Source: Rosa chinensis (lineage: Eukaryota > Streptophyta > Magnoliopsida > Rosales > Rosaceae). Taken from it: a stretch of 64,000 nt of DNA. The position numbers were made by a program, and so were the translations under genes. The DNA lies in contig NC_037090.1 in NCBI RefSeq assembly GCF_002994745.2, forward strand, positions 28,378,501 to 28,442,500, in the 5' to 3' direction. Positions 1 to 64,000 of the stretch are shown piece by piece (position 1 is the first letter of the stretch; every line of letters begins with the position of its first letter). The notes under the pieces were generated by a model. The model was not told the origin of the DNA. It was given only the letters and a program-made list of their open reading frames with translations, and searched no databases.

Positions 1-42
1 TTTAACTTGATCTCTAGCTATATATATTTCATCACGTACTGA

Positions 43-446
43 ATGTCTAGATACACATTTATAAAGAAAGTGTCTGAAGCAATTATATCATCTGCGGAAG
101 AAGTGCAGGCAGTGAATGCTTATGGCTGGGCTTCTAGAGATTCCTCAGGAATTCTCTATCTCCCTTCCACTTCACCAGGAGGTACCTTCGCATTTACATA
201 TGATCTCGATCTTCTTCTTCTTCTTCTTCTTCTTACAGGCTTATAGCTAGGCTTCTTCCGGCGTTGTTGTATGGTTTTATTAATTATGCGTACAGAAGTA
301 CTGGTAGGAATGATATCAGCATGAAGATACTCTACTGCGGTGTTTGCCACTCAGACCTTCACTTTGCTAAGGACGAAGTTGCAATGACCATATTTCAGTT
401 ATTCAAATTAACCTTCCAATCGTCCCAGGGTACGTGCCCTGGTTAG
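43..446 (+). pseudogene. Cinnamyl-alcohol-dehydrogenase-like (MDR family) N-terminal fragment
   Basis: Two pieces of the N-terminus of a plant cinnamyl/mannitol-type alcohol dehydrogenase are visible. The first, at about 103-180, reads AYGWASRDSSGIL, like the start of these enzymes. The second, at about 290-440, reads MKILYCGVCHSDLHFAKDE, which contains the GVCHSD motif whose Cys is the catalytic zinc ligand. Between them lies a CTT-rich stretch ending in TTACAG that looks like a short intron, but the joined frame is not clean and a stop (TAG) follows at 244-246. After the zinc motif the expected PIVPG segment is present only in another frame (about 418-433). Nothing of the cofactor-binding domain follows. 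The family match is clear; the copy is a broken fragment. Confidence 0.8.
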
Positions 447-482
447 TTATTCAAATTAACCTTACTAATTTCTAGGAGAAAA

Positions 483-527
483 AAATTAAGTGTAATATAT
501 TTCAGTTATAGATATTACACTTAATTT
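483..527. repeat. Perfect 16-bp inverted repeat (hairpin)
   Basis: Arms at 483-498 and 512-527 are exact reverse complements (AAATTAAGTGTAATAT) around a 13-nt loop. It lies just after the dehydrogenase fragment. It may be a small MITE remnant or a simple hairpin; no target duplication was recognised. Confidence 0.75.
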
Positions 528-1188
528 CAGCTAGACATGCATTCATCTACGATCACTCTTACTACATCCATGCATAGCATACGATCAATCAGCATGCCCA
601 ATCATGCCATATTACATCTGCAGTAATACGCATGACCCATTAATTCTCTTATAAGAAGGATATTCTAGGCCAGATATGTATTGCTGAAACTACCTAGCTA
701 GTAAGAATAAATGTTTTCCTTTTTCTTTTTAAGCTGCCTATTATATAGATATAGATAGATATAGATATAGATATAGATATATTCTCCGTTTTGGCTATCG
801 ATGAATAGCAAAACTTCCCGCTGAAACCCTAGCTACGAATGACATCGATCTCCTCATGCTATCTGCAAAAGGATGAAAACGAACGTATAATTATATCAAA
901 TTTTGGTATATACATTAGCTATTTTTCTGTTGAATTTTTATATTTGTCATCATTATTATAATACCGTGTAAATATAAGGGCTGCGACGGCCTCCTGCGCC
1001 TGTTCTTTTCACCTCCTCAAACTTCAACAACCTGTACAAAAAAGACAGAAGAGCCAATCACACCCCGCCACGTCACATTTCCAGATCCGACGGTTTAAAC
1101 ACTCGCTTTAGGTCACTGGTTTCACGTGCATAACAAAATCTACGAAAAGGTACTAAACGGCACACGCCTAATGACACGTGTCGAACGG
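528..1188. other. AT-rich intergenic DNA with GATATA microsatellite and two G-boxes
   Basis: No gene is visible. A GATATA/TAGATA microsatellite lies at about 745-782. Palindromic CACGTG G-boxes occur at 1123-1128 and 1175-1180, the second inside GACACGTGTC. Such sites bind bZIP/bHLH factors in plant promoters. They lie on the 3' side of the minus-strand gene at 1242-2432, so they might serve an unseen or lost plus-strand gene. Confidence 0.5.
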
Positions 1189-1236
1189 AGAGAGAGAGAG
1201 AAAGAGAAAAAAGCGAGGGAGAGAGAGAGAGAGAGA
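1189..1236. repeat. GA-rich microsatellite
   Basis: Interrupted (GA)n tract directly beyond the stop codon of the minus-strand gene at 1242. Slippage in this tract could have altered the C-terminus of that gene. Confidence 0.85.
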
Positions 1237-1241
1237 ATTAA

Positions 1242-2432
1242 TTACAGTCGGAGCGCTTTGCTGGTGTCCGGACTGTCACCGAGAGTCTGACGGATCTTGA
1301 CTTCAGAGTAGCAGCCTTGAGAGAGCAGCTTCAGAATGGCTTCGGCTTTGCGCCGCAGCATAACCGACCCCACCTGCTTCTTCTTCTTCTTATTAGTCCA
1401 GCTGATCCCAGCGGCTTTCGGCTCGTAGTAACGGCTTCGCGCGCTCGAAGCCGCGCTGGACAGGCACGAGGACTCCGAGGACGTGGAGGCCGCAAACGAC
1501 GTCGTCATGGCCACCTTCACGCCCGAGAGAGTTTTCCAGCTGTTGAATTTCACGCCGCCGCCTTGGATCTTCGAGCGGTTTTTCTGCACGGCCTGAGATT
1601 CAGGGAAATTCGAGTCAACGATTTCAAACAGAGCATAAAATTCGATCTCGACGAAGATCAAAAAGCAACAGATCCAACAAAAGCTTGACCAAGCGCTTTG
1701 ATTACACACTTGGAAGTGAAATTTCCTAGATCTGATTCAGAATTGTAATGTAAAACAGTTAAAGAAGCAAAAAGGAACTGGAATTTGGATTTTGAAAATC
1801 TCAATTGGAATCGCTTGTCATGATTATTGAACCAAACAGATTATGCACAAAATGAGCCAAACTGGAAAGTGAAAATGGAAGAAGAACAGAGAGAACACAA
1901 TGGTTGAAGGAGGCGAAGCAGAGAACCAGAATTAACCAAATTGTTGATGTGCCGGAATCACAAAAGAGTCCGATTATGCAAACAAAAATCAGGCAAAGGC
2001 ATAAAAGTGCAAAAATGGAAGAGAAACAGAGCTATAACAATAATTGTTCAAGTGCTTGAATCAAAATGCACTCAGATTTCAGCCAAATACAACTTCGATT
2101 AGGCACAAAATAAGCCAAACAGAGCTCCGGCTAGGCTCAAATTCAGCCAAACAGAACGCCGATTCAATCACATTTGCACAGCTTAGCCAAAAATTTGAAG
2201 TGAAGAGAAAAGGAGAGCGAAGGCTTACTTTGAGCTTCACATCACGATGAAGAGCTGCAAAAGCAATCATCCTGATTGTGCGAGCTTGAATCTCCTCCCT
2301 GGAACCAGCAAGCAAGGACGAAGTGCAGCAGGATTTGGAGTCGCCGGAAACAAAGCTCTGATCTCTGGAAATAGTACTCTTGCTCTTTCCTAGCTCCGAT
2401 CTCACCACCGATGACTCATCGCCATCATCCAA
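1242..2432 (-). CDS. Plant three-helical-bundle (HTH-like) protein, two exons, possibly decaying
   Basis: Proposed join of exon 1 (2432-2229) and exon 2 (1592-1242). Exon 1 ends at a consensus donor (AAA|GTAAGCC). Exon 2 starts after TCTCAG, and both junctions are phase 0, giving 184 residues. Features in order: a Ser-rich acidic start, SREEIQARTIRMIAFAALHRDVKLK near residues 44-68, VKFNSWKTLSGVKVA, a Ser-rich linker, and a C-terminal RRKAEAILKLLSQG...VRQ/IRQTLGDSPDTSKALRL segment. That last segment resembles plant proteins annotated as HTH three-helical-bundle (from memory, not searched). The frame has no ATG at its start, only TTG, and it stops right after SKALRL, where relatives probably run on. 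This could be a real gene with an unseen upstream exon, or a recent pseudogene. The molecular function is unknown. Confidence 0.6.
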
Positions 2433-2873
2433 ACAGCCCCTGCGTGAAAATCCAGCTATCAGATTCGAGGTTTTCGAAAACGAAAAATTCCAGGTGCAAA
2501 TTCAAATTCAAACGAAATGGAAAAGCGCAATTTACTTGGAAGGCGGTGGTGGCGTGACAGTGAGGAGGAGCAGAGCCGAAGCAGCAGTGCGTTCGCTTGA
2601 ACATGGAAACGGCGCCATGGGATCGCTTTCTCTCTCTCTTGGAAAAATGGCGGTTCCTTTTCTTTGTTTGAATCTCTCTCTCTAATTCTCTCTCTAGAAA
2701 GTTTTACTCGCTTTCTTTCTCTCTCTGTAAATCGGTTATAGTTACGGGGAACTGTGATGCGGTGATTGAGTTTGGTTATAGTTACTGGGATATGGAGTTA
2801 GTTAGAGCTGCTTGAGCTTTTTGATTGGGCTGTTACGAGGGCTGCCGTCACAGCCTGACCTGTCATTAACTTT
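2433..2873. other. Upstream flank of the HTH-like gene
   Basis: GA/CT-rich tracts at about 2625-2730 suggest a plant promoter or 5' leader for the minus-strand gene. No supported coding sequence. Confidence 0.35.
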
Positions 2874-4736
2874 TGAATTTTGTGGTTAGAGTATAGAGAC
2901 TCAGACTGTGCTTAGTTAGGTGCTGTTTGGGCCGGAATTTGCAGTCGGACGCCCAAGACAGAAATGGTAAAGTGACAAAGGCGAGGTAATGAGAGGAAAC
3001 GCCACCGTGTGACTGAGATAGGAGGATTCCGACCGGGTGGAGTAACAAATATGTGAACCTAGAAATTCTGGAGTTGCATAGTGTTGATCAAGTCATTTGA
3101 AAGATGACAAGCAAAATTAAAACAACAAATGTCATCAATAGTAATTAGAGAAAAGATACCAGACAATGAAAATAATATCTCAATTATCATCTATAGAGAC
3201 ACTTTTGACACTTTAAGTTTACAAATTATTCAAACAGTTCCATAATCATGCAACCGCCTAACACTAGTACTATACTCAAAATTTAGTCAAAATATGACAT
3301 GCATTTTTACGATTTTTCGTCGCAACACATGAAAAGAATTAATTGAAGATGTAGAGTAGCTTGTTTGCAGATAGTAGAAGAGAAATATTTGTTTTGTTGA
3401 CACTCCATGAGAGGTAGAAAAAGGATTGAAATAATGTGTTTAAGAACAAAAACCCGATTGAGGCAGATATTAGAACCAATTCCCATGTGAGCACAACATT
3501 GAAGTCCAGAAAAAGAAAAGGGGAGCATTTCCGTATTTTTGAATAGTTTTGTAGAGCATAAGAAGCTGGCTTGGCATATATAAAGAGACTCTGATGCAAG
3601 GACAGCAACTCCAAGAAATTAAGTTGAAGAAAGAAAAAGAAAATTGCAAACAGCATTAGAAAACATGCGAGGTACAGATCCAAACTTCAAACTAAACATA
3701 AAAGTGAAATACGGTTTACAGTAGCTAAATAAACATTCTACATATACACCAGAAAGTCCAGAACAACAGAGAAAACCAGAAACAGTCGTATGCCAACAAA
3801 GACTCCAAAGGGCCAAGGTGCAGATAACATGACCAACAGCATTTCAGATAAGAAGTTCCATGCCAAGTTCACAGACCTAAGAAGACTAACGGGCAAAGGA
3901 TAGTCTCATGGTCACCGCCTCATTTTTCTGCAGCAAAACAAGCAGACACTCGATTACAGCTAACATAATGGTAATCCTAATAGAAATGACGGACATTGTT
4001 CAAAGTCACACCAACAGTCCCACTATCATTGCTCACATATGGAGTCGCAAAAAATTCTTAAAACAAAGTCATATTGGACGTCAACCACAGCACAGAGAGC
4101 ACATATGCTTCCATGGATTTAGAAGAAAACCTCAAAAGATGCAGAGTAGCTTCGTTTGGCTGGCAATGCTCAAATCAAAACCTATGGTGTGTCATCACAT
4201 CGCAAATCATGTCAAGCACACTACTAGTTATAACTTAACTCCATATTCCAGAACACTGGCACAACATTCCCATCACAATTCTGTAAAAACTCATAAGTTC
4301 CTAGGGGAATGAATGACAAGAATGATCATATTGCTCTAATTAAACCTAAAATAAAACCACAACTCAGCATGATGATGGCATAATAGTACTCATACCAATT
4401 CTCAGAATAAAAATGTACCTTATAGCAGCTGAAACATAACAAACCTGCTGCAAACTATATCCCGCGAATCAATTGCTTTAGTAATGCAGAATCTTTATTA
4501 GATGGAGTTAATATATTTCAACAATTCAAAAGAAATCATGGATTACGCAGCATGTTAGAAATTTAAAAACAGTAAATATAGAATTCAACTGCAGAAAATC
4601 AAACAGTAGGCAAACTGGGAACTTCACTTGCTTAACACTAGTTCTTCAGGGGATAGATGACTGAAATATGTTTAACTAACTGACGGACAAAATACATAGA
4701 GGTAAGAGCAAGAGTCTGTACTTACTTCTTCCTTGC

Positions 4737-5918
4737 TCATTGGTACGAAATGGCATTGACGTGGTCAAGCAAGATGAGACCCTCTACAAAAGAATCCATG
4801 AAGTAGTAAATATAATCCTTATTTCCGAAAACTTGAACTTGTTTGCTCTTAGGATCCAGCGAAATCATTCTTAACCAACCAAGATTATTTTCCTCACTCA
4901 GAACAACTTCCCCACACCTTTTGAAACCATATATACGATCTTGAGACCCAGCTATCTTGTACAAATATGTCCACGACTCTGTGACACCATACTCTTTCAT
5001 TACCCATATGTCACAACCACAGTTATAATCATAATGCTTAATCAAGGCAAGGGAGTCCCCATATTTTGAAATCGTACATCTGTTGCTCTGTAAAGCTTCT
5101 GGCATCATCACCTCGCCAAATAATTCGGTGGCCATATCAAATGAAGCAATGAAAGTATCTCCACCATACTTACAATATTCATACGTATGATCATCATATT
5201 CGACACTTAAACGAACTTCAAGCATATGCAGAGAACCATTGAGAAATACAATACCAGAACCACCCCCCTGCAAATCTACAGGAACAACAGAAGCATCAAG
5301 CGTCTTCCAGGAGCCCCTGGCTAATGAGTAAACCTGAACCACGGTGGCGAATCGGGACAAGTCCAAATGATCATCAGGAAGAGTCACAATTCTCAACACC
5401 TTATAGTCATTGGAATGTAAATCATAGCCAAAGCCATGCTCTATGCACACATCATACTTAGACTCAGTAGAGGTAAAACAAGCAGGTGGGCTAGGCAAAA
5501 TCACAATCTTTCTAATACATGGGTTCCAAATTAAAGTGGGGGAATGGTTATCAGATAGGTGAGGCGCAAGGCATATGAGCCCGTTACAAGTTCCGACTAC
5601 CTTCAGATCGGAAATAGTTTCGTTTTCCAAGAAAGTGACTGGGTCTGCAAGCAAGGAATACTCACCGAATTCAGGGCTATCCCAATGCAACCAGTGCAGA
5701 CGATCAGAAACCTTGTAAGAGAAAGCGCTGAGGAGGAGGAGGTGGGCATCGTTTTGGTTGTTGGTGTCGATTGTGGTGGAGAGATGGGATTGAATGAAGG
5801 TAGAGGATTTGATGAGTGACATCCATGACTTGCAGACTAGGGTTGATTTGATTAGGGATTTCGTAGGCAACCTCAACAGGATTCTTTGTATGATTTCCTC
5901 AGGAAAGTAGTCTGACAT
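4737..5918 (-). CDS. F-box protein with FBA (F-box-associated) domain, copy 1
   Basis: Single-exon gene of 393 codons from the ATG at 5918. The frame also extends 10 codons upstream to a TTG, which is unlikely to be the start. The F-box is at residues 4-45 (FPEEIIQRILLRLPTKSLIK, then VCKSWMSLI). It is followed by an F-box-associated type-1 region with GTCNGLICLAP, IWNPCIRKIVILP and GFGYDLHSNDYKVLRIV, and a C-terminal LYKIAG/YGFKRCGEVVLSE part. Such proteins (At3g06240/CPR1-like group) are substrate receptors of SCF ubiquitin ligases: the F-box binds SKP1 and the C-terminal domain binds the target. The target is unknown. Its paralogue is at 18686-19876. Relative to that copy, CGA has become TGA, removing five C-terminal residues. 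A perfect donor-like GTAAGTAC overlaps the older stop. Confidence 0.92.
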   Translation of the reverse strand: MSDYFPEEIIQRILLRLPTKSLIKSTLVCKSWMSLIKSSTFIQSHLSTTIDTNNQNDAHLLLLSAFSYKVSDRLHWLHWDSPEFGEYSLLADPVTFLENETISDLKVVGTCNGLICLAPHLSDNHSPTLIWNPCIRKIVILPSPPACFTSTESKYDVCIEHGFGYDLHSNDYKVLRIVTLPDDHLDLSRFATVVQVYSLARGSWKTLDASVVPVDLQGGGSGIVFLNGSLHMLEVRLSVEYDDHTYEYCKYGGDTFIASFDMATELFGEVMMPEALQSNRCTISKYGDSLALIKHYDYNCGCDIWVMKEYGVTESWTYLYKIAGSQDRIYGFKRCGEVVLSEENNLGWLRMISLDPKSKQVQVFGNKDYIYYFMDSFVEGLILLDHVNAISYQ

Positions 5919-6119
5919 TGCTTCTGTGTTCAAAATATTTTTCTCCAATTTTCCATTTCTCTTCTCTAGGGTCTGCGAGTTTTAAAGAAAGGTCAGTGAC
6001 CCAGTGCAGTTTAATGCTGTTATTATTATTATTATTTTTTATAAATTATTGTTCTTTATAAATTTTGGTAGTTTTATCCTAAAGTAAAGAGGGTAATTAA
6101 GAAATCAGAATAATATCAT

Positions 6120-6335
6120 TTGTATTTGAACTTCAATACTGTAAGAGGAAGCGCTGAGGAGGAGGAGGAGGTGGGCGTTGGAGTCGATTGTGGTGGAGAG
6201 ATGAGATTGAATGAAGGTAGAGGATTTGATGAGTGACATCCATGACTTGCAGACTAGGGTGGATTTGATTAGGGATTTGGTAGGTAACCTCAACAAAATT
6301 CTTTGTATGGTTTCCTTAGGAAAGTAGTTTGACAA
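6120..6335 (-). pseudogene. F-box N-terminal fragment, copy 1
   Basis: About 70 codons matching the first part of the neighbouring gene (YFPKETIQRILLRLPTKSLI, VCKSWMSLIKSSTFIQSHLS), ending after LLLLLSASSY. The start codon is TTG where the full gene has ATG, and no FBA region follows. The same fragment with the same lost ATG lies at 24661-24884. It therefore arose from an older F-box duplication before block A was copied. Position 6116-6120 (TCATT) is the empty counterpart of the LTR insertion site at 22244-24655. Confidence 0.9.
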
Positions 6336-6700
6336 TCTAACATTACTTTTGTGTTTAAAATATTTTTCTCTAATTTTTGGATTCTCTACGTTGCTTTTGG
6401 ATGAAAAATTTTTCTAATTTCTTTAAAGGATTAGGAAATTTTAAAGGAAGGTTAGTGTCTCAGTGACAATAATACATCATTTAAGATGTCATGCGATTAG
6501 TTTCAATGTGCATACAACATAGTGTCTCATCTTGAAGATGTCAAGGTTGAAGGTACAAATAAATAAATAAATTTAGGTATTTATTATAAAAATAAACATG
6601 TATGTTCATTTTATTTTTTTTAGCTAATTACTATTTTAGACGTTAAAAATTGCACTCTACAAACTACGGATCACAATTAGCGAAAATGACAAATTTTGTA
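6336..6700. other. AT-rich tail of block A
   Basis: Noncoding; matches 24885-25215 up to the region of GTTAAAAATTGCA, after which the two copies diverge. The boundary near 6700 is approximate. Confidence 0.7.
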
Positions 6701-9093
6701 TTCATATCCATCTTTATCTCTTGGAGAATACTTGCTTCCCACAATTCATAACCAACTCCCAAACAATTTCTATAACTTTAAATCTACTCAAAATATGAAG
6801 TTATACAAATATTGCTAATCAGAGCAACTAGACAATGAACTGAAATAAACTACGAGCAGGACAACATCAACGAAGATGAAAGCACTAGACACTATTCCTC
6901 GACTTCGATACACGCTCGACTTCAACCTATCTGCAAAATGAGCATGTAAAACTGAAAATGCCCTAGAAAAGCATTTGAAAACTGTTAGAGTGAGTGGACG
7001 AGAAATTTCAGGTTTTCCCAATTTCATTTTCATCTAAAACCAAGCATGCAGTAAAGAATCGAGAAATTACTTAAAAATGTGAACTGTAATGAGCATCTTA
7101 AAATAGTTCAAAACTCGTGAAAATACATACTATTAATCACTCTACGGTATTGAAATCTCAACTCATGATGGAAACCATGTTGAAAACCGTCTCAAAATCT
7201 CATTGAAATACTCATATAATAAAATATCTCAAAATCATTAAAAAAATCTCATAAATATATTGCAAATCTGGTCTCAAAACTCTTTGAAATCCCATAATCT
7301 CTTTAAAATGCTCATGCGATAAAATAAGCGATGACTAGAGGGTAATACTGACCAGATGATGCATCGGAGGGGTACTGCTGACCGGAATGTATTCTGGAGG
7401 TTACTGCTGACCAAAATATAATTTGTAAGATACTGCTGACTAGTCTATTACCTACTGCCGACCAGTGCATGCATGCACTAACATAATCATCATCTTTCAT
7501 AATTTACTCTTTAAATAAACTGAACTCAATCTCATTAAAATATTAAACTCATGAAATCTGGATAACTCGTTTATACTCAAATACTTCAATATCATACTCA
7601 AATATCATGTTAGAATCAATACTCGAAAACACATTATATGAAATCTCAATAATGCATCCGTACTCAAATACTCGAAAATCATTAATTCTCATATCATATT
7701 TAACTTGTTAATATGCTAACTAAAATATAATTTATGAAATTCCAATAAATCATTAATTTAAGGAAATCAATAAACTGTCAAATCAATATTAATCTAAATC
7801 AGAAAATAATAAAAAAATATTGCATGCACAATTAATTTAAAAACAAATGTCCACTCACAGAATTGTGGCTATGAGAGTCGTTCGATGAAATTTTTTCTCT
7901 AGCTCTATCCATACGTCGTCCTAAACAAATTGATAATTATAAATAACAAATTTCGAGAATTGAAATTAAATTAATGATAACAAAATCAAAACCCCTAAAT
8001 GAGAATTTATCGAAAGCTCCATGTTGAAACGAGCTTCAAGTTCATTAGATATGTTGACTCAGCAATTATAACAATCTATTGAAAAATGGGGTCGATCCGA
8101 AGGTCGGATCTTTCCGAATCAAAACCTGAATTTCAGAAACTTTGAAAATTTCTATTGATCCCAAAGTTCATAATATGGCTACCAAACTACATCCACGTGT
8201 CTGTAACATCATGGCCTACCTGAATCACTAAATTAAAAGCCCTAAAGTAGCCGGACGTGCCCCCATTTCCAACCCCAAATTAGGCCATGAATTTCATCAC
8301 CATGATCCTCCCATCACCGTCAACAACTTTCTCAACTAACAGAAAGTCCAATTTTAAGTTTAGAAGTTTGAATTTACCTCGAAATTATTTGGGAAGGATT
8401 TTGGGCCTAAATCGCTCAAACCCGAAATTCATTTTACTCGGGTTGAATTGAGATGTGAAACTTGGTGGGTTTGTAGAGCATTGCAAGACGAACAAAATTC
8501 AGTTAGTCTTAACGTCCGATTTGGCCGAAGTTAGCTGGAATTTGAAAAATACGCCAGAAAAGGATCATACCTTCTTTTCTTCGATTCCTAGTGTATGGTG
8601 AACGAGAGGATCCAAGGCTTATATGGCTGGAAATATGGTTCGAAGCTAGACGAAGAGAATGGGACTAGTTTCATGGCCTGAGGTGGCCCGAAACATCACC
8701 ATCGAGGCCGAGAAATTCCGGCACGAAATTTGGAAAATTCTGGGTTTAAGGGATTGAGTTTCCATTTCTGGTTTCTTTCCAAAGTGGCTATTTTCGAAAA
8801 TGGAAGCTGCTATTTATAGTATCAGATTTTTTTTGGAAATTACAAAACTACTACTGACTTCAAACCCTTATAATTTCTTCGTTACAATTCCAATTTTAGC
8901 GTACTTCATGTCTTCGAACTCCGTCTAACGTCCTCTACAACTTTCCAGAAGGAAGTTTCCTACAAGATTAAATGGAATAAAAAGTCAAATATAACATCCT
9001 TAAAAGCATCGAAAAGTAGGTAAAAGTGAAGATAATTGTCATTTACCATCCAAATGACTAGTAAACATGTAAGTTTAGGTACGCGGCATAACA
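6700..9093 (-). mobile_element. LTR of a Ty3-like family, truncated at its 3' end
   Basis: Related along its length to the solo LTR at 22244-24655: the segment before AGTGAGTGGAC (about 6985-7000), then the GACTGCTGACC units (7340-7470). It ends in GGCATAACA at 9093, i.e. TGTTATGCC on the minus strand, the family's 5' end. The left end was not found, so it is probably truncated. No coding capacity. A second copy with the same right flank (CTGGCT...) ends at 45884, showing that LTR and flank were duplicated together. Confidence 0.7.
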
Positions 9094-9936
9094 GCTGGCT
9101 GGGCGAGCCCATGTTCTTTTTCTTCTCTCTTTTGGGCCTGGTTTGGTTTGGGCTGTTGGAGAGTGGCAAGACCTATGTTTTTTTTTGTTGCTTTGAATAA
9201 TTGAACTTCGCTCGGCTCTTACCCTATTCTGCCCTTAATCGTAACTATTTGTTGATTGATGAGTGGCGATGTACTCCATGAGGGTCTTTAGTCGTTAACA
9301 CTTATCAAATCAATTGCTCTAATTTAAGGTTGGATAGGAGTAGGATTTTTTACTTTTTGCATTTTTGTTTTTAGTTTGGTTAGTTTTTGTTTGATAGCTC
9401 TACTTTTTTATTTTATTTTTTTAAGTTGATAGCTCTACTTTATGTAGTTTGATTTGTGCATTGAGATATAATATGTGGGATTTTCGAATTCCTCTAGCTT
9501 GACCAAGAGAAGTCATTGTTTTAATAGAATCTGATTCCGTTTCTCTAAAAAATAAAAATAAAATAAAAACCTCTTACTCATGTTCAACACTAATCAATTC
9601 ATTTTTCTTTTCACAATTAAATACAAACATAGTGAGTGGTTTCTTCTAACTAGCTTTTTCACCTATGCATCTACACGAACTCACAGAGTCACGTTAAAAA
9701 ACAAAGAGGTGATTAATTTTGATTTATCAATTCATCCACTTGCTTGTAGACGTGGGAATTTGAAATGAATGCAATTATATATCGTATACTTCTCCCACTA
9801 TACACGTCTCTCTTCCATAATGATCTCTTTATTTAATTTTTTTTGTTTATTTCTTTTACTTATTGCTATAATAACAGTTTCGATTAACTCACTATGGGTA
9901 ATTAAGATAATTCAAAATTGGTGAAGGTTTATGATT
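9094..9936. other. Non-coding flank, possible LINE 3'-end remnant
   Basis: Duplicated at 45885-46700. The part 9340-9560 (TTGATAGCTCTACTT ... AATTCCTCTAGCTTGACC ... then an A-rich tail with AAAATAAAA) has the look of a plant LINE 3' UTR with a poly(A) end on the plus strand. No coding frame is supported. Confidence 0.4.
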
Positions 9937-11745
9937 TTTTTTTTTTTTTTTGAATAGGGGTTGAAAGTTGGAACCCAGCCTAGCTAGGAGGCTCAGCCCC
10001 CACGCCCAGTTCTATTTATTGATATAATATTTTGCAACCGGGGGGTAGGAAATAAAACCTGAACCATGTGCTACATTAAAACAATTGCAATAATCCTCAT
10101 AGAGTACATTCAGAATAATAACGTCAGGAGTCTCATCTAACCAAACATCATTTATCCAATCTACACTAGCAATGTGAGCAAGCCTATGTGCAACAGCATT
10201 TGTTTCACGATAGATATGCAGAATTCTAACTGATTTAAAAGCATATAGGTAATCTTTACAATCATCCAAAACCCGACTCATCTCCGAATAATTCACCTCC
10301 TCGATCACAATTGAGAGAAGCAATTTGAATGACAGAGTGTATACCAAGAAGAAGACAAGCTCTGACGCCTTTGCTTCTACATTAATAGCCTGAGTGTGCA
10401 CGTAGAAAATGTAATACCCCGAAAATTCAATTTATTTTCCGAGGATTTTTATTAATGATTTCGTGGTCATGGAAGGAAGTACGAAGCTTTGAGGAGTTGT
10501 GAAATTAGTTCAAAACGATTTTATTTGAAAACGTACGTTAATTAAGGGCACGTCGATACGATCGCGTGCATACAAAAATCGAAAACGACTTTTTATACGT
10601 ACTGAATTTGGGAAAACTTCCTTCATGAAAGTTGTAGAGCTCGTCGATACGATCGCGTGCATACAAAAATCGGAGTTCGTATGAATTAATTATGATTTTT
10701 TGAAAAAGTTTCCAGTTTATTATAAAAGCTTCCTTTTTTAGCAAATTTCCAAAAATACTTTCAGTTTCCAAATTTGGAAACTGAGCTTCTCTCTCTTTCT
10801 CACCGTCCGAAGCCGACCGAAAACAGGGACAAAATTCTCCGGCCACGTTCTCCTCCATCCGGCCACCAATCCTCACCAAACTTCTTCCATTGGCTTCGTA
10901 TGATCCTTGCGCACCCTTCTGTGGTGGCCTTGAACGGCGGCACGGCCTGTAGCGGCGGCGGCAAGCTCATTCCGATTTGAGTTCGATTTTAGTCAACGCC
11001 GGTTTTCTCGTAGATCCGGCCACCAAAACTTCCGATCCTTAGCTCTATAAACTCGCCACAACCTGCTGATGATCATACCAGAAGGATCGCACCTAGAGTG
11101 ACCGTTTTCACGTTCGTCGGAGCTCGGCCGGTTTTCGATCCGAAACCAAAACCTTTCGATCGTGATATCTCGAGTTTTAGTGCATCGTTTTGATTGATTA
11201 TTAACCAGTGAGTTCGCCTTGATTTTCTTAACAACTCTCTAGAAGGAATAAAAGCCTGAAATTGAAGTTTTTACGTCGAAATCGTGGCTCGCCGGTTTCT
11301 GCATTTCTTCGCCGGTTTCTGGAAATTTTCCGGCCACCTTCAACTGTTCTAGGTAATTTTCGACCACTTCCGTTCATTTTCAGACTTCATGCTAGTTATG
11401 AAAATTGTTGGGCTTGATGAGATGAAGAGGAGAAGCCCGGCCCCGACACCATTGGCGGTGGTCGGCGGCGGTTCTGTCCAAACTCCGGCGTCCCTTTTCC
11501 GGCCACCTCCGGGCGTCAAAAATGTGATTTCTTTACATTTTTAGATTCTACATTTCAATACGATCATTTCGATATATTATACGCATTTTTTGGATATCGT
11601 ATGATTTAGTTATGAATTTTTACGGTTTCGATCGATTTCGATAATCCAATTAATGTTTTGTGAAGATCGGACCGTCCGATGGACTTGTAGTTTTGATATG
11701 TTGATCGTATGACTGTCCCGGTGACTTTGTGAGGTCACGGGAGAA

Positions 11746-11972
11746 GATCCGACGGTTGGATCTTCGTATAATTGTGAATTAGTGATTTGGAATGCGATTC
11801 GTGAGAATCCGACCGTCGGATTTTCATGAAATTTTGTGGAGATGTTTATAAGGACGATTCAGGAAGATCCGACCGTTGGATCTTCGTGATAATTTTGGAG
11901 GATGATCCTAAGGACGATCCGTGAGGATCCGACCGTTGGATCATCATATAATTTCGATCCGACCGTTGGATC
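11746..11972. repeat. Cluster of near-palindromes in solo LTR
   Basis: Five units of the type GATCCGACCGTTGGATC. One reads AATCCGACCGTCGGATT, in which both outer bases have changed together, keeping the stem. Related single units occur in the other LTRs of this group, for example near 8095. Confidence 0.8.
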
Positions 11973-12514
11973 GTCTTTATTTTTGTTTATGAGTTGTTGG
12001 CTAAGTTATGATCATATTGGATTTAGGTGATTGACGGTCTTCCTTGGTGAGCGGTTTTGGCGTGTTTTGTGAAATTGAAGGCGTAGCGGGATTAGAGGTG
12101 AGTAAACCTCACGTGGTTCATATTACGAACCGAGTACATTTAATTAATTTATTTGTCGTAATTGTGTGAAAAATATTTATGGAATAAATATTTGTTTTAA
12201 ATCATATGGACTTGATCAACTACGGTCCATAGGTAAGTAAAATGATTTTAAATTATACAAAATGAATTTCCTGTTTTTCTTGTATGAATTATAGTTGGTA
12301 TTAGTGATTATCCCTGAGAGGATGATTACGTATATATATATTTACGTGGATATATATATGGAATGGTGTGACATTGAGGTGTGTGTGGAATTACGATAAT
12401 TTGGTTGTGATATGATATTGTCTTGGAAATGGCCATGATTATTTATGATAATGTTATCTGATAAATGTTTGTGCTAATCATGTTGACCTTCTGAGTTGAT
12501 TAGAGGGTAGAAAT

Positions 12515-12796
12515 GTAGTGCTCTGAGGACGGGAGAGTCCGAAGAACGCCGGTTAAATAATAGCCGAGATGTAGTGCTCTGAGGACGGAGAGTCCAAAGA
12601 ACGCCGGTTAAAATAATAACCGAGATGTAGTGCTCTGAGGACGGAAGAGTCCAAAGAACGCCGGTTAAAATAATAACCGAGATTTAGTGCTCTGAGGACG
12701 GAAGAGTCCGAAGAACGCCGGTTAAATAATAACCGAGATGTAGTGCTCTGAGGACAGGGAGAGTCCGAAGACCGCCGGTTAAATAATAACCGAGAT
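12515..12796 (+). repeat. 56-bp tandem repeat, five copies
   Basis: Units start at 12515, 12571, 12627, 12684 and 12740 (GTAGTGCTCTGAGGACGG...). Each holds two small inverted repeats, GGAC...GTCC and CGGTTA...TAACCG, so a transcript would form a string of paired hairpins. Confidence 0.9.
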
Positions 12797-13524
12797 GACA
12801 GACAACGATGTAGTTAGAACTCTAACGTAGGGTCAAGTTGGACCAAAGTGGTGCTATGTGGGTTGCGTTTTGTAGGACCAGTGTAGTGTATTGTGATATG
12901 AGGATTGTGAAAATGTATTCCTTGTGGTTTTCCATGAGTGATTGATGTCTCTTTACAGATGTGTTATAGTTGGTTGATTTCGTGAGTTAAATGTTTTGTA
13001 AATTATTAAATCAACAGTTCTTTCTTGTTTACTCACGAGCTGTCAAAAGCTTACCGGGTTTGGTGTTGTTGCAATCCCGGTACACTATTCAAATTGTGTA
13101 GCGGGTAGTCCTGCAAGTCAGGAGGATCATGGCAGAGAGCGTGCGGATTAGAGTATTTGTTTTTGTTATTCAGCCTTGTAAATTGTGAGGTGAGTGACGC
13201 TCAATTGGAGCTTTACAAATTACTTTGTATAAGTGAGTGTATAAGTGAGTTGTATTATGTAATTTGAGGTTTTTAAGATTTGAAACTTGAGTGGCGTGAG
13301 TTGTAGTGGTTTATTCATGTTTCGGATTTTGAATTAGTTATTCAAAATTCGGGGCGTGACAGAAAAGGCCTTGCAATTGCCACAATATCCATGCCCATCT
13401 CTTACCACCATCCCAATACCACCACTTCCACATTCAGCTCTGAAAGCCCCATTAACATTAATTTTCAGTCTTCCTTTGGATGACTTCTTTATAATAGTAG
13501 AGATATAAATTTAATAAATGAAAA

Positions 13525-14712
13525 AAGTCTAACTAAGCACCTCCCTCTTGACCCAATTAATTAACTAACTAAATTCAGAATTTAAGACTTCAAGTTTATC
13601 CTCCCTCTTCTAGAAAACTGGCAACGACTATTGATGGATAATTCATTGACTAATTTAAATAATAGAAGATAAATTATACAAATTCCCCTGAAAGATACTG
13701 GTCTGAGTCACCGAGTGTCATACTTCGACTTTCAAAGCGAACACGGAGGAAAGAAATCTCTGAGAATTTGGTACCTAGCTAGTCAGGTTATTATTTTAAC
13801 GGGCCCATGGAGAATACGAAATTTCGGTAAATATTCTCTCTAAAAGTAATTCGCATCCGTAAGTGAATCTAATTGTTGTCTTTTTTGGAGCTGTACTTTA
13901 GTAGTTGAAAGAAGTTTCAGTTTGTAAGTTCTGTTTTGTTTTTCAATTCATTAATTGAGAAGTGAATTCTAGAATGGAAATTATTTGCTAGGACTTTGTA
14001 CCCCGTTTAGGCCGTGTAGGTATTTTAGTTATTGTTCCGAAGACTTTAGTTCTGGTGTATGTATTCTCCTGACAATAGTTATGTGAAGCCGAGTGAATAT
14101 ATATTATCCATTCCCCCCAAAAAAATTGCTCCGAACAAAATTAGAACAAATCAATTCATAACTTTAGTGACATGATAACCATGGATGTATTCTTCTCGGT
14201 ATGAGGCCGTGTTGATTTCCCTTAGAATATTAGACATGGGGAGCTATCATTTGATCTTCTCGATCAGAAAAATGATAATCTCTTTTAGATTTCTTATAAT
14301 TACTATGGAATTTCATAAATGAAAAGTAAATCAAGTCCATTGAAACCCTGTGATCCTTCCGCCATCTAATCTCCAACCAAGACAACATCCATTACAATGT
14401 AAAGGACATAAAATTGATGCTCTTTGATCGATGGTTTGCTCCCAACTTGCAAAGCTCTTTGATGGGGTAATTGGCATTGCACAATAACTCATGTTTACAG
14501 GGAATAACATGCTTGCTGACCAACTTACTTGCAAGGAATGTAACATAATGCTTCAATGAGAGATAAAAGAGGACAAACCAAGATGCATTTTGAGGCCGAT
14601 CGCGAGATTAGTTGTTTATTAGTTTCATATTTTGTGTGTTAGCATCCATGCAACAAAAATAAATAATTGAAGAAGAACATACCGAATTTTCAACCTAGAC
14701 CTTATGCAATTA
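13525..14712 (+). repeat. Block C, copy 1 (non-coding, repeated inverted at 50391-51577)
   Basis: Matches 50391-51577 in reverse complement over its whole length, for example AAGCACCTCCCTCTTGACCC near 13535 against its complement near 51550. Contains no convincing gene. The content (TTTAGGCCGTGTAGG, TTCTCCTGACAATAG) may be an old retroelement end. In copy 1 it follows block B directly. Confidence 0.85.
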
Positions 14713-15433
14713 CACTGCAATTTGATAAGATATAGTAAATGACAGACCATCAAGAGGAAATACGCAGTTCATTTGTTTATAGGTGGAAGAGTCGGTTCAT
14801 TTTTTTTTTTTTTGGAATTACCGAAGTGTCGGTTTGTTGAACACGACGTTAACTTGCAGGAATATATGCTAGCTAACAGCTGAGGAATTTCATCTAAGCT
14901 GGAGGGATTGATTAATTAGTTGCTGAAGTCATCATTCTCTTACCTCTTCATCTCAATAATATATAGGGAATTGGTATCTTATTATACCTTCTGTGATTTG
15001 TGACAGAATAATATAAAGATTTTCAAATTACCGTTGTTCATGGAGGTGGGATGCTCTGACCATGCAGGTGTTGATTGCCCTTTTTGTTATTTTGTTGTTG
15101 TTATTGTCGTTGTGTTGTTGAAAACAATTAGATTTCTTATTACAACAACTAAGCGAATTTATTTTTCTAATAAAATAATAGTTAAATTAATATAATGACA
15201 TAAATCAGATAAAAAAACCTACATATCATTATAATTCTAGAATGAAATTGATGGTGCGGTAAATGGCACATTATGATATTTAAACCAGTACAAAAATTTA
15301 GAATCTTAAGCATCAAGCAACTCAACTTCTGAAAACACGTTTGGTCCACATGACCTGATGTGGTGTGTAGAGATTTCTAATATAAAATAATAATAATAAT
15401 AATAATAATGTTTTCCTTCCGTATAATTGCTCC
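14713..15433. other. AT-rich upstream region of the ankyrin gene
   Basis: No gene is seen. Contains an (ATA/AAT)n run at about 15385-15408. Likely promoter-distal DNA of the ankyrin-repeat gene. Confidence 0.4.
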
Positions 15434-15441
15434 TATAAATA
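15434..15441 (+). promoter_or_regulatory. TATA box of ankyrin-repeat gene
   Basis: TATAAATA in CTCCTATAAATAGG, 96 bp before the ATG at 15537. The leader includes a (GA)n tract at 15498-15536. Confidence 0.65.
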
Positions 15442-15493
15442 GGTAAACATGGTAACTCAACCTCAAGTGTAGCTGTTCAATTGTGCGTTTTGG

Positions 15494-15536
<43 letters not shown>

Positions 15537-16171
15537 ATGGATCCTTGTCTCTATACAGCAGCAAGATCTGGTGATATAAATTTCATGAATATTAAAGATG
15601 CATGTATTGATCCTCTCCATCAAAGAACGCCTAAAGAGAACAATCTTCTTCATACCGCTGCTGAATTCAAGCAAATAGATTTCTTCAAACATGTCAAACT
15701 CAACTATGAATCTCCGCGGTTTTGGGTCACCAACAAGTCCGGCGACACTCCATTGCACGTCGCAACCAGAGTAGGCTGTCATGAAGTTGTCGAGTTTGTC
15801 ATTGACCACACAAAATCATTCCCCCTCGAAGGAGCTGATGATCAGGAAAGCGGACTAGCTGATGCTAAAACTTATAAACAACTACTTAGAATGCCTAATT
15901 TTCAAAATGACACTGCTTTGCATATTGCTATGCGATATGGTCACGATAAGGTGACGACTTTACTAATCAAAGCTGACCCTGAACTCTGTTGTTACACAAA
16001 TCGTGCGAAGGAGTCCCCGTTGTTCCTAGCTATTAGAAAGAGCTCTTCGAGCATCGCTAGTTACATTTTAGAGGAGTACGTCTCCTTCCCATGCGTCTCC
16101 TTACCTTCAAGGGACTAATGGTTTAACGGCTTTGCATGCTGTAGTAACTCACCAATACCTTACAAGCAAAG
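15537..16171 (+). pseudogene. Ankyrin-repeat protein (ACD6/ITN1-like), first exon with frameshift
   Basis: Starts MDPCLYTAARSGD, typical of plant ankyrin/PGG membrane proteins that act in defence and stress signalling. Ankyrin units are visible as NNLLHTAAEF (about residue 36), GDTPLHVATRVGCHEVVEFV (about 69), NDTALHIAMRYGHDKVTTLL (about 124) and KESPLFLAIRKSSSSIASYI (about 158). The frame closes at a TAA at 16116-16118. The expected next unit (GTNGLTALHAVVTHQYL) continues in the +1 frame up to a donor-like AAAG|GTAGC at 16171. A one-base frameshift around 16085-16105 therefore breaks the exon. No downstream exon or PGG transmembrane part was found before block A copy 2, so the gene is truncated as well. 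Confidence 0.85.
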
Positions 16172-16861
16172 GTAGCTTCAATTCCTATATTGTACAAAAT
16201 CTTAGATTTTTCTTGTGATTCAATTTACTGACTTTTGACTACCACTTCTATTTTATCTCTAGTTCTCTGTATAAGAGTACGTACTTTTGAGTTTGTATGT
16301 TTACCAAACAATAACTACCAATAATTCCATTTTTTAGTCGGTTCATTCCATATACTAGTCCCTCAGAAATTACTTCATGTATATATGGATTATGGAAAGT
16401 AAAGAACAATAATTTCAGAGCCGAGTATGTTTTAGGTATTTGTTGAGTTTAAGTGGCTGCTTATCATAAAAGGTACATGCATCTCAAACAAAAATAATGA
16501 CAAGAATGATGGTTTGCCTTGTCCACATGATCATACAATGTAACTGGAACTCCTAGAGTTCCTCCTCCTTTTGAGCCGATGGCCTCCTGTTTCCCTTCCT
16601 GTCTGGGTTGTGTGGGAGGACCTGGCTTTTTTTTCTTGTATTCCTGGTCTCATCTGTTGATGAGCCTATTTGCTGGGCTTTGCCCCGGTTTTAATGAATT
16701 AATCTTCACCCAAAAAAAAAACTCTCATACATAATTGATTTGACAAACAGTATTCTGATTGTGCTATTATCTTCTACAGGTTCACAAAAAAAGTTAGTAG
16801 CAACAGGTGAGTTGTTTGACGTTTGACTAGCTTCTTCCTCTGTTTCATGTCGATATTTAGT
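16172..16861. other. Intergenic, with probable LINE 3' end
   Basis: 16172-16540 holds no gene. About 16550-16721 (GTGTGGGAGGACC ... GGGCTTTGCCCCGGTTTTAATGAATTAATC then A9) looks like the 3' UTR and poly(A) of a 5'-truncated plant L1-type LINE on the plus strand. Confidence 0.45.
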
Positions 16862-18685
16862 GTATAGAATTTTGTGGTTAGACACTTGGAGACTGATTAA
16901 TTGGGTGCTGTTTGAGCCAGAATTTGTAGTCGGAGGCCCGAGACAAAAACGGTAAAGTGACAAAAGGTGAGGTAACGGGCGGAAACGCCACCGTGTGACC
17001 GAGATAGGAAGATTCCGACCGGGTGGGATAACAAATATGTGAACTAGAAATACTGGAGTTGCATAGTGTTGATCAAGTCATTTGACATATGAAAGATGAC
17101 AAGCAAAATTGAAACAAAAAACGTCATAAATAGTAATTAGAGAAAAGATCACGAAATATGAAAATAGTATCTGGATTATCATCTATAGAGACACTTTTGA
17201 CAAGTTTACAAATTATTCAAATAGTTCCTTCACTATGCAACCGCCTAACACTAGTACTATTCTCAAAATTTAGTCAAAATATATGACATGCATTTTTAAG
17301 ATTTTTCATCACAACACATGTGAAAAGAATTAATTAAAGATGTAGCGTAACTTGTTTGCAGATAATAGAAGAGAAATATTTGTTTTGTTGACACTCCATG
17401 AGAGGTAGAAAAAGGATTGAAATAATGTGTTTAAGAACAAAAACCCGATTGAGGCAGATATTAGAACCAATTCCCATGTGAGCACAACATTGAAGTCCAG
17501 AAAAAGAAAAGGGGAGCATTTCCTTATTTTTGAATAGTTTTGTAGGAGCATAAGAAGCTGGCTTGGCATATATAAAGAGACTCTGATGTGAGGACAGCAA
17601 CTCAAAGAAATTAAGTTGAAGAAAGAAAAAGAAAATTGCAAACAGCATTAGAAAACATGCGAGGTACAGATCCAAACTTCAAACTATATATATAAGTGAA
17701 ATAATGTTTACAGTAGCTAAATAAGCATTCTACATATACATCAGAAAGTCCAGAACTACAGAGAAAACCAGAAAGAGTTGTATGCCAACAAAGACTCCAA
17801 AGGGCCAAGGTGCAGATAAGAAGTTCCATGCCAAGTTTACAAACCTAAGAAGACTGACGGGCAAAGGATAGTCTCATGGTCGCCGGCTCATTTTTCTGCA
17901 GCAAAACAAGCAGACACTCGATTACAGCTAACATAATGGTAATCCTAATAGAAATGATGGACCTTGTCCAAAGTCACACCAACAGTCCCACTATCATTGC
18001 TCACATATGGAGTCACAAAAAAATCTTAAAACAAAGTCATATTGGACGTCAACCACAGCACAGAGAGCACATATGCTTCCATGGATTTAGAAGAAAACCT
18101 CAAAAACATAAAAGATGCAGAGTAGCTTTGTTTGGCTGGCAATGCTCAAGTCAAAACCTATAGTGTGTCATCACATCGCAAATCATATCAAGCACACTAC
18201 TAGTTATAACTTAACTCCATATTCCAGAACACTGGCACAACATTCCCATGACAATTCTGTAAAAGCCCAAAAGTTCCCAGGGAAATTAATGACAAGAATG
18301 ATCATATCGTTCTAATTAAACCTAAAATAAAATCACAACTCAGTATGATGATGACATAATTGTACTCATACCAATTCTCAGAATAAAAATGTACCTTATA
18401 GCAGCTGAAACATAATAAACCTGCTGCAAACTATATCCCGCGAATCAATTGCTTTAGTAATACAGAATCTTTATTAGATGGAGTTAATATATTTCAACAA
18501 TTCAAAAGAAATCATGGATTATGAAGCATGTTAGAAATTTAAAAACAGTAAATGTAGAATTCAACTGCAGAAAATCAAACAGCAGGCAAACTGGGAACTT
18601 CACTTGCTTTCAGGGGATAGATGACTGAAATATGTTTAACTAACTGATGGACAAAATACATAGGGCTCAGAGCAAGAGTCTATAC

Positions 18686-19876
18686 TTACTTCTTCCTTGC
18701 TCGTTGGTACGAAATGGCATTGACGTGGTCAAGCAAGATGAGACTCTCTACAAAAGAATCCATGAAGTAGTAAGTATAATCCTTATTTCCGAAAACTTGA
18801 ACTTGTTTGGTCTTAGGATCCAGCGAAATCATTCTTGACCGACCATGATTATTGAACTCACTCAGAACAACTTCCCCACACCTTTTGAAACCATATATAT
18901 AATCATGATCCCCAGCTATCTTGTACAAATATGTCCACGATTCTGTGACACCATACTCTTTCATTACCCATATGTCACAACCACAGTTATAATCATAATG
19001 CTTAATCAAGGCAAGGGAGTCCCCATATTTTGAAATGGTACATCTGTTCCTCTGCAAAGCTTCTGGCATCATCACCTCGCCAAATAATTCGGTGGCCATA
19101 TCAAATGAAGCAATGAAAGTATCTCCACCATACTTACAATATTCATCCGCATGATCATCATATCCGACACTAAAACGAACTTCAAGCATATGCAGAGAAC
19201 CATTGAGAAATAGTACAATACCAGGACCACCCTGCAAATCTACAGGAACAACAGAGGCATCAAGAGTCTTCCAGGAGGCCCTGGCTAATGAGTAAACCTG
19301 AACCACAGTGGCGAATCGGGACAAGTCCGAATGATCATCAGGAAGAGTCACAATTCTCAACACCTTATAGTCATTGGAATGTGAATCATAGCCAAAGCCA
19401 TGCTCTATGTACTTATCATACTGAGTAGAGGTAAAACAAGCAGGTGGGCTAGGCAAAATCACAATCTTTCTAATACATGGGTTCCAAATTAAAGTGGGGG
19501 AATGGTTATCAGATAGGTCAGGCGCAAGGCATATGAGCCCGTTACAAGTTCCGACTACCTCCAGATCGGAAATAGGTTCGTTTTCCAAGAAAGTGACTGG
19601 GTCTGCAAGCAAGGAATACTCACCGAATTCAGGGCTATCCCAATGCAACCAGTGCAGACGATCAGAAACCTTGTAAGAGAAAGCGCTGAGGAGGAGGAGG
19701 TGGGCGTCGTTTTGGTTGTTGGAGTCGATTGTGATGGAGAGATGGGATTGAATGAAGGTAGAGGATTTGATGAGTGACATCCATGACTTGCACACTAGGG
19801 TGGATTTGATTAGGGATTTGGTAGGCAGCCTCAACAGGATTCTTTCTATGATTTCCTCAGGAAAGTAGTCTGACAT
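18686..19876 (-). CDS. F-box protein with FBA domain, copy 2
   Basis: 396 codons from the ATG at 19876, with ten upstream in-frame codons to a TTG not used. Architecture is the same as its paralogue at 4737-5918: F-box at residues 4-45, then GTCNGLICLAP, IWNPCIRKIVILP, GFGYDSHSNDYKVLRIV and the C-terminal YGFKRCGEVVLSE region. It keeps the full C-terminus (ISYQRARKK). The stop TAA is embedded in a strong donor-like sequence GAA|GTAAGTA, so a longer spliced form is possible. Predicted to be the target-binding subunit of an SCF E3 ligase. Small indels relative to copy 1 are all in frame, suggesting both were coding for some time after duplication. Confidence 0.93.
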   Translation of the reverse strand: MSDYFPEEIIERILLRLPTKSLIKSTLVCKSWMSLIKSSTFIQSHLSITIDSNNQNDAHLLLLSAFSYKVSDRLHWLHWDSPEFGEYSLLADPVTFLENEPISDLEVVGTCNGLICLAPDLSDNHSPTLIWNPCIRKIVILPSPPACFTSTQYDKYIEHGFGYDSHSNDYKVLRIVTLPDDHSDLSRFATVVQVYSLARASWKTLDASVVPVDLQGGPGIVLFLNGSLHMLEVRFSVGYDDHADEYCKYGGDTFIASFDMATELFGEVMMPEALQRNRCTISKYGDSLALIKHYDYNCGCDIWVMKEYGVTESWTYLYKIAGDHDYIYGFKRCGEVVLSEFNNHGRSRMISLDPKTKQVQVFGNKDYTYYFMDSFVESLILLDHVNAISYQRARKK

Positions 19877-20049
19877 TGCTTCTGTGTTCAAAATATTTTT
19901 CTCCAATTTTCCATTTCTCTAGGGTTTTGCGAGTTTTAAAGAAAGGTTAGTGACCCAGTACAATTTGAAGCATATATTTTTTTTAAAAAAATTGGTTCAA
20001 ACAGTACTTAAATTATTGCTCCTTATAAATTTTAGTAACTCACATTTTA

Positions 20050-22207
20050 AAAATATCATAACGGTACCTGATATTTTGATTCCTCCCGAACATTGATATC
20101 TGGAGCTCTTAACTCTGTAACAGCGTTTAACAGCTGACATATATTAAAGGGTATTTTCGTCCATTCATGTCCCTCAATTACATGTGTGTTCTTTCTCCCC
20201 TTGCATTTGAAGAACACAATTCCGGACACCAATTCGAAGCTTGCATTTGAAATTCCATTAAGTAAGATGCAGCATCCCGCAAATGTTTGTTTTGATGGCA
20301 ATTGTCTTGTTTTCTTTTTCTTTTTAAGTGTTTTTCTTTCTCTTCCCAAAGCGGACAAGCAACCGGAGGGCTTTTCTTTTTCCTCCATTTTTGTAATTTT
20401 CAAGCTTCTTTTCATGTAATTAGAAACCAAATTGATGCGAATCCTTTTGCGTTTTTACTACTTTTTGCATCACGAATCCATTGAGGTATGTTTTGAGAAT
20501 CCCCAAATTTGGAGTTTCTAGAGTTCTTGATGAATTTTCAAATTTGGGAACGAATTGATTCGACTGAACATTGGGTATTGCTCATTATTTGCATTGCATG
20601 TTTGTTTTGATGGCAATTGTCTTGAAGTGCATGATTACTAATGGGTATGATTTGGATGTTGTTAGACCATAATTTACATATATATGCATTTCCCTAAATA
20701 TTGAATTTAACTTGTTTTTAAGTCTATTTTAGGTTTCATTAAATTATTTTGTTACTCATCTAGGAATATTGCAAGAGTGAATGAAACATCCATTTTGAGC
20801 TTTGAAGTGGAGAATTGGACTTAGGAAAAATAATGGTCAAATGTGAAGCAAAAAGTAAAATTCTGAATTCCAGCAAACCACCACAAATGGCGACATAAGT
20901 GGCGGTCAACCACCACTCATGGTGATGCCATGTACTTTCCGGTCATATTCATGGAGGAGTAAGAAAAAGAAGTAACATTATACTCATTTCATTACGTCCA
21001 TTCACCATCATCTCCCATAACCAAATCCCAACTTTTTGGTTACAAATTAAACACCACCTTTCCCCTTTTTCCCACACCATCTCTACTCCCCATGTTACAC
21101 CAAAATCCCCTCTATCACACACAAAATTCTTCCATGTTTTTGTAAGGGTCAATCACCATGTTTCTTCATCATTTCCCTACTCCCTACTCCCTACTCCCTA
21201 CTCCAATCACACACCTTATGTCCCATGCTTTTCTCCTTGACTCTAGTGACCTAAACCCACTCTAACACTCCATCTCCTTGCCCCTCCAAGAGACATAGCT
21301 GCTCCCTTTTCTTTTCTTCATCACTTTGCACCTCTCTCTCTTTCCTATATAAGCATCAATCCATTACATCTTCTTTCTCTCAATCTCCACCACAAAACCT
21401 CCATGTCCATCTCCCAAAATCCAAACTCATACTATCCATACTACTCTATCTCATTCATCGATCACTACCACCATTTCTTGCCCTCTACCTCCATTAACAC
21501 CACCACTACTATATCATTTCTCCACACTCTTTTTTATCATCATTTTCTTTCTCTAATCCACCTATTCACATAATATATACATAGTACAAGTTTCACTATC
21601 TTTTATCATCAAATCTTTAAGAGCAAGAAGGAGAGAGAATCACCACCACCACCATCACGTGAGCTTGGGGACCATTTGACCCACCACTAAGCAAACTCTA
21701 TCTCTTTTACTCTAGATTATATTTTAGTGTTTAATTTGATTATGAAGTTAGTATATGTAATTATGAGTGAGTAATACTTTGTTGGAGCTAGGGTTGAAAG
21801 CCCTAGCCAATCTTGTATGAATTGATGTTTTAATTTACATTTGAAGTTATTTGTGATTTTCATCTTCGTATGCTAATTCAAGAAGTGAATGCATTCATTC
21901 AATCTTAACTACTTTGAATGTGTTGTGTTTGTCATCTCATGAAAAAATGTTTAGGGAGTAGTTAACCTTGCGCATTGATAGCATGATAGCATCCACTCTG
22001 TGCATATGAAGGTTGTGAGTTAAAATCACCTAGATCTAGGATTGGCTCGCTTGATGATTATCTAAGCTCAAAGCTTTATGCATCTAGGAACAATAAATTG
22101 AGACTTAACCGGTAATAGTATTTCTTCTTAGGTAATTAATTCTAGACTTATCCGGTTGGAATTGATATCATTAAATGAGTTTAAGCATTTGTAGTCTTAT
22201 CCGGATG
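20050..22207. mobile_element. Unclassified ~2.2-kb insertion in block A copy 2
   Basis: Absent from copy 1, where 6040-6090 aligns with both edges. No coding frame is credible. It has a TATA-like CCTATATAAG near 21345, a 7-bp CCTACTC tandem run near 21178-21206, and a 3' part with AGCTAGGGTTGAAAGCCCTAGC and repeated TTATCCGG motifs that recall plant LTR/LARD elements. Neither TG...CA ends nor a target duplication could be placed, so the class is left open. Confidence 0.5.
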
Positions 22208-22243
22208 CAAAGAGAGTCATTTAGAAATTAGAATAGCATCACT

Positions 22244-24655
22244 TGACAGGACCCGACCCAAGAATCACCCCGAAACCTGGATACGAGCCTGCGGGGCCCA
22301 CGTTAGGTGAAATCCAACCGAAAAATCGGCAAAACCTCCCCTAATATGGGCTACCCAAATAGTTCACAAACCTGGATATGATTAATATTTACTTCCTAAT
22401 AAAAAACAAAACCATATTTACATTCCAAGCATATATGTTACCTTCGGAAAGTTCAAATCCCATCACAACCTCCGTAATAAACATCAATTCGAACAAAAAC
22501 ATCCACCAAATTAAAAAGGGTTATCAGAGCAACACTAATAACTAAGCCGATATCATACAAGGTAGGTTAAGTAATAACCTACGGACAAAAACGGAAGCGC
22601 TGATTCCAAAGTCTCTAGAGCCTGGACGCGATCTCGGCAAATCTGAAATCTGGGCATTTGAAAACGAAGGGCCCAGGGGAAAACATATAAAATCCATTAG
22701 CGTGAGTGGACAAAACCGAAACAAAATTTGAAACAATTAATGGAATGCTTCCCCATTTCTCTTTTTAACAAAACCATCATGCAGCGAGACTCCATAAAAT
22801 TCCAACTCAATCCTTTTTCCAAGAAAACTCATTTGATGACTAGGAAGGACTGCTTCCTAGGCATCTCATACCATCTGGGAGGGACTGCCACCCAGATGAC
22901 GCATCGAAAGGGACTGCCAACCGGAATAGGAGGCGGTGGTTAGATGGGACTGCCAACTAGCCACAAGTAGTAGACGGGACTGCCGACTAACTACCTCATG
23001 TCATCTGAAAGGGACTGCCAACCAGATGACGCATCGGATGGGACTGCCAACCGAGCTGTAGTCTGGACGGGACTGCCGACCAGACTATTACCTAGAAGGG
23101 ACTGCCAACTAGGTAAGATACGCATGCGCCAAAACTGGCCTCCTTGTCAACTGCTTCCTTTTTAAATCTTTTACGTTCCGTAGAGTCACATTTTCTCAAA
23201 TAATAAATCAACTGAAAACTTATTTCCATGCTGCATGCATTATTTTAACAAAATAAAAGTCCACTCACAAGTGAGTCCAGCAGCTAAACCTGCTGCCTGC
23301 CCGTGTCACCCTCGCTCGAGGGCTCAATACGTCCTGTAACAATTGGCAGGATATAATTAACCATAATGAGGAAACAATCTAAGAAACAAAGCTTAATCCT
23401 TCGGAAATTAATCTCATTACACATAATTCTTCTAACGACCAAATTCTCCAATTTAGGATTAAATTCTCGAATTTCAGAATTTCTTAAAATTTCAACGCCC
23501 TCAAAACTCTTTAACAACTCAACCGATTTTTATTTCGTTTCCTCAACCATAATTAACCACAAAAATTATAATACAATTCCCTTTCCGAAATTCCAATTCC
23601 TTCTTAATTTTCCCTTTTCAATCCACAATTTCATCTCCAAAAATCTCAATTTCTTTCTAAATTTTTCTTTTTCAAATCACAATCTCCTCTCCAATTTCCC
23701 AACAAAATAATTCAACAATAACCTTTTACCAAGAGATTTAACCCAAAACATTTATAAACCATAATCATCAAACAACCATATTCAACATCAAATTCCAAAG
23801 AAATCTCAATGCCCAACAATCTCAAGTTTAACACAAAACTCAAAGATTAAATCCAATTCCAATCAACCTATTTAATCCAAAATCATCTTCATAACACACC
23901 CAACCATCTCTATACCTGCAATAGCAACCAAAAACAAGCAGAAATATCCAGAAAAATCAAACATGAACCCAAGAATTCGAGAGTTACTGTTCACGGTACT
24001 GTTCACAGTCTCAAACACCTTCAAATCTTCCTCCACCGATCAAAACGAGCTGCAACAAGGTTAGGAACAAGTTCAGCACTTCCCCAACAACCAAAACCCC
24101 CAAAGAATCCGGCCGGAAATCGCCGGAAACCGAAGATCAAAGCAAAAACCAATTTTTCCCATTTCTGGAAATTTCCTCTTCAAATCTCAAAAACCAAAGC
24201 TACCCAAGTCAGAAATCTTACCTTAGATGCAAGAGGAGGAAGAGAAGATCCTCTAATGGCCGGTGGCGGTGGTTTCACCGGAAAAATGGGTTTCGGTTTG
24301 GAGAAAAGAGGAAGAAAAGAAAGAAGAGAAAAGAAAGAAGGAAGAAGGACGGGGGGGGGCTGGAATTGGGTTTCCCGATTTCTCTCTCCTCCTTTTCTGT
24401 TTTATTTCCTCCTTTCCACAAATAGGAACTCACATTTTTAAAATAGAAACCATGTTAGTAAATTTTCATTTTTGGTCATAACTTTTCCGTAGAAACTCCG
24501 ATTTAAACAAACTTCGTGTCCACGAACTCGATTTTTCGTATTCTACAACATTCTCAAACAATTTTCTTAACTCAACGGACGAGGAAAAAAGTCAACTCCT
24601 TGGTCAATAACGGTAAAAAGTAAATAGTACAAACTTTAAGGTACGGGGTATTACA
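22244..24655 (-). mobile_element. Solo LTR (2,412 bp), TSD TCACT
   Basis: Minus-strand ends TGTAATACCCCG (at 24655) and GGGTCCTGTCA (at 22244). Flanked by TCACT at 22239-22243 and 24656-24660. The empty site is at 6116-6120 in block A copy 1 (TCATT). It carries the hairpin array at 22840-23116. The frames inside (for example 23366-23710, 24256-24481) are composition artefacts. Confidence 0.94.
22840..23116. repeat. Array of about nine hairpins with a conserved loop and covarying stems
   Basis: Each unit has the core GGGACTGCC(A/G)AC flanked by an inverted repeat. The stems differ from unit to unit. 22840-22860 uses CTAGGAAG/CTTCCTAG; 22872-22898 CATCTGGG/CCCAGATG; 23000-23030 GTCATCTG/CAGATGAC; 23059-23087 TAGTCTGG/CCAGACTA; 23088-23116 TTACCTAG/CTAGGTAA. 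These five are all perfect 8-bp stems. The other units have shorter or wobble stems. Confidence 0.9.
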
Positions 24656-24660
24656 TCACT

Positions 24661-24884
24661 TGTATTTGAACTTCAATACTGTAAGAGGAAGCGCTAAGGA
24701 GGAGGAGGTGGGCGTCTTTTTGGTTGTTGGAGTCGATTGTGGTGGAGAGATGAGATTGAATGAAGGTAGAGGATTTGATGAGTGACATCCATGACTTGCA
24801 GACTAGGGTGGATTTGATTAGGGATTTGGTAGGTAACTTTAACAAGATTCTTTGTATGATTATCTTAGGAAAGTAGTTTGACAA
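24661..24884 (-). pseudogene. F-box N-terminal fragment, copy 2
   Basis: Counterpart of 6120-6335: F-box only (YFPKIIIQRILLKLPTKSLI, VCKSWMSLIKSSTF), the same TTG in place of the start ATG, ending after LLLLSASSY. It sits directly beside the solo LTR that ends at 24655. It cannot encode the substrate-binding region. Confidence 0.9.
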
Positions 24885-25215
24885 TCTGACATTACTTTTG
24901 TGTTCAAAATATTTTTCTCTAATTTTTGAATTCCCTACGCTGCTTTTGGATGAAAAATTCTAAATTCTTTAGAGGATTTGGAAATTTTAAAGGAAGGTTA
25001 GTATCTCAGTGATAATAATACATCATTTAAGATGCCATGCGATTAGTTTCAATGTGCATACAACATAGTGTCTGAAGATGTCAAGGTACAAATAAATAAA
25101 TAAATTCAGGTATTTATTATAAAAATAAACATGTATGTTCATTTTATTTTATTTTTAGCTAATTACTATTTTAGACGTTAAAAATTGCATGCTACAAACT
25201 ACTGATCACAGTTGG

Positions 25216-25665
25216 CGAAAATTATAAATTTTGTAATAGAGAGTGAAATATATTCATTGATGACAGTCCACGTAAAAAAATGAGGTATCGAATTATAAAT
25301 TTTGAAGATCACTGTCAAGTTGAGAATGATGTTTGGTGATTCTAAGCAAAATTGAAAGGAAAAAAAATTCACATTTGCTAACCTAGACCAAGCACCGGAG
25401 GGGATCCAGTGAGAAGGAAACAAGTTGACGGGCAAGGCGACGACTTAGGTGCGGTGAGAGCTACATTCGGTGATGGAGGTGTCTTTTGATCTCGGTAGTA
25501 GTTTCGTTCAAGGTAGTCACGTCTGGGTGCTAAGGTTCAATCTTGTGGGTCAGCGACGGCTTTAGGAGGCGGCTTTGAAGAGGCTAGTGGAGGGATTTGT
25601 GCTTCTCGAATGCAATCAGCGGCAGCCTTGAGGCGAAGTCTTTAGTCAGTAGTTGGGTCGTAGAG
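25216..25665. other. Unassigned sequence left of the R-element nest
   Basis: 25430-25660 is GC-richer (GGCGACGACTTAGG ... GGGTCAGCGACGGC) and could be a LINE remnant on the plus strand. The evidence is weak. No gene is called. Confidence 0.3.
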
Positions 25666-25670
25666 GATAC

Positions 25671-27317
25671 TGTTTGGCTCCAATTTTGTTGCAGCTGGTC
25701 AACAGTCTCTTTTCTGTGCGGGCGTGCCAGCACAGTTCTGGTGCGGTCGTCGGGGGTGTCCCTTGACCTGACTTCTTTCAAGCGATTGTGGACGAGGAGA
25801 GTACCAACCTCGTCGTGGGATTCTTTGTGCCTCGTGGTGAGAACTTTTGCTGAGCTTCTTGAAAATCACCAAATCGATACTCGATGTTGTAGATCGAACA
25901 GAGCGAGAACCACTGGGAAATGAGGAGAACTTGCTAAAGCGTGACTTTAGCTTGGCTGGGTTGCTAGGGCGTTACCCTTGCTTGGCTGGTTCCGTAACCG
26001 TTGTGGTCGCGACACTACCGTCGGCTCCCGAGAAGATTAGGACCGAAGTACGTTGACAGAGGGTTTGGTGGCACTGATAGTCGGCTCCTGAGGAGACTAG
26101 GACTTAGAGTGTGATCACCGATAAGAGAAAGAGAAGGAGAGGAGTTGCTCTTAGAGAGGTTGCTCTAGAGAGAACTTAGATCATCTTAGAGATGTTGTTG
26201 TTGTTGTGAATGTGTGTTTGTGTTGCTGTTTGGTCGTGGTACTACAATCGGCTCTCGAGGAGACTAGGACCGAAGTACGTTGACAGAGGGTTTGGCAGCA
26301 CTGAAAGTCGGCTTCTGAGAAGACTAGGACTAGGAGTGTGATCACCTGTAAGAGAAAGAGAAGGAAAGGAGTTGCTCTTAGAGAGGTTGCTCTAGAGAGA
26401 ACTTAGATCATCTTAGAGATGTTTTGATGTTGAATGTGAATGTGTGTTTTAGAATGAGAGGAGAAGGTGTTTATATAGGGAAGAAAAAGAAGAGTGAAAT
26501 GATGAGTGGAAGAAAAATAATGAAAGTGGAGTATGAAAGTGATTTGTAAAATATGGAAAAGATAGAGAAATGATGAAATGAAAGCAAAGCATGAAGGTGC
26601 AGAAACATGGAAGTGATGATGATCTATTAAAGAGATTGTAGTAGAAAAATATATCCAAGGAAAAAAAGAAAAGCATCTAGCTTTCTTCATGTGGGTAGGA
26701 AACATGAACATGTGAATATTGAGCTGGTTTTAGGTCAGTTTCTGCCCCTTTATTCCTTCAATTATTTCTCCAACAAGACTTCAGAATGAGCCTTCGACTT
26801 CTTCATAAAAAATGTTCCACTATGAGTGTAGATCATCCTGACAAATTTTCAGAGCTTTATTCCATGCGGTTGGGCCGAAAATGCTTCTGGACCTCTTACA
26901 GGTCCAGTTTTCCAGTTTTGCTTCTGTAGAAAATTGGACTGATTGTTTGAAGGCCTTCCACTTAAAACTAGCTCTGGAACTCTTCATAAGAAATGATCCT
27001 TGGGATGTCTAGTATTAATCTGAAAAGTTTCAGCTCATTTAGATTTCATTTGGTTAGTCTGCCGCCCCTCCTTCCTTGTTTAGCTCGGATTCTCCTAGCC
27101 GAAGTAAGAAAATGTGCTAAAGTTGGCTTTTCATTTCCATGCTTCCATCATTTCCTTTTCTTACAGCTCGCATAATTCTCCATAGTAGGCTTTATTTAGC
27201 CTTTAAATAATATATTTCGAACTTGTCGACAATATATATAGCTTGAGCCACTGGCATTGGCTCAATTTCTCCAACACATGCCTTGTCAGGCCAAAATGCT
27301 CATTTTGGGTCCAAACA
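25671..27317 (-). mobile_element. R-family LTR, left (3' LTR of element E1)
   Basis: 1,647 bp, TGTTTGG...CCAAACA. On the minus strand it follows a polypurine tract (GGTCTGGGGGGCAA, complement of 27318-27331). It contains two copies of the ~218-bp leader repeat (about 26015-26430). Confidence 0.9.
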
Positions 27318-27686
27318 TTGCCCCCCAGACCTCGAAGTCAAAGGTCTTCGTCTTGAATGAAGAGGTCTTGAATCAGCACTGCTCTTATAATGTCGTTGCT
27401 CCAAAGCCACTTGTATTGGCTTGACTGAAATTACTTGATTGATTCCATATAAGCCTCTAAATAGGCCATAAAGCTTGAATGCCACAATCTGAATTGCCTT
27501 TGTCTTGAACTGACGCTTCCTTTACCAAATTTATTGCCCCAATGTATCTGATGTCTGGTATGCAGTGAATTGGTGAAACTTGGGTAGGTTGTAGGAGATC
27601 AGAACTTTAGCGTGCCCCCCATGCGAAGGAGACTGCTTTTGATTGCGAATGAGGATCCTTCTCTTCCTTGGTGGTAGCTTCGCCAT

Positions 27687-27908
27687 GTGTATAGCAGTAA
27701 GTGCCTTGTTCGCTGGCTCTTTGTTGAGAATGCGATTGCTGTAGAAGAAACCCAACTTGATGAACCATTAGCTACTTCTGAAGAAATGGGCCACAACCTG
27801 GCCCGTGTCAGAGAACAGGCCACTCAGGCCGAAGCTGGTGCCATTACAGCAAAACGCCACGTGGAGGAACTTTGTTTGAAATTGAGCTTTGCGGGCCAAT
27901 CTCTGTAA
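27687..27908 (+). pseudogene. Coiled-coil-like frame shared by E1 and E2
   Basis: The plus-strand frame ends in QLDEPLATSEEMGHNLARVR...AKRHVEELCLKLSF. The same segment with few changes is at 34080-34287 in E2. The heptad-like, Glu/Ala/Leu-rich composition suggests a coiled coil. It is antisense to gag. Function and origin are not recognised; it may be a second captured host fragment. Confidence 0.4.
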
Positions 27909-28228
27909 GCCCCCTCGAAAACCGTTCAGTCTCCTCACATGCTGCTAATCCCTTCTTTTCCGAGATTTAAGGCATTAATCACTCGTTGAAAAACAACGAT
28001 CGTGAAAAATAATCTTGTGAAAAGAACAGTTACCTCCTCGAAAACAGTTCGTTTTCCTCACATGCTATTAATCCTCTAATAATATCTAACTCCTCAAAAA
28101 CCGCTCCTCACATGCTACCAGTCCCTTTTTTTTTTCTCGAGATTTGGGGCAACTTTAGTCACGCTTTACTGACACTTGACTCTTCTCTTTGACCGTCCGT
28201 CCAAGGGTGGAGATTTGCCTGAAGTCCC

Positions 28229-28236
28229 TATAAATA
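28229..28236 (+). promoter_or_regulatory. TATA-like box upstream of captured region
   Basis: TATAAATA in CCCTATAAATAG, conserved at 34482-34489 in E2. It is followed by a leader-like stretch and an ATG (28289). It may be a host promoter piece carried in the element. Confidence 0.35.
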
Positions 28237-29724
28237 GTTGTATTTTGGGCAGGGAATACTCACAACAAATCTTCTGAAACGTTCAAGAAATGGCCTTTCA
28301 GTGCTTACTTCTCTTTCTCCTTCTTCACAAATCTTCCCCTCATGAAATGACCTTTAGCCTCTAAATTTTTAGGCTTTATGGCGTAATCTTAGGCAACCCC
28401 TTGTTTCGACCTTCTGAAATTCTGCAACAACAATGCCAGGCTTCAGATTGGTTTAGAAAAGCGAGGGGGCTCCGAGTGTGGGATCAACGATCATGCGAGT
28501 CATCTTCATCATAATCCTTACACGCGGAGAAAATCGGGGAAGGGAGGAAAGCCACTTTGAGGCCAAAGATCCTTCCTCGAACCATTCCTTCTGGACCAGG
28601 CCCGTGTTGTGCCCTCCAGATGGAAGGGGCTTTGGTTCTCACCTCCTTCTCCCCCTTTCTCTTCTTGATAGAATCTTGGAGGGATGAGAAGGGATGGACT
28701 CTTTGAAGGAATGGGTTCAAGATACAGAATGGCTATTCATGTACTTCACGTCCAGCTAATGGTGGTTACCAAGGCTAGAGGGGGTGCAGAGACTCAAGCT
28801 GATATTTGGTTCCTTCACTCTCTGCCCCTCCTTGAGATAATGGCGCGGCTCAACTTGACGTTGGATTCCATAGCTGCTTCCAATTGAGGGGGCTTGGAGG
28901 CTCCATTTTCTTTTACAGGTGTCTCCCCTTCTCATGGATACTGGCGTTGGGCAAACCAATGTTGTATTCCTCTGCCGTTTCCATGTAAAAGGGGCGCGGG
29001 GGCTCCGTTACTCCTCTTTTTCCTTCTCTGAAGTCTGCCCTTCCTTGAGATAATGGCGCGGCTCAACTCGACGTTGGATTCCATAGCTACTTCCACTTGA
29101 GAAAAGATTCAGAAGATATCCGAAGATTCCTGTTTTGTATTCTAGCCACTTTTGGCTTTGTAATGAATGTACTGCTTTTGGCCGCAAAGCCACTTTATGA
29201 ATACAATAATATTTTCTTATCCTGATATTCAAATATCCGTGAGAAGCCAATAATTGTGTCTCGCAAGGTCCCCAATATAGGCCCCCTAGTTGCATATTAA
29301 AAATAATATGAACTTTTAAAATATGCTCCGCGTCAAAAAGAGCCTCGCGACGAGGGTTTTGAGAAAATATTTATCTTTTGGATCCACTTGCTGGTCCCAA
29401 CTCAATTCGCATTAATTAGCTGTTGAAAACTCCACCGTGAGAAGATAATATTGAAAATGGAATAGTTACATCCTCAAAAACCGTTCGGTTCCGTCACGCG
29501 CCAATAATTCCTTCTTTTCCGAAATTTAGGGCAACTTTAATCACGCTTTACTGACACTTGATTCTTCTCTTTGACCGTCCATCCAAGAGCGGACATTTGG
29601 ATGCCTATATCTTCCTCCATATTGTAAACCCAAATTTTCAATCCCAAAATCGTTTCATCAACATCAATCTTTCTTAATTACTTATCATCATCACTCTTCC
29701 ATTCTCACATTCTCGCCATCATCA

Positions 29725-30306
29725 ATGGAACCACAAAACCGGCATCCAACCGAGGATGGAGGAAGCAACAAAGCCGCCGAGAGTAGTCCTAACATGCATT
29801 GCAAGCAGAGTAATACCAGGTGGCTTCCTACTACAGATCAGATAAGAATCCTCAAGGAGCTTTACGATGACAAGGGAGTTAAGTCCCCCACTGTAGAGCA
29901 GGTTTAGAGGATCACTCTCCAGCTAAAATGGTACGGACAGATCGAGAACAAGAACGTCTTTTATTGGTTCCAGAATCAAAGGGCTCGGGAGAAGCTGTCC
30001 AAGAAAAAGCTCACTTCGGATGTTCAAGTGCCCAACCAAAGATCAGGGCTTGTTGGTGGATCCATTAATCTCAATTTTGGGTCAACTAGTTCTGCTGATG
30101 TTGGTGGATCCATCATGGAACAACGAGGAGAAGATCACCAGGAGATTAAAACCCTTCCACTGTTCCTCATGCATGGTGAGGACATCTTTGGCAACATGAA
30201 GACTACTTCCGATGGAGGTGGTGGTCACGGTGGTGGCTCTCACATTTCCCTTGAGCTCAACCTTTCTTGTGAGGGCAAAGCTGGAAAAAGTTTCCGGAGC
30301 CGCTGA
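29725..30306 (+). pseudogene. Captured WUSCHEL-like homeobox sequence in E1
   Basis: 193 codons with one in-frame TAG at codon 61. The homeodomain (about residues 31-96) begins TRWLPTTDQIRILKELY and has helix 3 NVFYWFQNQRAR, the WOX/WUS signature. The WUS box TLPLFLMH is at 143-150, and an EAR-like SLELNL at 175-180 near the C-terminus. WUS is the transcription factor that maintains stem cells in the shoot meristem. This copy is shorter than typical WUS (about 290 residues), mostly in the linker. It is uninterrupted by introns and lies antisense inside a retrotransposon. About 130 bp of 5' leader is shared with E2. Best read as a processed, captured and decayed copy. Confidence 0.9.
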
Positions 30307-31003
30307 CTCGGCTTTGTAGCTTCGCGAGTGTAGGGACCCTTAGAATTGCCCCCGAAGAATTGTATTTATGATTTTTTTTTTTTTGAATAAAATAGCAAGA
30401 AAATTCATATACAAAGCTGTAAAAAAAAAAAATTTATTTTTTTTATTATTTTTTATAAGTAGCTGAATTCAATAAGACAATGTGAATCAAGGTTTAGACA
30501 TGCGGCCCAAGTATAGTCGCCTAGACACAAATTTTCTTTCAAATCCTTTGGGCAACCTTACTGAAATGGCCAGGTGGGGGAGGGCGAACAAGAGAGGCAG
30601 AATCCATTTTGGCATGAGCTACTCCCACATAGTGGTTTAGGCCCATTCGCACGCACCTTTGGATTCAAGAACCTGTCATGAACGTTGTCCCCTATCTAGA
30701 CACCATTTCACATAGGCTATACTTACTAAGATGAGAAAGGTCATAAGTGTGAAGACAGTTCAACAAGTGTTAATAAAAGTCGCCCTTGACCTTAAGGGAC
30801 CTGATCGAACTAGGCACCAATAAGGAGTTTAGACCACTATTAACAAAAGAGACTTCACCTATTCCATTATGATTCACAACCCCTTACCAAATTCAACTCT
30901 TTTTTTTTTTTTTTTTTTTAAACTATGAAAATAAAGGTAAAAAACAACTGAAAACTGATAGGAAATTAACAAAAAAGCAAGGAGCTAGCAGCAAAACGTT
31001 TGG
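30307..31003. mobile_element. E1 spacer between WUS copy and gag
   Basis: Non-coding, with T- and A-runs. Also found at 38493-39163 (E2) and reverse-complemented at 40380-40830 (E3), so it belongs to the element rather than to the captured gene. Confidence 0.75.
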
Positions 31004-31891
31004 CTAACCTCTAGAAGACCATGGGGGAGGCCATCTATGCTTCATTCCAAGCTCCGATGTATCAAAATTTGTAGGGTAAAAATCCCTCCTGTGAGAGCTT
31101 GTAGGAAAAGAACAAAGATACTTCTCATCGAAAACTTGGGAAAAATTTGGCTCGTAGGAGGAGTAATCTTGCCCCCCAAGTATCTTTGTTGGTTGGCGAA
31201 ACATGATCTTCAATTGTAATTTGGGAGATGACGGTGTCCTAAGATTGGCTTTGTCGCCAACTGTCGCCAACTTCTCTTGATCAAAGGGATGATCATGGGT
31301 CATATCTTGCCCTCCATGCATCTGATCAGTAGCCACATATTTGGCTTGATCAGTGGAAAAATCAGATATTTGTTCAGAGACAATTGTATTGTCAGAAGAA
31401 CAATCTTGTTGATGACCTTTTCCATGCACAGCCTCTGTGTAAGGCTGTGACTCACCAGTGAGACCCTTAGGTTGATTGCCACCTATAGGCAAGTTAGTCT
31501 CAGAAACGACCTCTTCGTGAGCAGGGTTTTAACGTTCGAATTCGCCTTGATGCGAATTAGCCAAGGTGGAACCTTCCTCGAGTAAGGTCGTGAACTCAGA
31601 TGTGATGTTCGCGGCATGTTGAGTGGTCTGTTTGTCGCTGCTCAAGAAAGGCTTATGGAATTGTTCTCTAGCTTCTCGAGCGTTCTGCTCAATTTGTTGG
31701 TCCCAATCGTAAAACCTCTGCTTTGTTTTTTCTATCAAACTGGCCATGTCCCTGGCTCGCTTTTCTTTATGCCTCTCGATGTTGGCCATGATGATCGCGA
31801 GCTGTTCCTCAATGCTTGCCCCCTCTGGGATGGGAATAGGCATAAACTCATCATTAATGGCAGTATCGCCAGTGGTGGCAACATTGACCAT
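31004..31891 (-). pseudogene. Gag-like gene of E1 (one premature stop)
   Basis: Same length (295 codons plus stop) as the intact gene at 39461-40348. It has a TAA at 31529-31531 where E3 has CAA, after GEFER. N-terminus MVNVATTGDTAINDEFMPIP, then a charged helical stretch (ERHKEKRARDMASLI). No zinc knuckle. One substitution separates it from an open frame. Confidence 0.8.
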
Positions 31892-31977
31892 CTATTCACT
31901 TTAGAAATTTCTTTTGGTAAAGATTTTCCCCTGGCATCTCAATGATGGCGAACAAATGCAAAAAGACTCTAGTATAG

Positions 31978-32151
31978 TCCCACTGGGCGTGCCAAAATGT
32001 TTGTTTTGAAGCCCGGTGGTTGAATGTCTTCAAGAGAAAAAAAGTTCTAACCTTGTCCCACCGGGTGTGCCAAAATGTTTGTTTTGAAGCCCGGTGGTTG
32101 AATGTCTTCAAGAGAAAAAATTCTAAGCTTGTCCCACTGGGCATGCCAAAA
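31978..32151 (-). repeat. Triplicated primer-binding-site-like motif of E1
   Basis: The motif TTGGCACGCCCAGTGGGA (minus strand, with variants) occurs three times, at about 31978, 32069 and 32131, separated by ~75-bp direct repeats. The last abuts the LTR at 32152, the position expected of the tRNA primer site. E3 has two copies, at 39279 and 39355. Confidence 0.75.
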
Positions 32152-33696
32152 TGTTTGGCTCCAATTTGGTTCTAGCTGGTCAACAGTCTCTTTTCTGCGC
32201 GGGCGTGCCAGCGCCGTTCGGGTGCGGTCGTCGGGGGTGTCCCTTGACCTGACTTCTTTCAAGCGATTGAGGACGAGGAGAGCACCAACCTCGCCGTGGG
32301 ATTCTTTGTGCCTCGTGGTGAGGACTTTTGCTGAGCTTCTTGTTTGGCTCCAGTTTTGTTGCAGCTGGTCAACAGTCTCTTTTCTGCGCGGGAGTGCCAG
32401 CACCGTTTGGGTGCGGTCTTCGGGGGTGTCCCTTGACCTGACTTCTTTCGAGCGATTGTAGTCGAGGAGAGCACCAACCTCGTCGCGGGATTCTTTGTGC
32501 CTCGTGGTGAGGACTTTGCTGTAGTTTCTTCTTGTTCACACAATCGATACTCAATGTTGCAGATTGAGCAGAGCGAAATCACCGGGAAGTGTTGAGATCT
32601 TGCTAAAGCGTGACTTTAGCTTGGCTGGGTTGCTAGGGCGCTACCCTTGCTTGGCTGGTTCTGTAACCGTTGTGGTCGCGGCACTACCGTCGGCTCCCGA
32701 GGAGACTAGGACCGAAGTACGTTGACAGAGGGTTTGGTGGCACTGAAAGTCGGCTCCTGAGGAGACTAGGACTAGTAGTGTGATCACCGTAAGAGAAAGA
32801 GAAGGAGAGGAGTTGCTCTTAGAGAGGTTGCTCTAGAGAGAACTTAGATCATCTTAGAGATGTTGTTATTGTGAATGTGTGTTTTAGAATGAGAGGAGAA
32901 GGTGTTTATATAGGGAAGAAAAAGAAGAGTGGAAGAAAAATAATGAAAGTGGAGTATGAAAGTGATTTGTAAAATATGGAAAAGATAGAGAAATGATGAA
33001 ATGAAAGCAAAGCATGAAGGTACAGAAACATGGAAGTGATGATGATCTATTAAAGAGATTGTGGAAGAAAAATATATCCAAGGAACAAGAGAAAAGCATC
33101 TAGCTTTCTTCATGTGGGTAGGAAACATGAACATGTGAATATTGAGCTGGTTTTAGGTCAGTTTCTGCCCCTTTATTCCTTCAATTATTTCTCCAACAAG
33201 ACTTCAGTATAAGCCTTCGACTTCTTCATATGAAATTATCGACCATGAGTGTAGATTACTGTGGTAAAATTTCAGAATTTATTTCCATGTGGTTGGGCTG
33301 GAAATGCTGCTGGACCTCTTACAGGTCCAGTTTTCCAGTTTTGCTTCTGTAGAAAATTGGGCTGATTGTTTGAAGGCTTTCCACTTAAAACTAACTCTGG
33401 CACTCTGCATAAGAAATGATCCTTGGGATGTCTAGTATTAATTTGGAAAGTTTCAGCTCATTTAGATTTCATTTGGTTAGTCTGCCGCCCCTCCTTCCTT
33501 GTTTAGCTCGGTTTCTCCTAGCCAAAGTAGGAAAATGTGCTAAAGTTGACTTTTCATGCTTCCATAGTAGGCTTTATTTAGCCTCTAAATATATATTTCG
33601 AACTTGTCGACAATATATAGCTTGAGCCACTGATATTGGCTCAATTTCTCCAAGACGTGCCTTGTCAGGCCAAAATGCTCATTTTGGGTCCAAACA
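32152..33696 (-). mobile_element. R-family LTR shared by E1 (5') and E2 (3')
   Basis: 1,545 bp. Its right edge is followed by E2's polypurine tract, and its left edge by E1's primer-binding motif. The first ~190 bp (TGTTTGGCTCC...) are tandemly duplicated, 32152-32340 and 32341-32530. Only one copy of the 218-bp leader repeat is present. Confidence 0.88.
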
Positions 33697-34079
33697 TCGC
33701 CCCCCAAACCTCGAAGTCAAAGGTCTTCGTCTTGACTGAAGAGGTCTTGAATCAGTACCACTCTTATAATGTTGTTGCTTCAAAGTCGTTGTTCCAAAGC
33801 CACTTTTATTGGCTTGAAATTGCTTGACTGATTCCATATAGGCCTCTAAATAGGCCATAAAGCTTGAATGCCACTACTGAATTGCCTTTGCCATGAACTG
33901 ACGCTTCCTTTGCCAACTTTATTGCCCCCCATGGATTTGGTGTTTGGTATGCAGTGAATTGGTGAACTTGGGCAGGTTGTAGGAGATCATAACTTTAGTG
34001 TGCCCTCCATGCGAATGAGACTGCTTTTGATCGCGAATGAGGATCCTTCTTTTCCTTAGTGGTAACTTTGCCCAAGTAT

Positions 34080-34287
34080 CTGCCTTGTTCGCTGGCTCTC
34101 TGTTGAGAATGTGATTGTTGCAGAAGAAGCCCAACTCGATGAACCTTTGGCTGCTTCTGAAGAAATGGGCCACAACCTGGCCCGTATCAGAGATCGGGCC
34201 ACTCAGGCCAAAGCTGGTGCCATTGCAGCGAAACGCCACGTGGAGGAACTTTGTTTGAAATTGAGCTTTGGAGGTCAATCTTTGTAG
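34080..34287 (+). pseudogene. Coiled-coil-like frame, E2 copy
   Basis: Counterpart of 27687-27908 (QLDEPLAASEEMGHNLARIR, AKRHVEELCLKLSFGG), ending at TAG 34285-34287. Conservation of the frame in both elements is noted; function unknown. Confidence 0.35.
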
Positions 34288-36052
34288 GCCCCCTCATAAA
34301 CCGGTCGGTCTTCTCACATGCCAATAATCCCTTCTTTTAATAGCTAACTCCTCAAAAACCGCTCCTCACATGCTACTAGTCCCTTTTTTTTCCCGAGATT
34401 TGGAATCACTAATCTCGATTTACTGACATCGGTTTGACTCTTTAACCATCCGTCCAAGGGTGGAGATTTGCCTGAAGTCCCTATAAATAGTTGTATTTTG
34501 GGCAGGGAATACTCACAACAAATCTTCTGAAACATTCAAGAAATGGCCTTTCAGTGCTTGCTTCTCTTTCTCCTTCTTCACAAATCTTCCCCTCATGAAA
34601 TGACCTTTAGCCTCTAAATTTTTAGGGTTTATGGCGTAATCTTAAGCCTGGATTAGGCCTTATGGCGTAATCTTAGGCAACCCCTTGTTTCGGCCTTCTG
34701 AAATTCTGCAACAACAATGCCAGGCTTCAGATTGGTTTAGAAACGCGAGGGGGCTCCGAGTGTGGGATCAACGATCATGCGAGTCATCTTCATCATAATC
34801 CTTACACGCGGAGCAAATCGGGGAAGGGAGGGAAGCCAAATTGAGGTTCGTCTTTCCTCCTCTGTTTCATTCCTTCTGGACCCGGCCCGTGTTGTGCCCT
34901 CCAGATGGAAGGGGCTTTGGTTCTCACCTCCTTCTCCCCCTTTCTCTTCTTGATAGAATCTTGGAGGGATGAGAAGGGATGGACTCTTTGAAGGAATGGG
35001 TTCAAGCTACAAAATGGCTGTTCCTGTACTTCACGTCCAGCTAATGGTGGTTACCAAGGCTAGAGGGGGTGCAGAGACTCAAGCTGATATTCGGTTCCTT
35101 CACTCTCTGCCCCTCCTTGAGATAATGGCGCGGCTCAACCCGACGTTGGATTCCATAGCTGCTTCCAATTGAGGGGGCTTGGAGGCTCCATTTTCTTTTA
35201 CAGGTGTCTCCCCTTCTCATGGATACTGGCGTTGGGCAAACCAATGTTGTATTCCTCTGCCGTTTCCATGTAAAGGGGGCGCGGGGGCTCCGGTACTCCT
35301 CTTTTTCCTTCCCTGAAATCTGCCCTCCTTGAGATAATGGCGCGGCTCAACCCGACGTTGGATTCCATAGCTGCTTCCACTTGAGAAAGATTCAGAAGAT
35401 ATCTGAAGATTCCTGTTTTGTATTCTAGCCACTTTTGGCTTTGTAATGAATGTACTGCTTTTGGCCGCACAGCCACTTTATGAATACAATAATATTTTCT
35501 TATCCTGATATTCCAATATCGGTGAGAAGCCAATAATTGTGTCTCGCAAGGCCCCAAATATAGGCCCCCCTAGTTGCATATTGAAAATAATATGAACTTA
35601 AAATATGTTCTGCGTCAAATCGAGCCTCGCGACGAGGGTTTCGAGAAAATATGTATCTTTTGGATCCACTTGCTGGCTCCCAACTCAAAACTCTTAGCGC
35701 CAATAATTCCTTCTTTTCCGAGATTTAAGGCACTAATCACTCGTTGAAAAACCAAAGTCGTGAAAAAATAATCTCGTGGATAGAGCAATTACCTCCTCGA
35801 AAACTATTCGGTTCCCTCACGCGCCAATAATTCCTTCTTTTCTGAAATTTAGGGCAACTTTAATCACGCTTTACTGACACTTGACTCTTCTCTTTGACCG
35901 TCCATCCAAGAGCGGACATTTGGATGCCTATATCTTCCTCCATATTGTAAACCCAAATTTCCAATCCCAAAATCATTTCATCAACATCAATCTTTCTTAA
36001 TTACTTATCATCATCACTCTTCCATTCTCACATTCTCTTTAATCCATCATCA

Positions 36053-38492
36053 ATGGAACCACAAAACCGTCATCCAACCGAAGATGGAGGAAGCAACAAA
36101 GCCGCCGAGAGTAGTCCTAACATGCATTGCAAGCAGAGTAACACCAGGTGGCTTCCTACTACAGATCAGATAAGAATCCTCAAGGAGCTTTACGATGACA
36201 GGGGAGCTAAGTCCCCCACTATAAAGCAGGTTCAGAGGATCACTCTCCAGCTAAAATGGTACGGACAGATCGAGTTCAAGAACGTCTATTTTTGGTCCGT
36301 GAACCAAAGGGCTCGGGAGAAGAAGAAGAAGAGGAAGCTCACTTCGGATGTTCAAGTGCCCAAGCAAAGATCAGAGCTTGTTGGTGGATCCATTAATCTC
36401 AATTTTGGGTCAACTAGTTCTGCTGGTGTTGGTGGATCCATCATGGAACTGAAGGAATTGTGTCCTAAAACAATCATTTTGATGTAATTATTATTGTAAT
36501 GATTATTAATCAAAAGGGCAAGTTTATTGTTCATTGCTTATATTTGATATTTGATTGAACAAGGTCCAAGGAATATGAGTTAAAGAGAAAGTAATCTAAA
36601 GAGTTAGATGTGTGAGACCTTTACTCTTTCACACTCTTATCCTAAAAGGTTCCTAGTTATAGGATTATCACTTGGACATTGATAATCCGGAAAGACTAGC
36701 ACATACTATGTATGCTCAATATAGAGGATGATATGTCTCTTGTCATTTGTGTGGAGACACTAATACAAGTATGTGGGTGCTCTTAATTTAAAGAGTACAC
36801 TGAACGCGATCATTAGAGTTCTTGTATGGAGTCTTACTTACATGTCAAACTTGAACTCTAAATTGCAATAATACAAATTAGTCCTTTGACCTGAGACACC
36901 ATAGTTGTCTTATGAGTGAATTGATTATTTCTTGATGATGCAATAATATTGTGTCCCTTAAAGGATATAATAGATGCATTCATTGGTATAATCAATTCGG
37001 TCATGGAGACATGTGAGTGTACAATAAGGAATCTCTATCCTTAAGTAAATAAGGTGTATGTTCAAAGATGTGATTCAATGAGTCTTTGGCCAAAGCATTG
37101 AATGAGATTAAAAAGGAGTTTCTAATCACATTCTAAGAATCACATAAGAATGAAAAATCACATTAGGGGATTAACATATCAATTCCATACCCCAATGATG
37201 TGATTTAGAACATAGTGTTAGAGAAGGACCGTATTGTATTGTAATTCCAATTGAATAGGTTCTTTGTCATTCTACATTAACTAGGGTAGTCATGATATGT
37301 TGCAAGACGTCACTCATGACTTGTGAAGTCCCTGAGGATTAATAAACATTTATAATCCTAATAACAAGGGAGAATCAAAAATGGAGTTTTTGATTCGTAA
37401 ACAAAATAGAATGGTTTCTATAAACTTCACTGCCTTGTTAATTAGAACCTAAGAGATCGCACACCATATAAGTGGATCATTGAGATTGTATATGAAGAAA
37501 ATTAAACAAGAGTTGGTTATGACCAAATAATTAATTAGATTTATTATTTGGACATAATTAGGATTTTCGGGTAAAACCGAACCTATTGGGCCTAAACGAT
37601 TGTCGGGCTTTTGGTGTGGACTTGGGCTTCACTAAATGAGATTTAAATGAAAGCCCAAGACACATTTTTAGTGCCCAATAACATGTATGGACCAGCCAAC
37701 ATATTGGCTTTATGAAAGCCAATATTTTTCTTTTAGTAATTGGAGTTATTTCCTATTATATAAAAGTGAAAGCATGGACATAATAATAAGTGTGTCTCCA
37801 CACTATTATTTTCAGATTTGAGAGAGAGAGAGAGAAAGAGTTCTCTCTTGGTCCATTACAAAATTAAAGGAAAGAAGAACACTTGCATAATTTCTTCTTT
37901 TCTTTCATCTTTCTTCATCTCTTGATTCACTTGGTGAAGATCCTTAGAGGCCATATCTTTTTGTGGCTTTACTTATTACATCAAGGAGAAGATCACAAGC
38001 ACAAGAAGGAGTTCTTAATTCAAGGTGCTTCAAGGTGGAGGAAACACACACAAGGAGAGATCAAGGAGAGGAACTTTGGTGGTTCACTTGGATCGGATTG
38101 AGATCACGCTCCAAGGGTGAGTAGAACATAAACTACCTCTTTGTTCTTCCTTACTTTGCATGCTATGTGCCTATGTTTATATACATATCACAATAAGCCA
38201 AGATCATGGGTTAAAGGAATGGATTTTATGTTTAGTTAGTAGTTTAATGGTTAAACTAATTCCGCACTAATTAAAAAGTTTTGAAATCCATCCATTCCTT
38301 CAGGAACAACGAGGAGAAGATCACCAGGAGATTAAAACCCTTCCACTGTTTCCCATGCATAGTGAGGACATCTTTGGCAATATGAATACTACTTCCGATG
38401 GAGGTGGTGGTCACGGTGGTGGCTCTTACATTTCCCTTGAGCTCAGCCTTTCCTGCGAGGGCAAAGCTGGAAAAAGTTTACGGAGCCGCTGA
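36053..38492 (+). pseudogene. Captured WUSCHEL-like homeobox sequence in E2, split by a solo LTR
   Basis: Codons lie at 36053-36449 and 38308-38492. Together they are 582 nt, exactly the length in E1, with no stop or frameshift apart from the inserted LTR. Homeodomain TRWLPTTDQIRILKELY is present, but helix 3 reads NVYFWSVNQRAR in place of the canonical WFQN, which would damage DNA contact. A basic run KKKKRK follows. The WUS box TLPLFPMH is closer to the canonical form than in E1, and the tail is SLELSL. The open frame may reflect recent capture rather than selection. The insertion makes a full protein impossible. Confidence 0.88.
36450..38302 (+). mobile_element. Solo LTR (1,853 bp) inside captured WUS, TSD GGAAC
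   Basis: Ends TGAAGGAATTG... and ...CATTCCTTCA (terminal inverted TGAAGGAAT), flanked by GGAAC at 36445-36449 and 38303-38307. The E1 copy shows the empty site at 30117-30121. The style is that of a Ty1/copia LTR, by appearance only. It contains a GA tract near 37820 and no gene. Confidence 0.94.
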
Positions 38493-39165
38493 CTCGGCTT
38501 AGTAGCTTCGCGAGTGTAGGGACACTTAGAATTGCCCCCGAAAAGTTGTATTTATGACTTTTTTTTTTTTTTTTTTGTAGGCTAAATAGGCTTAGTACTG
38601 TATAGTGTTGCCCCCCTAGTGTTGCTAGGCATAGCGAAGAAATGATTATGGGCCTCAAAAACAGGCCTTCATGAATGGGCTTCGCGAGTGTAGGAACACA
38701 AGAATTGTCCCCTAAGAGTTGTATTTATGATTTTTTTTTTTTTAATAAGTAGCTAAATTCAATAAGACAATGTGAATCAAGGTTTAGACATGCGGCCCAA
38801 GTATAGTCGCCTAGACACAAATTTTTTTCAAATCCTTTGGGCAACCTTACTGAAATGGCCAGGTGGGGGAGGGCGAACAAGAGAGGCAGAATCCATTTTG
38901 GCATGAGCTACTCCCACATATAGTGGTTTAGGCCCATTTGCACGCACTTCTGGATTCAAGAACCTGTCATGAACGTTGTCCCCTTTCTAGACACCATTTC
39001 ACATAGGCTATACTTACTAAGATGAGAAAGGTCATAAGTGTGAAGACAGTTCAACAAGTGTTAATAAAAGTCGCCCTTGACCTTAAAGGACCTGATCGAA
39101 CTAGGCACCAATAAGGAGTTTAGACCAATATTAACAAAAGAGACTTCACCTATTCCATTATGACC

Positions 39166-39278
39166 TAACAAAAGAAGTCAGGTCAAGGGACACCCCTGAC
39201 GACCGCACCCGAATGGTGCTGGCACGCCCGCGCAGAAAAGAGACTGTTGACCAGCTGCAACAAAACTGGAGCCAAACA
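39166..39278 (+). mobile_element. Truncated 5' LTR of inverted element E3
   Basis: Last ~110 bp of an R LTR (GAAGTCAGGTCAAGGGACACC ... GGAGCCAAACA) in plus orientation, joined to the broken end of E2. The primer-binding motif TTTTGGCACGCCC follows directly. Confidence 0.8.
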
Positions 39279-39460
39279 TTTTGGCACGCCCAGTGGGACA
39301 AGGTTAGAATTTTTTCTTTTGAAGACATTCAACCACCGGGCTTCAAAACAAACATTTTGGCACGCCCAGTGGGACTACACTAGAGTCTTTTTGCATTTGT
39401 TCGCCATCATTGAGATGCCAGGGGAAAATCTTTACCAAAAGAAATTCCTAAAGTGAATAG

Positions 39461-40348
39461 ATGGTCAATGTTGCCACCACTGGCGATACTGCCATTAATG
39501 ATGAGTTTATGCCTATTCCCATCCTAGAGGGGGCAAACAGTGAGGAACAGCTCGCGATCATCATGGCCAACAGCGAGAGGCATAAAGAAAAGCGAGCCAG
39601 GGACATGGCAAGTTTGATCTTAAAAACAAAGCAGAGGTTTCGCGATTGGGACCAACAAATTGAGCAGAACGCTCGAGAAGCTAGAGAACAATTCCATAAG
39701 CCTTTCTTGAGCAGCGACAAACAGACCACTCAACATGCCGCGAACATCACATCTGAGTTCACAACCTTACGCGAGGAAGGTTCCAGCTTGGCTAATTCGC
39801 AGCAAGGCGAATTCGAACGTCAAAAACCTGCTCGCGAAGAGGTCGTTTCTGAGACTAACTTGCCTATAGGTGGCAATCAACCTAAGGGTCTCATTGGTGA
39901 GTCACAGCCTTACACAGAGGCTGTGCATGGAAAATGTCATCAACAAGATTGTTCTTCTGACAATACAATTGTCTCTGAACAAATATCTGATTTCTCCACT
40001 GATCAAGCCAAATATGTGGCTACTGATCAGATGCATGGGGGGCAAGATATGACCCATGATGATCCCTTTGATCAAGAGAAGTTGGAGACAGTTGGTGACA
40101 AAGCCGATCTTGGGACACCGTCATCTCTGAAATTACAATTGAAGATCATGCCTCGTCAACCAACAAAGATATTTGGGGGGCAAGAATACCCCTCTCACGA
40201 GCCAAATTCCTTCAAATTCTTCAACACGAAGTATCTTTGTTTCTTTCCTGCAAGCTCTCACAAGGGGGGTTTTCATGCTATAAATTTGTACGCATTGGAG
40301 CTTGGAGTGAAGCATAGATGGCCTCCCCCGTGGCCTTCTGGAGGTTAG
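39461..40348 (+). CDS. Gag-like protein of R element E3 (intact)
   Basis: 295 residues, ATG at 39461, about 180 bp after the LTR end. The N-terminal half is charged and helical (SEEQLAIIMANSERHKEKRA, TKQRFRDWDQQIEQNAREAR). The C-terminal half is Gln/Asp-rich with no recognised domain. No CCHC zinc knuckle, protease or polymerase follows in the 960 bp before the 3' LTR. A structural (capsid-type) role is inferred from its position after the primer-binding motif. The same frame, with one stop, is in E1. Retention of an intact frame suggests a fairly recent copy or selection on the family. Confidence 0.72.
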   Translation: MVNVATTGDTAINDEFMPIPILEGANSEEQLAIIMANSERHKEKRARDMASLILKTKQRFRDWDQQIEQNAREAREQFHKPFLSSDKQTTQHAANITSEFTTLREEGSSLANSQQGEFERQKPAREEVVSETNLPIGGNQPKGLIGESQPYTEAVHGKCHQQDCSSDNTIVSEQISDFSTDQAKYVATDQMHGGQDMTHDDPFDQEKLETVGDKADLGTPSSLKLQLKIMPRQPTKIFGGQEYPSHEPNSFKFFNTKYLCFFPASSHKGGFHAINLYALELGVKHRWPPPWPSGG

Positions 40349-41308
40349 CCAAACATAGTGCTGCTAACTTCTTTCTTTGTTTTTAAATTTCCTGTCAATT
40401 TTTAGTTTTCACTTTTATTTTCGTCATTTGTGAATCATAACTGGATAGGTGAAGTTTCTTTTGTTAATATTGGTCTAAACTCCTTATTGGTACCTAGTTC
40501 AGGTCCCTTAAGGTTAAGGACGGCTTTTATTAACACTTGTTAAACTGTCTTCACACTTATGACCTTTCTCATCTCAGTAAGTATAGCCTATGTGAAATGG
40601 TGTCTAGAAAGGGGACAACGTTCATGACAAGTTCTTGAATCCAAAAGTGCATGCAAATGGGCCTAAACCACTATGTGGGAGTAGCTCATGCCAAAATGGA
40701 TTCTGCCTCTCTTGTTCGCCCTTCCCCATCTGGCCATTTCAGTAAGGTTGCCCAAAGGATTTGAAAGAAAATTTGTGTCTAGACGACTATACTTGGGCCT
40801 CATGTCTAAACCTTGATTCACAATGTCTTATTTAAAAAAAAAAAATACAAAAATACAAAAAGAGTTTCAAATTTATGCGTCGTGGAGGATGCAAAAAATT
40901 GTGTTCTTGCCTAATAGTGGCTGGAACTTGCTAATATACTTAAGAGGCCATTGGTATTGGTCTGGGCACATATACAAGAGGCATTTAATATGCCTAGTAT
41001 GGTATTAGCAGTGGAGGAGGTCAAATCAATATTTTTGCCAATAATTGTGGCGAAAGCTGGGTTACGAATTGTTGGCAGCGAAGTGGTTTTAATTACATGG
41101 CCTTGCAAAGGATGGTTCGCGAAGGAAGACTGGCGATTAATATATGTATGCTCATTATATATAATTAAGAGGGAGAGAGGCCACTGTTCAAGTAATTTTA
41201 GTCAAGCCAATACAAGTGGCTTCGGAGCAACGACATTATAAGAGTAGTGCTGATTCAAGACCTCTTCAGTCAAGACGAAGACCTTTGACTTCGAGGTCTG
41301 GGGGGCAA
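40349..41308 (+). mobile_element. E3 3' internal region without WUS
   Basis: 40380-40830 is the shared spacer. 40840-41180 is private to E3, with a small frame at 40951-41241 that is not recognised. 41190-41308 is shared again and ends in the polypurine tract GGTCTGGGGGGCAA. E3 therefore has a different, shorter cargo where E1 and E2 carry WUS. Confidence 0.7.
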
Positions 41309-42106
41309 TGTTTGGACCCAAAATGAGCATTTTGGCCTGACAAGGCATGTTTTGGAGAAATTGAGCCAATATCAGCGGCTCAAGCTATATATTTTCGACA
41401 AGCTCGAAATATATATATTTAGAGGCTAAATAAAGCCTACTATGGAAGCATAAAAAGTCAACTTTAGCATATTTTCCAACTTCGGCTAGGAGAAACCGAG
41501 CTAAACAAGGAAGGAGGGGCGGCAGACTAACCAAATGAAATTTAAATGAGCTAAAACTTTCCAGATTCACTCTAGACATCCTAAGAATCATTTCTTATGA
41601 AGAGTACAAGAGCTATTTTTGAGTGGAAAGCCTTCAAACAATCAGCCCAATTTTCTACAGAAGCAAAACTGGAAAACTGGACCTGTAAGAGGTCCAGCAG
41701 CATTTCCGGCCCAACCACATGGAGGAAAGCTCTGAAAATTTGTCAGGATGATCTACACTCATAGTGGAACATTTCATATGAAGAAGTTGAAGGCTTATAC
41801 TGAAGTCTTGTTGGAGAAATAATTGAAGGAATAAAGGGGCAGAAACTGACCTAAAACCAGTTCAATATTCACATGTTCATGTTTCCTACCCACATGAAGA
41901 AAGCTAGATGCTTTTCTCTTTTTCCTTGGATATATTTTTCTTCTAAAATCTCTTTAATAGATCATCATCATTTCCATGTTTCTACACCTTCATGCGTTGC
42001 TTTCATTTCATCATTTCTCTATCTTTTCCATATTTTACAAATCACTTTCATACTCCACTTTCATTATTTTTCTTCCACTCATCATTTCACTCTTCTTTTT
42101 CTTCCC

Positions 42107-42114
42107 TATATAAA
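42107..42114 (+). promoter_or_regulatory. LTR promoter TATA box
   Basis: TATATAAA in CCCTATATAAACACC, present in every R LTR seen here (for example reverse-complemented near 26476). Transcription would start about 30 bp downstream, placing the 218-bp repeats in the transcribed leader. Confidence 0.65.
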
Positions 42115-42169
42115 CACCTTCCCCTCTCATTCTAAAAGACACATTCACATTCAACAACAACATCTCTAA

Positions 42170-42760
42170 GATGATCTAAGTTCTCTCTAAGAGCAACTCC
42201 TCTCCTTTTCTTTCTCTTACCGGTGATCATACTCCTAGTCCTAGTCTTCTTAGAAGCCGACTTTCAGTGCCACCAAACCCTCTGTCAAAGTGCTTCGATC
42301 CTAGTCTCCTTGGGAGCCGATTGCAGTACCACGACCACAAAAGACACATTCACATTCAACAACAACATCTCTAAGATGATCTAAGTTCTCTCTAGAGCAA
42401 CCTCTCTAAGAGCAACTCCTCTCCTTTTCTTTCTCTTACCGGTGATCACACTCCTAGTCCTAGTCTTCTTAGAAGCCGACTTTCAGTGCCACCAAACCCT
42501 CTGTCAAAGTGCTTCGATCCTAGTCTCCTTGGGAGCCGATTGCAGTACCACGACCACAAAAGACACATTCACAACATCAAAACATCTCTAAGATGATCTA
42601 AGTTCTCTCTAGAGCAACCTCTCTAAGAGCAACTCCTCTCCTTCTCTTTCTCTTACCGGTGATCACACTCCTAGTCCTAGTCTTCTCAGAAGCCGACTTT
42701 CAGTGCCACCAAACCCTCTGTCAACGTACTTCGGTCCTAGTCTCCTCGGGAGTCGACGGT
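42170..42760 (+). repeat. Three ~218-bp tandem repeats in LTR leader
   Basis: Unit landmarks CTCCTAGTCCTAGTCTTCT at about 42232, 42451 and 42668. Copy number differs among R LTRs: one at 32152-33696 and 54275-55052, two at 25671-27317, three here. Confidence 0.88.
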
Positions 42761-43107
42761 AGTGCCGCGACCACAACGGTTACGGAACCAGCCAAGCAAG
42801 GGTAACGCCCTAGCAACCCAGCCAAGCTTAAGTCACGCTTTAGCAAGATCTCAATACTTCCCGGTGATTTCGCTCTACTCAATCTGCAACATCGAGTATC
42901 GATTGTGTGAACAAGAAGAAGCTCAGCAAAAGTCCTCACCACGAGGCACAAAGAATCCCACGATGAGGTTGGTGCTCTCCTCGTCCATAATTGCTTGAAA
43001 GAAGTCAGGTCAAGGGACACCCCCGACGACCGCACCCGAATGGTGCTGGCACGCCCGCGCAGAAAAGAGACTGTTGACCAGCAGCAGCAAAATTCTGGAG
43101 CCAAACA

Positions 43108-44305
43108 CCTGTAAGAGAAAGAGAAGGAAAGGAGTTGCTCTTAGAGAGGTTGCTCTAGAGAGAACTTAGATCATCTTAGAGATGTTGTTGTTGTGAATGT
43201 GTATTGGTGTTGGTGTTTGGTCGTGGTACTACAATCGGCTCGCAAGGAGACTAGGACCGAAGTACATTGACAGAGGATTTGGCGGAACTGAAAGTCGGCT
43301 TCTGAGAAGACTAGGACTAGGAGTGTGATCACCGGAAAGAAAAAAGAGAAGGAGAGGAGTTGCTCTTAGAGAGGTTGCTCTAGAGAGAACTTAGATCATC
43401 TTAGAGATGTTTTGATGTTGAATGTGAATGTGTGTTTTAGAATGAGAGGAGAAGGTGTTTATATAGGGAAGAAAAAGAAGAGTGAAATGATGAGTGGAAG
43501 AAAAATAATGAAAGTGGAGTATGAAAGTGATTTGTAAAATATGGAAAAGATAGAGAAATGATGAAATGAAAGCAAAGCATGAAGGTGCAGAAACATGGAA
43601 GTGATGATGATCTATTAAAGAGATTGTAGTAGAAAAATATATCCAAGGAAAAAGAGAAAAGCATCTAGCTTTCTTCATGTGGGTAGGAAACATGAACATG
43701 TGAATATTGAGCTGGTTTTAGGTCAGTTTCTGCCCCTTTATTACTTCAATTATTTCTCCAACAAGACTTCAGTATAAGCCTTCGACTTCTTCATATGAAA
43801 TTATCCACCATGAGTGTAGATTACTGTGGTAAAATTTCAGAATTTATTTCCATGTGGTTGGGCCGGAAATGCTGCTGGACCTCTTACAGGTCCAGTTTTC
43901 CAGTTTTGCTTCTGTAGAAAATTGGACTGATTGTTTGAAGGCCTTACACTTAAAACTAGCTCTGACACTCTTCATAAGAAATGATCCTTGGGATGTCTAG
44001 TATTAATCTGGAAAGTTTCAGCTCATTTCGATTTCATTTGGTTAGTCTTCCGCCCCTCCTTCCTTGTTTAGCTCGGATTCTCCTAGCCGAAGTAAGAAAA
44101 TGTGCTAAAGTTGGCTTTTCATTTCCATGCTTCCATCATTTCCTTTTCTTACAGCTCGCATAATTCTCCATAGTAGGCTTTATTTAGCCTCTAAATAATA
44201 TATTTCACACTTGTCGACAATATATATAGCTTGAGCCACTGGCATTGGCTCAATTTCTCCAACACATGCCTTGTCAGGCTAAAATGCTCATTTTGGGTCC
44301 AAACA
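43108..44305 (-). mobile_element. Truncated R LTR closing the nest
   Basis: Starts inside the LTR (CCTGTAAGAGAAAG, equivalent to about 26334) and runs to the normal end CCAAACA at 44305. It is the remaining part of the outermost 5' LTR, cut where E3 joins. GATAC follows. Confidence 0.85.
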
Positions 44306-46699
44306 GATACAACTGGATACCTTTTGAGTTCGGGTCGAGTCAGGAGCTTCTTTCTAGAGCACGATGATGGTGGAGGGTTGAGCTCGGCCGCCGGAAGAGT
44401 GATACTCAAATATTTCAATATCATACTCAAATATCATGGTACAATCGATACTCGAAAACACATTATATGAAATCTCGATAATGCAACTGTACTCAAATAC
44501 TCGAAAATCATTAATTCTCATATCATATTTAACTCGTCAATATGCTAATGAAAATATAATTTATGAAAATCCGATAAATCATTAATTTAAGGAAATCAAT
44601 AAATTGTCAAATGATCTATTAATCTAAATGAGAAAATAAAAATAAAAATATTCCATGGACAATTAATTTAAAAATAAATGTCCACTTACAGAATTGTGGC
44701 TATGACAGCCGTCCAATGAATTTTTCCTCGAGCTCAATCCATACGTCGTCCTGAATAAATTGATAATTATGAATAAGAGAATTGAAATTAAATTAATGAT
44801 AAAAAAAATCAACACTCCTAAACGAGAATTTATCGAAAGCTTCATGTCGGAACGAGCTTAAAGTTCATAGGTTATGTTGACTCAACAATTATAACAACCT
44901 ATCAAAAAATGGGTAGATCCAAAGGTCAGATCTTTCTGAATCAAAACCCGAATTTCAGAAACTTCGAAAATTCCTATTGATCCGAAAGTTCATCATATGG
45001 CTACTAAACTAATCCACATGTCTGTAACGTCGTGGCCTACCTGAATCACCAAATCATAACCTCTAAAGTAGCCGGACGTGCCCCAATCTCCAACCCCGAA
45101 TTAGGTCATGAAATTTCATCACCATGATCCTCCCATCACCCCCAACAACTTTCTCAACTAATACCAACTCCAATATTAAGTCGGAATTTACCTCAAAAGG
45201 ATTTGGAAAGGATTTTGGGCCGAAATTGCTCAAATTCAAAATTCATTTTTCTCATGTTAAATCGAGATGTGAAACTTGGTGGGTTTGTAGAACATTGTAA
45301 TAGTTAGTCTCAACGTCCAATTTGCCAAAGTTAGCCGGAGTTTGAAAAATACGCCTGAAAAGGATCGTACCTTCTTTTCTTCGATTTGTCGTGTATGGCG
45401 AACGAGAGGATCCAAGGCTTATATGGTTTGAAATATGGTTCGAAGATGAAGAGAATGAGACCAGTTTCATATCTTGAGGTGGCCGGAAATGTTGCAATCG
45501 AGGTCGAGAAATTCCGGCATGAAATTTGGAAAATTTTGGGTTTAAGGGACCGAGTTTCCATTTTAGGAATCTTCCCAAAATGCCTGTTTTCGAAAATGGA
45601 ACCTGCTATTTATAGTATCAGACTTTTTCTAGAAATTACAAAATTGCCACTGACTTCAAGCCCTTATAAGTTCTTTGTTACAATTTTGATTTTAGACTTC
45701 ATGTCTTCGAACTCGATCTAACGTCCTCTTCAACTTTCCAGAATGAAGTTTTCTAAAATATTAAATGGAATAAAAAGTCAAATTTAACACCCTTACAAGC
45801 ATCGAAACGTAGGTAAAGTGAGTTAATTGTTGTTTACCGTCCAAATGACTAGTAAACAGGTAAGTTTAGGTACGAGGCATAACACTGGCTAGGCTAGCCC
45901 ATTTTCTTTTTCTTATCTCTTTTGGGCCTAGTTTGGTTTGGGCTGTTAGAGAGTGGCAAGGCCTATGGTTTTTTTTTTTTTTTGTTGCTTTGAATAATTG
46001 AGCTTCGCTCGGCTCTTACCCTATTCTGCCCTTGATCATAGTTGTTTGCTGATTGATGAGTGGTGATGTACACCATGAGGACTTTAGGCGTCAACATTCG
46101 TCAAGTCGGTTGCTCTGATGTAGAGTTGGATAGGAGTAGGGTTTTTTACTTTTTACATATTTTTTTTGTAGTTTGGTTTGTTTTTGTTTGATAGCTCTAC
46201 TTTATGTGGTCTGATTTGTACATCAAGATGTAATATGAGAGATTTTTGAATTCCTCTTGCTTGACTAAGAGAGGTCATTGTTTGAATGAAACCTGATTTT
46301 GTTTCCCTAAAAAAAAAAATGTTACTCATGTTTCAACACAAATCATTTCATTTTTCTTTTCACAATTAAATACAAACATAGTGTGTGGTGTTTCTAACTA
46401 GCGTTTTCACCTGTGCATTTGCACAAACTCACAGAGTCAAGTAAAAAAACAAAGAGATGAATAGTTTTGATTTATCAGTTTATCCACTTGCTTGTAGACG
46501 TGGGAATTTGAATGAATGCAGTTATCTATCCTATACTTCTCCCACTACACACGTCTCTCTTCTATAATTATCTCTTTATTTATTTATTTTTGTTTATTTC
46601 TTTTACTTATTACTATAATAACTTTTATATTTATTTGTTTCAATTAACTCAATATGTAATTAAGATAATTCAAAATTTGGTGAAGCTTTTTTTTTTTTT

Positions 46700-47780
46700 T
46701 TTTGAAATTGGTTGGTGAAGCTTTTGATGACTTTGATTTTTTTTAATTTTTTTTTTAAATATGGGTTCGAACCCAATCTAGCTAGAAGACTCAGCCTCAC
46801 ACTCAGTTCCATTTATTAATATAATATTTTGCAACGGAGGGGATATAAAATTCTAACTGACTGAAAAGCAGATAGGTAATCTTTACAATCATCCAAAACC
46901 CGACTTACCTCCGAATAATTCACCTCCTCACAATTGCATGAGAGAAGCAATCAGAATGGCAGAGTCTCTTTTAATGTCAATTTTTGTCCAACCTAGATGT
47001 ATACCAAAAAGAGAAGTCGACCATGGTCTGACGGAAAGGTAGGAAAGAAGAAGTAATATTTTCTTTTCTTGGCCTTGGTTTATTTTTGTATTCTCACATT
47101 TGTGCTTGTCAATAGATATCACAATTATTGTGATTAATGATACATGTTGTTCATTCTTCCGGTATTCTGCTAGTAAGTAAATCTTATGTGATAATGTAGG
47201 TATCTGAATGAAGTTTATTTATTAAAAAAAAAATGAAGTATATAATTTTAATTTTTTTTTAAATATCATTTATGGCGTGCATGGTATGTGTGCCATAAAT
47301 GTACCATTCTTTTACAGCACACACTTAACTCATTTACGACGAACAGTGTGACTCATTTACGGTATGCATTGTATGTGTGCCGTATATGTACCATATTTTA
47401 CGGCGCACATTTGACTCATTTATGACACACAATGTAACTCATTTACAGCGCACATCAAGAGTGCCGTAAATAATAATTGTCTTTTACGACATGTCCATTT
47501 ACGGCCTACATTTGTGTGCCGTAAATTGTCATTTACAGTGCACATTGAGGGCCGTAAAAGACCTTTTTTCTGGTAGTGCCAGCTCTGACGCCTCCGCCTC
47601 TATATTAATTAATAGCCGAGTGTGCATGTAGAAAAGGCCTTGCAATTGCCACAATACCCATGCCCAATTGATCTCTAACCACCACCCCAATACCACCACT
47701 TCCACAGTCACTCAATCAGCTCTGAAAGCCCCATCAACATTAATTTTCAGTCTTCCCCTTGGATGACTTCGATTTATAAT
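46700..47780 (-). pseudogene. LINE RNase H end, copy 2 (broken)
   Basis: Minus-strand pieces at 47580-47780 (LKINVDGAFRAD then TGA) and 46850-46960 match the RNase H tail at 9937-13520. The catalytic Asp is retained here (GAT), but a stop follows four codons later and the middle is interrupted by unrelated sequence ending at 47578. Not functional. Confidence 0.72.
47240..47578. mobile_element. CACTA-like transposon end with subterminal repeats
   Basis: Ends CTGGTAGTG at 47578, i.e. CACTACCAG on the minus strand, the typical CACTA terminus. The ~300 bp before it hold many copies of TTTACGGC/CATTTACGGC-CACA motifs in both orientations, the usual transposase-binding subterminal repeats. No matching left CACTA end was found, so it may be truncated. 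It lies inside the LINE copy. Confidence 0.65.
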
Positions 47781-47815
47781 AGTAGAGATATACATTTAGC
47801 AAATGGAAAAAGTCT

Positions 47816-48282
47816 AAGGGCAATGATATGGGGCCTCAATGAGGCCTAACATTTGTGGCCTCAAATCCTAGGTGTCATGCCATGTAAGTAAATAAAAATT
47901 TATTTTCAATTCCATATAATATATCTTACCACATCATACTATTTCAACACCAACTTTACCCTTTTACATTTCCTTTTAAATGTTATGGGTGAATTAATTA
48001 CAATAATGAATTTAATTAGGTGACAAAAAAAATATCAGCTATTAATTATATATTAATTTAAGAGATATGTAGACATATTCTTTGATCAATATTTTTCTTC
48101 ATTTAGTTAAATTCTTTTCTTTAATTTTTCTTCCCAAATGGCATTAATATATTGAATTATGTGTCAAGAAATAGACGTTAACTTTTCATCCACAAAAATA
48201 TAATAATTTGAGATATACTTATGTTTAAATTAAGAGGTAAGGAAAAAATTACACTTTAGCAGCCATTAATTAACGGGGTCGT
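47816..48282. other. AT-rich junction with GGCCTCAATGAGGCC palindromes
   Basis: CCTCAATGAGGCCTAACATTTGTGGCC at 47835 recurs in the same orientation at 51601-51628, flanking the inverted block C. No gene. Confidence 0.6.
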
Positions 48283-48664
48283 CTTGGGTACCTTGGTGTT
48301 TGCTATACCCTTATTTTTTTTTTTTTTTTACTTTTAGTAAATTAATATAGTGGAAACCTACTGAACTGGTCAACAGGTTACCCAATTAAATATCGATATG
48401 TGTCATTTTAAAAAATAAAATTTACCATATTAACAACACACTGTTTCTTGATATGTAACATTGTTAAAAATCATGTAACAACTATTGTCAAAATAATAAA
48501 TTACACATAGTTGAACTACAATTACGACTTATGACAACAATTGTTGTGGTTATTGTAATTAAGTGGTCAAAGATGTAAATATCATATTTGGACAACTTTT
48601 ATCAAATTTAGAACCTTGATTATTAAGTGGAGAAGCTCCTTACAATACTGAGTTGTTACATATC

Positions 48665-49245
48665 TTTTGGTCTAATTTTAATTTTACCATTTTCACAACA
48701 CAAATGTTGTAGGAATTGTAAAATTGTTGGTAATCTTGTAAATGGTATAGTTTTTGAAGTAATTACTACAATCAAAACAAAAGTTATCGCTTTTACACCA
48801 AATAGTTGCGAGTTATGGTAAAATATGTAGTCATTGAGTAATTATTCCATTAATGATAAAAATATAAAGATTTACCACTTTGACAACAAATTTGTTGTTG
48901 TACTTGTTAAATTGTCCATAAATTAGTACATTAGTTTAGGTTGAGTAATTACTATAAATAGGACAAAAGTTACCGCTTTTACATCAATTGTTGTGATTGT
49001 GGTCAAATGTGTAGTCATTGTAGTAATAATTTCATTAATGATAAAAACATAAAGATTTACCACTCTGACAACAAATTTGTTGTCATACTTGTTAAATTGT
49101 CTATAAATTAGTAGATTAGTTTAGGTGGAGTAATTACTACAAATAGAACAAAAGTTACCGCTTTTACATCAAGTGTTGTGGGTTGTGATAAAATGTGTAG
49201 TCATTGTAGTAATAATTTCACTAATGATAAAAGCATAAAGATTCA
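48665..49245. repeat. 185-bp tandem repeat, about 2-3 copies
   Basis: Unit starts near 48851, 49036 and 49222 (TAATGATAAAA.ATAAAGATT), with a degenerate copy upstream. AT-rich and non-coding, with CTTTGACAACAAATTTGTTGT hairpin potential in each unit. Confidence 0.75.
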
Positions 49246-49616
49246 TACATGTTCTATTTTATATAATATTTACCACTTTGAGGACTCATGTAACCACTTT
49301 GAGGACACATGTGGTAATTAGAAAAAAAAATCCGCATTTAAGTAAATAAGGTCTTCGTTAGAGAAAAGTATGTTCTCATTTGAGTAATTAAGTCCTAAAA
49401 GTGGTAATTGTAATAGGTTCTCATTAGAGTAAAGTAGATTCTCATTTGAGTAAATAAGTCCTAAAGTACGTTCTCATTTGACTACATTTAAAACAAATAT
49501 TATTTATTTTTACACTAATTGTTGTCATTGTCATAAAATGCATGTAAAAAGAATTATATTTGGTTAAGGAAACTACTAATGATATAATTAATTGGTAATA
49601 AAGATTACTTAACTAA

Positions 49617-49910
49617 GAGCAACTCCAACAGCTTCCCTATAATTTATGTATAATAGGGAAGCAAAAGTAAAAGCTTTAGCATTTTTTTGTTCTCCAACTC
49701 CAACAGATTCTCTATTTTACAGCAATCTCTAAAATCTCCATATTCTTCCTTAAATTTTAGAGATTGCTGTAAATATAGGGAATTTGGTTTTCTCTTTCCT
49801 CACTTTCTATAAAATAGGGATAATTATAGGGAATCTGTTGGAGCAAAAGAGGCTCATTTTTCCCTAAAGTAAAGAAAAATCAAAATATGGGGAAGCTGTT
49901 GGAGTTGCTC
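49617..49910. mobile_element. MITE (Tourist/Harbinger-like), TSD TAA
   Basis: 294 bp bounded by GAGCAACTCCAACAGCTTCCC and its exact reverse complement, with TAA on both sides (49614-49616 and 49911-49913). An inner copy of the TIR motif (CCAACTCCAACAGATTC at about 49694, partner near 49838) makes a second nested inverted repeat. A 3-bp TAA/TTA duplication fits PIF/Harbinger. Confidence 0.88.
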
Positions 49911-50390
49911 TAATACTAATTTTGCGAACTTAGGTTAGAAGGTTTTTGTTTTTAATAAGGAAAAAACGTAATTTTCAATTGTGTAATTGTCCATTAATAA
50001 CAAGCATTAATCAAGCATTAATTCACTAATAATAAAATTAATTAGTAATATAGACTATTTAACTAAAAATAATTCGGTGAACCTAGGATAGAAGGTTCTT
50101 TTAATTTTTTTTTAAAAAGGAAAAATCATAATTGTGAATTGTCAATTGATAATCAAACATTAATTTGCTTTATTGTTTTCACTATATTTATTGTTTTCAC
50201 TATATTTATTGTTTTCAATTCAATAAGTAGTTTGTGTTACCAAAAAAATTAGAAAGGCTATGGGCTAAACAAGTTACCAATTTGTTAAATATTTTGAACC
50301 ATTGGATATATTACTAATCCAATGGTCCAAAATATTTAACAAAATGAGGGTATGGCAAACACCAAGGTACCTAAGAATTCTCCATTGCAT

Positions 50391-51577
50391 AAGGTCTAAG
50401 TTGAAAATTCGGTATGTCGTTCTTCTTCAATTATTTATTTTTGTTGCATGGAGGCTAAAGCACAAAATATGAAACTAATGAACAACTAATCTCGCGATCG
50501 GCCTCAAAATGCATCTTGATCGATTTGTCCTCTTTTATCTCTCATTGACGCACTATGTTACATTCCCTGTAAAATGAGTTATTCCCTGTAAACATGAGTT
50601 ATTGTGCAACGCCAATTACCCCATCAAAGAGCTTTGCAAGTTGGGAGCAAACCATCGATCAAAGAGTATCGATCAGTTCTATGATTTTATTATATTGGTC
50701 CTTTACATTGTAATGGATCGATGTTGTCTTGGTTGGAGATTAGATGGGGGGATCACAGGGTTTCAATGGACTTAATTTACTTTTCATTTATGAAATTCCA
50801 CAGTAATTATAAGAAATCTAAAAGAGATTATCATTTTTCTGATCGAGAAGATCAAATGATACTTCACCATGTATAATATTCTAAGGGAAATCAACAGGGC
50901 CACATACCGAGAAGAATACATCCATGGTTATCATGTCACTAAAGTTATGAATTGATCTGTTCTAATTTTTTTCGGAGCAATTTTTTTGAGGGGAATGGAT
51001 AAATATATATTCACTCGGCTTCATATAACTATTGTGAGGAAAATACATACACTAGAATTAAAGTCTCCGGAACAATAACTGAAATGCTTACACGGCCTAA
51101 ACGGGGTACACAGTCCTAGCAAATAATTTCCATTGGAGAATTCACTTCTCAATTACTGAATTGAAAAACAAAACAGAACTTAAAAACTGAAATTTCTTTC
51201 AACTACTGCACAGCTCCAAAAGAGATAACAATTAGATTAACTTACGGATGCGAATTACTTTAGAGAGAATATTTCGTATCCTCCAAGGGCCCTTTAAAAT
51301 AGTAACCTTTTCGTTGAATGGTGGATATTTATTAGCTAGATACCAAATTCTCAGAGGTTTCTCTCCTCAGTGTTCGCTTTGAAAATCGAAGTATCACACT
51401 CAGTGACTCAGACCAGTATCTTTCAAGGGAATTTGTATAATTTATCTTCTATTATTTAAATTAGTCAATGAATTATCCATCAGTAGTCGTTGCCAGTTTT
51501 CTAGAAGAGGGAGGATAAAATTGAAGTATTAATTTAGTTAGTTAATTAAATGGGTCAAGAGGGAGGTGCTTAATTAG
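50391..51577 (-). repeat. Block C, copy 2 (inverted)
   Basis: Reverse complement of 13525-14712. In copy 1 block C follows block B directly. Here it is inverted and separated from block B by 2.6 kb of transposon DNA. No gene. Confidence 0.85.
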
Positions 51578-51730
51578 ACTTTGGAAAATGATTTGTGGCC
51601 TCAATGAGGCCTAAGATTTGTGGCCTCAATTTTAGGTGTCATGTCATGTCATCTACACAAATCACCTATTTGTCAAATCATGTCATGTAATTTTTGAGAA
51701 AAAGACCATCTTATCATTCCAAAATCTAAT

Positions 51731-53448
51731 TGTTTGGCTCCAGTTTTGCTGCAACTGATCAACAGTCTCTTTTCTGCATGCGGGTGTGACAGTACCGTTT
51801 GGGTGCGGTCGTCGGGGGTGTCCCTTGACCTGACTTCTTTCAAGTGATTGTAGATGAGGAGAGCACCAACCTCGTCGCAGGGGTCTTTGTGCCTCGTGAT
51901 GAGGACTTTTTCTGAGCTTCTTCAATATCACACAATCGATACTCGACGTCGTAGATCAAGCAGAACGAAAATCACCGGGAAGTGGGGAGAACTTGCTAAA
52001 GCGTGACTTTAGCTTGGCTGGAGAGTTTGGTAGCACTGATAGTCGGCTCCTGAGAAGACTAGGACTGGAGTGTGACTACCGGTAAGAGAGAGAGAGGGAT
52101 TGCTCTAGAGAGGCTTGGATAATCTTAGAGATTGTTGTTGATGAATTGTGTGTTGTGTTGTTTCATTTTAGCCTCTATGTATAGGCTACCATGCTGTTAA
52201 TGTCTAAAAGTCTAGCGGTAGCCGGACCTTAGTTTAACGCTGATCCGATGGGCGGATCAATACTTGTATTGTTCATGTGGCTCCCGTTACCTGTCAAATG
52301 AAATACAATGGGCGTCAGAGGGAGACCGCGCTGGGCGGTCTTCAACTCTCCGATGCCTAAGTTAGTCAATGTATTTATGTTGACAAAGTAACAGCAAGTA
52401 AATATTGAATGCGTAATCCATGAGGAGAGAGGATAAGACCTTTTATAGGTGAGGAAGAGGATGATCTTCTCCTTGTTTTCGATGTGGGACTGATGTGCTT
52501 CAGTTCCCAGTTTCAGTAGCTTCTGATGCTACCTTGACACGGCGCGTGGCGGCGCGTCGGCGGTGCTTTGGGGTTGATCCGGGGCTCAGGCGGTAACCTG
52601 GATAGCTGTCTTTACGCCAGTCACTCATGTGGTGGGCGTTGGTACCCCTGGCGGTACCATGAGCGTGGCTCATTATAGCTAATTATGCTTGCAAATGCAC
52701 ATGTATGTACACATGCCAAAGTGGTTGGCCTTAAACAAATCAAGATAATGGAGCACTAATGGAGATAATGGAGGTGGAGATGGAGCACTAAATGGAGACA
52801 GTGGAGCACTAAATGGAGATAGAAATGATGAGTTTTGGAGTGATTTTGAATCACTTTCGGCTCCTTTATTCCTTTAATTATATCTCCACCAAGAAATCAG
52901 AATAGGCCTTCAACTTCTTCATATAAAATGATCCACAATGAGTTTAGATCATTGTGGTAAAATTTCAGAGCTTAATTCCATGTGGTTGGGCTAGAAAGGC
53001 TGCTAGACTCCTCACAGGTCCAGTTTTCCAGTTTTCCAGTTTTGCTTATGTAGAAAATTGGACTGATTGTTTGAAGGCTTTCCACTCAAAACTAGCTCTG
53101 GAATTCTTCATAAGAAATGGTCATTGGGATGTCTAGAATTAATCTGAAAAGTTTTAGCTCATTTGGATTTCATTTGGTTAGTCTGCCGCCCCTCCTTTCT
53201 TGTTTAGCTCGGTTTCTCCTAAACGAAGTAGGAAAATGTGCTAAAGTTGACTTTTCATTTCCATGTTTTCATCATTTCTTTTTCTTGCAGCTCGCATAAT
53301 CTTCCATAATGTTGCAGGTAGGCTTTATTTAGCCTCTAAATAATATATCTCGAACTTATCGACAATATATAGCTTGGGCCACTGATATTGGCTCAATTTC
53401 TCCAAGACACGCCTTGTCAGGCCAAAATGCTCATTTTAGATTCAAACA
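51731..53448 (-). mobile_element. Solo R-family LTR (1,718 bp), TSD CTAAT, chimeric core
   Basis: TGTTTGGCTCC at 51731 to ...CAAACA at 53448, flanked by CTAAT at 51726-51730 and 53449-53453. The ends match the other R LTRs. About 52080-52860 is unrelated to them (GGGAGACCGCGCTGGGCGG and so on). It represents a second R subfamily sharing only its termini. Confidence 0.92.
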
Positions 53449-54274
53449 CTAATGATTCTAAATTATTACCTCAAAAATTATTTTAGCTTTCTTCTAAAAA
53501 AAAAATTTGGCTTTCTTTCATTTTTTTTTCATTACACTCATGCTTAGATTTAATCAACAATTTTTTTTTCTTCAATGAAGAGTAGAAAAAATTTCATGTA
53601 ATTCAGTCAATAGATTTGCACATACGTTCAATTAATAGATTTGTATACCACATGTATATGAATTCAACCTTTGTTGGGTTCTTGCAAATTTTGAAAATAT
53701 AATGTGAAAAATACATATTCATATGATTGTATTCTTGACCAAAAGCCCCAAAATGAGCAAAAATTATCTCACTTACCCCAGCAACAGATTTTTATTCCCA
53801 CTAACCCAATTTCAAAAGAAATGACTATTCTGCCCTCAATCTCATTAAAGAATGACATTTTATGCCTCTCCCTCCTCTCCTCTCTCTTCCCCGATCTCTG
53901 CCTCAGATCTCTCTTTCCCCGATCTCCACCAACAGTCTCTCTCTCTCTCTCTGATCTCTAACTCTGGCGTGGTGTTGAAATAGGATTTAGGTCTAGGAGA
54001 TGAACAGGACCAGTCCACGTCGTCAGAAGTCTGGTGGTGGACTAGTGGTTATCATCGAAACACGGACAGAAGCACAACATCTCTCACCGGAAGATTCCGA
54101 TTTCAGTTTCAGATGGTTTCACCTTCGACAGCCAAAGATCGAAAATGGATCCACTGAGTTTGACGTCAAACACAACACCGGAAGCTTCCGGTTTAGATTC
54201 CAAAAAGAGAGATGACTCGATACAGGAGCCGTACGTCTCGAGGTTTTGATTTTCGTCCTCGTCCAGATGCCGGC
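53449..54274. other. Unassigned sequence with CT-rich tract
   Basis: AT-rich to 53700, then a CT-rich stretch (53870-53960) resembling a plant 5' leader, then short frames at 54000-54215 without recognisable domains. Possibly the promoter and first exon of a gene cut by the LTR that starts at 54275; support is weak. Confidence 0.3.
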
Positions 54275-55052
54275 TATTTGGCTCCAGTTTTGTTGCAGCT
54301 GGTCAACAGTCTCTTTTCTGGCGGGCGTGCCAGCACCGTTAGGGTGCGGTCGTCGGGGGTGTCCCTTGACCTGACTTCTTTCAAGCAATTGTGGACGAGG
54401 AGAGCACCAACCTCGTCGTGGGATTCTTTGTGCCTCGTGGTGAGGACTTTTGCTGAGCTTCTTCTTGTTCACACAATCGATACTCAATATTGCAGATTGA
54501 GCATAGCGAAATCACCGGGAAGTATTGAGATCTTGCTAAAGCGTGACTTTAGCTTGGCTGGGTTGCTAGGGCGTTACCCTTGCTTGGCTGATTCCGTAAC
54601 CGTTGTGGTCGTGGCACTACCGTCGGCTCCCGAGGAGACTAGGACCGAAGTACGTTGACAGAGGGTTTGGTGGCACTGAAAGTCGGCTCCTGAGGAGACT
54701 AGGACTAGGAGTGTGATCACTGATAAGAGAAAGAGAAGGAGAGGAGTTGCTCTTAGAGAGGTTTGCTCTAGAGAGAACTTAGATCATCTTAGAGATGTTG
54801 TTGTGTTGTGAATGTGTGTGTTAGAATGAGAGGAGAAGGTGTTTATATAGGGAAGAAAAAGAAGAGTGAAATGATGAGTGGAAGAAAAATAATGAAAGTG
54901 GAGTATGAAAGTGATTTGTAAAATATGGAAAAGATAGAGAAATGATGAAATGAAAGCAAAGCATGAAGGTGCAGAAACATGGAAGTGATGATGATCTATT
55001 AAAGAGATTGTAGAAGAAAAATATATCCAAGGAAAAAGAGAAAAGCATCTAG
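54275..55052 (-). mobile_element. R-family LTR interrupted by CACTA element
   Basis: TATTTGGCTCC (terminal TG degenerated to TA) through the single leader repeat and TATA region to AAAGCATCTAG at 55052. The LTR should continue CTTTCTTCATGTGGG; instead a CACTA terminus starts at 55053. The rest should lie beyond the right edge of the window. Confidence 0.88.
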
Positions 55053-55159
55053 CACTACTACAATTATAGGCTACAAGGACACCAAATAAGGACACGTAAT
55101 ACATGTGGAGTCCTTGAAGAGTTATAAGGACACTTAGCATGTAAATGGTATTTTTTAGA

Positions 55160-58100
55160 GGGTGGAGTGTATTTTAACGACACAACCGACATCTTAATGA
55201 TGTGTCCTAAAAAAGTCGTCAATTTCACTTACTCCAAAACAGGTCCCAAATTTGACTCCACGCTCGAGCTCACTCCCTCCCAAAATTTCACTTCCCTCCT
55301 CCTAAATTTCACTTCCCTCCTCCCCCAAATTTTCGACTTCCAAATTTCAGTTGAAACCCACTAGAAGAGGAAAGATGTTGTTTCATTTACTCTCTTTCCA
55401 GTTTTTAGAACAAAAAAAAGAAACTCAATCTGGAAACAAGGTTCGACTCGGTGGAGGAGGTGGCGACTACAAGTCAACTGGTAACACTGGTAACAAGGTT
55501 CGACTTGTGGTAATGGTATGAATCATGTTCTGGGTTGAGAGATGCTGGGAATTTTTCAGTACAAGATGAGGTTAGTAGATTGAATTTGGAGGTTACTCAA
55601 TCTTTATATTTTCTAATTTTTTGTTATACTTGTGTCTTGGGTTGAGAGATTGTGGGAAAAATTTGCTAGGATTGAATGTTTTGGTGCAGTATGTTGAGGT
55701 TACGAACCCATTTTTGATAGGATGATGTTTCGCATATATTGGGATTTAGGGGAGGGAGTGGAATTGGAAAAGCAACGATTGCAAATCGCTGTGGGTTCTT
55801 GGAATTGAACATGATATATATGCTAGTTTCTAATCTTAGTAGTAAACAAGTAGGAAGTACTGAAGTACACGGTGCCTCAATTTCTCCTCATTTTGATTCT
55901 CCGTTCATGCATTTGGAAGTGAACAATGGTTGTAAACCAGTTGAGTTCCTTGTATCCTTCTCTTATGCCATGCATGCTTAAGGCTTGACTAGCTTTGACT
56001 TTTGTGAGGCCAGTTTGTTCATCGTAAATTTTGCTTCACACTATGGATTAATTGGAGATTTTGGTTTATGTGGGATTGCTAAAGATGAGAGAGTTACCTC
56101 TTTAATAGATCTATGTACAATCATTAGTTGACACTTAGAAGGCATAAAAGGTATTAGTATCTCTCTCAGTCAGCATAGGATCGGTGTTCCCGTTTCTCTT
56201 AAGAGTATTAGATTTGAATACCTCTATTTGGATTTACCTCTGTTTGTCATACTGAAGAGGCATATATGGGACAAGTATCTCTCTTGCTCAATTGAATATT
56301 CGCTATGTATTTACCTCTGTTTGTTATACTGAAGAGGCTGCAATTAACTTGTTTCTCTGTGTTTTATTTTCTTTAGTCCTATTCTTCCTATTGTTTAATA
56401 ATGGTCTCTTTGATTAATTGATATAGAAATGGTGTCTGATATATAAGACTTTGTATAATTGGTCTCTTTGAATCATTCTTTGTTGGTATAGAAATGGCCG
56501 GGTACCTTATTGATATGTAGTAGTTTATTAACTGGATGGCCAATACATTAGACATATGGCTGGGTATCATGGGTGTTCAATTAAACAAAGAAATTAGAAT
56601 GCATGTCTGGAAGTGCATAAGAGTGGTTTTATACAAGTGCCAATGATCTTTTGTCAAGATTTCTACAATAGCTACTGAAATTGTTTCAGTTCATATTAGT
56701 GAGTAGCTTGAGTCACTTTTCAAAAAATCATTTTCTAGAGTATCATTTTGTCACTTCAAGTGGTCAGTCATCTACATAAAGTCTACTTTGTACCAAAGGC
56801 TGACCGAAAGGATTTTCAGTACTGTTTTGGAACACTTTGAACCAAATAGAGGAGCAGCACTCCAAAGTAATAATGTAATATCAACGACGTTGCAAAGCTA
56901 TTTGAGTTCTTTTCTAAATCTTGCTTAAAAATGGCAAATTAGACTCGATTTCTTTTAGGTTCTATGTTTCTTATGAGCAATGAATTTTAAATGTTCTATT
57001 GGCTTTGAAACTAAAGGGTTTTTTTCTCTCCTAGTTTCAACAAGACAATGAAGGTCAGTCTCTGCATTCTGGGATTTCCTGTCTGATTTCTATGCATGTC
57101 TGTTGGTGTTTTGGGCATTCCCTGTTAAGAAAGGCAAGAAGGGTTCCAGGTATGATTCCTTTAATTCCACCTCCATCAATTCTTAGCACTGCCACCATCT
57201 TTCTTTTTTCCAAGCTAGTTGGCATTATGTTAGTTCAGTTTGTGATATATAGATTCTAAATCAAGACTACAATGTTTGATGAGTGCAAGCTTTGCAATTC
57301 AGCCAACAACAAAAAAAAAGTTTTGAATATGAAAACCCAGATCAGTTGTGATGTTTATAACTTACTTGATCAATTGATATGTAGTCGATAACATGCTTGA
57401 AATTGTTTCAATTTTGGTCAACAATTGCATGGTTTGGGAAGCCTTGCTTTAGAATGTCAACTTCTTTTTTACTTGCCATTATTGCTGGAATGTGCAAGTT
57501 CTGGTTCTTAGGATGAATTTGATCCCCCAATAATAGAGGTCATAGTCTTTCCACGGGGGGAAATGTAGTATGCCTTGGAAGATTAATAATGGTCTATTTC
57601 TGGTCTAATTCTTCTTAGACTTTTTGTCCTCTTGCAATGTTAGGTGCTTTAGGTGTTTTTTATTTTTATTTTTATTTTATTTTATTTTATTTTATTTTTT
57701 TTAATGTTGCCAACTTGTTAAGTCACTTTGATAGCATTCTATTGGTGTTATAAGCTGTAACAATATTTTTTTCGATCGCAAACAATATCATCAATGTGTT
57801 GATTGATAAAGTCACCAAATTTTGTTTACTTTCTACATCATTGGGGTCATTGTACTGTCTTGCTAGAAATCATGTTGGAAGTAGAAAGGCAAATAAAATG
57901 GCTGTGGAGGTTGCAAGAACCCTAGAAATCTAGGCACAAAGATGAATGAGGAAGACGAAATAGCTAGAGAGAAAAAGCTACCAAACTTTTGATTTTTTCT
58001 TTGAAACTGTTTTTTACAATTGAGCCAAGCTAGCTATTATGAGCTGATTAGTTCCTTTTATACTATTACATGAATAACAAACTCTCTCTAACAGATCAAT

Positions 58101-59030
58101 TAGCACTGACTAATTGCTAGCTGTACTAACTAATAACTAACAGCAGCATGAGATATTTGACACGTACCCTTCTCCAATCTATCACTACAACTAATTTCTC
58201 TCACTTGATCTTTGTCTGAATGAGTACCACGTGTGCATTTTGTTGATGATGAGCCTTGTGATGAGGCTTGTTGACTGAGATCAAATCTTGATCCTTGAAT
58301 TGGTTGACTTGATAGTTGTTTTTTATATGTGTATACTGATCCTTGATTGTGCTGACCTTGATGCATGAGTTACATTCTTCACTTTATCATGTCTATTATT
58401 GTAATAGCCATGCAATATTTTTTTACAATCTGCTCTATCATTTCTAAAAGATTTTTTTCTCCTAAGATTGTATTTATCACTGTTAACTATTGCCGTGCTT
58501 AGGAAGCTAATGGGAAGTTCAAGTTCAGTATTGTAAGGGAAGAAGAGGGCTGAAAAATCCAAGTCATTGAATAAGTGTGTCGAAAGCTAGCAGTAAATAT
58601 TGCTTTGATTGAAAAGTTCCAAGTCATTGAGCAAGTGTGTTGAAAGCTAGCAGTAAATATTGCTTTGATTGAAAGGTTTCAAGTCATTCAGCAAGTGTGT
58701 TGAAAGCTAGCAGTAAATATTACTTTGACTAAAAAGGTTAGAAAATTTTATCTCTTATATATAAGCACATGCATATATTTACACACACACACACACGAAC
58801 ATTTGCTGAGCATGGAATGTTTTATGCTATCGTTTTATCTTGCATGTGATCTTTCTTGTTTGCAACTGCCACATTCTACAGTTTTATATTTGGTTATGTT
58901 TGTTATTAATATATAGTCTCTAAGTTCTTTTGGATTATATTTGCTGAATTGTCTTCACATGCCTTAGTTTACCATTAGTGGTGCTTCATATATGTAAATA
59001 TTTGACATTTAGTATTAATACTAGATATAA
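55160..59030 (+). other. CACTA 5' non-coding region
   Basis: About 3.9 kb with no supported protein. Contains a duplicated AAATTTCACTTCCCTCCTC near 55283-55325, a TTTTA-rich run near 57658-57705, a 3 x 60-bp repeat and a CA microsatellite near 58778-58795. It may hold promoter and untranslated exons of the transposase genes. The frames at 55739-55981 and 58130-58366 are not recognised. Confidence 0.6.
58559..58738 (+). repeat. 60-bp tandem repeat, three copies
   Basis: Units start at 58559, 58619 and 58679 (CCAAGTCATTGA.CAAGTGTGT ... GCTAGCAGTAAATATT), with few mismatches. They lie about 300 bp before the TNP2 start codon. Confidence 0.93.
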
Positions 59031-62000
59031 ATGGATAAAAGTTGGATGTCTATGGATAGAAGATCAGATGAATACGAGAATGGGGTTGATCGGTTTTGTG
59101 AATTTGCTCTACACCATGCTGCTGATCCTACTTCCATTCGTTGTCCTTGTTTAGATTGTGGACATGTTAAACCACAAACTATTATGGAGGTTAGAAATCA
59201 TTTGTTTTGTTATGGTATTGATCAAAGCTATGTTACATGGTATTGGGATGGAGAGCCTATTCCTAGTTCAGATCTGGGAAAAAAAAATGGAATCTGGGAA
59301 AGCTACAATCAAAACATTTTTATGGAAAACACTGTAGATATGGTTGAAGCTGCGAAGGATGAATATGTTAGCAATCCAGAAGCATTTGAGAAGTTGCTGG
59401 AAGATGCCGAGAAACCCATATACGCTGGTTGTGTTAAGTTTACTAAGTTATCAACTCTAGTCAGATTGTATAACTTGAAAGCACAAGGTGGGTGGTCTGA
59501 TAAAAGCTTTTCTGCATTATTGAAATTCTTACAAGAACTACTTCCACAAATGAATGAGATGCCTTCAACCTTGTATGAAGCAAAGAAGACATTAGGGTCC
59601 TTGGGGATGGAGTATGAGAAAATACACGCATGCCCTAATGATTGCATCCTATATAGGAAAGAGTATTCAGAAGCATCTGTATGTCCTACTTGTGGTATGT
59701 CTAGATGGAAGGTTAGTAAGAATTCAAGTGAAGTTAAGAAAAAACAAGTACCAGCAAAGGTTTTATGGTATTTTCCCCCAATCCCTAGATTTAGAAGGAT
59801 GTTTCGTAATAGGGATACAGCAAAAAACTTAATATGGCATGCCACAGAAAGAGAAGAAGATGGTAAACTTCGCCATCCAGCGGACTCTGCTTCATGGAAG
59901 CTTGTAGATCACATGTGGCCAGATTTTGGGGATGACCCTAGAAACCTCCGATTGGCAATTTCAGCAGATGGAATAAATCCTCATGGGAATCTTAGTAGTA
60001 GGTATAGTTGTTGGCCGGTTCTTATGGTCACCTATAACCTACCACCATGGTTGTGTATGAAAAGAAAATTTATTATGCTAACAATGTTAATATCTGGTCC
60101 TAAGCAGCCAGGTAATGACATTGATGTCTATTTGGCACCATTGATAGACGATTTAAAGACTTTGTGGGATGTTGGTGTCAAGGCATATGATGCATACAGA
60201 CAAGAGACCTTTATGTTAAAGGCTATTTTGCTATGGACAATAAATGACTTCCCTGCATATGGGAATTTGTGTGGTTGTAGTGTCAAGGGATATAAAGCGT
60301 GTCCAATTTGTGGTGATAATACACATTCTGAATGGCTAAAGTTTGGTAATAAGGTTTCATTTGCTGGCCATAGAAAATATCTACCGAGTGATCATGTTTT
60401 CAGAAAACAAAAGAGTCCGTTTAATGGTCAACAAGAGTTTGGAACAGCTCCACATCCTTTAAGCGGGGAGGAAATTCTGGAAAGAGTTAAAGGGATTAAA
60501 TCATCATGGGGGAAGAAAGTGTTGAATTCTAAAAAGCCAAAAGTCAAAGTTCAGCTTGGAAAAAGGAAGGCTGTAGATGGAGTTAATGTTAAAAAGAAAA
60601 AGGAGATCAATGATCAGCTTACTAGTTGCTGGAAAAAAAAATCAATATTCTTTGATCTACCGTATTGGAGTTCGTTGCATATTAGACATTGTTTAGATGT
60701 GATGCACATTGAGAAAAACGTGTGCGAGAGTCTAATTGGAACGCTGCTGAACATTCCTGGGAAAAGCAAAGATAGTGTTGCAGCAAGAAAGGATCTTGTG
60801 GAAAAAGGTTTGCGGAAAGGTTTGGCACCTAAGGAAGGCAAAAAAAAGACATATCTCCCTGCCGCACCGTATACATTGTCAAAGAAGGAAAAACAATCAG
60901 TTTGTGGTTCTTTGTTTGGATTTAAGGGACCAAAAAATTTCTCATCCAATTTTAAAAATCTAGTTTCTATGCACGAGTTGAAGCTTTTTGGTCTTAAGTC
61001 TCACGATTGTCATATACTTATGCAACATCTCATTCCGGTGGCTATTCGTGCAGTCTTACCTAAGCATGTGAGATATGCAATTACAAGATTTTGTGAGTTC
61101 TTCAATGCTTTATGCAGCAAAACCATTGATGTTTTACAGCTAGACAAAATTCAAAGTGGTCTTGTTGAGACTTTGTGTTTACTTGAGAAGATATTCCCAC
61201 CATCTTTTTTTGATATAATGGTTCATCTCACAGTCCACCTTATTCGAGAACTGCGGTTATGTGGGCCTGTATATTTGCATTGGATGTACCCATTTGAACG
61301 GTACATGAGTGTCCTAAAAGACTATGTGAGAAATCGCAATCGTCCTGAAGGTTGTATGGCTGAAGCTTATATTGCTGAGGAAGCAGTGGATTTCTGTGCA
61401 GATTACTTGTCTGGAGTACATGCTATTGGACTCCCTCCCAAAGCTCATTTATATCTAAAATATTATAATGCTCCATTAGGAAGTGGATGTGTGGTGACTG
61501 CTTGTTCGAAGCTAAGGCATCAAGCACATCTTTCTGTTTTGGACAACACAGCTGAAGTTCGGCCATATATAGAGTATGTTTTGAATTCCCTACTGTTTAT
61601 TTTACTTACTATTGATGATATAAATAATTCCTACATTATGGCTGAGTTATAATTTGTTTTATGTTATGAACTGCAATATTTGCAGTGAGCATTTGGAGAT
61701 ATTGAAATTGGAGCAACCTCAAAAGTCTAAGGCAGAAAAGTGGCTTAGAGATGAACACAATCGAAGATTTAGCAATTGGTTGCAACAAAGAGTAAGTAGA
61801 ACACAACATATTCTTATTCTTCTTCATTCCAGCAGTATTGTTTATCTTGTAATAATGTTCAAGTGTTAAATCTGGTTTTTATTTTTCATTTTTTATATTT
61901 GTCATTTCTAATGCTTCAAATATTTTCTAATCAACCACTTTCATATTTGTCCAGGTAGAGCTTGAGCTTAATAGTCCTGAAAATGAGATATCAGAAATCT

Positions 62001-62431
62001 TGAGGTGGTTGGCACATGGTCCTCGATGCGAAGTGAAAAAGTTTTCTGGATATACAGTAAATGGATCTGACTATCACACAAAGGCTTGGGATAATGAGCA
62101 TGTCCAACAAAACAGTGGGGTGACCTTAAATGCAGATGCATTGCTAGTTTCTAGTGCCAAAGATAGGAATCCTATAGATGATGAGATGACTTTCTACGGG
62201 GTGATTCAAGAGATATGGGAGCTCAACTACAATAGCTTCACGCGAGTTATGTTTAAATGTGATTGGGTTGCAAACAGTAAGAAGGGGATAAAAGTAGAGG
62301 ATTTTGGATTCACCTTAGTTGACCTTAGTAGGATTGGGCACAAGTCTGATTCATTTGTTTTAGCTGATCTTGTGCAAAAGGTGTTTTACATTGAAGATCC
62401 AGCAGACTCAAGGTGGTCAGTTGTATTATAA
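59031..62431 (+). CDS. CACTA transposase TNP2 (three exons)
   Basis: Exons 59031-61573, 61686-61791 and 61955-62431, with GT...AG introns and consistent phases, encode 1,041 residues. Residues 3-75 are the transposase-associated domain (WMSMDRRSDEYENGVDRFCE, CPCLDC). About 305-520 is the TNP2 domain, with SADGINPHG carrying the first catalytic Asp, then PGNDIDVYLAPLIDDLK, and HCLDVMHIEKNVCE near 556-570. About 660-800 is DUF4218 (YPFERYMSVLKDYVRNRNRPEG). Exon 3 is DUF4216 (FYGVIQEIWELNY ... VFYIEDP). It cuts and inserts CACTA elements. The stop TAA at 62429-62431 is early: 56 further in-frame codons (DWLNEDELGD ...) follow to a TGA at 62600-62602. The protein is therefore slightly truncated, or this copy is just beginning to decay. 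Confidence 0.92.
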
Positions 62432-62602
62432 GCACCCCAATTAGACTGGTTAAATGAAGATGAGCTGGGGGATACTACACTTGATCATCAATCTTTTCCC
62501 CATTCACTGCCATCTATTAATACATTTGATATAATGACTGAGAATGATGCAGTTTATGTGAGAACTGATTGTGAAGGCACATGGGTCGAAGAGCATAGTT
62601 GA

Positions 62603-62829
62603 CTAGTTTCTGCTTTAGATAAATAACAGATGCATGTTGCTGTTGGCATGATGTTAGTTCTGAACTTATTTGCTTGATTAGCTTATTTGCTTGATGTTTT
62701 ATACTGGTGTGGTTTTGTGCTTTGATACATTTATTCTGTATATTGATTGCTGAACAGGTTTGTACTAATGTGGTTTTCTGTTTGTACTAGTGGCAATACT
62801 GATCTGTTTTTTTTTTTTAATTCTTTCAG
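62603..62829 (+). other. Gap between the two CACTA genes
   Basis: T-rich, with repeated TTGCTTGAT and TGTGGTTTT phrases. It ends in a polypyrimidine tract and TTTCAG (62829), an acceptor, so an upstream non-coding exon of the next gene, or readthrough splicing from TNP2, is likely. Confidence 0.5.
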
Positions 62830-62840
62830 GTGTTAAAGTT

Positions 62841-64000
62841 ATGGATCCAGAAGAAGAAAATCATGATACTGAAGATGACTTGTCATCTGATGAGAAGAAG
62901 GGGAGAGGTCCAACTCTGATGTCCGACATTATTCATAGTAGGAGTAAGGGGGCTCGAATGGAAGTCACATATAACAAAAAGGGGCAACCAATTGGTCTGG
63001 GAGGGAAGAGGCTAGCCACTTTTATTGGGGTAATGGCTCGAACTACCATCCCAATCACATATGAGACTTGGCCAGCCGTGAAGAATTCACTTAAAGAAAT
63101 TATATGGAGTATGGTTCAGGTATGTGCAGCGTTATTTTTTAATTTTCCTTATAAGTTTTGTTTGAACTTTGAATAAATTATGGTAATGAGTCAATACTTG
63201 TTTTCTTGCATATTTATAGAAATCATTCATTGTGGATCCAAGAAGCAAGAAAGATGTCTTGAGTAGTGCAGGAAGGAGATGGAAATCATTTAAGAGCACT
63301 TTAACTACAAAATATATATTGAAGTATAAAGATCGACGGAGCCTCTTAAAGAAAAAACCTGAAGAGTACGAGTTCATTACTCAACCTCAGTGGGAAGCTT
63401 TTGTGAAATCTCGATTAACTCCTGAATTTTTGGTAGGCCACATCTTTTGTTTAACATTAGCTTTAGGTGTCCTCTTTCTATTACTTAATGTTTTGTACTC
63501 ATGAGTCATTGTTAAGAATTTAAACTGTTAAAATCTCATGCTTTTGGTTTATGTTAATAGGAAATTCATGAGGACCATTCAAGGAGACGAGCTTTACATG
63601 AGTATGATCATCGAATGTCCAGGAAAGGCTATGCTAATTTGGAAGAGGAACTTGTAAGCACATTTCTAGTGTGAATTTGTTGATATACGTTTATGTGCAT
63701 ATGATCTAATTACATGTTTTTGTAAACAGAAATCTGAGTTAGGGACTGAAGAAGATATTGATAGAGCCATCTTATGGAAGAAAGGGCGTGTCGATAAAAA
63801 GGGTAACTATTTGAGTGAGACAACCAAACAACGTGCTGAGAAAATTGTGAGTTTAGATTTATCGGACCTTAATCATCTTAAAAGCCTAAATGTACATGGT
63901 TGGTTCATGTTTCATATTTGAGTCTCACGATTGGGCGTAATTAATCTTTCTTAGGATGCTTTAACGAAAGACGTGAAAGAAGGAATTGTGTCTGCTGTTG
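62841..64000 (+). CDS. Ptta/En/Spm plant transposase (TNP1/TNPA-like), 3' end outside window
   Basis: Exons 62841-63119, 63220-63432, 63561-63653, 63730-63846 and 63955 onward are all phase 0 with GT/AG borders. The protein starts MDPEEENHDTEDDLSSDEKK (acidic). It continues with RGPTLMSDIIHSRSKGARMEV and YNKKGQPIGLGGKRLATFIGV, then the WKSFKSTLTTKYILKYKD and QPQWEAFVKSRLTPEF segments and EDHSRRALHEYDHRMSRKGY. This is the plant transposase Ptta/En/Spm family, the second protein of CACTA elements that binds subterminal repeats and assists TNP2. It is open to the window edge with no visible lesion. The upstream acceptor at 62829 suggests a 5' untranslated exon. Confidence 0.88.

What the first reader, a model, noticed from the sequence alone, without database searches (positions are those of the whole stretch)
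29725..38492. WUSCHEL-like coding sequence captured by a non-autonomous LTR element, in two copies
Seen: both minus-oriented R elements carry, antisense to gag, a frame with homeodomain TRWLPTTDQIRILKELY, WUS box TLPLF(L/P)MH and C-terminal SLEL(N/S)L. Known: these three parts together define WUS rather than other WOX genes, and WUS genes are normally split into three exons. Inferred: the intronless state means capture from spliced RNA, and amplification by the element could spread antisense or partial WUS transcripts affecting meristem control. The third element E3 lacks it, so capture happened within the family.
Basis: partly seen in the sequence, partly recalled or inferred. Interest (0 to 1): 0.9.

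Follow-up and report, generated by a model that had tools for sequence, protein, structure and literature searches.

The report
Rose retrotransposons carrying a stem-cell gene
In the rose genome a family of copy-and-paste mobile elements has picked up a processed copy of WUSCHEL, the plant stem-cell master gene, carries it backwards relative to its own genes, and has multiplied it into hundreds of copies whose working parts look preserved; the two copies in this stretch are broken ones.

Summary
The WUS-like sequence is real. The host is a rose: the best database hits are Rosa chinensis and R. rugosa proteins. Both window copies are broken: copy 1 by an in-frame stop, copy 2 by a 1.85-kb solo LTR.

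In the host genome the cargo is far more than two copies. All 20 loci fetched round window-like hits hold it. Twelve have the R-type gag-like frame and LTR; seven have pol, antisense to the cargo. An aRH domain between RNase H and integrase and an antisense plant mobile domain point to Tat-lineage Ty3/gypsy; the window elements look like deletion derivatives.

Host WUS has three exons. Element copy L055 follows its spliced mRNA with both junctions exactly joined, so capture was from spliced RNA. The window copies cannot show this: they lack both intron sites.

A second subfamily gave 137 uninterrupted near-full-length matches among 150 rows; two of its elements have identical LTRs. Substitutions suggest constraint on homeodomain, WUS box and EAR, not on the rest. 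This probably explains the published, unexplained 381-member rose WOX family.

The parts
25666..25670 (.). left copy of 5-bp target site duplication GATAC
25671..27317 (-). 3' LTR of R1 (TGTTTGG...CCAAACA ends)
27318..27331 (-). polypurine tract GGTCTGGGGGGCAA next to the LTR; the same tract adjoins the LTR beside pol-bearing relative L027 (in L056)
27719..28030 (+). remnant shared with relatives; in L027 its counterpart overlaps the end of the antisense frame 6859-8187
28031..29574 (+). non-coding flank upstream of WUS (in WUS orientation), present in 19 of the 20 fetched loci; holds a TATA-type promoter-like stretch near 28229
29601..29724 (+). 5' UTR derived from host WUS mRNA, copy 1
29725..30306 (+). 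WUS-like cargo copy 1: homeodomain, WUS box, EAR; in-frame TAG at 29905-29907; host homology ends near 30263, then element-derived tail
30432..30872 (-). internal stretch conserved between R1, R2 and (in part) E3
31004..31891 (-). gag-like frame of R1, broken into two frames; no Pfam match above cut-off
32152..33696 (-). LTR between R1 and R2, with a 189-bp tandem duplication at its low end
35924..36052 (+). 5' UTR derived from host WUS mRNA, copy 2
36053..36449 (+). WUS-like cargo copy 2, first part (homeodomain with WSVN in place of WFQN)
36450..38302 (.). solo LTR (TG...CA, 1853 bp, repeats GGAAC at 36445-36449 and 38303-38307) splitting copy 2
38303..38492 (+). WUS-like cargo copy 2, second part (WUS box, EAR)
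39171..43107 (+). E3, inverted member without WUS: gag-like frame 39461-40348, 3' LTR about 41309-43107
43108..44305 (-). truncated outer LTR; 96.2% identical to 26116-27317 (1152 of 1198 positions)
44306..44310 (.). right copy of target site duplication GATAC

Best explanation
A Tat-lineage (Ogre-like) Ty3/gypsy retrotransposon of roses took up a spliced, 3'-truncated WUS mRNA into the region between pol and its 3' LTR, in an antisense transcription unit: behind a TATA box and, at the other end, in frame with an element tail. Shown: identity, antisense place, spliced origin, near-constant 3' junction, spread in elements with and without pol, young insertions. Inferred: all copies go back to one capture; it happened by template switching between WUS mRNA and the element's own antisense transcript, which would explain why the gene is antisense to gag-pol; the product is a short WUS (homeodomain, WUS box, EAR, much of the linker lost) made from the antisense promoter; and some function of it has been kept. 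The window elements are old deletion derivatives: pol lost, WUS kept, TATA box lost, both WUS copies broken, so here the cargo is most likely inert.
For: Host WUS at C2:11711808-11713110 has three exons. L055 matches spliced mRNA 40-1137 at 95.2%, both junctions exact; L054 and L046 have the second junction exact and a deletion over the first. L054, L055 and L046 stop matching at mRNA 1137, subfamily-B copies L029, L031, L032 at 1135, window-type copies near 1123. A TATAAATAGG lies upstream of WUS in L055, L032, L029, L030, L031. Of 20 fetched window-like loci 20 have the cargo, 19 the flank, 12 the R-type gag-like frame and LTR; 7 others have pol, seen by Pfam in each; L021 has neither in reach. 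aRH between RNase H and integrase in L026, L027, L028; antisense PMD over cut-off in L013, L025, L026, L027. Same LTR family beside L027. 142 of 150 listed subfamily-B rows cover nearly the whole query, 137 of them without a stop. LTR pairs 100% identical in L029 (736 bp) and L031 (627 bp), 97.5% in L010. Relative omega: homeodomain 0.55, WUS box 0.28, EAR 0.08, rest 0.88.
Against: No expression data were analysed here; the only data read say clades I-V are nearly silent during rooting. Window-type copies have lost the TATA box, yet that subfamily is widespread. Intact frames in the young subfamily need no selection to explain them. The selection test rests on 34 copies, parsimony ancestors, branches treated as independent, and loci picked by homeodomain score, which favours the homeodomain result. 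Constraint appears on terminal branches too, which simple selection on replicating lineages does not predict, and the rest of the protein is at 0.77 (p=0.07) on internal branches, so the contrast is not sharp. L013 has the R-type gag-like frame together with a PMD frame, so the line between the two kinds is blurred. The template switch was not observed and no pre-capture element was identified. For L055 the LTR and pol were not fetched.
Confidence: 0.85

Rival explanations
1. Passive passenger: WUS was captured and amplified because the element happened to be active; the protein never mattered, and intact frames only reflect youth.
For: LTR pairs in L029 and L031 are 100% identical; 10 of 44 fetched copies lack a frame of 175 residues or more from the start codon; near-silence of clades I-V in a rooting experiment (PMC11405225).
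Against: Constraint differs by domain on internal branches: homeodomain 0.67 (p=0.032), WUS box 0.28 (p=0.006), EAR 0 non-synonymous of 5 changes (p=0.003), rest 0.77 (p=0.07). Two long-diverged subfamilies both keep complete frames.
Confidence: 0.4
2. RNA function: the antisense transcript forms double-stranded RNA with the element's genomic RNA or with WUS mRNA, so it works through small RNAs on the element or on host WUS, not through a protein.
For: Antisense promoter-like TATA; antisense transcripts of plant elements have been suggested to act this way (PMC7264820, passages).
Against: Pure RNA action does not predict the shortage of non-synonymous change in WUS box and EAR. Copy 1 is only about 82% identical to host WUS mRNA in its longest match.
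Confidence: 0.15
3. A processed WUS retrocopy made by non-LTR machinery first landed in the genome, and the element acquired it later as DNA.
For: Explains antisense orientation without template switching on antisense RNA; contiguous copies without introns exist at several places.
Against: No poly(A) tract at the 3' junction in L054 or L055; WUS is cut 23 nt before its stop and runs into an element tail, and that junction is shared by L054, L055 and L046. No free-standing retrocopy was identified, but only three of the contiguous copies were fetched.
Confidence: 0.3
4. Ordinary host WOX gene family expanded by tandem or whole-genome duplication.
For: This is the hypothesis printed for the 381 rose WOX genes (PMC11405225 section 4.1).
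Against: 19 of 20 window-like loci share the same element flank; L029 and L031 lie between identical LTRs; matches are contiguous over the intron sites or dispersed over contigs. The paper itself reports zero collinear genes within rose.
Confidence: 0.03

Closest known systems
Tat-lineage Ty3/gypsy elements (Ogre, Retand)
   Same: aRH between RNase H and integrase (L026, L027, L028) and a plant mobile domain frame in the 3' part, antisense (L013, L025, L026, L027). PMC6317226 (passages) gives that aRH position for Ogre and Retand and a plant mobile domain in 57% of Ogre.
   Different: An additional antisense frame that is recognisably a host developmental gene.
Antisense additional ORFs between pol and 3' LTR (Grande gene23, RIRE2, Retand; aORF-3R)
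   Same: Position and orientation; antisense promoter reported for Grande (PMC7264820, PMC11963269, passages).
   Different: PMC7264820 says that the origin of most antisense aORFs is unknown and that transduced genes are usually in sense; here the source gene, its splicing and the junctions can be read.
Bs1 of maize and other gene-transducing LTR elements
   Same: Uptake of host gene sequence (named in PMC7264820).
   Different: Usually in sense and, for transductions, in one or a few copies (same passages); here antisense and in at least hundreds of copies.
Orchid Ty3/gypsy elements with an m6A demethylase domain (PMC9289625; title and start of abstract in a search listing)
   Same: Recent acquisition of an additional domain by a plant Ty3/gypsy element.
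   Different: Different domain; its position and orientation were not read here.
Rose WOX family of 381 members (PMC11405225)
   Same: Clade V motifs printed there resemble subfamily B here.
   Different: Treated there as host genes; words beginning 'transpos' do not occur in its main text.

Membership tests
WUSCHEL (WUS clade of WOX) | WOX homeodomain closest to WUS | tested here: met
   E=1.6e-23 to WUSCHEL against 9.3e-19 to STENOFOLIA; host WUS identified and aligned; no WOX family tree was built
WUSCHEL (WUS clade of WOX) | WUS box and C-terminal EAR motif (motif names recalled) | tested here: met
   TLPLF(L/P)MH and SLEL(N/S)L in both window copies
WUSCHEL (WUS clade of WOX) | intact frame in the window copies | tested here: not met
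   TAG at 29905; solo LTR at 36450-38302
Tat lineage, Ogre/Retand type | second RNase H (aRH) between RNase H and integrase | tested here: met
   RNase H, RVT_3, integrase in that order in L026, L027, L028; the window elements themselves have no pol
Tat lineage, Ogre type | plant mobile domain in an extra ORF | tested here: met
   PF10536 over cut-off in L013, L025, L026, L027; below cut-off in L016
Tat lineage, Ogre type | RT/INT phylogeny and primer tRNA type | not tested
   no tree built; PBS-like TGGCACGCCCAGTGGGAC seen after the LTR, tRNA not identified
LTR retrotransposon | paired LTRs with TG...CA ends, polypurine tract, 5-bp TSD | tested here: met
   25671-27317 and 43108-44305 (the latter truncated), GATAC both sides; further LTR pairs in L010, L029, L031
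Transduced host gene (processed) | introns removed at host splice sites | tested here: met
   L055 at both junctions; L054 and L046 at the second only, the first lying in a deletion; not testable in the window copies, which lack that part
Functional antisense aORF | transcription and translation | not testable with these tools
   no RNA or proteome data on hand

The most novel reading that the evidence does not exclude
The element carries WUS as a working accessory gene: a short homeodomain repressor made from an antisense promoter and kept by selection for binding DNA and recruiting the corepressor, the plant counterpart of a retrovirus carrying a cellular growth gene. By acting in or creating stem-cell states, from which the plant germ line comes, it would help the element reach the next generation, or it would regulate the element's own transcription.
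Probability: 0.35. Interest if true: 0.95.

Novelty: new variant of a known kind. Interest (0 to 1): 0.85.

Why it matters
It offers a testable cause for a printed puzzle, the 381 WOX genes of rose, whose authors say that further evidence is needed (PMC11405225), and warns that such members may not be ordinary host genes. It gives an antisense extra ORF of a plant LTR element a known source gene and readable junctions, where a review calls the origin of most such ORFs unknown (PMC7264820). If the protein works, an element family carries a stem-cell regulator.

Tried and rejected
Rejected: single-copy host locus; duplication of an intron-bearing gene; E3 as proof of when capture happened. 'Spliced capture seen in the window' was rejected as stated: the intron-bearing part is deleted there. 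The 16 IQ-TREE codon-model runs planned (four sequence sets by four models) hit the time limit and printed nothing; a parsimony count was used instead. Searches ended in script errors (94 after printing the 5' alignment; its 3' alignment was not made, so the 3' junction rests).

The first selection counts kept copies by a motif pattern that includes WUS box and EAR, and by a BLAST end that includes EAR; both are circular for those motifs. One search uses frame length (and a helix-1 pattern to find the frame) and is the one relied on: 34 of 44 kept; dropped: L010, L016, L018, L024, L034, L042, L045, L046, L054, L055. It adds L039, L041 and L049, whose tails are cut or shifted, to the 31.

Viral contigs hold no relative at that sensitivity. 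Genome-wide counts of the LTR and of the gag-like frame could not be had (the tool was busy each time), so the share of elements with cargo is unknown. Ten literature searches were run; some searches bore on this capture, and none of their listings (titles and abstract starts) shows a report of it. No structure prediction was made.
Full report
WHAT IS IN THE WINDOW. Two WUS-like frames lie on the plus strand, 29725-30306 and 36053-36449 + 38303-38492, inside R-type LTR elements; the gag-like frame of R1 runs on the minus strand. Copy 1 matches the solved WUSCHEL homeodomain at E=1.6e-23. Copy 1 has an in-frame TAG at 29905; copy 2 is split by a 1853-bp solo LTR with GGAAC repeats. LTRs end TGTTTGG...CCAAACA; a polypurine tract GGTCTGGGGGGCAA adjoins them. 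The block 25671-44305 has GATAC on both sides, and its outer LTRs are 96.2% identical (1152 of 1198 positions); the inner LTR and the inverted E3 lie within it. R2 lacks gag and shares its LTR with R1, so the two cargo copies may come from unequal recombination within one insertion (inference).

HOST. The protein search gave 131 hits, 120 listed; the best are Rosa chinensis and R. rugosa proteins named WUSCHEL-like or Homobox-WOX, some clusters standing for 80 or 91 sequences; Fragaria and Argentina appear with one named canonical WUS each (P0054, P0028). The window is C3:28378501-28442500 of a 515-Mb assembly, two of whose contig lengths (88556329 and 70290800) equal contig lengths listed for R. 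chinensis proteins, so the host is most likely R. chinensis. A paper reports 381 WOX genes in rose, 364 of them in rose-only clades, 170 in R. multiflora and 105 in R. rugosa, 9-14 in pear and other Rosaceae and 6-40 in Prunus, zero collinear genes within rose, and no accepted cause (PMC11405225; abstract and sections 3.2, 3.3, 3.4, 4.1 and 4.2 read, passages elsewhere).

THE ELEMENT FAMILY. From I fetched 20 of 36 places (my count) with a window-like 180-nt homeodomain match, 10 kb each, mostly the top rows; not random. All 20 hold the cargo; 19 also hold the flank (not L019); 12 have the R-type gag-like frame and LTR in the same element orientation. Seven others (L009, L016, L022, L025-L028) have pol frames antisense to WUS, each with RT, RNase H or integrase by Pfam; L021 has neither within reach. 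In L027 the order is protease, RT, RNase H, RVT_3 (aRH), integrase in sense, then WUS antisense about 200 nt after the pol frame ends, then PMD antisense. aRH between RNase H and integrase marks Ogre/Retand, and PMD is common in Ogre (PMC6317226, passages). L013, an R-type locus, also has an antisense PMD frame. The stretch beyond L027 ends in the same polypurine tract and LTR family as the window. I therefore read the window elements as derivatives of a Tat element that lost pol; no element tree was built.

ORIGIN OF THE CARGO. The host gene (C2:11711808-11713110) has introns after positions 666 and 862 of the 1886-nt gene-oriented stretch. L055 follows the spliced mRNA from 40 to 1137 at 95.2%, exact at both junctions. 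L054 and L046 are exact at the second junction; the first lies in a deletion. L054 is flanked by protease/RT-coding sequence in antisense, as expected. The 3' junction lies 23 nt before the host stop and leads into an element tail (in frame by reading). At the 5' side a TATAAATAGG stands upstream of WUS 5' UTR in L055 and L032, and nearer the ATG in L029-L031; window R1, L027 and L054 lack that stretch. Window-type cargo has an internal deletion that removes the region of both introns. Antisense orientation is unusual for transduction (PMC7264820, passages); a template switch between WUS mRNA and the element's antisense transcript would explain it (inference).

SPREAD AND AGE. With Fragaria WUS as query: 247 matches, 132 of 830 candidates scored. 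With a subfamily-B protein: 158 matches, 150 of 691 scored; of 150 rows listed (counted by hand), 142 cover nearly all of the query, 137 of these without a stop. The tool calls such counts lower bounds. LTR pairs: 100% over 736 bp (L029) and 627 bp (L031); 97.5% over 1282 bp (L010).

SELECTION. Length-only set, 34 of 44 copies, 171 codons, parsimony states, expected N:S from the mutation spectrum of the non-coding flank. Relative omega: homeodomain 0.55 (N 89, S 68, p=0.00018), WUS box 0.28 (11/15, p=0.0014), EAR 0.08 (2/12, p=0.00005), the rest 0.88 (225.8/94.2, p=0.18). Against: few copies, related branches treated as independent, loci chosen by homeodomain score, long frames only, constraint on terminal branches too. 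I read this as suggestive of a functional protein in the past of the family, not as proof.

VERDICT. Capture and amplification: shown. One capture event: supported by the shared 3' end, not proved. Working protein that serves the element: open, about one in three. The window copies themselves: broken.

Noticed in passing
G000 C1, C2, C3, C7: Subfamily-B WUS copies are strongly confined: of 150 rows listed (counted by hand), 99 on C2 (34.0-88.4 Mb), 25 on C3 (0.4-16.3 Mb), 16 on C7 (2.3-21.1 Mb), 7 on C1 (59.8-64.1 Mb), 2 on C43, 1 on C4, none on C5 or C6. If the assembled rose is a hybrid, this young burst might mark segments from one parent species (inference).
   Followed up: partly
window 40850-41187: In E3 the place of the WUS cargo holds a different stretch of about 340 bp of unknown origin; possibly another captured piece.
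   Followed up: no
window 36053-36449: Copy 2 reads WSVN in helix 3, nearer to rose proteins with VYFWFVNQRAREK (P0004, P0007) than to copy 1 (WFQN): perhaps recombination between cargo subfamilies.
   Followed up: no
L029, L030, L031: Subfamily-B elements carry a sense frame of 190-217 residues (MARTKVTPRRGVNQRR...) between WUS and the 3' LTR, of unknown kind.
   Followed up: no
L013:8832-9617: An R-type locus (gag-like frame, no pol) that nevertheless has an antisense plant mobile domain frame.
   Followed up: partly
window 2875-6070 and 16867-20037: A 3.2-kb duplication at 91.7% identity, each copy with an F-box-like frame on the minus strand (Pfam tested on one).
   Followed up: partly
window 59031-62428: Transposase_21 frame with Transpos_assoc and DUF4218, followed by a DUF4216 frame; a CACTA-type element by recalled association.
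   Followed up: partly
window 15501-16115: Ankyrin-repeat frame.
   Followed up: partly
L032, L038, L044; P0013, P0014: The WUS linker in subfamily B shows repeated units of the kind GGSIDLNFGSTSST, varying in number between copies.
   Followed up: no
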